Assembly (NCBI GenBank): GCA_021399445.1
Contig: JAJTUQ010000005.1
Location: 5,332,001-5,396,000 of the forward strand
DNA from: Xylogone sp. PMI_703
Lineage: Eukaryota > Ascomycota > Leotiomycetes
DNA: 64,000 bases
Reading direction: 5' to 3'
The notes under the pieces were generated by a model that searched no databases, was not told where the DNA came from, and saw nothing but the letters and a program-made list of their open reading frames with translations. Of this stretch, positions 1 to 64,000 are shown piece by piece (positions within the stretch are counted from its first letter, which is position 1; every line of letters starts with the position of its first letter). Made by a program: the position numbers and the translations under genes.

Positions 1-517
1 GAGCTTTGCCGTTGTTATTCCTTACTTTCGAGAACAGAGAAAAGGTGTTGTCTTGAACATTTCCTCTATTGGAGGACTTAGGGCAAAGGACCAGTTGGTT
101 TACTATGGAGCGAGCAAAGCGTTCGTGAATAAGGTAAGTAATCTATATTAACAACCTAATGTGTGGAAACACTAAAATGTCTACAGATTACTGAAGGCCT
201 TGCATCAGAATACGGCCCAGACGGCATACGGGTGAACTCGATCTGTCCTCTACTTGGATACACCGGCTTGTAATGGCCCCAGCCATTCCACCATGCTTTT
301 AAGGCTACTTACACTTCAATTTAGAACCGAGATTTTCACTGGCGTAAAAGATACCCCGGAGTTCCGAGCGAAGTTCGCAGCAACAATTCCCTTAAAGAGA
401 GGGCTTGAGCATGAAGATCTTGCGAATGCAGCTGTATTCCTGTGTTCTAATGATTCTTCATTCATAACAGGCGTTAATATTGCAGTAGACGGGGGCAGCA
501 CATGTGTTGTTGATTAG
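1..517 (+). CDS. Short-chain dehydrogenase/reductase, 3' part
   Basis: C-terminal part of a classical SDR oxidoreductase; the 5' end, with the NAD(P)-binding glycine motif, lies outside the window. I join exons 2-133, 187-269 and 325-517. Both introns (53 and 55 nt) have GT/AG ends and the frame is kept; the second splits a Leu codon. The sequence shows the NISS strand, the catalytic YGASK (YxxxK) motif, a VNSICP segment after the active site, and the usual C-terminal end FITGVNIAVDGG. The substrate cannot be deduced. The stop is at 515-517. Many fungal relatives are annotated as 3-oxoacyl-ACP reductase-like or glucose dehydrogenase-like; I claim only the family. Confidence 0.88.
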
Positions 518-1058
518 GGATCGCACAAGGTCTGGTTAGATAGTTCCATATAAATTGCTATGCGATTGACCGTGATACTTTATCTCTACAATAAAATAAG
601 TCTCGCGCCAAAGCTAAATTATAAGCAGGAGAAAAGATGAAAGGAAACAAACAAGAAGTTGCACATAGCCTAAAGTTTTCGTAATGTGATCTCTTCGGAA
701 GTAAAGAAGCCAAAGCTTAATGATGAGTGTGGTCGATACGAATGGGCTGTAACGATTCTGCTTGAGTTTTAAAAAGCGGAGGTCGACGAGCGAATCAGCC
801 CAGCAACAATTGTCTGGCGTGATGGGAGGGAAAGTTCCATCCGTAACGCCCGGAGGGGTTCATGGTACCTCCCTCGCCTCGGTCGTAGCGCGACATGGCT
901 AAGTGAGTACGCCCTCGGAATAGGATTGCTGCTTCATTTTACGAATGGGCCGATGGGAAAAAAAGATGTGTATAAAGTAACAAGTAGGTAGACTTGCTGT
1001 CTCCTTTGATCGCCATTCAAAGAAGTTCCTAGATCGGATATAACAAATTCAATACATC
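518..1058. other. Intergenic, no gene seen
   Basis: AT-moderate DNA with no convincing coding frame. A TATA-like GTGTATAAAG stretch at about 967-977 lies some 85 nt upstream of the next start codon and may be its promoter. Nothing else recognisable. Confidence 0.5.
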
Positions 1059-1544
1059 ATGACAGCTATCTTTACATTTGCAGAAAGAGCACGCGAGAAG
1101 CTGGGCCAGGAAGCTGCGCAGAACGACCCAGACTTGCGCCGCGTGCTGGGTCATGCCAAGCTTCTCGACTCTCTTATCATTGAGCTCTCAGTCTCAAGAC
1201 TCGTTTGGGGTGAAAACCCGGCTGAGGACGAATTTGACATGGAACCTGCGGAAGACGACTCCGATTCAAACTCGGATACAGACTCAAACTCAGACACGGA
1301 CTCATCTGCAGATTCAGACTCAGATTCATACTCAGACACAGACTCAGATTCAGACTCGGAATCGGTCTTCGGTCCGAAATGGTCCCATCGTGAGCATTTC
1401 GGGCGGGAGCGTTGCAATGACTGCGGCGGGTACACCCAAAACGTGACAACCGACGGGGATGAGATTGATGAGTTCCACGAAACAGCAACACTAATTGCTG
1501 GCAAGTCACTCATACAGATCAACTGTCAGGAGGCCCTAAGCTAG
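1059..1544 (+). CDS. Hypothetical acidic protein with Ser/Asp repeat
   Basis: Intronless frame of 161 residues starting MTAIFTFAERAREKLGQEAA. Residues about 1-50 are predicted helical and end in a DPDLRRVLGHAKLLDSLIIEL segment. A similar N-terminal segment occurs, to my recollection, in uncharacterised ascomycete proteins. Residues about 66-105 are a nearly pure run of Ser, Asp and Thr (SDSNSDTD-type units). The tail holds a CxxC pair (RCNDCGG). The function is unknown. Two overlapping antisense frames and one +1 frame exist but are products of the TCAGAC-type repeat. It could be a nuclear or scaffold protein with a phosphorylatable acidic tract, but that is only inference. Confidence 0.6.
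   Translation: MTAIFTFAERAREKLGQEAAQNDPDLRRVLGHAKLLDSLIIELSVSRLVWGENPAEDEFDMEPAEDDSDSNSDTDSNSDTDSSADSDSDSYSDTDSDSDSESVFGPKWSHREHFGRERCNDCGGYTQNVTTDGDEIDEFHETATLIAGKSLIQINCQEALS
1255..1365 (+). repeat. Imperfect 6-nt tandem repeat coding for Ser-Asp
   Basis: Degenerate repeats of GACTCAGATTCA-type units inside the 1059-1544 frame. The unit length is a multiple of 3, so gains or losses keep the frame. Confidence 0.8.
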
Positions 1545-2839
1545 CCAAAGTTTCCGTGCGGCATCCGCGGGTTTATTAAGCGGACGCGTTGGATGCGGTA
1601 GCAAATTCCTCGGAGCCGATGATCTGAGGCACGATTGCATTCAGGACCTAATTAGCACGCAAAGGCTGTCAAGGATCTTGTATCGCTACAGACTAAAATG
1701 TATGGTACGATACTTATACCGCGGTCGTGGTAGTAGGACATAGTTATTATGCCGGGCCGTTCACTTCTACGACATGGCTCGATTGCTTCAGAGTGTCGGC
1801 AATCCACGCTATAGGTGGCTGCTCCATCTCCATCTGGGGGCGGCGCAATTCATGCTGTCGTGCACTCTAGCTGCATACAGTTGTACTCCGTATTATTACC
1901 TCTACAGCAGTCACTGGACTCGTGCTGTGGGTTTGATACAAGTCGCGAATGGAGATGTGATCCCGTGGGTCGGTGAAGTGTATGGCAATCAGGTCTAAAA
2001 CCTGGGAATTGTTTAGGAATTACACCTTACAAAAATCATGATACCCAATTGCATGTATATAGTTGGCAGAGAAATCAAAAAGAGGGTTTGGAATCTTAAC
2101 TTCAGAAATCTTCCCATGCAATAGTGCTAATTATATACCTTGTGTCGTGACTAATCCTCTGTATTCGATGTATAATAGACCTGTATCCTCGGTGTTACCA
2201 AGCAATTGTTAAGTCTTATTACTGCTGTGAGAGTGAGGAGGGTCTGTACAAATGGTATCGATATTGCAGATGTAAATGGAGAATCAGCAGAGCCAACCAT
2301 TTAGAACACAACGAGAAAGCGTATGAAGGAAAGCTAGAGGCCCTGTTTCAACGTAGAAAGTAGAAAATGATTGAGTCCATTAGAGAGCCTAGAGGTTCGA
2401 TTCATATCTAACTGGAGGCTAAATCTATATCTTGGTAATCTACCCACTTACCCCTGCATATTACTATATTGATTTTTGGTTCCGTCCTCTAAAGTGTATT
2501 TTAAATAAAGGTTTAGGAGTGGATCCGTGCTCCAATTTGAACTCCCGAAAGCTGACTTCCGGGGTGGCGACTTGTAAACATAATTCCTGTATGAAATCGT
2601 CCATCTTAAGTAAGGTGTGCGGCCAACAAAGTTCGTTTACCTCAATTACGAAGTATACCGGTTCGGATATGAGGTTTGTACAGGATCGGTATGTAATGGA
2701 CATAATTAATATTACGATTATCTACTCTATTTGACATTCTTAGCTCACTGATCTCGGCTTCGCTTGTGATGCTCATATTTGCTTGGGTCCCCTAAAGCAT
2801 TTAATGCAGATACCCTCGCGTTATTAGAATTTTCAATTG
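1545..2839. other. Intergenic, no gene seen
   Basis: Only short frames without homology or splice support (for example 1774-1998 and 2432-2734). I could not recognise any gene, RNA or repeat. Confidence 0.5.
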
Positions 2840-3732
2840 CTAATTTTCTCCGGGGGGTTCAAAATTAGATTTGTACACCCCAATTGCTTCACCGAGTTCT
2901 TTATTACATTTCTCAAGATGAGAAATATACTCTGTTGCTTTAGAAATTATAGTTGCCTACTGACATGTTAACAATCTTCCTTATAATAGAGAGATTAATA
3001 GAGGATACGAGATATGCTACAAGAGGAGGATAATCTTGAAGAATATTCACAGAAAAACAGGTAAAGGATTCAAAAAATTAGTCATACCTTAGTTATATTG
3101 TTGGTTGGGACCGAGCGATGTAGATCTTCCGTCATACCTACCCTTCTCTTCTTTGGCTTATCTGCGTTCTCGGCACTACTTATGACTTTCAAACTAGGTA
3201 TATTATCTCGGAGAGTGGAAATTTTATCATTAAGATTTGTACGGTAACGCTTTTCAATCATGTTGTGTGTCTGCTTGCGGGCCGATGCAAGATTCCGTTT
3301 ATAAGATCTCCTTGTCTTGGTAGATGGCGCGTCATCTGAATTCGGATTGTCAGAGTTCGACTCTACGGAATCCTCTTCATTAGGGTATATAGGCGCTGGC
3401 GCGGGATTATCATATGATTCAGACGGTGACCACTGTCGTAGATAAAACGGGGAGCTTGGTGTGTTGCAGTCCAGGTCTGATCGTGAAAATGACGAGAGGT
3501 CTGCTAGCAAGCCCTCTGATGTTTCAGCAATCAGCTCGGTCAGTATGGTGGATGCTCCAAGCTGCGTTCCACTAGGAATTGAAGTTGGATCAATTGTATC
3601 CAACATTGGGGTCCCTGAGAACTGAAGGCTTTCCCGAAGAGAAATTGTCTGACCGCACATGTCAAGTGCTGTAGGTGAGATCAAGCTTTCAAGCTCCGAA
3701 TCCAATGGAATATAGAAAAATGGTGAATCCAT
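2840..3732 (-). CDS. bHLH transcription factor, SREBP-like, without membrane domain
   Basis: Two exons, complement(2840..2956) and complement(3088..3732), about 253 residues. The DNA-binding helix reads KQTHNMIEKRYRTNLNDKI: the His-Glu-Arg E-box contacts are present, together with the Tyr (in KRYR) that marks SREBP-type factors. A loop containing KPKKRRVGMTEDL follows. Helix 2 is supplied by exon 2 (ATIISKATEYISHLEK), which joins exon 1 in phase 0 after NNITK. The intron is 131 nt, longer than its neighbours. I start at the ATG at 3732, since the frame extends upstream only from a GTG. The first about 150 residues are acidic and Ser/Pro-rich, like an activation region. The protein ends about 20 residues after the bHLH, so unlike SrbA/Sre1 it has no transmembrane anchor; it resembles SrbB-type short factors. 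Target genes are unknown. Confidence 0.85.
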
Positions 3733-6724
3733 CCTATTTCTTTCTTCTTTACCTATCACATTAGAGTTAGATTACTTTACAGTGAACGGGTCTCCATGCG
3801 AGGGGTAGTTACAAGCAGAATATATCTAAATTTCAGTTTTAAACTTGACCACCTCATACCATAAACAAGTAGCTTGTTGAATCCCCTATTGTACGCAGTT
3901 AGTTTTGAGAAATAAATACTCAGTGGCGGTGCATGTTCCCAAGGCGGCTTAGGATGTCGTTTGGTATGCATAATTCTGCAGAAGATGACGATTCTTTCGC
4001 GCCGCATTAGGATAGGTAGAAAGCGTAAATTCATAAATGAAGGTATATAAACTTAGGCTTTAGTTAATACGTACTTTGCATGAAGAGCTTTTAGTATATG
4101 CTTTGTCTCAATGTCATACGGAAAGGTATGTAGACAAGCACAGCCAAGTTGTTCGACTCAGTGCTGTTGAGGACGCCGCGAGAATTTAAAGCTCTAGACG
4201 TTGGGTCTCCCTTGGTTGCACTCCCTTCTCGAATTGGAGCAAAGCATGATCTCCATGTACACACATCAAGCATCCTTCGTAGTTGCTCCTCCACCATATC
4301 AGAAAAAGCTCCTCGGAGGGTATTACTCGTCCTGATGGCACCAGAACGAATCCGAGGAACTATCGAGCCCTAGGCGTTGGCTATGCGATGATGCATGATC
4401 AGCTGCAGCTGCAGGGATATGCATTCCGTTAGGTTGCGCTTCCAGTCTAGATAGTTACTGTATTTATCAGGATCTCAAAGCATCCAGGTAATGGGGCCAG
4501 AGTACCCGGTACAGGTCCGGATTCGATGAGGGATAAGAGGCCCACCATGGGCTTGCATATTATGGTCACATCTGAAGGACCCTCAAAAGTCATCGAGATC
4601 CTAATGTCCCTTCTCCGGTACATTTCAATTGCTAGAGTCACTTTTCCGAGACTCAGAGCCAACGAGATCTCATATTCCGCTGGTTGTCCCCAGGGCCGCG
4701 AGAGTCGCTCATCTCTTACATTTTCAAACTCATTGCATTTCATTGTCGTGTCTCGCCAGCCCTAAACCGTGCTACTCCTGGCGTTATGATGCCGATTCAA
4801 ATACTTCCCAAACCTAAGCAATGAATAAACAAGCGGGGTTTAGCTGGAAAAGAAAAGGGATCCTCGGAATCGGTGAGAGATAAGGGAGCGCACCATACGG
4901 ATCCCTCTCTGCGTACCGGCACCCATCTCCCACAGCTTTCATACGAGAGGATCTAGAGCTTACCAAGTCAGGGACAGCAGCCATCACCTTGCACAACTGT
5001 GAATGGTTTGTCGCGCTGTGAGAGTGACAAGTAACATGTCCTAGTCGGTAGGAATTACCCGCAATAGCATAATGATATATGATTGCCAGTGGTCAACTGG
5101 GGAGTATCAAGATTGCATGCGGACGACAGATCAAATTCCTAATGTAAAGGCATATTCCCAACACCTGATCGACATACCGTGCAAGAAGATTGCACCAACG
5201 TCCGGTATTAGTGTAAGCTCCGGATCGGGGCCCACAGGGGCGTAGCTGAAGAACTTAGGATGCCTAGGCCTTGTTAGACCTGCAAAGGGGGAAATCCAAT
5301 CGCTGACAGCTTATAGCCGTAGATATTTGCTGGTAGGTCCAGAACACCCGCCATTAGGACTGATTGCTCGTGGGTTATTCTGGGATTGGCAACCACGCGA
5401 CTAGACAATAGTAACAGGGAAGAGCCTATGAATCTGGGGTACCTAGCCGATGGCATTGTGTCCGTTGCCTCTTATATTTCTGCGATAAAGTGGCCTTTCT
5501 TTTAGCGTAGAGGAGACTGATTTATCGCATCGCAGGTTCGTCAAAGGCAGCTCAGCCATAGAAACAAAGTTGATACCTGAACCATCAATCCACCAACGCG
5601 TTAGTGATATCATAGAGATTCCGCACGAGAGTGAAGAGTTACCCCTCTCTGCGAGGGGGTGAACAACTATTAACATATTTGCGCCAGTCAGTATGAAGGC
5701 TCGGATTGGCAGACCCCTGAGGGAAGAGATCCCAACTCCCTCAGCCACCGGACCCTCGGAGCGTTCGGGGTGGCAGAGCCATCGGAGAATGCCTCGTTCG
5801 GCTTCGATCTTACACTCTGTTGCATTGGGAAATTGTGCTGGGTTCCAACCAATTGTATACACGAAATAAACAGTATGGGTAGCCTCGGCAACTGTCGGTG
5901 GTAGTCTGGGCGTGACTGAGGTTTTCCTAATTTATATTAGAGCTTTAGAGCTTGTAGATTAAGTATCGAAAGACAGACGCCTCACCTAGTTCTTTTTTAT
6001 TCTTCTATTTATCACTTCCTCTTTTCTTTCTTCTTTCTCATCCACATACACTTAGTCTCTCTTTCTCTCTCGCTGATGGATGCTTTATCCATATTATCCG
6101 ATATTTGGATATGTATCCTATCGTAAACTGTTCATTTTAGAATAAGTGACAAAGAGATAACTACTTCATGGTTACTCGTCTATGAAATCGTTCCATGAAA
6201 GCATTGTTTTCTAGCTGAGGTGAGGTTAAACTTTGGAAGCTTTACGGTGGAAGAACGCTAGGAATAAACATCACGCCATAAGCCTCACTGTACCCTATCG
6301 ATCCTTTTTATCGACCCATAACGTTATGTCATACTATGGGTTCTCTCTTTTTGGTTATTGGACAGGTTAGGGTTATTTCTACCAGCTGAGTTAATACCAG
6401 TATATTTTCAAGCAGATGTCTACACGAATAGTTTGAATCATCGCAAGCTTCTTAAGCGGTGTTTGACTTTGAAGGTCTTAGTAAATATTTCTAGACAAGA
6501 TAATTTGAAAGTAGCATTTAGTGGTCAGGACTGCGAAACATATTTGGTAAGCTCCGAAATCAAGAATGTTCGTAAACCTCTTCAGTTTTCATGTGCGGAA
6601 AAGCTCCGTTGAGCGCCATGTACTGATAGTGCCATAGTCAGAAGCATCTGACTCGATTATTAAATAGAACAGGTTTCTTCTGACATTTTTATCTGTTTGT
6701 GTTGAGTATAACGGACCGAGTAAA
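3733..6724. other. Long gene-poor stretch
   Basis: About 3 kb with many short frames in both strands and none I can support. The longest is on the minus strand at 5443-5862 (139 codons), without a recognised domain; it and 5274-5456 could be decayed remnants. A pyrimidine-rich tract (CTTTTTTATTCTTC, TTTCTTTCTTC) lies at about 5992-6070. Confidence 0.45.
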
Positions 6725-7331
6725 ATGTCCGCCGGCGTCGAAAGTTTTCTAACCAATGTGTCCACCCTTTCTGCGATTTGGCCGCGCAACCAAACTATCT
6801 CAATTAGAATACGTGATGTTACAGTAACTTCAGTTTTCTCATTTCTTGGTGGTCTACTTATTGTAGGGTTTCTAGTTGGGTTGGTTAGGATGCTCTGTTG
6901 CTATTCCTTGGAACTAAATCTCTTGTTAGGTTACTTTTGATATCCTTTGAAACACCATACCAGATGGATCAGGCCGATTTAAAACGACAAATGACACATT
7001 TAGACAAATTAATAAAATCCGAAAAGTTCTCCACGTGGAAACAGAGAATGCAGAGATGTAGAGGGCTAGGAACGCCCGTGTCATCCGAATATCAGTGGTA
7101 GGTCTTATTAATTGTTATAGTTCTAATTCAATACCCATGCTTATGGTCAATTGCTTTTTTCTACGTAGTACATTCTGTATTTCAGCCCTAACTGATGATG
7201 ACATGGTCCGAGGACTTCCATGCAATCACTGTTACCATAAAGCATGTATAGATCCCTGGTTTAGTTATGTGCATCGCACATGCCCTCTGTGTCATCGTAT
7301 ATTCTATACGGAGGGAAGCTATGGTAATTAG
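6725..7331 (+). CDS. Membrane RING-H2 zinc-finger protein (putative E3 ubiquitin ligase)
   Basis: Proposed exons 6725-6883, 6964-7097 and 7169-7331, about 151 residues. The second intron (71 nt, GTAGGT...TACGTAG) is well supported because it splits a Cys codon and restores the first zinc ligand pair: CTFC, then LPCNHCYHKAC and TCPLC, giving C-x2-C...C-x-H-x2-H-x2-C...C-x2-C. An N-glycosylation site (NQT) precedes a hydrophobic segment at about residues 34-55 (SVFSFLGGLLIVGFLVGL), so this is a single-pass protein with a cytosolic RING, the plan of ATL/RNF13-like ligases. The first intron (80 nt, weak GTTAGG donor) is less certain. The substrate is unknown. Confidence 0.75.
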
Positions 7332-8497
7332 TCATATTGTTAAGTATTAGATATATGAGGGTCCCATATTCCTGAGTATCGAACTTAAAATACTATTCGA
7401 TCTATGTCAGGGCTTAGACAATGGTATCAAACGTGTAATAATATGTTTTTTCTCCTTTACCAACGAAATCTTTTTTCAAGGGACTGAGTACATAGGATAG
7501 ATGCAAGCTAATAGACGACGAGTGTGGTAGTGATAGCAGCCAACTTGGCGATTAGGCTGTAGCTAGATAGTAGGTTGCGTTTCAAAGACAAAATGATAAC
7601 TAAAGATTGTTCTCTGAAGCTCCTCAAACAAGAACAACCTGTCCATTTATACGGTAGCATACCTCTAGGCCTTCACTCATGCAGAAGTTGCCAAGTCTCA
7701 TCAACTGAGGTAGTAATATGTGGTTGAGCCCTGACATTTTTTTTTGGTCCCCTTCTTTTCTTTCCATGCTTAAGGCAGTTTATAGCGTTTACTCCTAAAA
7801 CCCCGCAAGCTAGCTATTACTAATCTAGTGGGTGAAGATAGTGTTGTAGGAGTTAATCCCTGAAATATGGTTCAAGAGAAGTAATAATCTTCTCAAGATA
7901 AGCCTGTATTACGTGTCTGTTAGAGTGTCTTCAGACCGAGGAAGGCGTGAGAACACCATGATTTAATTTAATAGGCGATTTTGCCGATAATGGCGATAGA
8001 AGCGAATGGTAGGTTGCAGAATTGAACCGTAGTGTCTTATATTATAGTGATTTGATAACCTTTTACATACGGCCGTAAAAGTGCATTTGTGTTTTTTGGG
8101 TGGGCATCATATCTAGCCCCAAGCAACACCAAAGCAAAGTGAACTTCCCCGCTTGCCATTCGAGTCACGCGGAGAATTCTCGGAATCTAATATGGTCTAA
8201 TAGCTCTGGATCGAGATTGAGCAGTAGCTAAAGCCGTATATCCCAGCTCTCCCGGTATAGTGCAATAGGATCCGTCAATTGACAATAGGAGATCAGCGGA
8301 CTTTGGAGGATGCAAGTTTGAATCAGTCGAGAAAATACAGGAAGAGATTCAAGTCATGTGAGCGTTACAATATGCATTACACTATTGCTTGTTTCTCGAA
8401 TGATATTGAAACATTTGCGGAATTGTCGGTTGTCTGCTGCCGAGATAGAAAGTCTGATCAAAGTATATATTGAACCCACAGAACCTCTCGCTCCGTA
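7332..8497. other. Intergenic, no gene seen
   Basis: No supported coding frame. AT-rich, with a TATATATTG stretch about 30 nt before the P450 start codon that could be a TATA element. Confidence 0.5.
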
Positions 8498-10198
8498 ATG
8501 AATCCAACTGCATCCTCACCACGGTACAAATTATCAATCATGATCCAAGGTCTTTTTCCGGCGTCTGTAGACAAAAATTCATTGATTCTTATCGGAGTTA
8601 TATCATGCCTTCTCTTTTATACCATACTCTATGTGCTCTATCAACGATTCTTCCACCCATTAGCCAAATATCCGGGTCCATTTTTTGCAACTCTGACAGA
8701 CCTTGGCCGCTTCAACTACTTTTATTCTTTAAAGATTGATCAGATTCTGTTCGAGCTCCATAGAAAGTATGGACCCATCGTCCGATACGGCCCAAATGAC
8801 CTTAGCTTTTGGGAAGGAAAAGCAGTAGTAAAAATCTACAAAGCCGGGAGATCGATGCCGAAGAGTGCGTTCTACAATGGTTTTACGGTGTTTAAGCCAA
8901 ACATGTTTGGGACGACAGATGAGACTGTAACATACTCTTTTCTCTTTGGTGACTAGGTAGGACAATGAATTGACTATTTCCAGATCCATGCCCTTAGAAA
9001 GCGACAAGTTGCTCATAACTTTTCGATTGCCTCCCTAACTGACATGGAAGAAATATTCGACCGTCATATCATCAACCTACTATCAAAGCTTCAGAAGCAC
9101 GTTGACTCACATTCCCCAGTTGATTTAAAACTGGTTTTTGCGTTTTTTGTTTTTGATTTTTTGGGTGATATTGCTTTCAGCACACAATTTGATACGCAAA
9201 AAGAAGATGATCCATCAAATCTGCCTCCAATTGGTGATCACTTCCTGCTCTCTTCTCTATACGGTTGTTTTCCGAGCTTGCTTCCGTATTCTGCTAAAGT
9301 AGTCCCTTACATTCCTATGACGTGGCTTCAAAAATTGGCTTTTGCCAGAAAGCAAATGCGACACATTGCCACAGATGCTGTCTCGAAAGAAATTGCGGAA
9401 AGCAAACTTGGTAAAGAAAGAAGTCACAAAGATACCAACCTACTCACTCGATTGGTTGAAGCCAAAGATCCGGAGACTGGACAAGCCCTGTCAGAAACTG
9501 ACATTCAGTCCGAGGCGTGGTTATATCTCATCGCTGGATCGCATACCACCTCAAGCACATTGACTCTCTTATTCTTTCATCTACTGCATAATCCTAATAT
9601 TTATGACAAGGTTGTCACAGAAATTGATAGGGAACTTCAACCACTGGATGCTACCAGAATATACCAATACACTGGATTGGAGTCTAAACTCCCATACACT
9701 CTTGCATGTATCCGAGAAAATTTCCGTGCCAGTCCTAGTTTTACGATGCCCTTAGCGAGAGTCATAACAAACCCAGAAGGACTGGAAATCTTGGGAGAGA
9801 GAATCCCTACAGGAGTGAGTAACACATGTCTCATATTGCCTAGAAAGCTGCAGTACTAACGTGGAATAAATGGGTAGACGAATTGTGCTGTCTCAAGCTA
9901 TCCACTACACCACAATCCATCCATATGGGGTTCGGATCATGACGTATTCCGGCCAGAAAGGTGGTTAGGCGATGAATATTCTAAAGATCAGCTGGATAGT
10001 CTTCTTCATTTTGGCATGGGTCATCGTTCATGTATCGGGCGGAATATTGCTATGATCAGCATTATAAAAGTGGTATCAACGGTACTAAGACACTTTCGCC
10101 TAGATGCTATGGATAGAGATGAAGTTCTTGAGATGGAAACAACTGGGGTTAGCGATAAGAAAGGCCCTCTTTGGTGTAAAGTATCATCGCGCGAGTAG
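8498..10198 (+). CDS. Cytochrome P450 monooxygenase
   Basis: Complete P450 of about 526 residues from exons 8498-8926, 8984-9814 and 9878-10198. All splices are phase 0 (introns of 57 and 63 nt; the second has a TACTAAC branch site). An N-terminal membrane helix (about residues 27-48) is followed by the proline hinge KYPGPF. I-helix: LIAGSHTTSST (AGxxT). K-helix ExxR: RENFR. PERW-type motif: FRPERW. Heme loop: FGMGHRSCIGRN, with the Cys thiolate ligand. It is an ER-bound mixed-function oxidase needing a P450 reductase. The substrate cannot be read from sequence; the style resembles pisatin-demethylase/benzoate-hydroxylase-like fungal families often found in secondary metabolism. The next gene is an exporter. 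Confidence 0.93.
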
Positions 10199-11712
10199 CT
10201 CTATTCAAAGTACGTGAATTTAGTTGGATTCAAAATACAACAGTTTCATGCTTTACAAGAAAGATATCTGCAACTCATTAGGAGCAATACAATCTAATGT
10301 TCTTGGCTATCTGCGTGTATTGGATTGTAACAAGCGTTATTGCTGGTACCCATGCTGAAAATGGCTGGCTAGATTAGTAAATAGATTGCAACGGGGTTAG
10401 GTTACGGCAGATAACTCTTTGAAGATGCACTGATAGAAATTTAAGTATGGCTTAGTTGGAACAGATAACCCAAAGACTCCTCTCCCTCTCTCGGCTGACA
10501 GGCATTTCGGGTGTCCTGCAGGCCAAGGATGGTTCAATACCATAGGACATTAGAATACGATATAATCTTTACAACGGCGTCTAAACATTTCTCCCTAGCA
10601 TACATTGAATGTGTAAAGTGCGGGGTCAGGCTTGCGCCCCAGAGGATCTTACTAATAACTTTAATTGACTTCAGGCCCTTTATATAGATATTGAGTCTGT
10701 ACGGTATCTCCTTGCAATAGGGTGACTTCTCTCCGTATGTATGCTTTTCCACTTGAATCAACACCTCTGTTAAATATTTGAATGTATTGGTTTCCCGCCA
10801 ATTTAACCAGTCGATCCCAGTTTACGAGTCAAGGGATTTTACAATCTCTAATAGGTTGTTTTCAACGACAGCCTCCCTAATTCATGATTCAAGCATTTGA
10901 TGAAAGGTAAGATCCAGTGGAATTAATAAACATTTATTTAACTGTTTGTTAGGTTTTGCGCCCTTAGAATCACACTGTTTCATTCATGACTATACACACT
11001 CGAATAGTCACTATTAACAACGCACCAACACCGAATAATTCCCTGATATTCATGAGACATATCAAGACTCAGGAGATCTAGTGAAGGAAGTGATTACGGA
11101 ACACTTTAATTCTTAGATGAGGCCTCATTAAGAAATTTCGGAGGTAGGTATCGCGTAGCTCGCTTATCTCGCGTATGTCGCTGGAGACGGTGGTTGGCTG
11201 GATAATGCCGTCCTCATCTTATAGGGTAAAGAGCATGTGTTAGTATCTAGTTGTAAGACGACGAAATCGCGAACTATGGGTCCTCGGGTCCAAAGTCAAA
11301 TCTTGGACCCGCATTCCAAATCTCGTGAATTAGTGCTATTTACCTCTAATTTGTCAGCGGATGTTCCAGGCCATTACGATTAATGAGATATGTGTGTACC
11401 ATTCAACAGGCCCTTGTAGCATCTCCAGCATAGTGTAACTGTACCTATCACGCCCTATGTGTGACATTTTGTCCTGAGCAACAAAAGAAGAATGTCACGT
11501 AATTGTCAGGTACTAGCTAAAATGGCAGTACAGGATTTCCAGCTGAGAAGGTTGAAATCTCCTGGACTCGGAAATCAAGGTTCCGTTTATGATCATTTCC
11601 AACTCTTTCAGTTCCTTAGGAATCCCAGCCTGTTTTAAAAGTACTCTCGCGATATGTCCAAACGTCTATCTGTTATTAGGGATTGTCTTCATCAACATCT
11701 GCACTATTCAAA
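10199..11712. other. Intergenic, no gene seen
   Basis: 1.5 kb without a convincing frame or recognised repeat between the P450 and the transporter. Confidence 0.5.
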
Positions 11713-13515
11713 ATGCAATCATACTTACAATACCGAGCTATTGGTCGTCAAATACAAAGACAATGGCAGGAAAATAACAGGGGACTATCTACGAGAATAG
11801 TTTTCGATGATACAATTTCACCAACTACTGTTGCAGACCAGTCGTCAACTAGTTTCATAGACGTTGAAAGCAACTTACGCCAAAACTTGTCTGTCGATGA
11901 GAGTCTCGAGAAAACCTGTGGCGAACTTGATGATCGGTTTAGGGGTATTGAAGTGCGGCAAGACCTGGATAACACAAAGGTGTTCGTCGTTGGGCTCGAT
12001 GATTCCAATGATCCCCTGAATGTTCGGAAGTGGTCTCTCATCAAACGCATACGCTGCACGGCTAATGTAGGAATCATCGCTCTGGTGGTCGGTGCCGCAG
12101 CAGCGATTGATTCGGCCTCCATTCCGGAAGCAGCATCGGATTTTGGTGTTAGTCAAACGGTTGAAGCTCTTGCTACAGGCCTGGTAAAGTCGTCACTTAT
12201 CCAACTCTTCAATTTAAAGCCGGATCCGTTCCTAACGAACTTCAGTTTCTCTGCGGCTTTGGTGTAGGAAGCCTTATCGCAGGACCTTTGTCTGAAACTG
12301 TCGGCCGAAATCCTGTTTACATGGGATCTCTGATATTATACATGTTGTTTATCATTGGTGCAGGGCTCTCAAAGTCAATTGAAGCCCAATTGATATGTCG
12401 ATTTCTCGCTGGATTCTGTGGCGAATCTCCTTTATCAACAGTTGGAGGCTCGATCAGTGATATATGGGAACCGCTTGACAGACTAATTGCATTCCCAATT
12501 TTTGCTTGTAAGTGTTCACCCTACTAATATTGATTCAAAAATCGTTAATGGTAATGGAATAGCAATTGGATCAATGGGTCCCATCACTGGAGCTCTTCTT
12601 GGAGGGTTCATTGCAGATTCCTCAGTATCATGGCGGTGGACCGAATGGACGGCATTAATCATGTCTGCTGTATTGCTGTTGTCCCTTTTCTTATTTCAGC
12701 CCGAAACCTACAGCCCCATACTGCTTAAATGGAAAGCAGCTCAAATGCGCCATATCACCGGCGATTTACGATATAAGGCCCCAGTTGAAATTGAAGACCA
12801 TCCGAAATTTACCAAACGCATGCTGACAGCTCTTTCTCGGCCATTCTTGATGATCAGTTCGGAACCAGTTATTATCTTATGGACGATTTATTTGTCCGTT
12901 GTTTATGCTATCTTATTTGGATTTCTAGATGGATATGCTTACGTGTTTGGAGACACTTATGGTACATCACAAGGAATAACAGGATTAATATTTCTAGGAA
13001 TGGGAGTCGGAATCGTTATTGGCTCGGTAGTAATGACACCGTTGGTCTTCTCCTGGGCCAAAAGAAGACTTTCTCGCATACAGCAGGAACAGTCAGAGGC
13101 ACGCCTACCTTCTGAGTTTTTCCTGTGGTATGCTATGCTCGGTGCACCTGCCATCCCAATTTCCTTATTTTGGATGGGATGGACTGCATCTCGGGATATT
13201 AGCATCTGGTCTCCTATACTTGCGTCAGTCGTATTCGGTTTGGGGAACCTGTCAGTATTCATCTCCACATGCCTATACCTCATTGATAGTTATGAGACAT
13301 ATGCTGCTAGTGCGTTGACTATGAATACGCTGGTAAGATATATGGTATCTGGTGGAATGGTGGAGGCCTCAATTCCTATGTATGAGAATCTCGGAGTGCA
13401 TTGGGCATTGACGATTCTAGGAGTGATTGCTTCTATATGTACGATCGTCCCATATGTGTTTTATCGATACGGGTCGTGGATTCGATCAAAGAGTCGATTG
13501 GCAAAGAATTACTGA
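11713..13515 (+). CDS. MFS transporter, DHA1 (12-TM) drug/polyamine type
   Basis: Exons 11713-12183, 12246-12507 and 12563-13515, about 561 residues. Introns of 62 and 55 nt have GTAAAG/GTAAGT donors and CCTAAC/CTAATA branch sites, and the joined frame is open throughout. A roughly 110-residue hydrophilic N-terminus carries the NDPLNVRKWSLIKR entry motif typical of fungal DHA1 proteins. Membrane segments follow with GPLSETVGRNPVY (loop 2-3, motif A) and CRFLAGFCGESPLSTVGG (TM4). The C half has six more hydrophobic segments (YLSVVYAILFGFLDGYAYVF onward). It sits in the plasma membrane as a proton antiporter. Position beside a P450 suggests export of an oxidised product, which is inference. Confidence 0.92.
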
Positions 13516-14095
13516 CAAAATAACAACGGTGGCTTGTCGATCATTCTTCTTGTCGGCATATAGAGTTATAATAATCAAACAAGAGCTTTGGAATTAAGAT
13601 AATCCGTTCTTAATCCTCAGATGCAATTTTAATTTTCCCATCCGAGAATATAGAGTAGCCCCAATCAAGATCCCTGAAGTGATTGAAAATTTTGGCCAAG
13701 AACAACGGATGGCATGTTTCCGGATACATGTAACTATATGTTTTACATATAGTCACTTCGCATGAATTGACCATGGCTCAGTTAATTACTCCCCGTGTTT
13801 ACGTTCGCTGTGGTATGTATGTCAGCCTTTTCCCCAGAATGAGTACATTACACTGGTTTTTTGTAGAAATTCGTAGTATAGCAAGTTCGCACTATAATTA
13901 TTTCTTTCTTTACTTCTACATATGTGTTTATAAATTCAAAATCCCCAGGTCTATGCGTAAGATCACGCTCACAAGACCCCAGCATATCATTTAAGTTAAC
14001 AAAAGAGACTAAAATGTGTCCCTAATATGATGATTTCTGCCTCTTCTTCAATTAGAACATCGATGTTGAAGCTAGTAATCTACAGTCGACGTGAG
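13516..14095. other. Intergenic between convergent genes
   Basis: No gene. A perfect 9-bp inverted repeat with a 3-nt loop (ACTATATGT / ACATATAGT) lies at 13733-13753, about 220 nt past the transporter stop. It might shape a 3' end but is short and AT-rich. Confidence 0.45.
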
Positions 14096-14936
14096 CTAGA
14101 TCTTAGTATTACGCCCGCTTGCTAGGTATGCGGCGACACGAGGCCGCGCTTCAAACGCCTCCTTGAATTTCAGTATGGCGCCCGGTAAATTTGCCTAAAA
14201 TATCGGAAAATTAGTGACAGCACGATATCAAAAGGAAGTCAACACTCACGGGAAGAGTTCCGGTTTTCTCATTGTTATCAATAGATTGATAAACCGCGAA
14301 ATCGGCGTAGGTAACCTTAGAACCAAGGAGAAAAGGACCGCCGCGCTCAGAATAGTACTGAGAAAGGACATTATAGAAATCTGGTACAGTCTTATTCTTG
14401 TACTCATCTGTGGCTCCCTTGATATTGGCAACCCATTGAAACTGGATATTGTATGTCAGACTGTAAATGGCTTATCCTTACGAATCATTGGACTTACTCT
14501 CCAGTCAATATATAAGTCGGCAACAGCGTCAACAATATACTTCTCTAGACTTGTTTCGCCGTCGTAACTGCCAAGTTCGCGCGAAAGATACCTGAGGATT
14601 GAAATATGCTTTACATGATATTAGATTTGAGTATTAAAGACGGTGACATAGCCAACCTGATGTAAAATAATGCCATTATACTCGAGAGCGGGCACCTTTC
14701 CAGTTCTGGTAATACCCTTTTTCTTCAGCTCCTCGCTGGTAGCAGCCCAAGTATGATCATTAGCATAACGATTATCTTGGAAATCAATTCCTGCGTCCTT
14801 TAAAAATAATCTATCACAGCCTCTGTCAGCCTACATCTTGCGGAGCTCGATGAAATATTTACCGCACGACTTCTCCACGGCCCAAACTGCCGATATTAAG
14901 GTAGTGAAGGATAGGTTTAGTCGAAGGAAGAGGCAT
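14096..14936 (-). CDS. Glutathione S-transferase (sigma/Ure2-like fold)
   Basis: Five exons on the minus strand: 14863-14936, 14657-14810, 14498-14608, 14250-14441 and 14096-14194. Introns are 48-56 nt and frames agree, giving 209 residues. The thioredoxin-like N-terminal domain starts PILHYLNIGSLGRGEVVR, where the Tyr is a candidate catalytic residue and GRGExxR is the sigma-like signature. Next come GKVPALEYNG (glutathione-binding cis-Pro region), ILHQHISILRYLSREL and an all-helical C-terminal domain with FLLGSKVTYADFAVY (conserved N-capping box). The gene ends RPRVAAYLASGRNTKI. It conjugates glutathione to electrophiles in the cytosol. It is divergent from the next GST, which belongs to a different class. 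Confidence 0.9.
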
Positions 14937-16026
14937 TGTAGGAACCGAAGAACCTTCGTTATGCAAGATTGTCCCGGGATCTTGATACTCACGGAGTACG
15001 ATAAACTTTGTGACAAAGTAGAGGCTCGCAAGGGGTAGCAACACGAATGAGACAACTTCACACTGGCCCCGTCAGTAAGTTCGGCCTTTATAGAGTGGCG
15101 CACGCGGATATGCAGCAGGGCGTAACCCGCTCATTCGTACTTACGGGTTGACCGATTCAAGAACATTTGCTCGATGACTATGATTCTTCAGTGTCAGATT
15201 ATTAAATGCTTTTGTCTTATAAGGTTACTACAAATACTGATTCCTTCAACATTTAGAAATGATGTTAGTCCCCTCTTTGCGAGGGCCGGAGCGTTTCGTG
15301 CTTTAGCCATGGAACAGAACCATGCAGTCGATTGCAGGTTGAAGGCGAATATTCAAGCGACGCAAGCGACCTATGCAATTTACACGAGTACAACATCTTG
15401 GAATAAACTTGTCCTCAATGTGTGTAAGACACGCCCTTGATTTGACATCTGTTCGACGGTTTGGAATGGGCAACCTCGGTTCATTTAAACGAACCGGCTG
15501 TGTTCTCTGTATGGTTTGGCCACCACTGTCTGCGCCGTTCCAAGCTCCATTGATTCACCGGCCTGGCTCGATCTAAATTTGCCGATGATTCCAAATCTTT
15601 GCTCCACATAGCTTTGACAATGGGATCAAACTCACCTGGCTCATGATCTTACTAGCACATTGGCCTCAGTGGAGTGTTAACAGAACTAAGAAGTTAGCAT
15701 CTGGGATCGCAGATTCAGAAAACATCGTATTTTATATCCTCGGTCAAGATATGACGATATCCGTATGCTGCGTCGTATGCCTTCAGTGGAGATCGCTAAT
15801 CTCGCTTCCAGAGTATTCGACGGCAGCAATGACTATAGGGGACTGCGATAATCTCTCCTACGACGGACCTTTACGCATAAACACAACAAACAACTTAAAT
15901 GAGAAATAAAAATCTAGTGAGACCGAATGATCGCATTTGTGAGGCCGCCCGCTCAGCACCGGTTTGGCTGCAACTATTTACTCAACTCACAAGCTCTACC
16001 CTACAAAGAAACCATTAAGTAGCAAA
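14937..16026. other. Divergent intergenic region between two GST genes
   Basis: 1.1 kb that must hold both GST promoters. No other gene is supported; frames at 15174-15440 and 15643-15909 have no homology or splice structure. Confidence 0.5.
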
Positions 16027-16671
16027 ATGCCTTCTCAAGCAACTCCAGCATTGAAACTCTGGTACTCACCTGGAGCATGCTCCTTCGCACCACACGTTCT
16101 TCTCCTTGAAGCAGGGCTTGATTTCCAACTTGTGCTTTCTCAGGTTGGCAGCTTCACGGACGAATTCATGGCCCTCAACCCTAAAGGACGTGTGCCCGTC
16201 TTAGCGATGGACGATGAAGTCATTACTGAGATGCCGGCAGTCCTCACTGCTATTTCATCTCTAGTGCCTGATCGAAAATTCCTCGGACAAACAACGCTCG
16301 AAACCATTCGTGTGTATGAGTGGCTGAATTACCTCTCTGGTACATTACATGGCCAGGGATATGGAGCATCCTTTCGGCCTGAGAGATATGTTGACGATCC
16401 GAAACTATATCCTATAGTTCAAAAGAAAGGGCTCCAGACAATTAAGGAGTGTTACACAGTAATTGAGAACAAGCTTACCGCGGCCGGGTCGGAGTATGCA
16501 GTGGGAAATTCTTTCACCATTGTTGACCCCTTTCTCCTTGTATTATATCGATGGGCGTCTAGGTTGGACATAGATATGGAGGCCGATTATCCGCGTTATG
16601 CAACATGGGCAAACAGACACTGGAAGAGAGAATCGGTTATTTCTGCTCTTAAGGTTCATGTGAAAGTTTGA
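16027..16671 (+). CDS. Glutathione S-transferase, bacterial beta-like
   Basis: Intronless, 214 residues from the ATG at 16027 (MPSQATPALKLWYSPGACSF); an in-frame upstream ATG at 15964 is less likely. LWYSPGACSFAPHVLLLEAGL matches the start of beta-class GSTs, in which the Cys of PGACS contacts glutathione. NPKGRVPVLAMDDEVITEMPAVL is the cis-Pro/glutathione gamma-glutamyl site (with ITEMPA in place of the usual LTEs). The C-terminal helical domain has GNSFTIVDPFLLVLYRWA. Lack of introns and similarity to a bacterial-type class, next to a five-intron-style eukaryotic GST, may mean an old bacterial origin. It probably detoxifies electrophiles, or acts as a reductive dehalogenase or lyase in a pathway. 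Confidence 0.9.
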   Translation: MPSQATPALKLWYSPGACSFAPHVLLLEAGLDFQLVLSQVGSFTDEFMALNPKGRVPVLAMDDEVITEMPAVLTAISSLVPDRKFLGQTTLETIRVYEWLNYLSGTLHGQGYGASFRPERYVDDPKLYPIVQKKGLQTIKECYTVIENKLTAAGSEYAVGNSFTIVDPFLLVLYRWASRLDIDMEADYPRYATWANRHWKRESVISALKVHVKV

Positions 16672-17362
16672 GGACGGCACAGATGATGAATTGATGGCTA
16701 TATAGCGGTTTCTAATGTGTATAGTTTGTCACGTCAATCTTCATGAATAACGTAAAGATCCCCCATAGTGTTATCTATAGATGGCTGTACAGTTCATTTG
16801 CCCTCATTCCACTAATTCGACCTTTAGGATGGAAAACTCGCTCAACGCAAACTTAATTATAATCCTTTTCTTGGAAGTCTTGTAATACTGTTAGATAATT
16901 AAGGCTTGGGGCTGTGAATTGGAATAGCTACACGGTATTACGTGACTGCAGCGTTTAACTACATCAGGATAGATAATAGTAAAGTTTGCTTAATAATAAG
17001 CTGATAGCTAAGCAATTTATCTATAAATCGATCCTGTGATCAAACCTCGCGAACTAGGTGGCGCGCCGAGTTGGAATACGCTAACACCGCAGATTACATA
17101 AAAGCAAACTACTCCAAAGTATTATTGAGGAGTTGTTTTGCTCGTTCTCGACCAAAAGCTTAATAGCCCTTGACCAGGTAGCCTGACCGGGTGGCATTTA
17201 CACTAAGAGTTTTTTTTGCTGATTAGGTGATTCAAACCAGTTGGCCTGGGATTCACCTACTGTTTCATTTTGAGCGCGTTCATTCCCGGCAAAATCTATC
17301 ACAGTATCCGGAGCGCAAAGATTAACGTCAATAAACTATACATAATACTATCTTATTTCAAG
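16672..17362. other. Intergenic, no gene seen
   Basis: About 690 nt between two co-directional genes. No supported frame; probably the promoter of the flavoprotein gene. Confidence 0.5.
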
Positions 17363-19369
17363 ATGTCTAATAAAATGGAACCTGGTGTCCAAGGCTGGCA
17401 CCCCGGTGAACTCGCGCTACAACAGAAATTGAATTACGCCGACGGTATAAGAGACCATTGGACACATATCGAAAATGGAATGCGTGAACAACACCGCATT
17501 TTTCATACCTCAAATCTTCCCTTTATTCCCATTACTACCATTGACGACTATGGCCGACCTTGGGGGTCAATAGTTGCTGGTGCTACAGGAGAGATTGGCT
17601 TCGTAAAGAGCCCAGATATTAATACGCTGACTGTGAATGCCCGGCTCTGGGAGGGGGACCCGCTTGTGGATACAGTTAGAGCATCAATTAAATCGAAAGA
17701 TCAGCAGACGGGTACTTCAGAAAGGTTCTTAACTGCTGGTCTTGGAATTGAATTCCCGACAAGAAGACGGAATAAGTTTGCTGGTCGAATAAGAGGAGTG
17801 AGGCCAGGTACAACAGATCTGGATTGTGAGCTCGACTTACAAGTCACACAAGCTGTAGGGTGCGTTATAAACTTATCCCTGATGTATTATCTGCTAAGGA
17901 ACTAATTTTATGGTATCATTTTACATAGAAATTGTCCCAAATATATAAACATTCGCAAATTGGTTTCCTGTCCCGATACACACTCATCAGTAGCATATCA
18001 AAAATTGTCCATGGAAGACTCGGAGCGACTACCGGATGAATTAATCAAATTTATCACTGATGCAGATACTGTTTTCATTGCATCAGTGTATAAATCCGAG
18101 GTATCCCCGTATCCGGTAGAAAAATACCCTTCTCATGCGGGAATGAATGCTCGTGGTGGTTTACCAGGGTTCATGCGTGTTAGCCCATCCGACGGCCGGA
18201 CTGTGGTTCTTCCAGATTACTCAGGAAACAGATTCCTCTCCACTTTGGGAAATATTGAAGTTACGAAATTAGCTGGATTAACTGTTGTCTCGTTTACAAC
18301 AGGGGATATTCTTTATCTTACGGGTATTGCACAAGTACTCGTTGGACCACAAGCACTCGATATAATGCCTAGACAAGCGTGTATTACTACAATTAAAACT
18401 ACTGGGTATACTTTTGTATGCGATGCGTTACCGGTTCGCCAGGCGCCTGAGACAGAAGTAGGCCGCAGCCCTTATAGCCCTAAGATACGATACTTAATGG
18501 AAGAACCAGAGGGACTGGCGTCAATATCTAGCGATCATAAAGCTAAACTGATCAGTGCAACGCAGTTTGCACATGATATTGCAATATTTAGATTTCATGT
18601 CATTTCCAGACCAGGTGCTAGAAGTCTTAACATCCGGCCTGGGCAGGCTATCATACTCGATTTTATGGATTGGATTGGACCACCTGTTTATAAACATATG
18701 GCAAATGATGCTCCAAGCTCGATCAATGATGATCGTGTACGCACATGGACGGTCTCAAGCGCTCATGAAGGTAAAGAGGTATTAGAATTCGAATTAACTA
18801 TGCGCGAAATGAAAGGAGGTGTGGTGACAGGAGCTTTGTTTAATGCTTTGAGAGAGTACTCTTCCAATCAATGGGGGCATCCTATCCAAATTAAAAAAAA
18901 CATTATTGCAGATATTGTTGGTGTGACAGGAGATTTCCACATGGGAGATGGTCAACTGAACATGCTTTGGGTGGCAGGAGGAATAGGCATCACTCCTTTC
19001 ATGGCCATGCTTACCGCAATAACTGAGCGTGGTTATTACGCTGAGGGTGCTATTATTCTTGCTTTGTCCACACGAGAACCAGATATTTTCCTTAAACTCA
19101 TAAAGACTTCGCTTTACAACGGGCAGTTAAGAGCTAAAGTTAGGATTGATTTATTTACTAACCAGCGGGATGTTAGCATTTCAGAAGTAGAAAACCCAAA
19201 TTTGCAGGTTTTGACGCATGAAGGCCGAATACCCCCAGATTACTGGTCTGTTGCTGAGGGTAAGGATGTATTTATATGCGGCCCAAGTGGGTTTGGGGAC
19301 GCAGCGGTGAATGGCTTGAGGTCTGCTGGAGTTCCGAATAGCAAGATCTACAGAGAAGGCTTTTATTGA
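17363..19369 (+). CDS. Split-barrel (PNPOx-like) flavoprotein fused to ferredoxin-NADP reductase domain
   Basis: Exons 17363-17859 and 17929-19369, about 645 residues. The 69-nt intron splits a Gly codon and rejoins QAVGNCPKYINIRKL, the conserved C-terminal strand of the pyridoxamine-phosphate-oxidase-like barrel. Residues about 1-330 form two split-barrel halves (FIPITTIDDYGRPWGSI; NARGGLPGFMRVSP). Residues about 345-645 form an FNR module: RTWTVSSAHE for FAD, VAGGIGITPFMAML for the nicotinamide nucleotide, and FICGPSGFG plus the terminal YREGFY. There is no C-terminal 2Fe-2S ferredoxin domain, which some bacterial relatives carry. It should be a cytosolic NAD(P)H-dependent flavin oxidoreductase. 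The exact reaction is unknown. Confidence 0.88.
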
Positions 19370-19938
19370 GAGGCTAGATTTCAAGCAGTTATTGAACCTT
19401 AGGCAAATAACCCAATTAGTTAAATAGTATAAATATTCTGATATCACGTTCCAACTTTTATCATGGTTAACTATACGAATCATATATTACACGTCCCACC
19501 GCTCATTAAAGCATAATTTGATGAGCCTAGGGTCTTGCGTACTGCAGCCAGGTCAATTTACCAATACAGGTGTTACTTCTCAGTGTCTTCATATTTTATG
19601 GTCGGGCCTAAACAACAGCTTGTCAAGCATCAGTTAGGGCTGATCTAAATCCCTGCCCGAAAATGCCAACGTACAAACTTTCCATACCTATGTAATCCGT
19701 CAGCCAGTGTATTGGGGATATTATCCTACAATACAAGCTAACGTATAATTTGTAGTGGGAATTGTATCACGGAGCAATGAATTAAATGACCTTGTATGTA
19801 GGGTTCTATTTACTAATCTTATTGAATCAGTAGTTATTACGGTCTGTATGTGCAACCGCAATTGTTTTGACGGTAGAGTACACTAATAAGTCTGACTTTA
19901 TATAATATATCGGCTCTGGATGTACCACGCTTGATCAC
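19370..19938. other. Convergent intergenic region
   Basis: AT-rich 3' flanks of two convergent genes; nothing else recognised. Confidence 0.5.
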
Positions 19939-20897
19939 TTATCGATATATCTGTACGACATCTTCGGATAGGTTAAGCTCCACTTCCACATCCGTCTCAT
20001 TCTTGGTAAGCACCAGAAACTTGGCAACAATATCTTGTTGCAGCTTCATAGATAGCAGCCGGTTCCATTCTGCAGATTCAAATAGCAATTGCTCTAATGG
20101 TGCCCTTGTCACCGCATTTACAGAAGTTTTAATGCTAGAAAGCGCATCGAGCGGAAATAGAGCGATTCGAGTGGATAGTTGCGAGACAAAAGTGTCGAGT
20201 TCGGCCGGCGACGAGAAGACTTTATTGACTAAGCCGAAGCTCTCCGCAGTGTCAGCGTCAATATCATTTCCAGACAACAGAAATTCGAATGCGCGTCCTC
20301 GCCCTATTAGATCTGACATGTATACCACGCCTCCCGCTCCAGGATGCAAGCCGACAGTTACTTCAAAATTGCTGAAAACGGCTCCAGGAGAAGCGAACCG
20401 CATATCTAAGGACATGGCGAACTCATTACCCATACCACGGGCCGGTCCCTCGATGACTCCGATGGTTGCCTGAGGGAGGTTGGTGATGTTGAAGAGTAGC
20501 CTGGCGTTGAACGGAGCGATTTCGGGCGATGTGATAGGAAGAGGATCACCTATTTTTATTATTAACATATCTGGAATATTAGGATCTGTATGAAGACAAC
20601 TGACCTGGTCTAGAGATCACATCGTAGTGCGCAATGAAGAATTGGGGGTTACCGCTCCTGAATATCACAACCTTAGTTGAATTATCGCTTTGCAGTGAAT
20701 TTACAAGCTGGTCTAGCTCAAACTGCATAATCTCACTAAACAGATTCACCGGTGTGGCAAGTGTTGTTTAGGGTAACCGTAAGAATGGCTCCATCTTTAC
20801 TGGTCTTGAAGGTTGTAAAGTCTGTTCGGGTTGCTAATTGAGCAACGGACGGCGCTGCTGCTACAAGCAGGCTGGAAAGTAAAAATATCAATCTCAT
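19939..20897 (-). pseudogene. Secreted crotonase (enoyl-CoA hydratase-like), frameshifted
   Basis: Two exons, complement(20605..20897) and complement(19939..20549), joined by a 55-nt intron that rebuilds SRPGDPLPIT. The N-terminus is a signal peptide (MRLIFLLSSLLVAAAPSVAQ). DGAILTVTLNN is the crotonase start. Between 20752 and 20765 the frame slips by one base: homology resumes as PVNLFSEIMQFELDQLV in another frame, and the unshifted frame stops at once. Total exon length is 3n+1. The rest is intact: GVIEGPARGMGNEF (oxyanion-hole region), LHPGAGGVVYMSDLIG and GLVNKVF. Signal-peptide crotonases are a known, poorly understood group in plant-associated ascomycetes. A sequencing error cannot be excluded; otherwise this is a recent pseudogene. 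Confidence 0.8.
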
Positions 20898-22690
20898 TTT
20901 AGGTGCAATAAGAGATCAATTATAGTCTATGTAAAAGTGAAGGATCGATATCCTGGGGATAACTGTAGTTCTGTTATGTGGTCAATACTATTAGGTGGAG
21001 ATTCGTCGAATACTCCATCGGCTTTGAATATTTATACAAAATCAGCCATTATCTTGGTAAGCTGACAAGTGAACTCTACCCTGCCTGGTAAACTTGCTGT
21101 AACACAAAATTTTTGGGCAAGCCTCTGAACTCAGATTTAATAATATCAGGTTTAAAATCATTTGAGCTAGTACGGTAGATTTCTAACGCTAGCAAGTGTC
21201 TTTAGAGAGCTATTGTGGGTCTATTGTTAGTTTCTATCCTTATGGTACAAATCTATCTAAAAAGCTTGCTTGTTACTGGTAGAGCGTAAACTTGAGATTT
21301 CTACGATACACAACGGGCGTGGGTCTCACGCTCATACCTGCACAGTTCACGTAGATATCCACCCCCAATACGAACCACTATAGTAATCAAATTATGAGCA
21401 TTTTCCGGCTTAAGCATTTCCAGCCGAGGTAGAGCTTTCTTATTAAGAGCGTGCAGCTGACATTTGATGATCACACGGCCCGCTGATTAGTATCAGGAGA
21501 GAGATTCCAAATCTTTGATACAGGAGGAGCCCGTTCGGTGTTAAGCTCACTCGTCCTCTGACAGGTGGTATCATTACTAATATTCCAAGATAAATTCACT
21601 ATACATTATTACGAAGATAAATACGGCACGGAAAACGCGGTTCACTACTCTTGCGAGCAATTTTCTCGCTGCTGTGTAGAGGGGCACCTGAATTGGCAAA
21701 ACCTAAGCTAAAATAGGAGCGATTCAACACAGGAAAACGATGTTAATATTGCCAAGTCACTGGAAATAAGCTATTCCTGATTTGGTACATGATCACTCTG
21801 CTAATCCCCCACGTGGCGCACCAATGATAGAAGCCGTAAGCTCGTCAATCTTTATGCCCTCTAAAATAGGCTTGAGCTAAAGGTACCCGCGGTTTACCTA
21901 TGGCCACAATAATCTCCAGTTCTCAGACTTAAAACTCGTATAACTTCACCTTGCGGTCACATATGGCTTAATATTGTGTAAAGAGACCTAACAATGTTAT
22001 AGAATAATTAGTCAAATCTGTATAGCCTGAATAAAGCTTAGGATTGAATTGTTTTAAGTGTAACTATTCTAGTACTCTAATGTTTCAGCTATTAAAACTG
22101 CCTATAATTTAAGCCATTATTTCCTATAATCTCTTACCGTTTAAGCTATCAGTTATTATAACTGCTAATAATTATAGGCTACTAGTTACTATACTCGCAT
22201 ATAATTTTAGGTCAGTATGGGCTGCACCGTATCGCTAACGCCCTATGGCAGTTCCCTCCTTTTTAGCATGCTTACAGGCCTAACGCCCTGTAAGCGAAGC
22301 CCTGCACGGCCTGAGCCTGTATCACCTGAGGCTGTACGGCCTGTCAATCACTAGACTAGAATCACTGATAATAAAGAGCTATTAACTATCATAGCTACAT
22401 GCACTATTGACTTTTACTGTGTTTTAATGATTAGCCTTACACGAATAATAAAGCTTAGTAAGATTGGTCGACCAGAATAAATTATGTGTTATCTGATACT
22501 GGAGATTATTGTACCCATAAGTAAACTGTGGGTGACTTTAGCTCAGGCCCTAAAATATGATTACGTGCACTGCGTCCTAGCGAATCGAAGTCCGGTACTT
22601 CAAAGCAACGATTGCGTATCTTATCTAAGTTTTAAGTGGTTTTCAGCCTTACGAGAGAGCGTTGTATAGGTCAGAGAGTATTTAACACCC
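20898..22690. other. AT-rich intergenic and repeat-like DNA
   Basis: No gene supported. From about 22030 to 22220 there are loosely repeated AT-rich units containing ACTGCCTATAATTTAAGC-like words. From 22260 to 22350 a GC-richer patch has repeated GGCCTG/CCTGT words. This reads as old, mutated repetitive DNA leading into the transposon block. Confidence 0.45.
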
Positions 22691-22691
22691 C

Positions 22692-23031
22692 CCGGCGAAT
22701 AGCCAGAGCGTAACGAGAGCTGGTAACGTACAAAGCTATAATCAAAATTCGGAGCGATAAGGGACTACCGGCTAGAGGCTAGGAGCTCAAAAACCTACAA
22801 ATACAGATACAGTATTGTATTCAATTCAGAGTAATAAAAGGCTACTGACCTCTGGGCAGTAGCCTAAATATTATGCATTACAGCTAACGGTCAAAGTGTA
22901 GAGCGTTGTACTCTGTATACATTCAAAGCTTGAATCAAATGCGTGGATGGAGCTGGAATTGGCACATGTGACCCTAAGAGGTGCGAAGCACTCCCTCCTG
23001 CGAGCGTAGCGAGTAGTAAGCGCAGCCTGTT
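22692..23031 (+). repeat. Left copy of diverged direct repeat flanking the transposon block
   Basis: Shares an ordered series of blocks with 27347-27590: AATAGCCAGAGCG, CGAGAGCTG/CGAGGGCTG, AGCTATAAT, CTACCGGCTAGAGG/CTACTGGCCGGAGG, CTCTGTATAC, GTGACCCTAAG, GGTGCGAAGCAC and AGCGCAGC. It has about 90 nt extra, including a perfect hairpin (AGGCTACTG...CAGTAGCCT) at 22838-22865. Confidence 0.75.
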
Positions 23032-23040
23032 TCGGTCTCT

Positions 23041-23057
23041 AATATACGTTCGGCTTA
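23041..23057 (+). repeat. Left arm of palindromic insertion target
   Basis: AATATACGTTCGGCTTA ends in the TA at which the first transposon begins. Its exact reverse complement follows the second transposon at 26902-26918. Confidence 0.8.
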
Positions 23058-23151
23058 CACAGCACTCACCACATTACTTACGTAATTTGGTGAGGGTCAG
23101 CAATACGCAAAAAACACCAATACGCAAAATTTGCCTCCGATTTCATACCAC
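23058..23151 (+). repeat. Left terminal inverted repeat, element 1
   Basis: Pairs with 24923-25016 on the opposite strand. It contains short internal repeats (CAATACGCAAAA twice). Confidence 0.9.
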
Positions 23152-23200
23152 TTAATTGAAACCTCAATTACTCCACCCCACGTAATTATTATATATTCTA

Positions 23201-24880
23201 CTATTCTACATGGAATCTTTGCTTGATAACCATACTACATTTATCAAGATCAAGAACAATTGCTTTGTATTTCAGACGCCATGGTCGCGCAAGCCGAGAT
23301 TCCCTCATATTAACTACCCTAGCTTCCTCAGCTCTATCATCTTCAATTTGACGTAATACTTGACGTCTATATATCTTACTATATTTCTGTACAATCTTAT
23401 TATCATCTGGTCGAATTTTACGTCGTTCAGTTATAAGGCTAAGGTTAAATACTCGTTGAGTTGAAAGTGCTCCTCGTAATATTGAAGTTTCAGCTGCTTT
23501 ATCTAATTTATCTTGAACATGTACAACAGACGGTGTAATTTCAACTCCATTGATTGATTTAATTGTATATGTTCGAACATATTCTATCTTACTTTTCCAT
23601 GTCCGTAAAGTAAAAGGTGTAGGCCACTCTGCCTATGTGAGTTGTGGTGGTGTACTCGGATTGAAAATATCGAATGTATCTTCAGATATATCTTCAGATA
23701 TATCTGAAGATGTATCAGATTCAATAATCTGTTTGCCTTAGTATAATTTGACTTTCTTTAGAACGATTTCAGAGTTCAATAGAATTAATCCTGTCTTTCT
23801 GAAAGTTGACTGAGTTATGTGACATTTAAATGTATAATCCTAAAAACGTTGAAAATAACGAAAGAAGTCAACTTTTGAGACATCAATTTCATTCATAAAT
23901 ACATCTTCTTGTACAGCTTTCTTGAAATGATGTTTTAGGCTTTGAAATACTTTAATATCTAAAGGTTGAAGAAGGTATGTAAGATATAGTGGAAGTTGAA
24001 AAGGGTGGATATGATGTTGTTAGCAAAAATCAATGAAATCTTGCGTTAGATAAGATCTATGGTCATCAAAAATAAGAAGACGATATTGACCTTTCTTGCT
24101 TTTGTATGTGAACTTATCAAAATGTTCAAGGTATTTGATTCTAAGCTGATCGTTCGAAAATCCTGATTCTGAACGAGCCCAAAGGATATTAAGGTCCATA
24201 TTGTTATCGAAGTGTTTACACAAATAGTATACACCTTTAAATATTATTATTAGTGGTATTTTCTGACCTCCCTAATTGATTGTTACCACTATTGTTACTA
24301 GTTCTCTGTTTTCAGGATCAGATATATAAGTAACTTTGTAATTAGCAGGGACAATTACTCGTTCACCAGATATTATACTAATCTGGAATCCCGTTTCATC
24401 AAAATTAGATATATTTTCTTCAAGAATGCCTCAGTATTGACAACACCGCTTGAATTTTTCGAAGTGTGACTTGATATCCTCTTGTATATGTGCCTGCCGT
24501 CGTTGGACAGAAATCAGTTTAGGTTATATGAGTTTCCAGTATTCTTGATTCCTTGCAATCTATTACTTTGCCCATCTGTGAGAAATAGTATCATTGATAC
24601 TAGAGTAATATAATAATTGATTAACTGCTTGAATCAGAGTTTCCATAGTCCCAGGGATTCCAGAGTAATATAATAACATCATATAATCTTTAAGAGCAGA
24701 CTCTTGAGGTTCAGAAAGCTTTTTATTATGTCCTCCGCGTGAAGATGAAGGAAGCTGACCACTAAGACGCGTGCGTAGTGTATGATAAGGAACGTTGAAA
24801 GAATATGTAATTGGTGCGATTTTTGCATGTGGATTTAGTTGAATATATTCTATTGTTTCTGCAATACGTGATTCAGCCAT
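23201..24880 (-). pseudogene. Pogo/Fot-type DDE transposase, decayed
   Basis: Reading the minus strand from the ATG at 24880 (MAESRIAETIEYI) gives a helix-turn-helix region (FNVPYHTLRTRLSGQLPSS), then NFDETGFQI (first catalytic Asp), LLIFDDHRSYLTQDFIDFC (second; usually DGHGSH) and YLLQPLDIKVF (third). A basic tail ends at the stop at 23201. The frame is broken by several in-frame stop codons, for example before GILEENISNFDE, after FIDFC and after FFRYFQRF. No functional protein is possible. The pattern of homology without intact frame is what old, mutated fungal transposons show. Confidence 0.85.
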
Positions 24881-24922
24881 ATTGTGTTGATAATTGTGGG
24901 TAAATTGCATTCGAAGATTGGG

Positions 24923-25016
24923 GTGGTATGAAATCGGAGGCAAATTTTGTGTATTGGTGTTTTTTGCGTATTGCTGACCCTCGCCAAATTACGTAAGTAA
25001 TGTGGTGAGTGCTGTG
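24923..25016 (-). repeat. Right terminal inverted repeat, element 1
   Basis: Reverse complement of 23058-23151 with two substitutions (GGCGAGGG for GGTGAGGG; AATACACAA for AATACGCAA). Confidence 0.9.
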
Positions 25017-25018
25017 TA

Positions 25019-25061
25019 ACGTAATTCCCGGTCGGTCGGACCACCCGGTCGGTCGGGCCAC
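25019..25061 (+). repeat. Left terminal inverted repeat, element 2
   Basis: 43 bp, identical to the reverse complement of 26859-26901. Internally it carries two copies of CCCGGTCGGTCGGRCCAC, possibly a double transposase-binding site. Confidence 0.92.
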
Positions 25062-25095
25062 TTTCACCACCATCTGAATCTAAAATACTGAATAC

Positions 25096-26786
25096 TCAAC
25101 CACCAACGCTTATATTACAATATATCGAGTTATTAGCTAAATTAGGGCACTTGTTCCTTTTATGGCCTACAATTCCACATTCTGAGCACTTTGATGGCCG
25201 TCGCTTTGATGCTGACAAATTGTCTTCAGATGCTGAAGGATTTGACCCCACCACCCCTTCCTGAGCTACTGTATGCGATTGAAGTGCTTGTTGGGCCTCC
25301 TCTGCTGTTAACAAGCCATTTTGAGGTATTAACTTTTTAGATCTTTTAGATTTTTGCTGTTAAGATTGAACAGCGTCCTTCAATTGCTGTACTTCTTTGG
25401 TCAAAAATATCTGGTTATACAAGACCTCCTCGAACCCCTTAATCAATTGCTGTAAGGCCGCTCTAGTAGGTGTAGAAGGGTTATTCCCACATTGTTTGAG
25501 CATAGATTGAATCGCTTCATATTGCTTTTGCAATTGAATTGAATTGTGAGGTGTCTCAGGGGCCCAAGGTGCATCAGTATTGCTATGGGCGCTCCCAGGG
25601 GGGTAATAGTCTCCTCCACCTCTACACACAATTTAGATAACACATGGCTGGGATCGTATGGAATCAAGCCTGTTCCTGCAAATCTTTGACGAATATTGTT
25701 TTCTGAAAAAGTGATTTGACGTACAATTGGATATATCCAAGAAATCAAGCTTATCAATATGGTGAATGTACTGTCGCATTTTGCTTTCTATCATAGCACC
25801 ATATGATCGCTTCAAAACAGCAAAACAACTCACATCTAGAGGTTGAAGGATATGAGATGAGTGTGGAGGCATACAGGCCACAATTATCTTGTTCTAGAGG
25901 CAATACTGATCAAACTGAGGAGTCACATGGCTCCCATGGCCGTCAAGAATCAGCATGCGATATTAACTTTTCGTACAAGATCTGGTGTATGGATCAAAGG
26001 TTTTTTGAAGCCATTCAAAGCCAATATCATTATTCGTCCAGCCATTATTGCTTGCAGTAAGTCTCTAACCTTGTGGTAAGTTGTCATACCACCCCTTAAG
26101 AGTTCTTTTGCCTTTGAGAATAATCACAGGTGGTATCACCCATCCAGTGGCGTTTACTACTTTAATTACAGTAACCTACTCTCTACTGCCAGGTTATAGA
26201 AGCGGAGGTTTGCCAAAACAATCAGAAGATGTAACCACTTTAGTAGTAGCAATTATACCTATAGCAAAGTCAGTCTCGTCGAAATTATAAATATCCTCAT
26301 CCAAAATCCCATATTCAGCTTTAAGTATTAATACTTGCTCAAATCACTGTTGAATAATCTTCGGATCTTCGCATTTAGCTCGTTTATAGTTATATCGACG
26401 TATATATTCGGTTTTGAGATCAGGATAATGCTTTATATAGTCATTGAACCAATTCTTGCCCACAAGAGATAAAGGAGTGGATTTACCACGTTCAGAAATC
26501 AACAAATTAGCCATTGCTTGTATACCTGAAGGTCTAGGGGGTAATTTGCGTTTTCCCATAGAGATTATCCATTACTTTAACGATTACTCTTCTGTTTGAG
26601 TCATTCTGAAGCTTTTGTTGTAGGTGGTTGCTATTTGGACCTGGCCTTTCAAACGTGCATTGAGTGTTGTACGAAGGACGTCATAAATACGTGCTGCACT
26701 TCGAACAGACGTGATTGTTGACTTTTTATCGTGTTTATAGCTAAAAGGATTCTCCCTTCTTGCTCTGGAGGTGGCAATTTAGGCAT
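25096..26786 (-). pseudogene. Pogo-type DDE transposase with CCHC zinc knuckle, decayed
   Basis: Starts MPKLPPPEQEGRILLAINTI (psq-type helix-turn-helix, continued after a frameshift as VRSAARIYDVLRTTLNARL). Then come a CENP-B-like region (PPRPSGIQAMANLLISERG; LVGKNWFNDYIKHYPDL), NFDETDFAIG, LILDGHGSHVTPQFDQYC and PPHSSHILQPLDVSCF, the three catalytic Asp motifs in order. The C-terminus has a coiled-coil-like stretch and a CSECGIVGHKRNKC zinc knuckle, common in fungal pogo-like transposases. At least two frameshifts and several stops destroy the frame. Confidence 0.85.
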
Positions 26787-26858
26787 TTGATGTGTTGTGG
26801 TTGAATAATAATTGAGTAAAGTTGGTGGTGTTCATAGAATTGGTGTTTTGGTAAAAAG

Positions 26859-26901
26859 GTGGCCCGACCGACCGGGTGGTCCGACCGACCGGGAATTACG
26901 T
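26859..26901 (-). repeat. Right terminal inverted repeat, element 2
   Basis: Exact inverted copy of 25019-25061. Confidence 0.92.
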
Positions 26902-26918
26902 TAAGCCGAACGTATATT
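26902..26918 (-). repeat. Right arm of palindromic insertion target
   Basis: TAAGCCGAACGTATATT, the reverse complement of 23041-23057. Removing both elements and one TA leaves a perfect palindrome centred on TTAA. Confidence 0.8.
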
Positions 26919-27346
26919 CTATTTTGTTTTCGGTGGATCCCTTGCTTACGTAATTTGTAATTTTACGTAATCAAAATAGAGCGATTGATTGGTTCATATG
27001 ATAAAGTACTTTCCTAGAATGGATTCTTACGTAATTTAAGTAAAGCAGTTGATTGGTTCGTACGATCAACCACTTCTTTGACTAGAAGTTTCTATACACT
27101 CGGCATGGAATAACAAAACTCCGATTGAAGTATATATTACTATAACATTGACTTTTAGTTTTCATTTCCTTATTGTATTTTTCAAGCTCTAAAAGCTCTC
27201 CGGTAAGTATAGCGTACAGGTAAGTAAATATTTCAATTTTCAGGCTTTCAAACCAACGGTCGAAGGGCATTGTTATAACTATACAATGGGAATAGTTGTA
27301 CAGTGGGAATAGCTGTACAGTACTCTCTTTTCTTCTCTTTCTACCG

Positions 27347-27590
27347 GGGCCAATAGCCAGAGCGGAGCGAGGGCTGTTGGCCTACAGAGCTATAATTAAA
27401 AGCAAGAACAATAGGAGGCTACTGGCCGGAGGTCAGGAGTCCAAATAACTATAGATACGGATAGAGCATTATGCTCTGTATACGTAGATAACTTTAATCA
27501 AATATATGATTATTAACACGTGACCCTAAGGGGTGCGAAGCACCCCCTCCTTTGAGCGAAGCGAAAAGCGAGCGCAGCTTGTAAAGATAT
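27347..27590 (+). repeat. Right copy of diverged direct repeat
   Basis: See 22692-23031. Same orientation and block order, with GGTGCGAAGCACC forming a small palindrome at about 27532-27544. Between the elements and this copy (26919-27346) lies AT-rich DNA with two related GATTGATTGGTTC/GTTGATTGGTTC units near 26980 and 27047. Confidence 0.75.
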
Positions 27591-28804
27591 ACGTAAAATA
27601 ACATCTTTAGGCTTATAACCTGCTAAAAAGGTTATAACAAATAGTAATAGCAATATAACATACAACTAAATTGAATTAAAAGCTAAGGAATTAAACTCTT
27701 AAATAAAGGTAACTGGATAGTGGTGAAGTAGAACCATTTATATGGAACCTCTGGAGTACTCTATAATCCTGTGTGTTTTGGAATCATACACCGGATATTC
27801 GGTTGTTGGCCTTAAGCCATGTATTCGGCAACCGACCTTTCCAATAATGATCAGTAATGATTGTAATTTCGTCTGGAGCAGCATTGGTGACCTGAGCTCC
27901 CTGAGAGTATTAAGACATGCTAAGCCCCAGAATTATGTACAAATATTATTACAGGGATGTTTAGCCTACCAGTACCCAGTTTGCCTACCTCTGACTCGAG
28001 TCTACTGCAGGTATCAGTCATCTGGCACTTTGAAGGCTAGAGTATCAGACCGCCGCCAAAAACAAAAAGATGTTGTACGTAGCACCTTATCTTACTAGCC
28101 TAAATTGCTGTTTTCGTTGCAAGGCTGCTATAGTCCGCATGCAGGTACTACTGTATCATAGATTAGCTTATAGAGTGCATTGTCTAAGCAGGATAGCTCT
28201 ACTACAGTAATACATTGATAATGCTGTAGTTATTCTAATTTACCAGAGTTAGATCATCAGCGGTGGGATAGATCCTGGGTCAGCAGCAACCCACACAAAA
28301 AAGTTGAAGCTGCTTGTGTAATCAGCAAAATCTAATACGGGTTCGGCTAGTCAAACCCTGATAAATCTGAGAATATACGGTCGTGACGGTATCCCCGGTC
28401 GGTGAAAATGGCACACACTCCTGTAAGTACGGGAGTACGTTCTTCCGGTTGACAAAGTAGTTAGCCTTATCATACTTAGATTCCGCCAAACCTTAGTGAC
28501 AATTTATGTATCACATAGCAGCTACTTTATCCACGGGTCCGAGACATGCAGGGGTGTGTGCCATTTCCACCGGCCGAGGATACTTAAGAAAAAGAATGAG
28601 ACCTCATTTCGGATCCCGGGGACTGGACCGGATTTCCTGAGAAGCTTACCCATTTCTTACATGAAACGATGCTATCTACAGGGCATCACCAAAGGCATCT
28701 AGCTAGCATCGGTATAAGAAGCTGTTGTGCGCCGCAGTGATTATTCATGGTATTGATGTACTACATGGCCATTCCCTCTTAGATTTATTTATCGCTTCAG
28801 TTCA
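27591..28804. other. Intergenic, no gene seen
   Basis: 1.2 kb of mixed composition. The frame at 27742-28098 (118 codons) has no recognisable domain or intron context, and I do not support it. Confidence 0.5.
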
Positions 28805-30892
28805 ATGGCGCGACTTCACCTGCCACGGTTCAGTACCTCCTTTTTCCTTGGTCTTCTTAGCCTTCAAAACGTTTGTTCAGGGCAAGCTGTCTCCTGCAAA
28901 TGCAACCCCCATAACGCTTGCTGGCCTTCAAGCGACGAATGGGCTACGCTGAACTCTTCTGTTCATGGACGTCTGTTAGCCCCAGTTCCTCCATCAAGCG
29001 TCTGCTATGCTGGGCCAACTTTTGACGCTCAAGCCTGCAACCGCGCGATAGACGCCTTCAACACGCACAACGAAAGCTTCATCGTGTCGGACCCTATCGA
29101 AGTCTATTATCAAAATTTTGCTGGTGAACCGTGCCTACCAACTGATGACCCGAATGCTGGAACTTGTTCCCAGGGCAACCACCCATCCTTTGTGATTGAC
29201 GCCCAGTCAGTGGAAGACATCCAGCAGGGTGTAAACTTCGCTCGTGAGAAAAATGTGAGGCTTGTTATTAAAAACACCGGGCACTCAATCCTTGGCACGT
29301 AAGTATGTATTAGTTTTTGATAGAATAAGAACAATGAGATGTGCAACATCACTCTGACGACGTCTAGGAGCCTCGGAAAATTTGGCCTGTCCATATGGAC
29401 TCACCATTTAGACGATATGGAGTTTATAGACAATTTTCATCCGACGGGCTGCCCATCAGATGTTACCAATGGGACAGCTATTACCTTTGGTGCTGGGGTT
29501 CTAGGCGGTGATGCTCAGAGTTTTGCCTCCCAACATGGGACGGTCATTCCTACCGGCTCCGTACCAACTGTCGGTCTGGTTGGATGGCTTCAAGGTGGTG
29601 GTCACGGGCCGTTGTCTGCTACCTACGGGCTCGGCGCAGATAATGTTCTTGAGTTGGAAGTCATCACGGCCGACGGTGAGATCCGCACCGTGAACGAATG
29701 CGAGAATACAGATTTGTTTTATGCACTTCGAGGAGTAAGAATACACCTTGTAACTCTCTGATTTTCCAATTTATATCTACTGACCAAGTTTTTCAGGGTG
29801 GCGCCTCGACGTTTGGCGTTGTAACAAAAGCTACTATGCAAGTGTTTCCTAAGCCACCAATTTTCTACACCGTGGTTTCTGTCAATCAGACTTCAGCCTC
29901 AGACGAGAAATTTTGGAAGGCAGTAACCACATATTTCAGTATGTATCCTGATGCCAACGATGCTGGAATTTTTGGCAGCAGTAGCATCGACATGACAGCG
30001 CCAGGCGGACTGTTGAGCTTGACGATCCAGGCCACAGCTTTTGAATCCACGGATGAATTGATCCAGAAGTTCATGGCTCCTCTCGTTGAAACCCTTCAAA
30101 GTGAAGACTTTGCTGGCTCCGTCTCGGCATCGATGGAGACACCCTTTGCAGTAGATAGTATCGAAGAGATCTATTCCCTTACTCCACCTTCGCCAGGCTT
30201 GGTCTCCGCCACCTTTCAATCTCGGTTCTTTGGCCGACCGCATTTGACAGAGAATCTAGATCTGCTGGTCGCAAAGCTGAATGCATCACTGCTAAATGGA
30301 AATCTTGTTCCGAATGGTGGTGAGCTAGCCACCGTACAATCTCCTGGGCCTGGAACTCGTAAAGAGCCATCAGTACGGTCAGCTGTCCACCCAGCCTGGA
30401 GAGAGACTTATGTTCATCAAGGTGAATTTCCAGCGCAAATACAAGTAAGAGACATTGAGTAGTTAATCATTACTATTGCAGCATCTATCGCAGCCGGTGC
30501 GCCTAGCGGCTTTACTCTGGGTGACTATATTAACTTACAGAATGCGAAAGGCGGTCCATTGATTGATATTGCCCCTAATACTGGAAACTACCAAGCAGAG
30601 GTCAGTTTTAGCTCAATTTTTCTCCTTCTAGATCACCTTAGTCCTTGCTGACATGTGCGCCTGCTATCAGTCATCAGTCGTTCAGCCAGATATTGAAGAT
30701 GCGTTCTGGGGAGAGGACAACTACGCTCTCCTTTCTGATATAAAGAACAAGTGGGATCCGACAAGAGTGTTCTACTGTGCGACTTGCGTTTTGGCGTCGG
30801 AGTGGTTGGAGACGCCTGAAGGGGATTTGTGCCCTGTTGCTTTGTCTCGGCCGTTCAATCAAACATGGCTGGATTTACCTTACGCAGGCTGA
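28805..30892 (+). CDS. Secreted FAD-linked oxidase (berberine-bridge-enzyme-like)
   Basis: Five exons: 28805-29298, 29368-29734, 29797-30421, 30482-30600 and 30686-30892, 603 residues. A signal peptide (STSFFLGLLSLQNVCSGQA) is followed by a Cys-rich start. The FAD domain shows VIKNTGHSILGT, whose His is the usual covalent FAD attachment site, and TVGLVGWLQGGGHGPLSATYGLG with ADNVLELEVI, the second flavin-binding loop. The C-terminal BBE domain ends WDPTRVFYCATCV. The introns after 30421 and 30600 were chosen by phase; the GTGAAT donor at 30422 is the least sure. These enzymes oxidise alcohols, amines or close rings using O2 and are common in secondary-metabolite clusters. The neighbour is an aldoxime dehydratase. 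Confidence 0.88.
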
Positions 30893-31825
30893 CTTCATAG
30901 TAGACTGTACATTAACTTTCTTGAGTATCAGTGCTTTTAAGTTTGAAAGATGATTATTATATGTGGTGGCTCAGCAACAATGTACATTTTTTATATTTGT
31001 AGCTCACTAAAACGTGGCATATGATCTGTACCTGTCCTTTACTTTATATACCCGATTGTATACTATGACAGACCTCCAATGGCTCGTGATGCTGCATTTA
31101 TCATATAGTAGACCTAATGTAAATGACAGGAAGCTGTTCCTGGTTGGCTAGCTTATCTAACGATTGGCCGCATGTAGTACAGACTTCTTTTTGTCAACTA
31201 CTACAAGCCGCTCTAACCACTGCCTTATTATCAAAGATAACATCCTGAGTGCTCTACTAACTACCGAAGTTAGTTGCTGAGCATAACTCTGCTAAGTTTG
31301 TTAATTTCTTTTCAAAAATATATGGCGGGTTTTAGGTAGTTTAGGTCAGTAATATTTATTTATATTTGTTAGTAGCACAAGTTTTAAATTAAACTGCTAA
31401 GCAGGTTATATTATGACTAAGGGTTTCTCCATCGCCACTGAGACTATGCCTCTCGGTGTTCAAAGTTGGATACAACGTACCCACAACACTTGCAATGCCC
31501 ACTCTATACGGACAAAGTATACGGGTGGTATATTTCCAAGATTTGAGCGTTTCTAGTTCCGGTAATCACAAGAGGCCATCTGCAGGGTTATTTTGTGATG
31601 GGAGCCCAGAGAGAACAAATACACGTAGAGCAGAGATGGCTCGGTTATCTCGCTTATAGCTGGTTTTCAATATTAAGATGTAGAACTACAGGTACGCAAT
31701 TGCCTCAATATCACTAAACGCCCAGGTTATCGTTATCTATATATATCCTTTTTCACCTCCCAGATGGTGTATTTTTATTTTCTCTCGTATATCGCCTAGT
31801 TTATGCCAACAATACTGTATATAAA
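30893..31825. other. Intergenic, no gene seen
   Basis: AT-rich 0.9 kb. A TATATATCC stretch at 31738-31746 and a TGTATATAAA stretch ending at the start codon of the next gene are possible promoter elements. Confidence 0.5.
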
Positions 31826-32962
31826 ATGTCAATCGAAGCGGAAAACCGTATATATCCATTGAAGCAGCCACAAGATTGGAAGCCAAAGTTCCCCCGCTGG
31901 ATGCTTCAGTTGCCTGATGAGGTGGAACATCTTTCAATTTGCTACGTCGGTGTCCAGGCGAATCAACCTTTTACAAATGATGACGTCAATCATCTCAAAC
32001 CAAGAATATCTGAGCAACAGAAGTATGCAGTTGAATTAGTGGAGAATTGGTTATCTCACGGTTGTGGTGCATTTGGGCCAAAGTTGTGGGAGAAATTCTA
32101 TGTTGAATCAGGCTATGACGTTCCTGAAACCGTGGTCTGGGTGTTATACTGGGTAAACGAAGTAACTTTTCGTGAGGCTCTTGCTCGTTTGAATCTCGAA
32201 GAGATCAGCCGTTCATTACCCACGATAGGGCTTTGGCGCGAAGCGTTCACCGTACCAGAAGAACGCTTTGAAACAGTCTATTCCGGTCCAGATTACCAAC
32301 CTGGGCTGGCATCACTGCCTGGTGCTTCACAGGTTCCTCACAATTTCACTGGTTACTGGGGAGCTGCACGGGATCGGCTTCCAGCATCTGCCCGAGAGTT
32401 GTTCCGAAAAGAAAAGGAACCACAACATCCCGATACGGAAAAGCCGACAAAAGGGAAGATATTTTGCGGGAATAATGACGATGTCATGGTTCATATTCGC
32501 TCAGGGCAGTTTTGGGAACGTTGTAACCTGGAGGAAAGAGAAGCATATGAGGCAAATCTTGAGCCGGTTCTGAGGCAGGGAATGAAATATGTGGAGCTTA
32601 ATGCATTTGAGTCTGGAGACTATGGTTTACGATTTATGCGGAACCTCACTACCAATCGTCTCCTCCAAGCTGAGCAAACAGAGCCGATTTTGGGCAGACA
32701 AAGACGGGAGACTTCTGTTGCAGGATTCTATCGATCGCTCGGAGACTTAGAAAGATGGGCATCAAGTCATCAAACACATCATAAGATATTCCATGGGGTT
32801 CACAAACATGCGCTCCAATTTGGGCAGGGTAATTTCAAATTCCGCTCCTGGCATGAGGTGTGCATTCTACACCCTGGGGAAGCATCATTCGAGTATGTCA
32901 ACTGCGAACCGAGGACGGGTCTCCTGCCTTTTGTTGATATACCCGCTTCAAGCCACCTTTGA
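31826..32962 (+). CDS. Heme-containing aldoxime dehydratase (phenylacetaldoxime dehydratase family)
   Basis: Intronless, 378 residues. It matches the heme dehydratase family across its length: an N-terminal WMLQLPDEVEHLSICYVGVQ, VLYWVNEVTFREAL, GYWGAARDRLPASA, and the region RFMRNLTTN...SVAGFYRSLGDLERWASSHQTHHKIF, where the family normally has SxxxLExWAxxHPTHxxIF with catalytic and heme-side histidines. Here HQTHH replaces HPTH. A C-terminal FRSWHEVCILHPGEASFEYVNC follows. The reaction is R-CH=N-OH to R-C#N plus water, using a ferrous heme that binds the substrate nitrogen. Length is normal (about 350-380). Two nitrilase genes 5-8 kb downstream can take the nitrile further. Confidence 0.92.
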   Translation: MSIEAENRIYPLKQPQDWKPKFPRWMLQLPDEVEHLSICYVGVQANQPFTNDDVNHLKPRISEQQKYAVELVENWLSHGCGAFGPKLWEKFYVESGYDVPETVVWVLYWVNEVTFREALARLNLEEISRSLPTIGLWREAFTVPEERFETVYSGPDYQPGLASLPGASQVPHNFTGYWGAARDRLPASARELFRKEKEPQHPDTEKPTKGKIFCGNNDDVMVHIRSGQFWERCNLEEREAYEANLEPVLRQGMKYVELNAFESGDYGLRFMRNLTTNRLLQAEQTEPILGRQRRETSVAGFYRSLGDLERWASSHQTHHKIFHGVHKHALQFGQGNFKFRSWHEVCILHPGEASFEYVNCEPRTGLLPFVDIPASSHL

Positions 32963-33555
32963 AGAGAAGTCTAGAATAGTAATACTATTACGAACTACAG
33001 CTATGCTCACCAAGTGCGCTCGCAACTAGCCGCCATTTTCCATATTTCGTCGTACTCATAATAAATGTTCCTCATCAAAGAGAATACAGTGGGGCTCCTG
33101 TTCATAATTTCCGTGCCTCTCAGAATAGCCATATCTGACTTACATTTTGAGCACCAGATCATTAATGTTCGTGCAAAGATATTGATCTATAACCATTTTA
33201 AATTGCCAAATTTGAATACTAGCAACGGTGCAGTCTGAAGTAATTTAGACATTTCATCCACCCAAACTAAACTATTATACTACTTCATTTCCAATTAGTG
33301 ATAATCTCTTTTGATAATCTATGATATTTAGACCACAGCTCCAAGATCGTGTTAAAAATACACCCGCACCTGAGCTGATGAACTTATATGAGCCCCTGGC
33401 AAGCTAGAAAACAGGATGCTCAGTTCCGGGGCGGGTATAGCGGGGAGTTGGTGGATGCTGAATAATCCTGACATAGTGTATCGCTTCCCCCGCTTAAATC
33501 GCCTACAATAATAAGGCTGGAGGACCTCCTATTCTTGGACTATCCAAAATCATTA
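32963..33555. other. Intergenic, no gene seen
   Basis: Probable 5' region of the zinc-cluster regulator gene. No other feature. Confidence 0.5.
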
Positions 33556-35570
33556 ATGAGTGAGAAAAAGAGAAGAAGACGCACCGGCTGCCTCACCTGC
33601 CGCGCGCGGCGGATTAAGTGTGATGAGGGAAAGCCTACATGCCACCGCTGCGAGGCAGCTAACATCATTTGCGCAGGATACCAAGAGAAGCGTAATGTTA
33701 GGGTGCGACAGCCTAAACAACGTCCGGCGACATCGTCGTCCCCTACGACAGACTCTTCAGCTACACTCAAAGCCCATGGACTAGGTGTCTCCTATTCTAA
33801 TCCGTCGCCTCGCGGAGCAAGCTTACCACTCATGGCGTTTCCTAGCAACCCTCGACCTGCACAGCGGCCACATGCACGTGCTCGCAATATCTTGTTTTTT
33901 CATCAGTTCCTTTTCCGAACCCTGCCAATTTTGTTTCCTGTGGAGCATCTGTATTTCTGGCGGGAAAGCATCTGTGAGGAGGCATGGGAGACGGAGTATG
34001 TCTATGATTGCGTGATGGCTCTAGGGGGTATTCACAGGGCCTGTCTCCTGATGTCGATGTTGAGCGAGAATGACAGAGTTCGGGGCCTAGACACAAAAGT
34101 CATTGCTCTTCAGGCTTACACTGCAGCTCTCCAAGGACTGTCACAACAGTTACAAGTGGCTGAGAAGTCATTGCATATTCTCGTGGGCAGCTTACTGCTC
34201 CTAGCACATTTCGAGGTAATCAACCGCTTCATGGGTTCCGAATAGACAAATTGATTATTCGATTTACTAACTTCAAACAGTGTTTCTGCGGAAACATCCC
34301 TGCTGCTCTACGCCATGTAAATGTCGCCAGTCATTACTTTTCGTCCATGAAGTCCGATAACCGTGATGAGATACGACCATTCCTAGTCCCTATCGAGACT
34401 TGTCTTCAAAATTTCTCGCTCACTTTTCGAATCGGTATTCCATACCCAAGGCTAACGGTATTTGAGCACCGACCGTACGTCTCACCATCTAACGAAGCCC
34501 CCTCCGGGTCGACTTTGCTGCAGGGCATATTGAACCTGGTATCAGCAAAGTCTGAATGGGAAGATCTCATTTGGCAACCGCCAGTAGATCTTACATCAGT
34601 AACATCTGATGAAGTACGTGCATTCCAAATGGAGATTAGGAGCTGGAAAGTGAAAAATAACCATGTTTTGCCTCATTTGGATTCTGATGGGAGTATTGAG
34701 AGCTCCCTAGATGTTATGAACAGCACGATCGACGAACTGCCCATTCCTCCTGAGCCGCATTCCATAACCTCTGTACAAATATGTCTAGTTTTGGCTGTTT
34801 ATAATTTTTGCATGGCACGAACCACGTGGGCCTTGATTCTTCTGGGCGACGGTTCCGAGAGGACTGAGCGTGCTGCGTATCTCTACTTTTACGAGGTAAT
34901 GCGTTACGCTGCAACAATCAGCAACAAATTACCGCATAAAATGGGGCCCCAAACGTTACCAGACGATATCGTGCTTCAGAATATTCATAAATCGAATAGC
35001 GAGTATGAAGCTCTTTACGTCCCATGTGAAGTCTTGCGAATTGGGTTCTTGCCCATCTTATACATCACTGGGCAGTGTACTCCTCAGCCGAAGTGGCTCA
35101 AATGGGTTATAGAGCAGCTGAAGGAGATTGGGCAGGAAGGAATCTCCAGCGGTCAGGCGTTGGCAAAATGTTTGGAGGGCTTACAGTCCCTTGAGTTGAA
35201 CAGGGATATCAACTCACTAGATCGGTTTCCATGCCCAGCAAGCCGCATCATTGCAGTGCTGATTCCCGAAACAGACGGTCATGGTTTTGTTGCGTATTAT
35301 GCCAGGGCACGATCCGGTATGCATCAAAGTCACATTTTGTATCACACTGTGGCTCAGTCTCGATGGTCAAGACGATCGCATGACGATGAAAGCCAGTCTA
35401 ATATCGAGATACTCGACCAAACACGCACAGTAACAGCACCATTCACTCGGTACTGGCTCCTACACCAGCCAGTATCACACCAATGGATGGCGTGGTCCAT
35501 GGATGTTCAGTTCGACTTAGACGGTGCACTGCACGACCACATTAGTGGCAGCAACCTGTCCCCTTCATAG
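33556..35570 (+). CDS. Zn2Cys6 transcription factor
   Basis: Exons 33556-34215 and 34281-35570, about 649 residues. The 65-nt intron has GTAATC and ACTAAC signals and keeps phase 0. I start at ATG 33556, since the frame reaches further upstream only with a TTG. The zinc cluster CLTCRARRIKCDEGKPTCHRCEAANIIC is preceded by a basic KKRRRRTG; the six Cys spacing is C-x2-C-x6-C-x6-C-x2-C-x6-C. There is no obvious leucine zipper after it. Residues about 110-250 onward match the fungal-specific middle region (FLFRTLPILFPVEHLYFWRESICEEAWE, CVMALGGIHRACLL). Its place between the aldoxime dehydratase and the ALDH/nitrilase genes makes it the likely pathway-specific regulator. That is inference. Confidence 0.9.
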
Positions 35571-36231
35571 GATGCGATGAAAGGGTAATATTTGTATACC
35601 TAGTTGCCTGTTAAACCCTCGTTGATAAAATACAGTGTAAATGTATAACATATTGGGTGATTTAATTAAAATTCTCAAAATATACCTGGATATATTAGAT
35701 GGTTCATGTCCCACATCAGTCGAGGTGTTGCATGCTTACGAGATTTTGCATGCACCGCTACCTGTCAAGCTTAGGCGCGTTAATGTAACGTATAGTTAAA
35801 GAGATGTAGCCTATCTAGGAAGTGAAAAATAAGTGATTTGTTTGCGGAGTATCTAATCAGAGAATACGGCTGTTAATTATAAGGAACAAAGTACACAACT
35901 GGACAACTCTGGAATTGAAATATCCTAGTATTGTATTATTCACTAGTGAGACGGGTTAGCTAGTTCAAATATGTAAATACATAATTGAGTACATCTTCAC
36001 AAAGGACTTTGGAGATATTGCAGGTTTATGAAAGCCGGCGACTATGCCTTTAATGAGATCCATTATGATTAATGGCATTTATTATCACAGTCTATATATC
36101 TATAACATCAAGTAACCTCGCGCCAACCAGACTTCATGAGTTTTTCCACTTCTATCCATGCTAGTTCTCGGTGATGTCTTGAGCAAATAACATAAGCATG
36201 TCGTTTACCATAAAATATAGTTTCGCGTTCC
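35571..36231. other. Convergent intergenic region
   Basis: AT-rich 3' flanks of the regulator and the ALDH genes; nothing else seen. Confidence 0.5.
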
Positions 36232-37830
36232 TCAGAAAAGAGCGGATCCAGTACGGATGCGAACGCTCTTTACTTCAGTATAATTGGCAAGGGCATATTC
36301 CCCTAGCTCTCGACCATTACCTGATTCCTTATAACCGCCGAAAGGCGTCTGTTGATGGAACATATTGTATTGGTTCACCCAGACAGTTCTATTACATTGT
36401 TAGCTCTTGTATAACTAACACTCCCGGCGGTGTTTAAAACTCACCCAGCTTCTAGAGCTTTCGATACACGAATAGCAGTGTTCAGATTTGTGGTATGAAC
36501 GCCAGAGGCGAGACCATAATTCGTATTGTTTGCTAGCTCAATTGCTTCTTCCTCAGTTTTAAACTTTTGAATAGTACACACGGGACCAAAGATTTCTTCA
36601 CGAATGATGGTCATATCCCCATGGACATCTCCGAAGATAGTCGGTTGGATGAAATAGCCTGAGTCCCCATGTCGTCCTCCGCCGGTAATCACTGTGGCTC
36701 CATCCCGCTTACCAGACTCGATGAATCCCATGATTCTGTCAAACTGTATTTTACTCACTACCGGGCCTAAAGCTGAGTCAGTCTCAAGAGGATCTCCCAC
36801 TTTAGTTGCCTGTGACCGTTCTCGGAATCTCTCAATAAATCGGTCATAAATGCCTTCTTGAACCAATATCCGGGCTCCAGCTGCACAGATCTGGCCCTGG
36901 TTCAGGAATATGCCATGATTTACCCAAGAGATTGTGTCTTCTAGGTTTGCGTCATCAAAAACAATGTTTGGACTCTTCCCCCCTAGTTCTAATGTAACCT
37001 TCTTTAGATTACTATCAGCAGCCATCTTAGCGATGAGTCGGCCGACTGTTGTCGAACCGGTGAAGGCCACTTTATCAATATTCATGTGTGAAGCAATAGC
37101 GCTGCCAACGACTCGGCCAAGGCCTGGAACAATGTTCAATACTCCAGGTGGAAAGCCGGCCTCCTTAACTAATTTGGCGGCATAGAGAGCGCTAAGTGTC
37201 GTAAGTTCTGCTGGTTTCAGGACCACAGTATTGCCAGTAGCGAGCGCAGGGCCAACTTTCCAGCTCCACATAATCAATGGGACATTCCATGGAATAATAG
37301 CACCACATACCCCGATCGGCTCGTGATGTGTGTAGTCAAGACTGTCAGAATCAATATCGATCACTTTGCCATGGACCTTATCAGCCCAGCCGCCATAGTA
37401 ACGTAGGCAATCAGCTGCACTTTGGACCTCAAATTTGGCCACCGAGATAGGCTTTCCACTATCCAATGATTCCACCGCGGCCAGAATATCAAGGTCTCGT
37501 TCAAATAGTTCTGAGAGTGTTGTCAAGAGCCGGCCTCGTTGTGCTGTGCTAATTTTGGACCATTCCGAGCTTTTTAGGGCCTTGCGAGCAGCGGCTACCG
37601 CGATGTCAACATCCTTATCTGTTCCTTCGTGCACATGGGCTATTAGCTTTTCGGTAGCTGGGTTCAATGTCTCGAAGGTCCTGCCTTCAGAACCTTTAAC
37701 GAATACATTATTGATGAATCTAATATCAGAGTTAAATCATCGCTTGTCTCAAGAATGGCTGGGACTTATACAATCCAGTTGGTTGTTCCCAGGATGCAAC
37801 AGGAGTTGTTATGCGTTGAATAGTTGCCAT
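36232..37830 (-). CDS. NAD(P)-dependent aldehyde dehydrogenase
   Basis: Three exons on the minus strand: 37772-37830, 36445-37719 and 36232-36388, giving 496 residues, the standard ALDH length. The first short exon ([19 protein letters not shown]) and the last one ([23 protein letters not shown]...) join in phase through 52- and 56-nt introns. Motifs: [30 protein letters not shown] (Rossmann), [13 protein letters not shown] (general-base Glu), [14 protein letters not shown] (nucleophile Cys) and EEIFGPV (second Glu). It oxidises aldehydes to acids in the cytosol. It is divergently arranged with nitrilase 1 across a 479-nt shared promoter region. It could remove the aldehyde formed by oxime hydrolysis, which is inference. 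Confidence 0.94.
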
Positions 37831-38309
37831 TTCTCTTGGGAATGTTCTTCCTCGCTCAATTCCTTGGTAAAAAGATATCAAAATATACTATTTGTACTCG
37901 AGAATAAAGCTCTTTCTATAGATTAACTCTCGGGGTTGGGCATTCTCAAATATATAAGTACTGGGAACCATAACAAGACACTACTCTCTGATATCATATA
38001 ATATGCTCAGTCCGATATCATATGCTTGCGGAGTATTATTATGCCCCATAGTTTAGTATGGGGCAGTATGGGGATCTCGGGGATACTGTAGTGACGGATA
38101 GAATAACCTTCAGTTGTTGTAAGCGAGCTTAGCGAGGATTAGCATGTCTTTTTTATTAATATTCATATTGGTTCGGCCGGGTTCTCTAACCGCCCTCAAT
38201 CACTAGATTTTGTTTCCTTGGTATGTTTTCTAAATCTTGATAGATATTTCGACACATATTCCTCACACTCTGCCTGTAGAGCAGTCAATAGCATCTAGTA
38301 TAAGTGATA
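37831..38309. promoter_or_regulatory. Shared upstream region of divergent ALDH and nitrilase 1 genes
   Basis: 479 nt between two divergent starts. A repeated GATATCATAT word occurs at about 37990 and 38017. A CGG triplet near 38175 could be part of a zinc-cluster site. No coding frame is supported. The regulatory role is inferred from the divergent layout only. Confidence 0.45.
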
Positions 38310-39363
38310 ATGACAAAGACTCTAAAGCTCGCGGCCGCTCAAGTCCAGACGGTTAGCAATCCTACCAAGGCCCTTGATATTCTCAAGACAAAAGTTCAAC
38401 AAGCCGCATCTCAAGGAGTGGATTTGATCCTCTTCCCGGAAGTTTTCATAGGCGGCTTCCCTCGGTTATGCCAATTCGGTGCTGCGGTCGGCTCTCGTTC
38501 ACCATCCGGATACGAACAGTACCTGCAACATACCAAGGGAGCTGTTGATCTAGGTGACACTCCAACAGGTCAAGGAGAGAATTGGGTGTGTAGGTCATTG
38601 CCCATCTCGTCTAGCAAAAGGTATCGAGGAGACGGCACGCGGGAGCGCCTTGAGCAGATAGCAAAGGAAACAGGAGTCTTCCTAGTAGTTGGTGTGCTAG
38701 AAAAGGCTGGTGGTACATTATACAGTTCCTTGGTATATATCTGTCCTAGATTAGGAACTATTGGCAAACGACGTAAAGTCATGCCCACAGGTATGGAACG
38801 TTTAATCTGGGGTCAAGGGAGTCCCAGTACACTTCGTGCTGTTACAACGACTATTAAAGGCGTGCATTTAACTCTTGCCGGTATAGTCCATCATTTAATT
38901 TTGTCAAGTTATATGCTAATTAGTTTTAGGAGCTTTATGTTGGGAGAATTGGATGCCTCTTCTTCGTCAGAGTCTGTATGAGCAGAAGGTCAATCTGTTC
39001 TTAGCGCCTACCGCTCATGCCACAGAAATATGGGCTTCCTTAATGCAGACAATTGGAGCTGAGAGCAAGGCGTTTGTTCTCACCGCAATACCACGTGTGA
39101 AAGCCAACGAGTTACCAGAATGGATTACAGAAGCTAGGGAGAGAGGAGATGAGGTAGTCAGTAAAGGAGGGACGATGATAGTGGGGCCTGTTGGCCAGGT
39201 ATTAGCAGGGCCAGTCTGGGACAGAGAAGATGAAATGTTAATTATTGATGCTGATTTTGAAGAATGTGAGAGGGGTTTGTCGGACTTGGCCACTTCTGAG
39301 AATTATATTGGGAGAGATCTGTTTCAGTTATCTGTTGATGGGCTGGAGTTAAGTCCGCCTTAG
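38310..39363 (+). CDS. Nitrilase (nitrilase 1)
   Basis: Exons 38310-38880 and 38930-39363, 334 residues. The 49-nt intron splits a Gly codon and creates LTLAGALCWENWMPLLR, which holds the catalytic Cys. Catalytic triad of the carbon-nitrogen hydrolase fold: Glu in LILFPEVFIGGF, Lys in [19 protein letters not shown], and Cys in LCWEN. The start is ATG 38310 (MTKTLKLAAAQVQ). It hydrolyses R-CN to R-COOH and ammonia, and the protein usually forms large spirals. It is paralogous to the intronless nitrilase 2 located 0.7 kb downstream. The IPRVKANELPEWI segment differs from the usual SANQ-type sequence that the second copy keeps, so specificity may have shifted. Confidence 0.92.
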
Positions 39364-40037
39364 GCTTAGAAGGTTCTTAGAAATGAAAAATCCGGAGAGA
39401 TAGATTCTTCTAATTACTATGTCTATACATTATTAGAAGATATATACATTTTTTCGCTAATCCGCCTGGAAACTTCTTTACGTACTTGGTGGTTTAATGT
39501 CTTAATAAGCTATAACAGCAAAGAAGCAGTTCAATGCATTTATGGGACATCAAGTTCAGTAATGTCTGTCTAATAGTCGTAGTATTAAGAGATTCACAAT
39601 GGCATATCCGATTAAGCTTATGTGGAGGTTGTACGGAATTCCATGACTATGGAGGTTGGCCGACTTGACATGGCAAAAGTTGAGCCATTCACATATATGT
39701 TTCACTTCTTTCTAATCCACTATTACGTCATAGGTGATCACTAGTCTTTTGTACAAACTACCTCAACCTAAAACAATTCATCTCTGTAATACTTCCATAA
39801 AGCCGTTTTCATCGTTTATGTCGCATATCTCGCCTAGATCGTTTACATGATGATACTCTCGATTTTCTTTATGGATCCGCGATAATATGGCACACCTCTA
39901 ATCCTACTAATACTTATAATTGAATAAATAGACCATGAATGATGCTCAAGCTGGGGATTCAAAGAGTCCATGCCGTAACGTGCAAATTCTCCCGGTACGT
40001 GTATGTCTAAGAAGTTACGCCATACAAACACTTTACG
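39364..40037. other. Intergenic between the two nitrilases
   Basis: 674 nt, AT-rich, no gene. It must hold the promoter of nitrilase 2. Confidence 0.5.
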
Positions 40038-41039
40038 ATGCCAAAGGTTCTCCGAGTTGCCGCTGCACAATGTCGCACCTTGGATAGCACTGCTAGTACG
40101 CTCAAGCAGCTCGAAGATAAAGTCAAAGATGCTGCCAGCAATGGAGTAGATTTAATTCTCTTCCCAGAAGTCTATCTCGGCGGCTATTCACGATCAGCAA
40201 CTTTCGGTGCTTATATCGGAGAGAGAACAGCCCATGGTTATGAACAATATCTGAGATATTTCAATGGCGCAGTTGACTTGGGAGACACACCCGAAGGAGC
40301 AGATGATGATTGGGTCCACCGGCGGCTATCCGTTGGCGACAAGTCGCTCCGAGGTGATGGCACTAGAGAAGAGCTTGAGCGTATTGCACGAGAAACTGGC
40401 GTTTATATCGTAACCGGTGTGCTTGAGCGATCTGGAGGTACTCTCTATTGTGCCGTTATTTATGTTGACCCTGAGAAGGGAGTTGTAGGGAAGAGAAGAA
40501 AGGTCCTCCCGACAGGAAGCGAGAGACTGATCTGGGGTCAAGGCCATCCACGAACCCTCCGCGCCATCAGCACTCAAATCAAGGGCGTTAATATCATCCT
40601 TGCCGCAGCAATCTGTTGGGAGAACTATATGCCTCTCTTGCGCCAGGCTCTATATCAGCAAAACGTGAATCTTTTCCTCGCTCCAACTGCCGATGGACGA
40701 CCAACATGGCTTCCACTTATGCAGACGATCGGATTTGAAGGGCGAACATTTGTAGTTAGTGCTAATCAGGTTGTTCGTGATGACCAGTTGCCAGACTGGA
40801 TATCCGAGAATCCACGCGAAGGGAAGTTTATCAGTGGTGGTGGATCTTGCATTATCTCACCGTTTGGGAAAGTGCTCGAGGGGCCCAGTTGGAATAAAGA
40901 TGGTGATATCCTTATTCATGACCTGGATTTCGAAGAATGTGAGAAGGGCCGGTTGGATCTGGACGTTGCAGGATCATATTCGCGCAACGACTCATTCCAC
41001 CTATCCGTGGCTGGCCTTGACCTTAGCCCTCCTCCTTGA
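40038..41039 (+). CDS. Nitrilase (nitrilase 2)
   Basis: Intronless, 333 residues, starting [20 protein letters not shown]. Triad: Glu in [13 protein letters not shown], Lys in [19 protein letters not shown], and Cys in [17 protein letters not shown]. The tail [18 protein letters not shown] and [17 protein letters not shown] are normal for the fungal nitrilase group. The DNA codes continuously through the point where nitrilase 1 has an intron. Expected product: carboxylic acid and ammonia from a nitrile. With the aldoxime dehydratase it completes an aldoxime-to-acid route. Confidence 0.94.
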
Positions 41040-41705
41040 AGAGCTCTAGCACAACTAGAGAGATATCAAGCATTGAAGGTTAAAGATATATTACATCCAG
41101 CGGTCTAAGCCAGATTTATATGTCTATTATGCATAGCTTTGATGCTGATCACTAAACGGAAATACAACAGTTCTATTAGCTGTATGTACCAACATATTAC
41201 TTATGTCGATTATAATGGATAACGTTAAGAGTTTTCTGGAAATATTTGCCTGTAACAAAAACTGTCATTTAAATGTCTCATCTCTAGCTTTCGGTTCGTG
41301 GCGGAGTGTTTCTGTCAGGTCAGAACACATCGAGCCGTTATCAAGTATGAATGTTGGCTCGATACCGTAAGACTTCAAAGCGAGGTTAAGAAATTCCATG
41401 ATTTGGCAGATCTGAATAACCACTTGATATGGGCTTATTTTTATTATGCAGTCGTCTCATGTAGCTAAGAACTTGGAACTATTATATTGGGCCTCTCCTA
41501 TCGCTTCTAGAGGGATGGAAGTGCATAGTCATCATGATCACAAAATCACTGTGGATTTATTCATGCTTCGTGGCCATCTCCAAATAAATGGCACCGGATC
41601 AATGTGTTCCGGTACATTAGCCAATCATTTATATAGCTATCAATTTGACTATCAATTTAACTACCAATCTGAGTATATTCGTATTTTCCTAGGCAGTTAG
41701 ATACA
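41040..41705. other. Convergent intergenic region
   Basis: No gene seen. Short tandem-like words (TATCAATTTGAC, TATCAATTTAAC, TACCAATCTGAG) lie at about 41638-41674. Confidence 0.5.
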
Positions 41706-42635
41706 TCACAATGCCAACTTGATAACCTGCTCAAGGCTTTCTTTGTGCAAGCCTAACTTCTCCAATTTTGCCAACTCCGCCGCATCAACTCTGTGGTTGA
41801 AGTCACCACCTTGACCTTCCACGAAATGCATAGCGAAGAATTTGACGAAAGCCGCCATACCATCGCCCTGCTTGATCTTTTCTTCACTCTCCTTAAGCAC
41901 TTCGTCCACGTTTCGCGATGTGATGTCCCAGTCTGCGTCCGTAGTGCCTGTAACACGCTGCACAGCTTCTAGTATTTCTTTTTGCGTTAAGTGGAACGAC
42001 GGAGCATACACAGCTTTGTTTTTGTATTTGGCTAGATCCTCCTCTGGTAGGCTCACTACCGCAGCAACAGCTTCAGCAGTGTGTGGAACACTCGCCGTAT
42101 TGACCTTGGCGCTGGCACCACTCCACAGAGTCGCTTTGCGCGCCTTCGGGTCGATACCCCATAAGCCCATGGCAAGACCACCTTCGAGCCAAGGGCCAAT
42201 GGCCACAGAGACCCAGCTGCTAACACCGAGAGAACTAATCAGGTCGCGAACCCCTTTCTTTGCGATAAGCAACCCATTTTCTTCCACAAGCTTGCCAGCG
42301 AAGGGGTCTGGTCCGAACTCGGATGGTAGAATGTAGGGTACACCAACTTTTGCGGCAGCGCGGATAGCGGGCTCCTGAAGGCTAACAAGATGAGATAGGG
42401 GCGGCATCAGTATCAACACATCTTGGTCTTTGAGCACTTTTGTGAGGAAATTTTCATCCTCAAGATTGCCCTTCTCGACGATAACTCCAGCGGGGAACGT
42501 GCTGTTGGCGTCTGATCGCTGAATGGCAGTGATGGTGTGCCCGCCGAGTCCAAGGAGGGCTGTGACAGTTGGCTTGCCAAGCTGGCCACTGGCGCCGAGA
42601 ATGGCTATCTTGCGTCCCTGGATTGTTGGAGCCAT
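41706..42635 (-). CDS. NmrA-like / isoflavone-reductase-like NAD(P)-binding protein
   Basis: Intronless, 309 residues. The atypical-SDR nucleotide motif GASGQLGKPT follows KIAILGA at the N-terminus. The protein continues DQDVLILMPPLSHLVSLQEPAIRAAAKVGVPYILPSEFGPDP, the typical NmrA/PCBER 'PSEFG' site. It has no YxxxK motif. Members are reductases acting on phenolic or quinone substrates, or redox-sensing regulators such as NmrA. The position at the end of the nitrilase group may be coincidental. Confidence 0.92.
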   Translation of the reverse strand: MAPTIQGRKIAILGASGQLGKPTVTALLGLGGHTITAIQRSDANSTFPAGVIVEKGNLEDENFLTKVLKDQDVLILMPPLSHLVSLQEPAIRAAAKVGVPYILPSEFGPDPFAGKLVEENGLLIAKKGVRDLISSLGVSSWVSVAIGPWLEGGLAMGLWGIDPKARKATLWSGASAKVNTASVPHTAEAVAAVVSLPEEDLAKYKNKAVYAPSFHLTQKEILEAVQRVTGTTDADWDITSRNVDEVLKESEEKIKQGDGMAAFVKFFAMHFVEGQGGDFNHRVDAAELAKLEKLGLHKESLEQVIKLAL

Positions 42636-44190
42636 TGCTTATTAGTTCACAAGGTAGTAGCGATTCAAACACTTCAGATAGTCAATATGATTTTGTTGAT
42701 TTGTAGTAAGTTATTGTTGATCCGATATCTGAGTGATCACGAATGGTAGGATAGTGAATGTGGTTAAAGGCGCGAGAGTGATGGTTTCAGCAGCTGTGTT
42801 TGGTTCTTTCTTGCGGAGGCAGCTACACACCTATATATGATGGGCAGGCTTATGCTGGCTTGTACCATGCACGTCGACGACATCGTTGAATCTATACCAA
42901 ATTTTAGAACAAGCAAACGCACAGCGAATTTAGAAGCCAAAGCTAGTATCTAAACAATGACTAGCATAAAAGCCGTGGTAGCCAAGTGCGTCGCGGCTAG
43001 TCTACTTTCGGGACCATGATCCTCATGCGGCAATGTGTCATGTACTAGCTTAATAAGCTCTTGTAGTCTTTCAGACCTTCTCCCAGACGATACCACATAG
43101 AAGTGGTGATTTGCTTTGTCACATTATTTGGTGACCAATTTCCCTTTGATTATCAAGATAGTGTCTAGATTCAAACACTCATACTAACACATCACGCTCT
43201 CCAGTCGAATGATAGCTAATCTCATTGATAATCAATCTTCAATTAGCTATCATGAGGCTGAAGATGAGGGGTTTATGCTTATTACCCGCACTAGGAAAAA
43301 ACCCGAATAGGAATAGGCACTAATATACTGATATTTTAGTGCTGTTCGTTGAATTTAAGTTGAAAGGAGTGGGTCTAACACGAGCTCGTCGGGTTCGGGT
43401 GGAGCGGGGAGGGCGGATCATACGCTGACAAAAATCTGACATGAATAATAACGCTCAACTTTGGCGCCGATATATTGGTATGTTCCATTGTATGTTCGGA
43501 GATCAAGCAAATACTATACAGTATTACAAAACAATAAACTCCGATTGCCAGGGTTAACTGTGGTGTAATATCCGCATACGAGAAATTATATTGCAATAGC
43601 AGTTGGTGCATTTAAGGTCTCTAATTTATTATCCTTTCACCAATTTATTGGCTCAAACCCCAAAAGCTCACACCTACAACGCCTCAACTGCTCCGGCTTC
43701 AGCGATTGCTTCTTTACCTCTTGGTTATATGCCTTATAGCCCTTATAAGTTAACCCATAATTTATCTTTGTTATTTGTACATGTAGCTAATGACCCCCAC
43801 GGCTCCCACATAACCTATTCATGAATGTAATGCCTGTCAATAAGTCTACTTTAACCGTTTCTTCAAACGACCAAATTGATAAAGCTGTTATAATATATGA
43901 TCAAAATGTTCGGTTTATGAATATTACTATTGATGTAACAGTTATTATTTTGCCAATTGATAATAAACAGACAGAACTACTCCTTTTTTCTTTTTTTAAA
44001 AAAAGCCCTTATTGTTATTGCTCTATATTATATGTAACAGTATTTACGATTCCAGAACTAGCAAGTGTGCGAAATATGATAAATAGCAATGGGGAGAGCC
44101 TCTATGATAGCTGCGCTATGGCACTAGAGTGCTAGGCATCCTTATGGGAGAACCGAGCAGGAGCCATAGCACTACCTGTCGATTGGTTGT
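42636..44190. other. Intergenic, possibly with an eroded gene
   Basis: No intact gene. Two overlapping frames at about 43620-43824 and 43821-44135 (one base apart in phase) read protein-like sequence (PKAHTYNASTAPASAIA; DQIDKAVIIYDQNVRFMNI). I cannot assign a family; they may be a frameshifted remnant next to the Mutator-like element. Confidence 0.4.
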
Positions 44191-44199
44191 CTATTTATA

Positions 44200-44285
44200 C
44201 GGCAAATATCTGCCATGCCACCCAAAATAAATTTTATATCTCGCATGCCACCCAAAATAATTTATATATCTGCCATGCCACCCTA
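44200..44285 (+). repeat. MULE left terminal inverted repeat
   Basis: Begins CGGCAAATATCTGCCATGCC. It contains three tandem-like units of ATCTGCCATGCCACCC or ATCTCGCATGCCACCC, spaced about 34-36 nt, likely transposase-binding sites. Confidence 0.93.
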
Positions 44286-44419
44286 AGAATATTTACTTAT
44301 TTATGTATTCAGTTAACATCCTGTGTGAGTTATAGACTATTAGACCCTAAGAATAAATAAAGCTATATACAAGATTCTAGTTACCTGTATCTACAGTTAT
44401 AGTATCACTCTCATTAACC

Positions 44420-46138
44420 TCAATTGTTTGCCAGTCTCGTGCTCTCTCTCCACGACCATTTTTTGGCTATAGGTAAGCCTGTACAACGTCTGGTATTATG
44501 ACCTAGCTGTCCACAACCTCTACACTTCCTTTTTTGACGATTCCAAGCATTCTTTCTGACTCTTTTTGTCTTTGGCCGTCCACGAATCTTGCAAAGCTTG
44601 GGTAGGAGTACATCAGGGTTCGAAGGCAAGTCTTCTATAGAAATTGGCTTCATAAAAGTCTGATAAGTCTTGCGGTAAGACTTAATAGTATATGACCAAT
44701 GAAAATAAGCGTATGGATCCTCTACCTCAAATCTGCAAGCTGTAATTGCATGAGTACAAGGCCCTAAATATTCATCGAAGTTCATACAAGTACAAGTTCT
44801 CTCTTGAAGGTTTACAATGAACTTGGAACCAGAATCAGGAACTTATACTTGATATACCCCATTTCCTGACTCAAAAACACAATACCGGTTGCTAGATTTG
44901 AGGCGGTCTTTGAACTTGAGAAAAGGAGTATCTGCAAGTTGTGTACTTTGTTGTAAGCGGTGATATCTATCATATATTGTCTTCATAGTAGTAGACCAGA
45001 TAGCATCAACCATCTTCAATGGAGAAAGAGACCGAAGTGGATTCCAAATTGAATTTAAAGATTCTACAGCATTTGATGTATTATGGCCAAACCGTGGATA
45101 TAGAAAGGCATACCGAGCCCAAGATTCATGACAGATATTATCGACATAAGTTGCTGCAGCTTCGTTCTCTTCTTTCAGTGCTACCAAGGCTGTCTTGAAT
45201 AATTGCTCTGTCTTTGCCCAAGCACATTGCCAGAACAAAGGTCGGCATTTGACCCCATATCACTGTTGTACATTGTCAGCAATATGCTGACAACAATGAG
45301 TTACTACAACTTTTGGGAAAACTGTTTGAAGTGATGTAGCAAGGCCTTTTTCTCTATCAGACATAAAGACAAAGGTCTCACTATCCATCCATTGAAAACA
45401 ATCTTTTAAAAACTTGCAATACCATGTCCACCATTCTTTATTCTCTGTAAAAACAAGTGCCCATGACAATGGTAGGATATTGTCATTAGCATCAATTCCT
45501 ACAGCTATCATAAGCATCATCTGAAACTTTGACTTTGTATGGCAAGCATCTAAAGCTACAAACTTCCTAAGCCATCGGCATGCTTTTTTCAATGCTGCTG
45601 GAGCAAAAGCAGCTGCTCGAAAATGGCCTTGATCATCTATATCAAACAAAGCTTCATTCTCAGGATCTGAATCTTCTAGTGTTTGCATATATGCTGGGAA
45701 TTTTGCAAAGCAATCAGCTTCCTTGCCTTCAATTTCCTCTAATAGCGCCTGCTTAAGACGATGAGCTTGCAGATAACTAATAGTATTGCTAAACTGCAAA
45801 CGTTCCGTGGCTTGAATCTGAGCTGCCGTCAAAGTCCTGTCATTGACAAGAGAAGCTCTGTGATAGTCTTTTAAATACCATAAAGCTGAAGATTGCTTGT
45901 TTTTATAGTGATTGGCAGGACTACAAGAATGAGCAATAAGAATGGTAATAACAACGCCCTTTTTCTTAAGCAAAGAGGCTCTGATCCTGAATTTACAAAC
46001 AGGATCTTTGCATACAACAATATGACGGCGACAGTCTGACTTATACACTTTGTAAGACTCTCCTTCGTCTAGTACATGACGATTAATAGCATTCCGGGCC
46101 TCCTCAATAGTAGAGAACAAGTCGTTGACTGTAAGCAT
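44420..46138 (-). pseudogene. MULE transposase with SWIM and CCHC zinc fingers, two nonsense codons
   Basis: One continuous minus-strand frame of about 572 codons (MLTVNDLFSTIEEARNAINR...) interrupted only by a TGA at 45260-45262 (after NVQQ) and a TAA at 44843-44845 (after GVYQV); no frameshift. N-terminal FAR1/FLYWCH-like region (YKVYKSDCRRHIVVCKDPVC), MULE DDE core (FVALDACHTKSKF, FMSDREKGL, THCCQHIADN), SWIM finger (CTCMNFDEYLGPCTHAI) and a terminal knuckle CRGCGQLGHNTRRC. As read it cannot make a full protein. Read-through, trans-complementation or recent inactivation are the options. Confidence 0.88.
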
Positions 46139-46213
46139 TGCGACAATGATAATATATTAAGATAGAATAGCTTTCAGATCAAAGGTTGATTGAAAGAGCG
46201 GTGTAAAAACTAG

Positions 46214-46299
46214 TAGGGTGGCATGGCAGATATATAAATTATTTTGGGTGGCATGCGAGATATAAAATTTATTTTGGGTGGCATGGCAGATATTTGCCG
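46214..46299 (-). repeat. MULE right terminal inverted repeat
   Basis: Reverse complement of 44200-44285. Confidence 0.93.
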
Positions 46300-46450
46300 C
46301 TATTTATAATAAGGTGAGCGCTACAAAAGTCTAATATATCTGCTATGTGTATATGGTAGTCGCTTTCCCGCAATAACCGTTCATCATTCTGCTGTAAGTG
46401 CAGTTGCCGAGTTAGCCTACCCCATGGACCTTTCGATAAATTCAATAATC

Positions 46451-47561
46451 CTATATTTCAGTAGGCCTCTTGTGCATAACGGTTGAGGAAGCCTAGAGTA
46501 AGGTTTATATTAGCCCAAGTGTGTCCAGTAGACATGAAAGTTGACAAGATTTGGCACCCTCACTTGGTAGTTGGGAACAACGAGCGTGTCAGCAACGACA
46601 ACATTTTCTCTTCGCGTGGCAGCGAAGACAACAACTTCAGCAACATCATCAGGGGCCAAAGGGTCACAGCCACTGCAACATTTATCTGGTCAGAAAACCT
46701 TGTTCATGGGCATAATAGGTTGAAAATGATGGTAGACTCACGCGTATATGGCGTCTGCTTTAGATTTATCGCCGTAAGACCGGACAACAGAAAATTCCTA
46801 ACGTTGGAGTAGCAGAGTTAGACGTTGAACTGGGCCTTGATGCTCTAACTACTCACCGTCTTGACCTGTCCTGGATCAATCTCAATGACTCGAATACGCG
46901 TAGCAATAAGCTCCTTGCGCAAGCTCTCAGTAAAACCGCGAATAGCAGCCTTTGTAGCGCAATAAATGGAGTTATCCGGAAAGGGGTCACGGCCAGCAAT
47001 AGAACCGATATTGATGATGTCGCCCTGGCCGCCATTTGGGCGTTTAAGAAAGATGGGCATTACGGCCTGGGTCATATTAACGAGGCCAGTGACGTTGGTA
47101 CTGAACATGATGTTCATATCGTCCTCAGCAATGTCCGGGCTACGGGCGAGACCCTTGGCGAGGCCACTATCATTGCGTTCTAATTTAGCAAGAATTTTAT
47201 TTTTCGGGCGCGGAAAATATACAGAAATAAGAGAGAGTGGTGGAGATAGTACGTACGCATTATTAACGAGGACGTCAATGTTACGCCACTCTTCTGGAAG
47301 GTGTCTGACGAAACTCCTGACCTCTTCTGCATTACTCACATCGAGCTTGACAGGAAGGATCTTAACCCCAGTGCCCACCTCGACCGTGATCCTTGCAGCT
47401 ACCTCCTTGAGTGCATCGATACGGCGAGCAGTGAGAATCAGCCGTAGATCCTGTGGGCTGATCCGAGCAAATTCAATAGCAATAGATTTACCGATGCCAG
47501 ATGAGGCTCCTGTAATGACGATTGTCTTGCCGGTGAGACGCTTTCCAGCAGCAGTCGCCAT
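46451..47561 (-). CDS. NADP-dependent short-chain dehydrogenase (YMR226c/YdfG-like)
   Basis: Five exons on the minus strand: 47257-47561, 46857-47166, 46742-46797, 46564-46672 and 46451-46492, 273 residues. Introns (59-90 nt) all have GT/AG ends, and phases agree. Motifs: TGASSGIGKS (cofactor), LVNNAG (restored by the first splice), NIGSIAGRDPFPDNSIYCATKAA with Ser, Tyr and Lys catalytic residues, then DPGQVKTEFSVVR. The small last exon gives ASSTVMHKRPTEI. The C-terminus (VVVADTLVVPNYQ) is like yeast YMR226c, a serine/3-hydroxy acid dehydrogenase of broad specificity. It is divergent from the SnoaL-like gene. Confidence 0.9.
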
Positions 47562-48181
47562 AGTGTATAGGTAGTCAAAATGGAAATAGATAAACTTCGA
47601 GGGCTGGTGAGGATGACTGCAGAGGGGATGACTGCAGAGGGAGGATCTCGGTTTGCGAAAGATGGTAAAAATGAATGAGGCCACGAGAGCAATTGATGGA
47701 TGTGATGAAGAGAAGGATGAAGAGGGAGAAAGAGGGAAAGGAGCTTTGTCACGAGTTGGTACTGGCCTTCTGTCTACCCCTTGACATCACGACCTGTTGA
47801 AGGCACCAAACCGTTACTCCCATTTGGGATAGCAACAAGAGAAGCCCTGGAGAAAATACGCACATTAATCATCACAACGCACTCCAATCCTATGGACTCT
47901 AGATAGAGGCTAGTTATCGACTATTCGAGTGGAATTGGTAATCATGTGAGCCTTATTAATGAAGGGTACTATGAGATAAGAGAATCATTGCAGAATTTCG
48001 GGGTTAACAACACAGTTATCTGATACGGGATTATTTAAGTTAGTGAGCGCCAAAGTGCTTGTCTATCATCATGCCAACACAATATTCTAGTTTCAAGATC
48101 TGTAGATCTTTAACACATTTGACTTGTTATCTGTCTTCTAGTTTTATTAGGTCTTCTAATATTTACAATTACGCGGCAGTT
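47562..48181. promoter_or_regulatory. Divergent upstream region of SDR and SnoaL-like genes
   Basis: 620 nt with no gene. The part next to the SDR (47620-47750) is purine-rich on the plus strand (GAGGATGACTGCAGAGGG repeated partly as GGGATGACTGCAGAGGGAGG). Confidence 0.45.
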
Positions 48182-48681
48182 ATGGCGAGCAATGGATATA
48201 GCCCCCTTTATCCCCAGGACGCCAACTTGCTTGATCCAGAGATCCAGAAATTCATCTCGAAGTTCTACGAAGTCTCAGACAATCCCGAACTGAACGAGGT
48301 CTGGGTTGACTGCTTCACCAAGGATGCCGAGGTCACAATGGGACCTGATGGAGGCAAGGGAAAGAAAGGTGAGTTCCACCGGATATAGGCCTTCTGTCAA
48401 CTTTGGAGCCGAGTGGAGCTTGTGTGTCGACTGACAGGTGAACAGAACTCCACGGACTGCGAAGCCGGGTGTGGTCAGTGGTCGCGTCACGCAAGCACAC
48501 GGTCACCAAAGTATTCCCATCATGGTTTGGCGGTTCACAAGAGTACGAGGTGATGCTGTTCGGTGAAGTCGCTCGGAGAAAGAAGGATGGATCTTCCGGT
48601 GTCTTTTCCTGGGCTGGACATGCAGTTCTGAAGAAAGGAGTGGAGGACTGGAAATTTTCTTATTATAGAGTCTGGCAGTAA
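48182..48681 (+). CDS. SnoaL-like / NTF2-fold protein
   Basis: Exons 48182-48368 and 48446-48681, 140 residues. The 77-nt intron splits a Glu codon. The pattern PEIQKFISKFYEVSDNPELNEVWVDCFTKDAEVTMGP, then LHGLRSRVWSVVASRKHTVTKVFPS, is the cone-shaped SnoaL/NTF2 fold seen in small fungal proteins, often polyketide cyclase-like or stress-related. No catalytic assignment is possible. Confidence 0.85.
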
Positions 48682-50058
48682 ATTATGAATATGTGCTGAG
48701 GGTTTTGTAGAATTTGGTGTGAACATGGAATCAATACCTGAAATCAATATTTGATTATGAGCCGGCAATTTAGAATCGAATTGCAAGGCTCCATAAGCCC
48801 TACATATGGCTTCAGTTAGTCAATATATGTAGTTGTTCAGTTAGTTTAGTTTTTTATATTGTGTGAGCCTGTTACGATTGGTGACTGTAGACTTTGCAAG
48901 AAGTTTCTTCTTGGGGCCACCTTCTGGAGCTAGTTGCTAGGTTCTCAAGATATCAGCAGCTAAATAAGGTATATGCCTGATAGCAGTAAAATCTAAGCTA
49001 TTAACACAATCTGTTCTCTTCCCCGCTCTGCCAGACTGACCCGATTTTTAGATTATTCTGCTAATCCACGGTGGTAATGCACAATAGTCATTTTTCTGAA
49101 GAAGGCCATACAGATTCTTAATTTAATCCACTATACAATGGACAAGAGACAAGTTGCTTTGGCTAATATCGGCGATAGCCAACTATCCTTGCATTTAGTA
49201 ATCATAAACAGTCGTAGCTATGTTAGAATTAGTGGGCTGGGGCTGAAGATATATATAGATAGTTTACCGGAGACGAGATAAGCGATGTAAGCGATACCAT
49301 TAGCTTTCTAATTCCTACTCGAGGGTATTAATGTCCTGGTACTATTCTAAGTCTCTATTCCTTAACTAACCTCGGTAATGTACTACTAGTAAATAGATAT
49401 ATTAGTAATGCACAAACTAGATTAGGAAGCTTCACGGAATCCCTCTCCAGGACCATAGCCAGGGTAATAGGGACACAGGCATCTGGCTTACATACTGAGA
49501 AATTTCGGGATTGATTAATATGCTTAGATTTTCTAGGATCTACCACAATTCGAGTACGACATCAGCCATCGAACTTTCAAGATAGAGCAAAAGCAAGGAT
49601 CTAGCATGCTTCAATTCGTATACTGCTTACTTCCAAGAAAGAAGGAACGTGTACCTTCATATAGGTCGGTTAGTATTGGTAGCTGAAAACTATTCTGGAT
49701 GCAGTGCTGGATGGCAGTGCTAATCGCCGAAGTGTTGTGGTTAGATCCTGTAAAGTCCAAAATCCTACATTGCAAGATCCATCCGCGGCCGACTCCAGCA
49801 ACTCAAGTTCCTCCGCGACCTAAGGCTCAGTTAGTTGATGCTCTGGGCCTTTGGAGATTTGAAAGCAGAATAGGTCGGTATCTCACAATGACTGCGGTCA
49901 ACTTGTTGACGTACATCAAAATTAGTTAGCATATAATAAGTTTTATCAGCGCTTCCAAATGCCCAAGTGCAACAGTACAGCAGAAGTATCTAGCATATTT
50001 AAGGAGCACAAACAAATCTAACATTCCGAATTCCCAAGCCAAAGCACCAATAACAAGT
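48682..50058. other. Intergenic, no gene seen
   Basis: 1.4 kb of AT-rich DNA. TATATATAG near 49251 and CATATTTAAG near 49992 are possible TATA elements; the second is about 65 nt before the next start. Confidence 0.5.
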
Positions 50059-51230
50059 ATGAGAACCACCTTTTTCCTTGTGGCCCTTTCCGGCCTCGCT
50101 GCAGCAGTTCCTTGCAGTTCGATCCCACCAGGCTCTCCACAGCACGATGGTTTTCCGAACCCCAACGCTACCCAGCTTGAAAGCATCAATAAGCGCGCAG
50201 ATGGCAGCTTGTCCAACGCACCTCCACCACCGAAGCTGGGACCCGGCAGCATCACGGCCTTTCAGGCTCTGGCATTTGGCGAAGAATTCGAAGTTGCCTA
50301 CTTCCAATCCTTGCTCGATAATGTGACCAACAATGTACCTGGCTTTGAGACTTACGGTACCTATGGGAAGAAAGAGCTGCAGAAGATCCTCACAACGATT
50401 GTCGCAGTAAGTCGCACGGTCACAGTACCGATACCATACCATCTATGCATAGACACTAACCGGATGCCTAGCAAGAAGAGCTTCATTCCATAAACGCCAT
50501 CAGTACCTTGCAACATTTCAATCAAACCGCCCCCTTACCGTGCAAGTATCAATTTCCGACGACCAATATCCGTGATGCTATCGCCGTCGCTGAGAGCTTT
50601 ACTCTGCTTGTCATTGGCGCTTTGCAGGACACTGCGCAAACGCTGGCCGACAATGGCGATAACGGTGTTGAACGTATCCTTGGCTCTGCTATCGGACAGG
50701 AGGGTGAGCAAGGAGGATTCTATCGCCTACTTCTTGGCCGTGTGCCATCTGAGAAGCCCTTCCTCACCACTTCTGTTGCTTCATTTACCTTCTCTCACCT
50801 CTATAATAACTTCGTCATCCCAGGCTCCTGTCCCTTCAATATAGCAGATATCAACATCACCATATTTGCTCCGCTGTGGGTTGCCGACCCTCTTAAGGGG
50901 ATGGATATTCGGCCTAAAGACCAGAAGCTCAAATTCACAGCTGATCTTCGTAATGTCAGCGCTGCACAATCATTTATTGGTGGCGATGGTGAGGGCCTCT
51001 TTATCACTTACTACACCGGTCAGTTGCTGCCTATTAGTGAGCCTGTCTCTAAGGTTACCTGGGAAGGAAGTAAGGGAACTTTCGAGGCCTTCTTTCCCTT
51101 TGAGGAGAATGTGATGCAGGGACTGTCTATCGCTGCTCTGACAACTCAATCCAACTTCTCAGATCCTGCTGCCGTTCCAGATGCGACCTTGGCGGCCCCG
51201 GCCATCATCCAGGTCAATGACCTCTTTTAG
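50059..51230 (+). CDS. Secreted ferritin-like 'late sexual development' family protein
   Basis: Exons 50059-50406 and 50472-51230, 368 residues, joined in phase 0 by a 65-nt intron. Signal peptide MRTTFFLVALSGLAAAVP. Then a proline-rich linker (NAPPPPKLGPGS) and a ferritin-like helical bundle: FQALAFGEEFEVAYFQSLL (first Glu set), IVAQEELHSINAI (ExxH di-iron motif formed across the splice), and AESFTLLVIGALQDTAQ with IGQEGEQGGFYR. The C-terminal half is beta-rich. It resembles Aspergillus late sexual development (LsdA-like) proteins, whose biochemical role is unknown. Extracellular or wall location is expected. Confidence 0.85.
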
Positions 51231-51962
51231 GTATGAGGGCCTGACAGATAGACGGTAGCAGCATGTAGTAAGATAGATTATAAAGTATAATGCATTTGTC
51301 AAATCAAATTCTGGCTGAAGTAATTTGAAGAACTCATTACTGTCGACTAGTTATTCCAGCAGTGTACGACGGTGTTGGTTTTTGTCATTCTAGATAGACT
51401 TACAAAATGATTAACTGGAAACGCATGTGGCCTCAATGACCTAGAAGCCCGATCTCAGCGTAAGACACCAAATCACGTGCTGCTGGTTTGAGCTATGATG
51501 ATTAAGCAGCGCGGACTGTGACAATCTGCCAGCGTTTGCCCTGGTAAATTTTTGGTTTAAGTCGTCATTTCCTGTCCATATAATTTAGCTTTTTGGTAGA
51601 CGAACAACCGTGGTCGAATAAAGTGTGGGCCTCCACTGCTTCTACGGTGCGCACGGTCCGGGTTTGCACCGTTATGCTAGCGAGCGTCGATCTGCCGCCG
51701 CTAACCCAGATTTGGCAGGCGCTAGATCGCCGCGGCAAACTAGCCGAGGAAGCGCCAAGAGTCAGCTGCAGCCTGGAATCGGCCCAGCATGGAGCCGAGA
51801 GCTGAGGGGCTTATTGCTTAATTGCATTTTCTACTCCTGCTCCATTGCTCTAACATAAAATACAGTGTATCGCAGAGTACGATAGCACGCTTCACAGGTG
51901 TCAGCGACCGGTCACTTCTTCTCTACTAGTACCTTACTTTTATATGCTCATCGCACGTTGGA
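51231..51962. other. Intergenic, no gene seen
   Basis: No supported gene. The stretch 51620-51800 is GC-richer than its surroundings and open in two frames, but without homology. Confidence 0.5.
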
Positions 51963-53875
51963 ATGGCACAGCAAACTGCTGATGGGGTCCTCCAGTCGGA
52001 GGAGGTGGGGTCCGCATCTATCCACCTACAGAAATTAGCAACGGACGGCGGAAGAAACCACTCCGTGACCAACGTACAAGCTGGAAGCGCTCGCAATCTT
52101 GAAGGAGGTCGATTGGTCCTCTTGCTAATATGTCTGTGTCTGGGTAGTTTCCTCGTTGGCTATGTACGTACGCTACAGCCCGGAGGTTGTATTATTTTTT
52201 GGTGGCCCAAGTAGAGAGGATTAAGTGCTAATAGTCTCGGATTTCTAAGGATAGTAGCTGTATAGGGACCCTTGCTCCGGTCATCACGGATCAACTTCAC
52301 GCTCTTAACGATCTGGGATGGTTCCAGCCAGTGTAGTACGTTTTCCACAACCCCCAGATAATCGTTAAATCGCTCCAGACTGACCAGTGTTGTCTAAGCT
52401 TGGTTGCACTCTGTGCGCCCATGTTGATCCTAGGACAACTGTATAGCCTCTATTCGATGAAGACACTTTACATGGCAGCCTTCTCAATTTTTGTCATTGG
52501 CTCAGTCCTGACCGCCGCCGCACCATCACCGACATCCTTTATTCTTGGTCGTGCGTTGAGCGGTTTAGGAGCAGCGGGAATTAATTCAGGCATAACATGT
52601 AAGTCTCTCTTACCTTCTGGTCGTTGCTATTGGGAACTCATGTCCTACCAGCATCATTGCAAACACTGTCCCGCTCGAACGGCGACCCATGATATTAGGA
52701 ATATGCGGCGGCTTGGAATGCGCTGCTCTTGCTTTCGGCCCTTTGATAAGTGGGACGATAGCTAATTATACAACATGGAGAGTCAGCTTTTACATCCTCA
52801 TTCCGTTGGGAGTCGCGGTTATCATCACCGTTTTCTTCAGCATAAGTCACCTTCGTCACCCGGAGAAAGCGCACCTTAACAGGAAGGAAAGACTGGAGCA
52901 CATCGACTGGATAGGCCTCGCGACAGAATTACCGTTGACTGCTTGCTTGGTGCTAGGTCTTCAGTGGGCTCGCACACTGTATCCGTGGGCCAATTGGAGG
53001 ATCATTCTCCTGCTCACGCTAACAGGGGCGCTCTTGGGCATTTTCTTCTTTGCCGAGTACAAAGCTGGAGATCGCAGCTTGATTTCATTGAAGATGCTGC
53101 GTCAACGGACGGTGGCTTTCGCTCGCCTGACCACCTTTTGCAATTTCGCAGCTATGGGCCATTTCGTTCTACGTAAGTCGCACTCCATACCTCTACTCAG
53201 GCATGTATATAGAGAAACATAGCACTGACTAAATAGTAGCTGCCTTTATACTTCCAAGCAGTGCGCGGGGCAAGCACACTGGCGTCTGGTCTCATGTATC
53301 TACCTATGGCTTTAAGCATGTCCATCTTCGCGCTGCTCGGTGGGCCAATAACGACTTACATAGGCTACTACAGTCCGACCTTAGCAACGAGCAGCGTGTT
53401 AACCGTCATAGGAACGGGCCTCATAACCACTTTACGGCCTGATTCTCCTGCTGCAAAGTGGATATCATATCAGATCATCTACGGCATCGGCATTGGCCTG
53501 GCTTTTCAGCCACCTTTCATCGCTGTGCAAACGGTCTTGGGGAATAGCACGGTGCCTACTGCCTTGGTTCTTTTGAACTTTGTTCAAATTCTTGGCGGCA
53601 TCATCGTTTTATCCATTGCGCAAAATGTTTTCCTCACCAAACTTGCTAGCAATCTTTCTACAGTGGTACCGCAATTCAATATGACTTCAATCCTGACCAG
53701 CGGTGCGCTCAACCTTGTGGATTCAGTCCCAGCAGACCATCGAGATCTAGTCCTCATTGCCTACAACAAAGCGCTTGTGGATGTGTTTTATATCGCGTTG
53801 GGTCTTTCCGGCTTGACTGTCCTCAGTACTCTTGGTATCGAATTCAAGCGCATCAAAGCGAAAAAGCGAGAATAG
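51963..53875 (+). pseudogene. MFS transporter, DHA2 (14-TM) type, reading frame probably broken
   Basis: Exons that I can support by homology: 51963-52163, 52250-52335, 52399-52598, 52652-53172 and about 53240-53875. They encode NLEGGRLVLLLICLCLGSFLVGY, DSSCIGTLAPVITDQLHALNDLGWFQP, the TM4 segment FILGRALSGLGAAGI, NTVPLERRPMILGICGG and LPLYFQAVRGAS, the classic DHA2 order. The first two introns are clean. At the third (after 52598) and fourth (after 53172) junctions the only good GT/AG pairs join the flanking frames off by one base. Either indels have broken the gene or an unusual splice is used. DHA2 pumps export toxins or metabolites. Confidence 0.75.
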
Positions 53876-54174
53876 ATCCGTCAGAGTAAAACTGCAATAG
53901 CTAGCTAACTATCCGGGGAGACAGTGATAGATACTTCATCTGCAGCCCTTTCTTGCACTAGATTGACTGCAATTTTTGGCAATAGTGGACAATATTGTAT
54001 TTCATGAGGATCCGGCCGAAGGCAATCTTTGTTCTTTGAACTTCTGAAAGTGTAATAATTCTAGAGTGCTTTCAATTGATAATCTATATTTGAATTACAC
54101 TATAATCAAAATTATAATGTTGACTGTTCCAAATCTTGAATTTACAAATCACTTCATCGGATATGGCTTCGACT
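53876..54174. other. Intergenic, no gene seen
   Basis: About 300 nt of AT-rich DNA between the transporter remnant and the next fragment. Confidence 0.5.
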
Positions 54175-54618
54175 TCATTCAGTAGAAAACGCAGTTTTAC
54201 CATTCTCAGCCTCAACTTTCCCAATACGTTCGCGCATTGCAGCTACAACGAGGGCACCTTAGCTGGCAAATATAGTCGCATTTACGCTCTTAAGAAGCTC
54301 TTCGTGTTGTCCTGGAAGAAGTGTTTCCAACTCTTCATGAGCTTCCGCCATGAGCTGAGGGTCGAATTTGCTTTCCAGCACCCTTTGCGCAGCATCATTG
54401 GCTTTCTGATTGATGGCCGGGTCCAGCTCCTGCTGCGTGGCTAATCATTTTACTGATAGAGATGGGATTTGTTCCCGGTTTATATTACGTACCTGCATGT
54501 TGGCTCTCAAGTCAATTACTGGAGTCCACCATTGCGAGGACGCTTTTAGATCCTGGTCCGGATGCTCTGCTTGGACTTTTGCAACACGCTCAGCCATACG
54601 GGTCTGCCTGTCATTGAC
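54175..54618 (-). pseudogene. Fragment of unrecognised helical protein with premature stop
   Basis: The minus strand reads VNDRQTRMAERVAKVQAEHP...RANMQ (54493-54618), a 60-nt intron with GTACGT donor, then QELDPAINQKANDAAQ... (54175-54432). A TAA at 54259-54261 (after ATIFAS) interrupts a frame that otherwise continues to ERIGKVEAENGKTAFSTE. Strongly helical, charged sequence. I do not recognise a family and see no N-terminal start. Confidence 0.5.
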
Positions 54619-54689
54619 CTGCAGGTGAGTCGCACTTTACGTTACCTGCATAGTAGGGTTTTCGCTGGCGAAATGTAATTCAGGCGGGT

Positions 54690-55807
54690 GATATGTATCT
54701 CATGGGACTTGAACCTGATGCTCGCAGCATTTGATGCTGGATACTGCAAAACGGGATCGGATGCAAATTATGACTCCGTCTACCCCGATCCTCTTCCCGA
54801 TGGCTACAACAGCTCGGATTGTGGTACTGTTAAACCTCCACGAACCCCCGCTATCACGTACGCATTTGATGAAGCTTCCTACTCCGACGCTTATATTGAG
54901 CGCCAGTGTCTGGAGTTCCTCAAACTTGGCCTTCAAGGCACAACTGTACTGACCGGGTCCGGTGATAGGGGCTCTGAGGACCAGCTGGGAGAATGCATCG
55001 ATTTGGATACAGGTACGCCGAATGCCACCAGTAGTCGTTTTGCTTCTGTCTTTCCCGCTTCTTGTCCTTGGCTCACGGTCGTCGGGGGCACCCAATTACA
55101 GCTAGCTAATCGGAAACGGAGTGATGGAGCTATTCCCCCGGATGAGGCATCACTGCAAGATAATGTGACAATCTCAGGCAGAGCGTTCAGTCACCATTTC
55201 TCAGTACCGAGGCACCAGGCCGGTCTCCCTAAGCATTTACTTTCACAGCAGTCCAGAGCTCGAGACACATTTTGCCCACTTGTCCAGACAAGGATACTTC
55301 AACCCGCAAGGACGAAGCTACCCAGATGTATCTGCCCTGGCTCTAGGTTATCTAATCATCATGTACGGGGAGTATTATAGTGTTAAAGGGACTTCTGCTT
55401 CCACACCTGTTATTGCATCGATGATAGCGCGAGTAAATGATGCCCGGTTGCACGTTGGAAAGGGCACGATAGGATTCATAAACCCCGTCTTGTATGGTTT
55501 CAAGGACGATATCACACGTGACGTAAGGAATGGTTTTAATAGCGGCTGCGGTGTAAGTGCATTCCTTGCTATCAAGGGCTGGGATGCCGTTACGGGTTTG
55601 GGGAGCGTGGATTTTGAGAAGTTGTTGGAGGTGTACGCCCGGTTGCCTTGTGGCAAATCAAGTAGATACATAATAGAAGATTTCAACTTGATCTTTAGTC
55701 TTGGCAAACTGTCTGGACTGGGTAGTACCTATGAAGTTCAGGCAAAAGACCTGTGGATATTCAGATGCCAAGATAAGCCGGTTACAAGTAACCCGATTAC
55801 ATTCTAA
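54690..55807 (+). pseudogene. Sedolisin (tripeptidyl-peptidase S53) remnant, 5'-truncated and frameshifted
   Basis: Homology begins within the catalytic domain (LNLMLAAFDAGYCKTGSD, TPAITYAFDEASYSDAYIERQC, LGLQGTTVLTGSGDRGSED, PASCPWLTVVGGTQL), so the pro-region and the Glu/Asp catalytic pair are missing. A frameshift near 55215-55240 moves the match to ELETHFAHLSRQGYFNPQGRSYPDVSAL. The nucleophile box YYSVKGTSASTPVIASMIARVNDARL and the Ca-binding end GWDAVTGLGSVDFEKLLEVYARLP are kept. The usual stop after this is lost, and the frame runs on to 55807. Family members are secreted acid proteases. This copy cannot be functional. Confidence 0.85.
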
Positions 55808-58585
55808 AATGTTCAGGTAAAAACCAGGAAGCAGATAGATGGACAATGTCTTTATGAGAATGCTTGCCAATCGCAACAGTCACGTAACAGCAGCTAAGGT
55901 AATCACCAGGCCGAGCATCTTTATTAATTACACAGTCTCTACAACTGCTAGCATAGACTAAAAGAGTCATGAAAAGGGCTCTCTGTTAGAAATAGGGAAG
56001 TTTATAAGGGGAACCGCCATTTGAACGGTGTAGTTGTTATATGTTGGGCATTACGGTAGGTGGAAGACAAAGAAGCCAGCAAGTGCGCTTTCCCATCTAG
56101 TTCAAGTACTACAACTCTTTTTCTCAGAGACACCTTTTGGTCACAGTATTTTTGCACAGGGTAAACCTTCACAAATCACTCTTCTTAACCATTTAGGACC
56201 TAATTCTTAACTGAAACATGACGTTTTTTACGTTATTCTAACCCTCGGGTGAAACTTTTACAGATTATGCACATTTATAAAAACTTTAATTTAGAAGAAT
56301 AATGATAAAATTCAAATATTAATCATTTCCTGTATCTTAATTTAAGTAAAAGTAAGCATAAACATGAAGGTATATTTACGAATTTATAGTTATAAAGTTA
56401 AATAATTTTATTATCAAACTTATATGATTCTTATATAAATGTAATAACTTGTTTAAAAATAATCGTTTTAACACCATTGTAACGCAAATAATAGTGAGTA
56501 CATTGAGTTATATCCACTGGTGACAGGGATAAATTGTCTCCAGGTATTGGGGTACAAATCTGCGAGCGATAACTGTTAGGGCTTACGTGTGAAAAGAGGT
56601 CAGCAGTTCAAGTTTTGCGAATGAAACAAGTCAATTCTTGCGAGCCAAAACAAGTCGATCTGCATTATCTCTTAACCATTTCTTGACAAACAAGGCATTT
56701 CACATCTGTAGTTCTAATCTCTACCCGAATAAACCACACTTCGCTCTCTGTGCTCTTCCCTAGAGTAGTATGAATAACTGCCTCTTTAGGCAATAGTCCA
56801 GCGACAGGGAATAGTAGTATATTCGGGAAGATATGAAGTATAAAAGCGTGGTTGATAGTATCACGATAAGCCCTTAATCTAAAATAAAAGTCCATGGGCG
56901 GTTGGAAGTCCCAGGATCTACCGGACTATACCGGAATATAACAGAACAGCTATTGATTTGTAGGATCCGAATTTCTTGAATATGAATACTACAATCTCTC
57001 CAGGCCTAGACAGTGGCCATTCATTCCTCATCTTACTGTACTCCTAGCCTCGCCGTACCGGAACTTGCAGCCCAGAAAATCTGGTTAGCAAAGCGCTGAC
57101 AGTTACCGCAAACCGGTCAAATCTATAAATTTCTAGTCAAAGGACGTTGAAATTGCAGAAGGGTCATTTTCTTAGAATTTGGTGTGACATTGAGTATTAT
57201 GACAGACCGGGTGTATTGGCAGGAGGAACCGCGTTACCCTGAAATTTGCTTGTAAACCTAGGCAGAACGATTCTGTATTGACCTAAAAAGCGTCAAATAT
57301 ACGAAAGTGAGCTAATTTCACTAGTCTTAAATAAAGAATAATTGAATTATAAACGCAGGTGACAACTTGGTATATAAACTGACAACAATTAATCGCTACT
57401 GATAAGAGCTCGCATGCTCCTGTCGGAGACTACAGCCCTCAGCCCTCATTGTAACCTTCCTAAACAGGGATTCACTCTGACTCCTAAAACTTTCTTTAAT
57501 ATCACTCAAAGTAGTAAAGAACCCCGAAGAGTCTGGATATACGGAAACGTTTATCTAGTCTTTTGGCTGCCGGCGACAAGCTTTATCTTCCCATTGGATG
57601 ACGATGAGATAGGTGTGGCTACTACTCGGATATAATTGTCTGCCTGTTACGTAGAAGTGCTCTTGGTCGCAGATTCTTCCTGATCTTGTGCTTGAATTCC
57701 GATTTTGATGCAGCCGCAATGCTGCTTGCGAACGATAGACGTGAGGAATTCAAGATTCGGATACTTCTGCGGGACTCCTAAGACCGGTGATGAACCAGCC
57801 TGGGCCGAGGCTCGCATCTCAAATCGATATGTTGAAATTGAATCATGGGCTACGCTATAGTAAGACAATACAACAAGCTTTTACGTTAGGGTCCGTCGGA
57901 ATCTGCGGAAGTTGATACTCAAAGCTTATGCTAACGCTAGGAAATACCCAAACTCCTAGTTCGTCGGGATAGTCTACTGTGGTAGAGTATTATTACTTTT
58001 AAATAACTGCGGGGTTTTCTATCCTTGCTGGTGGAGAAATTACTGTAGCCCTCGCGCTGGTATACTCAAGCCTTTATTAGTGCTTATGTTATCCCCGCCC
58101 CTATGTACTAGGCACGTGACCAGATAACTGGCACCCCTATTGATATCCGAGCATGTCATACTTGATTGGCCCAGCCAATTGGTTCTTTATTTCTATTGGT
58201 AGAACTGCATATTAGTGCTTCATGGTCATCCGAGAAGAGAACGTCATCTCACACGGCCTAACCATTTCCCTCACATTATCACATCCGTAATGCTGAGTTC
58301 CGAAGAGAGAGAATGTTGCCGTAGATCTCTGGAAGAAAGAATCTTCGCTCCAGTCGTTTACCTAAACATGGCTGAGGGTGGTGTCAACGGTTCTTGGAGG
58401 GACTTCACAGAGTATGCTCCGTTTGAAGAAGGAGTACGTTCAATTTGAATCCATAATCTAATTCAAGGTTTCAAGTAAACGAACAACTAGCCTGCTCTTT
58501 TCTCACCACACTATCCTTTGACCGCCTATATATCTTGCTTTCAGGCCGTCGTCAACTTCTGGGTTATACTCTTCTCGATGCACTT
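55808..58585. other. Long gene-poor, partly very AT-rich stretch
   Basis: 2.8 kb with no supported gene. From 56210 to 56490 the DNA is nearly pure A/T, consistent with old mutated repeats. Short frames at 57414-57635 (+), 57647-57868 (-) and 58215-58448 (+) lack recognisable domains. Confidence 0.5.
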
Positions 58586-59750
58586 TCAAGGCCAATCTGG
58601 CAATATGAGAGAGTCTTTTGCAGGATATAGGCTTAGCTTAGCTGGAGCGTACTGATATCCTGTCTTTGCATATTGCATAATTGTGTCAAAATTCTTGCAC
58701 TGGTGATTGCGAGGGAAGTCTGGGAACACGCGGGCTGGATACGAGGCATTTCTGCTATCTTTAGCCCAAATAAACGGAAGGACAGCAGTATCAAAATTGC
58801 ACATCAATACGAGGCGGAGCATATTCACGCAGTGGCCTGTCGGAGAAAGACTATTAGTAACTGTTTCGCTTATGGGAGCTTCAATTTCTCTGAAGGTGCA
58901 CGACAGCTCCTGAAGAAAAGTCTCACAGAGCGTTATGGCCAATTTAATATTAGTCCTCACTTACCAATATGTTTCTGAATGATGTCCTCTTCATTATTCC
59001 AAGCACCGTGCCTCAATTCTTGATATCTGGGGGCATTAAAGTATAGACCTTGTCGTAGGAGGTCCTGGAGTCGCGATTAGGCTTGCCTTAAGGTCTGAAA
59101 GAAGTGTCTCGTACTAGGCAATGTAGATTGTGCAGGCCTTCAATAAGGACTGGGTATCCTAATGCCCCATCTTTTACTTCAACACTCACCCTGTCAAGCT
59201 GGATACCTGACTTCATGGCTTCATCTGGAGTGAGAATTATTGCAGGAACTATTATGACAGTGAGTTAGAGACTCTGAGAAGTGCCAGTGTCATATTTATT
59301 GTAAGACACTTACGATCTAATCCAAGGTCACTCCATGCCTTATCTACCTCTTGGCTTGGACTTTGCCTGTATATTCTATCTTTATCACTATCTCCGAAAA
59401 GCGTACTATTGAAGAACACACTTTCGTATTTAACATCTACGTCGCGTAGAAGAGGAGCTGCTAAGAGTTGGTAAATGGTTTCCTTCAAACTTGAAAGTTC
59501 ACTCACACCACATAGAAGTGTGCCGGGCACAAGTTGAATTTAAATTTTGTGGAGCTGAAGATCGTACGGCGAACAAGTAAGTCATCGCATTGGTGAAGAG
59601 GAGTAGAGAAGCACCGAAAGCCAACCAGAGGAACCGTGGCCCAGTTTGATTACTTCGAGAAGTGTCATGTTCCCAGTCTTCACTCTCATTACCATCTCTG
59701 TATTTTGATTCTGCAAGAAAAGGCTTGGTTGATTCTGTTGAGGTATCCAT
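58586..59750 (-). CDS. UstYa-family (DUF3328) peptide-cyclising oxidase
   Basis: Five exons on the minus strand: 59507-59750, 59314-59460, 59115-59248, 58965-59064 and 58586-58836, totalling 291 residues with all phases consistent (introns 46, 65, 50 and 128 nt). A hydrophilic N-terminus is followed by one membrane helix (PRFLWLAFGASLLLFTNAMTY). Next come STCARHTSMWSAPLL, VKYESVFFNSTLF and SPSQEVDKAW, the usual DUF3328 order. Both signature metal-binding motifs are present: HNLHC in VLIEGLHNLHCLDLLRQ and HIGHC in IQKHIGHCVNMLR, each completed by splicing. The C-terminus has the conserved NHQCKNFDTI. In ustiloxin, phomopsin and asperipin pathways UstYa proteins form ether or C-C bonds on Tyr-containing core peptides. 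The repeat-peptide precursor lies 0.9 kb away. Confidence 0.92.
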
Positions 59751-60611
59751 GACAAGTTGCTTTGCGAACAAAAAACAGATGATGTTGTAATGAAGATGGC
59801 ATATACTAAGGTAGAGAAACCTAGTTGCAAGAAAGTCGCAGAACCGAATTGCTAATTTTCAACGTAATGCTCACTTTATCGAATGATTCGTCTTCACACC
59901 TTATTCCGCTTTCAAAGCAACTGTTTGTATCCTTGCAGGGTTGGGGTGTAAGACTGACACCCCCTTCTAGCCCGACCGGGAATAAAAAATCCAGAATTCT
60001 TCCGATTATCCCTACAGATAATAACTCCATGTATTATATAGGATATAGGGGTTCGAAGTAACGTAATATCCACCGCAAGCATTGCATTTCGGTAAGTCGG
60101 TACACGAGGTAGATCTCAGAGGCCTCATAATTACGTCGCTAATTCCTGCTACAAGGAAATAATACCGTGTAACCACCCCATGCTCGAGGCCCGCAATCCA
60201 AATGATTATTTGCGATGGCCTATACAAATGATAACACGGCTGCTTATTAAGAAAGTGATAGGTCGTATTTCTGTGTTTAGTGCCGCACAGATCGTCTCGA
60301 ATTGGGGAGGCCATCATCTTCGTGGGTAGTTTAGAGGCAGTCGTACAGTTACTACAACAATAAACCACTCGAACAAGGAATAGAATAAAAATTCATAAAT
60401 TATAGTCTCACATCATTAACATAAAGAGAGAAAGATATAATATCAAATTGGCGGCGTGACTAGATTTAGCATGTTTTTGCTTGGAGCTGAATCATCAGGA
60501 ACACGTTATTCAATCTTTCTTTCTAACTACTACGCAAGCTCATGTTGGGATGTCTGACTGTGACTGGGGCCTTCTGAAAATACAGGAAGCTCCATTCTCC
60601 ATTACCTATCT
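59751..60611. other. Intergenic, no gene seen
   Basis: Between the UstYa gene and the end of the precursor gene, both on the minus strand. It should contain the UstYa promoter. Antisense frames at 59825-60368 have no homology. Confidence 0.5.
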
Positions 60612-61049
60612 CTATGGAGAGAGGGTATAGCTGTCATTGTCACCCAAGATCTCGGTCTCAGCCCTCTTTGCCTTCTTTGGGAAGAGAGTATAACTGTCGT
60701 TATCTCCCAATATCTCCGTCTCAGCCCTCTTTGGGGAAAGAGTATAGCTGTCATTATCCCCGAGGATCTCAGTCTCGGCCCTCTTTGGAGAAAGAGTATA
60801 ACTATCATTGTCTCCCAAGATCTCGGTCTCAGCTCGTTTTGGAGAAAGGGTGTAGCTGTCATTATCCCCTAGTATTTCAGTCTCGGCCCTTTTTGGAGAA
60901 AGAGTATAGCTATCATTGTCCCCCAGTATCTCCGTTTCAGCCCTCTTTGGAGAGAGGGTATAACTGTCATTATCCCCTAGTATCTCACTCTCAGCCCTTT
61001 TTGGAGAGAGCGTGTAACTGTCGTTATCCCCCAAAATCTCGGTTTCAGC
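60612..61049 (-). repeat. Tandem 54-bp coding repeat, eight units
   Basis: Contiguous units of 18 codons (one of 21). Many third-position differences between units (AAC/AAT, GAC/GAT, AGC/AGT, TAC/TAT, CTC/CTT) leave the peptide unchanged. Confidence 0.95.
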
Positions 61050-61178
61050 TCTCTTCTCATTTGCTGTGGAGATATTAGACCATACCTAACTTTGGGGGGA
61101 GCACTGACCGGCAATGATAGGTGCTGCAGCTGCAAATGTGAGCACGCAAGCAGCGGTCAAAAGATGAAAGGTTTTCAT
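60612..61178 (-). CDS. RiPP precursor with signal peptide and eight Kex2-bounded repeats (UstA-like)
   Basis: Two exons on the minus strand: 61109-61178 and 60612-61063, 173 residues. The 45-nt intron (GTCAGT...CCACAG) splits an Ala codon. Exon 1 is exactly a signal peptide (MKTFHLLTAACVLTFAAAAP, then IIA). Exon 2 opens NEKR and then carries eight copies of AETEILGDNDSYTLSP joined by KR. Variants: copy 2 has AESE, copy 7 ends FPKKAKR, and copy 8 ends at the stop. KR is the Kex2 site used in the secretory pathway, and each unit has one Tyr, the residue UstYa enzymes act on. This is the plan of ustiloxin-type dikaritin precursors. Released peptides and final product are unknown; SYTL or NDSYTL would be the cyclised part by analogy. 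Confidence 0.92.
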
Positions 61179-62063
61179 ATTGGATACTGAAGAAGTAATA
61201 AAACTTGAGTTTGTAAGTTAAACGATTCTTGTTGAAGACCTGAATTGGTTTCTGGCTTTCTCTCAGACAGTCGTGGACAATGTTGAGTTTTATATAGGGT
61301 GGGATCTAGTAGCTCTCCAACTGCCAAACATACCCTACGAGCAACTGCAGCATAGAATGCCCATCACGTCTTTGTAAATGGTGAGAATTCGCGATCTTAC
61401 GTTACAACACATATCTCACTGCAGTTCAGGTTCGGTTTCGGACTCCGGTCATTGCTAATACGGTACAGGGATTGGAGTTCCCAAAATGGTAATTATGCTC
61501 TCATGATAGAAATAATGGTTCAGACAGGATTTAATCCAATACAGCTTTCCGACTAAGGACACTGCAAGGATTTGAAAGCTTTTATTTTACAGTAAATATG
61601 ATCTAGCCGGCATACTTTGCTAATATATTTCCTCTCACCTGCAGAATATTACTGGGAATGTATTCCATCCAATAATACAACTTATTTCAAGACCTTGTTC
61701 ATTTTGTAATTGACGAAACTAGGAATGGTTAGGCGTAAAATTGTGTGAGATGGTCCGTAAGCAAATAGACTAGAGAATATATAGAATACTCACCCCTATT
61801 TCCACCGACATGACGTGTCATTGTAATTGAGTGGTGGAAGGCACTGAGAGGAAACTGGCAAGTTGGTTGTGTATGCCTAAACTCACATCTCATTATTGAC
61901 CATTTTCTCTTGCAGCCCACTTCTGTATCTATATTTGGCTGTTATATCAACGGGATATCGGCTCACCGTCCTCGGATAACTTTTCGTGAGTTCTTTCAGG
62001 TAACTTAACTATTATCTTTGTTGATGAAATATTTAGAAAGGAAACCAAATTAAATCTGAGAAT
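61179..62063. other. Divergent intergenic region of the RiPP locus
   Basis: 885 nt between the precursor start and the second HxxHC protein start. It has no gene and contains the precursor TATA box. The frame at 61729-61920 is not supported. Confidence 0.55.
61288..61296 (-). promoter_or_regulatory. TATA box of the RiPP precursor
   Basis: CTATATAAA on the minus strand, about 110 nt upstream of the precursor ATG, at a distance normal for a highly expressed fungal gene. Inferred from position and sequence only. Confidence 0.55.
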
Positions 62064-62714
62064 ATGGGAAATGAAATCCATCCCACGGGCAGACTCGAAA
62101 AACTAGAGTACTCTCGGCTCGATTCTGAAGATCGAGATGAAGAGAATACTCAAGACACCAAGTTATCCTCCGGCCCAGTGATGAGGCAAAGAGTCGCTAT
62201 TGCGATATCTTGCGTGGTGATCGCGTTGATATTCGGGGGCTTTTTTGGTGTGCTCATTCGCAACACAGGCTCGAAGCCTCGCCCGGAGATCCTCACTTGT
62301 GGCACCACCAGCGATGAAGCTCGTGCTCGCGGATGTATCATGGAGCCTATGGTGTATGGTTGGATGCCGAAGGAATGCTACTACGGTGATCTCACTAGCG
62401 AGTATCATCCCTTCGAAGATCGAGCGTGGTATACATCGGACAAGTATGATGAGTTGGTGACACCAGAAGAGCTTTGGGCTGGAGCAAGGGAGAATGTTTA
62501 TACACACCATTACCATACTCAGCACTGTTTTTTCCTAATTAGAAAACTCTCCAGGGCAGTAGACCGGAGGGAGCCTTACTTAGATCACAAGAGCCTGGAG
62601 GTCCCTCACTTGGATCACTGTGCAAGAGCTATCTCAGAGCGATTTGAGTCAACAAATAGTTCTAATCGTGTTATACTGGGGTTCTATAGGTGTCTACCGT
62701 TACAGTGGGAGTAG
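62064..62714 (+). CDS. UstYa-like single-pass membrane protein with two HxxHC-type motifs
   Basis: Intronless, 216 residues. Cytosolic N-terminus (MGNEIHPTGRLEKLEYSRL), one membrane helix at about residues 45-67 (VAIAISCVVIALIFGGFFGVL), then a lumenal domain: LTCGTTSDEARARGCIMEPMVYGWMPKECYYGDL, WYTSDKYDELVTPEELW, HYHTQHCFFLIRKLSRAVD and PHLDHCARAI. The pairs HTQHC and HLDHC match HxxHC, the signature of UstYa-type oxidases, but the Cys-rich start (CG...GC...CY) is that of a separate, uncharacterised fungal family. Read divergently from the RiPP precursor, it may be a second tailoring enzyme. After the second motif the tail is shorter than usual, with a frame that may have lost a 3' part. Confidence 0.75.
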   Translation: MGNEIHPTGRLEKLEYSRLDSEDRDEENTQDTKLSSGPVMRQRVAIAISCVVIALIFGGFFGVLIRNTGSKPRPEILTCGTTSDEARARGCIMEPMVYGWMPKECYYGDLTSEYHPFEDRAWYTSDKYDELVTPEELWAGARENVYTHHYHTQHCFFLIRKLSRAVDRREPYLDHKSLEVPHLDHCARAISERFESTNSSNRVILGFYRCLPLQWE

Positions 62715-63314
62715 TATGCTTTTGGTCAGAATGGAACCGCAACTGGGCGATATTGAGAGGATCAAAAATTATTCCTAGTATGAATTATTATAATCCGTTC
62801 CCTTTATAAGTGTGACTTGATTAGCATCTTAATTATCTTCTGTAGCCGTGCTCCATCTCTATTAAACCACTTTCTGCAGTTAACCTAGAATTAAAAATTT
62901 GACATGAGCCATTCTTTTCAATACATTCTATTCTTGTTTTATTACTCTAGAACGTATGAAACATGCCCACGTAAGCCAGTCCACTTTATCAACAAAGATC
63001 TTTGAAGCTTTGGTTCTAGTTTTAAAATACGATGACTCGGGTCTGTCCAGATTATTAAATTGATAGAAGTTATTAGCCGTTCGATTGCCGTCACCATAGC
63101 TGAGGGCGTGAGGAAGGAGAAAGAGGGTGTGGAATGGGAAGTTGCGCTTGGTCTGTGCACTTTGCCGCCAGATGCCCAATCGACTTGGAACTTATAACAC
63201 TTTCTTCTGTTTAATAAGGCTGTATCAAAGGCACTGATTGATATAAGGCTGCTCCGCCCGTCGCTTTCGGTAATTATCATTTATAACATTAAGTGAAGTT
63301 AATCTAAGTAAGCC
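62715..63314. other. Intergenic, no gene seen
   Basis: 600 nt, AT-rich. Upstream region of the HET-domain gene. Confidence 0.5.
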
Positions 63315-64000
63315 ATGCGCCTGCTTCATACAGCTACGCTCAAGCTTGAGGAGTTCAGTGCCAACAGGATTCCGCCCTACGCCATTATCTCACATACGTG
63401 GGAGGAAACGGAAGTCACTTTCCAGGACATGCGATGGGATTTGACTGAGAAAATGACGGGATACGAAAAGATCAAAAACGCTTGCTTGACCGCCGTAGCT
63501 TGTGGGTTCGAATATGTCTGGCTAGACACCTGTTGCATTGATAAGACAAGCAGCGCAGAGCTCTCTGAGGCAATCGATTTAATGTTCCATTGGTATCGGG
63601 AAGCTGAAGCGTGCTTCGCTTATTTAGCTGACTTACCGTCCTCGCCGTCCCATGAGAGTGTCACGGATAATAGCGATGACGCTCTTAGTGCTCGGATAAA
63701 GTCCGATTTCTCAAAGTGCAGATGGTTTACTAGAGGGTGGACTCTTCAGGAGCTTATCGCTGCCCCAATAGTAATATTCCTTGATGAGAAATGGGAAATG
63801 GTCGGGACGAAGTCAAGTCTAAAACAGACCATATCCGATATCACAGGTATACCTGTTGGCATCCTCTTAGGAGATGATCTTCAAGGTGCCAGTATTGCAC
63901 AGAAAATGTCATGGGTATCGAGGAGGGAGACAACAAGGTTTGAAGATATTGCTTACTGTTTGATGGGATTATTTGATATTCATATGCCATTACTCTATGG
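63315..64000 (+). CDS. HET-domain (heterokaryon incompatibility) protein, 5' part
   Basis: Open from ATG 63315 to the window edge (228 codons, no stop). MRLLHTATLKLEEFSAN is the standard start, followed by IPPYAIISHTWEE (HET block 1), GYEKIKNACLTAVACGFEYVWLDTCCID (block 2), RWFTRGWTLQELIAAP (block 3) and MSWVSRRETTRFEDIAYCLMGLFDIHMPLLYG, the segment found in HET proteins that continue into NACHT, ankyrin or WD40 parts. It triggers programmed cell death on recognition of non-self in fungi. The C-terminal domain is outside the window. Confidence 0.93.
   Translation, partial: MRLLHTATLKLEEFSANRIPPYAIISHTWEETEVTFQDMRWDLTEKMTGYEKIKNACLTAVACGFEYVWLDTCCIDKTSSAELSEAIDLMFHWYREAEACFAYLADLPSSPSHESVTDNSDDALSARIKSDFSKCRWFTRGWTLQELIAAPIVIFLDEKWEMVGTKSSLKQTISDITGIPVGILLGDDLQGASIAQKMSWVSRRETTRFEDIAYCLMGLFDIHMPLLY

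Follow-up and report, generated by a model that had tools for sequence, protein, structure and literature searches.

A dikaritin-type peptide precursor locus with two flanking HxxHC-motif genes in the leotiomycete Xylogone sp. PMI_703

The window analyzed here, a 64,000-nucleotide stretch (C21:5332001-5396000) of the 50.1-Mb Xylogone genome, carries on its minus strand a gene (60612..61178) for a peptide precursor with a signal peptide, a short pro-region ending in KR, and eight 16-residue units. We predict two exons, 61178-61109 (70 nt) and 61063-60612 (452 nt), separated by a 45-nt intron (61064..61108, minus strand) of the form GTCAGT...CTAAT...CACAG. Translation would start at the ATG at 61178; the donor GTCAGT begins at 61108 and the acceptor CACAG ends at 61064. 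The spliced frame spans 173 amino acids plus a stop codon, with its terminus exactly at 60612. Exon 1 encodes MKTFHLLTAACVLTFAAAAPIIA plus the initial base of the next codon; exon 2 finishes ANEKR and then encodes the units, yielding a protein that consists of MKTFHLLTAACVLTFAAAAPIIAANEKR followed by the eight units. This intron was picked for its good donor, its branch-like CTAAT box, and the intact signal peptide and first KR that it leaves; nine further GT-AG pairs likewise open the frame. The splice is thus a prediction from sequence, and the signal peptide was called by eye. The predicted coordinates, strand, 45-nt intron, and overall plan agree with those first described in an earlier note on this DNA. 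As read from the bases alone, an 885-base divergent region (61179..62063) separates the precursor from the gene on its other side, with a TATATA at ~61296, 118 bases upstream of the precursor ATG.

Six of the eight units are exactly AETEILGDNDSYTLSP. Unit 2 is a T3S variant (AESEILGDNDSYTLSP), and unit 7 is an S15F variant (AETEILGDNDSYTLFP) followed by a longer linker, KKAKR. KR occurs at all seven unit junctions (once as KKAKR) and again after the pro-region. Unit 8 stops at the stop codon without KR, so that the earlier description of eight 16-residue peptides each ended by KR stands for the eight units and seven junctions and fails for the last unit; the single Tyr that it ascribed to each unit is present in all eight. 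Tandem Repeats Finder scored the array at up to 518. Across the 28 pairs of units, mean pS is 0.76 and mean pN 0.018 (pN/pS 0.024), and 1, 2, and 15 of 16 columns vary between units at codon positions 1, 2, and 3, respectively (hypergeometric P ~1e-8). This concentration of varying columns at the third position indicates that the array is a maintained coding frame. Because silent sites are near saturation and the peptide is almost constant, the whole unit is under strong selection, and the units are old copies, each kept to nearly one peptide, and not the result of fresh slippage. Origin as a chance repeat was rejected on the codon-position bias and on the empty controls of the repeat detector described below. 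Residues E4 to L14 (EILGDNDSYTL) are constant across all eight units, and conservation among units therefore does not mark NDSYTL off as a core. Either the flanks are recognized by enzymes or the entire 16-mer matters.

A UstYa gene (PF11807/DUF3328; 58586..59750, minus strand; 290 amino acids), deposited as F5884DRAFT_470306, lies on the same strand as the precursor, with its start codon 861 bases past the precursor stop. Our five-exon model (59750-59507, 59457-59314, 59248-59115, 59064-58965, and 58836-58586) reproduces all 290 residues of protein P0017, whose NCBI name is that of a Xylogone sp. PMI_703 protein, one acceptor having been set by reference to P0017 itself. Two of the exon frames match PF11807. 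The protein carries a pair of HxxHC motifs (HNLHC, residue 169; HIGHC, residue 206) and an N-terminal apolar run of 14 residues. Its closest outside relative, OIDMADRAFT_167208 from Oidiodendron maius Zn, is 56% identical. Comparison with PDB sequences gave no match at E <= 1, and a structure model built from three sequences (mean pLDDT 31) was discarded.

On the other side of the precursor, in divergent orientation and 885 bases from its ATG, lies a single-exon gene of 216 amino acids, here gene B (62064..62714, plus strand), a second UstY-like gene that belongs to no Pfam family. Unlike the UstYa protein, neither the precursor nor the gene B product was found among deposited proteins (gene B is listed without a source). 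Gene B also has paired HxxHC motifs, HTQHC at 151 and HLDHC at 182, and an N-terminal apolar run of 22 residues; a structure model (mean pLDDT 75) places a predicted N-terminal membrane helix at 39-68 and further helices at 151-167 and 180-191. That model returned 36 PDB matches, none at E <= 0.001 (best 0.67), and six pattern matches to gene B in viral_contigs yielded no confirmed case. A protein search gathered 16 proteins, gene B and 15 relatives, of which the sole named one, L207DRAFT_586045, comes from Hyaloscypha variabilis F. Both HxxHC motifs are present in 15 of the 16; the second motif of P0016 ends in Y. PF11807 was listed for none of the 16 at a maximum E of 10 (above ~0.1, most matches are removed by the HMMER filters), and no member had a credible Pfam match, the best (E 0.026) being to unrelated families in one member each. 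A comparison of four proteins with NCBIfam yielded no meaningful match.

The gene-B family and UstYa may nevertheless be distantly homologous, as suggested by motif, spacing, genomic context, and weak profile matches, though structural comparison lends this no support. The two motifs are 31 residues apart in P0001, 29-31 apart in the 24 rows of the gene-B alignment A3, and 30-39 apart in the 7 UstYa rows of alignment A4; A3 consists of the 16 rows of A1 minus P0008 and P0016, plus 10 rows from the Xylogone genome that were picked among open frames already containing HxxHC, which biases motif counts there. In a comparison of the two family profiles both HxxHC motifs align, at weak probabilities of 7.8% and 17.4% (P 0.0044 and 0.0014). 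One gene-B relative, L043:8378-9070, matched PF11807 below threshold (17.1 bits; cut-off 25), and the gene-B-type genes L043:754-1434 and L028:5249-5980 gave no match in the same profile search. Our literature searches recognized no paper on this family. The phomopsin cluster includes further proteins of unknown function that might be of the gene-B kind, which could lower the family's novelty.

PF11807 has at least 108 matches in the Xylogone genome, corresponding to ~81 genes that form 54 groups. With 0.4 kb padding, the zones within 2 kb and 5 kb of these genes take up 0.73% and 1.4% of the genome, respectively. Gene-B-like proteins gave 42 matches, 41 after merging and with gene B included, or at least about 41 genes. 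Twenty-six of these 41 copies, at 15 distinct loci, lie no more than 5 kb from a PF11807 match, none overlapping one; copies at the same locus are not independent, and we give no P value for this fraction. By the same within-5-kb measure the counts were 0/50 for Methyltransf_25 (best 50 of 121 candidates), 0/26 for Pro-kumamolisin peptidases, and 4/9 for tyrosinases (34 and 13 matches, respectively, merged by eye for the last two). The gene-B family is therefore a regular partner of UstYa in this genome, as tyrosinases are.

Further precursors were sought with a detector that requires at least three similar KR- or RR-ended units. It returned three matches in 262,416 real bases, none in the reversed bases, and none in 20 codon-block shuffles. 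Over 43 records (346,171 bases, overlaps counted) it placed precursors at four places. The three beyond the locus described here have unrelated units and adjoin UstYa and/or gene-B-type genes. At L028 (6850-7341, plus strand; unit SSGTAVGPVAEEVVETYDKR) both gene types are present. At L038 (1968-2243, minus strand; unit DEDGIRAGDFKR), where, judged by eye, a short intron likewise follows the signal peptide, there is UstYa only. The third, at L018/L043 (L043 2418-3005, plus strand; unit KTQSAPFRVEAENVKR and variants), sits between two gene-B-type genes at 1.0 kb and 5.4 kb (L043 = C20:216500-226400), and the nearest PF11807 match is more than 270 kb away. Between this precursor and the second gene-B-type gene we also observed a CDH-cytochrome/DOMON-like frame (6441-6782, plus strand; 25.6 bits, just below the 27-bit cut-off) together with an apolar frame with a sub-threshold DUF2427 match (7196-7567, plus strand), a possible source of electrons for copper oxidases. 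The detector placed precursors in 2 of 16 UstYa-bearing stretches and in 1 of the 9 gene-B loci L018-L026; the 8 short UstYa loci (L001-L008) held none. Their absence from the remaining 14/16, 8/9, and 8/8 counts against the dikaritin-type reading, these counts covering the examined loci, a subset of the UstYa groups.

DUF3328/UstYa (PF11807) has been described as the class-defining enzyme of dikaritins (PMC12048977), and a working definition of dikaritin-type loci calls for a DUF3328 gene close to one that encodes a signal peptide and, with kexin sites between them, repeats of at least 10 residues (PMC9632046). By both definitions, as given in these sources, the locus is dikaritin-type (ust-RiPS): a signal or leader sequence is followed by eight KR-separated units, and the adjacent gene encodes P0017 with PF11807 and both HxxHC motifs. 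The dikaritin-type assignment made in the earlier note is supported by the adjoining UstYa gene, by the second HxxHC protein, and by the recurrence of the plan next to such genes at three further genomic sites; UstYa and gene B, which were absent from that first reading, decide it. Under an older description with multiple DUF3328 proteins, the locus offers one PF11807 gene together with gene B, which gave no PF11807 match and has the paired HxxHC behind a predicted membrane helix at its N-terminus. Measured against the older five-gene definition, the locus is without a tyrosinase, any PF00264 match on C21 lying ~2.6 Mb or more away, and, as far as tested, without a methyltransferase, none having been found nearby with PF13649 (Methyltransf_25), one of several models, among the best 50 of 121 candidates. 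No S41 peptidase was found near the precursor, and these absences weigh against the dikaritin-type reading. Tentative candidates for a transporter or peptidase of the cluster are MFS-type frames at 52.3-53.9 kb and, past the window end, at 67.9-69.3 kb, and a tripeptidyl-peptidase-like frame at 54679-55377 (54679-55804 on the plus strand), ~3 kb from UstYa, which is possibly incomplete and has no listed Pro-kumamolisin match. The precursor also has the signal peptide (by eye) and the repeats bounded by Kex2 sites that characterize KEPs.

Among known systems, the asperipin-2a cluster of Aspergillus flavus (aprA, aprY, aprT, and aprR) is likewise small, combining a precursor with a UstY homologue and with no tyrosinase among the four genes described (PMC6514808). 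Its core, FYYTGY, contains several Tyr residues, whereas the Xylogone unit has one Tyr and the locus two HxxHC proteins; in contrast to asperipin-2a, the Xylogone locus showed neither a reductase nor a dedicated transporter. UstA, the ustiloxin B precursor with 16 copies of YAIG, and PhomA, the phomopsin precursor with eight repeats and the core YVIP, share with ours a signal peptide, repeats, acidic residues before Tyr, KR sites, and UstYa-type proteins (PMC6514808, PMC6339444, PMC7329392). Both pathways depend on a tyrosinase (UstQ/PhomQ) and include a methyltransferase, whereas neither gene was found near the Xylogone precursor (for methyltransferases, among the best 50 of 121 candidates), nor were the S41 peptidases common to phomopsin-type clusters found at the locus. 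The Xylogone unit has Y-T-L in place of Y-x-I. Its DSYTL resembles the known motif EDYXI (PMC6339444). KEPs have the same formal features, a signal peptide and KR-separated repeats; of 7878 KEP genes, 22% have DUF3328 genes nearby, as here, mostly as the next gene, and Tyr is reported in 65.6% of the repeats of DUF3328-associated KEPs compared with 38.2% of others (PMC7329392). The dikaritin-type loci of Venturia inaequalis, a different species, answer to the same working definition (PMC9632046).

The earlier note had also taken the core to be undescribed, and within the scope of our searches it is. A search with the precursor against 5.8 billion proteins scored 7991 candidates, none at E <= 1, repeats and low complexity limiting its power. 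We found no paper containing the unit in the searchable literature, which leaves supplementary KEP unit lists and most subscription papers outside coverage; NDSYTL in a proteasome review was rejected as a chance match. We know of no characterized dikaritin with a Y-T-L link, and Leu, not Ile, at position 14 speaks against the dikaritin-type reading. The locus thus very likely represents a known kind of fungal peptide, with a unit sequence that these searches found nowhere else.

Our leading interpretation, to which we give a probability of about 80%, is that this is a small dikaritin-type (ust-RiPS) cluster whose UstYa oxidizes the 16-mer released by Kex2. As genes for probable copper oxidases flank the precursor, the fungus very likely makes a chemically modified small peptide, probably ring-shaped. 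Our starting point is what is observed at the locus: the gene structure, the repeats, the selection on the units, and the neighbours with their paired HxxHC motifs. Kex2 cutting, UstY cyclization, and DUF3328 copper chemistry come from published work. Kex2 is believed to cut precursors of such a plan, which are cyclized with UstY proteins (PMC6514808, PMC7329392). CctR, a DUF3328 protein, is described as a binuclear copper enzyme: a dimer associated with membranes, it binds two coppers through HxxHC(x)nHxxHC and requires O2 and electrons (PMC12435403). If expressed, as we infer, the Xylogone precursor would be taken into the ER by its signal peptide, and Kex2 in the Golgi would cut after KR, freeing up to eight 16-mer copies, the 3-Ser and 15-Phe variants among them, from which a carboxypeptidase would remove KR. 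Membrane-bound UstYa, with gene B as partner or second oxidase, may then use a two-copper centre and O2 to oxidize the unit at its single Tyr; further proteases would trim the ends before the product is exported.

Oxidation at Tyr12 is expected because the unit has one Tyr, preceded by acidic residues, with Leu at +2, as in EDYXI. The reaction would most likely join the Tyr ring oxygen (or a ring carbon) to Leu14 at its beta or gamma carbon, Y-T-L replacing the Y-A-I of ustiloxin, or to another nearby residue. Calculated m/z values ([M+H]+) of the linear form and of the form with one cross-link (loss of 2 H) are 1724.7861 and 1722.7704 for AETEILGDNDSYTLSP, 1710.7704 and 1708.7548 for the T3S unit, 1784.8225 and 1782.8068 for the S15F unit, 712.3148 and 710.2992 for trimmed NDSYTL, and 580.2977 and 578.2821 for YTLSP. 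In our judgement the Tyr12-Leu14 cross-link is possible, though well short of an even chance, and another Tyr12 link within DNDSYTLSP slightly less so; otherwise there would be some other oxidation or no modification. The cyclic product around NDSYTL proposed in the earlier note is, like these links, an interpretation of the unit, and analogy with YAIG and YVIP makes a Tyr12-to-Leu14 link (core YTL...) no less likely than an NDSYTL core. The product might perhaps act against competitors or in host contact.

Several other explanations were weighed against the dikaritin-type reading. The 16-mers could be freed by Kex2 and remain uncyclized, as a linear secreted KEP peptide (a hormone, effector, or defence peptide), with the UstYa neighbours belonging to another pathway. 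Such a peptide is in keeping with the 78% of published KEPs that have no DUF3328 gene among their 15 closest genes (PMC7329392), and conservation among units extends over the entire 16-mer instead of being confined to a short core, as expected of an active 16-mer. However, the core of UstA is also flanked by conserved motifs (PMC6514808), each unit holds a single Tyr, and UstYa and the HxxHC protein flank the precursor at less than 0.9 kb each, when the 2-kb surroundings of PF11807 genes make up 0.73% of the genome; we therefore regard a linear peptide as unlikely, though it deserves more weight than the explanations that follow. A cluster that is silent or decaying, with an intact precursor and no product, would be compatible with the dikaritin-type explanation of the gene content; in its favour, no methyltransferase (best 50 of 121 candidates), tyrosinase, or S41 peptidase was found nearby. 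The pN/pS among units and the open frames of UstYa and gene B speak against it, and we consider it improbable.

Tandem repeats behind a signal peptide would, taken alone, also fit an unprocessed repetitive structural protein of the cell wall or surface, but the KR at every junction and after the pro-region, the polar, Cys-free 16-mers, the oxidase neighbours, and a C-terminus (...TLSP) that forms no hydrophobic anchor make this highly improbable, and we rejected it on the junctions, the missing anchor, and the neighbours. Least credible of all is an alpha-type mating pheromone precursor. Its general plan of signal peptide, Kex2 sites, and repeats is alike, but pheromones of Leotiomycetes are reported to carry two conserved Cys residues (PMC6339444) and none of the units contains Cys, on which ground this reading too was rejected.

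The dikaritin-type precursor adds a previously unseen unit, in a leotiomycete, to a family that includes the tubulin-binding toxins ustiloxin and phomopsin and the host-selective toxin victorin (PMC6514808, PMC9632046). Gene B, moreover, draws attention to a broad family, with ~41 copies in one genome, whose members are probably copper oxidases and matched no Pfam model. We tentatively propose, at somewhat less than even odds, that the UstY copper oxidases have a second branch, one without a Pfam family, to which gene B belongs and which acts on Kex2-repeat precursors, sometimes without a DUF3328 protein. If gene B does act on such precursors, genome mining based on DUF3328 undercounts fungal RiPP clusters; if the two-branch proposal is true, surveys keyed to DUF3328 would miss a class of fungal peptide clusters, and the product of AETEILGDNDSYTLSP may come from an oxidase pair drawn from both branches.

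Elsewhere in the window, 44200-46299 holds a Mutator-like transposon with 97-nt terminal inverted repeats (96% complementary) and MULE and SWIM domains. In addition, genes for a haem-containing dehydratase (PF13816), an aldehyde dehydrogenase, and two carbon-nitrogen hydrolases (nitrilase-like) are grouped at 31718-41036, a possible aldoxime-nitrile pathway.
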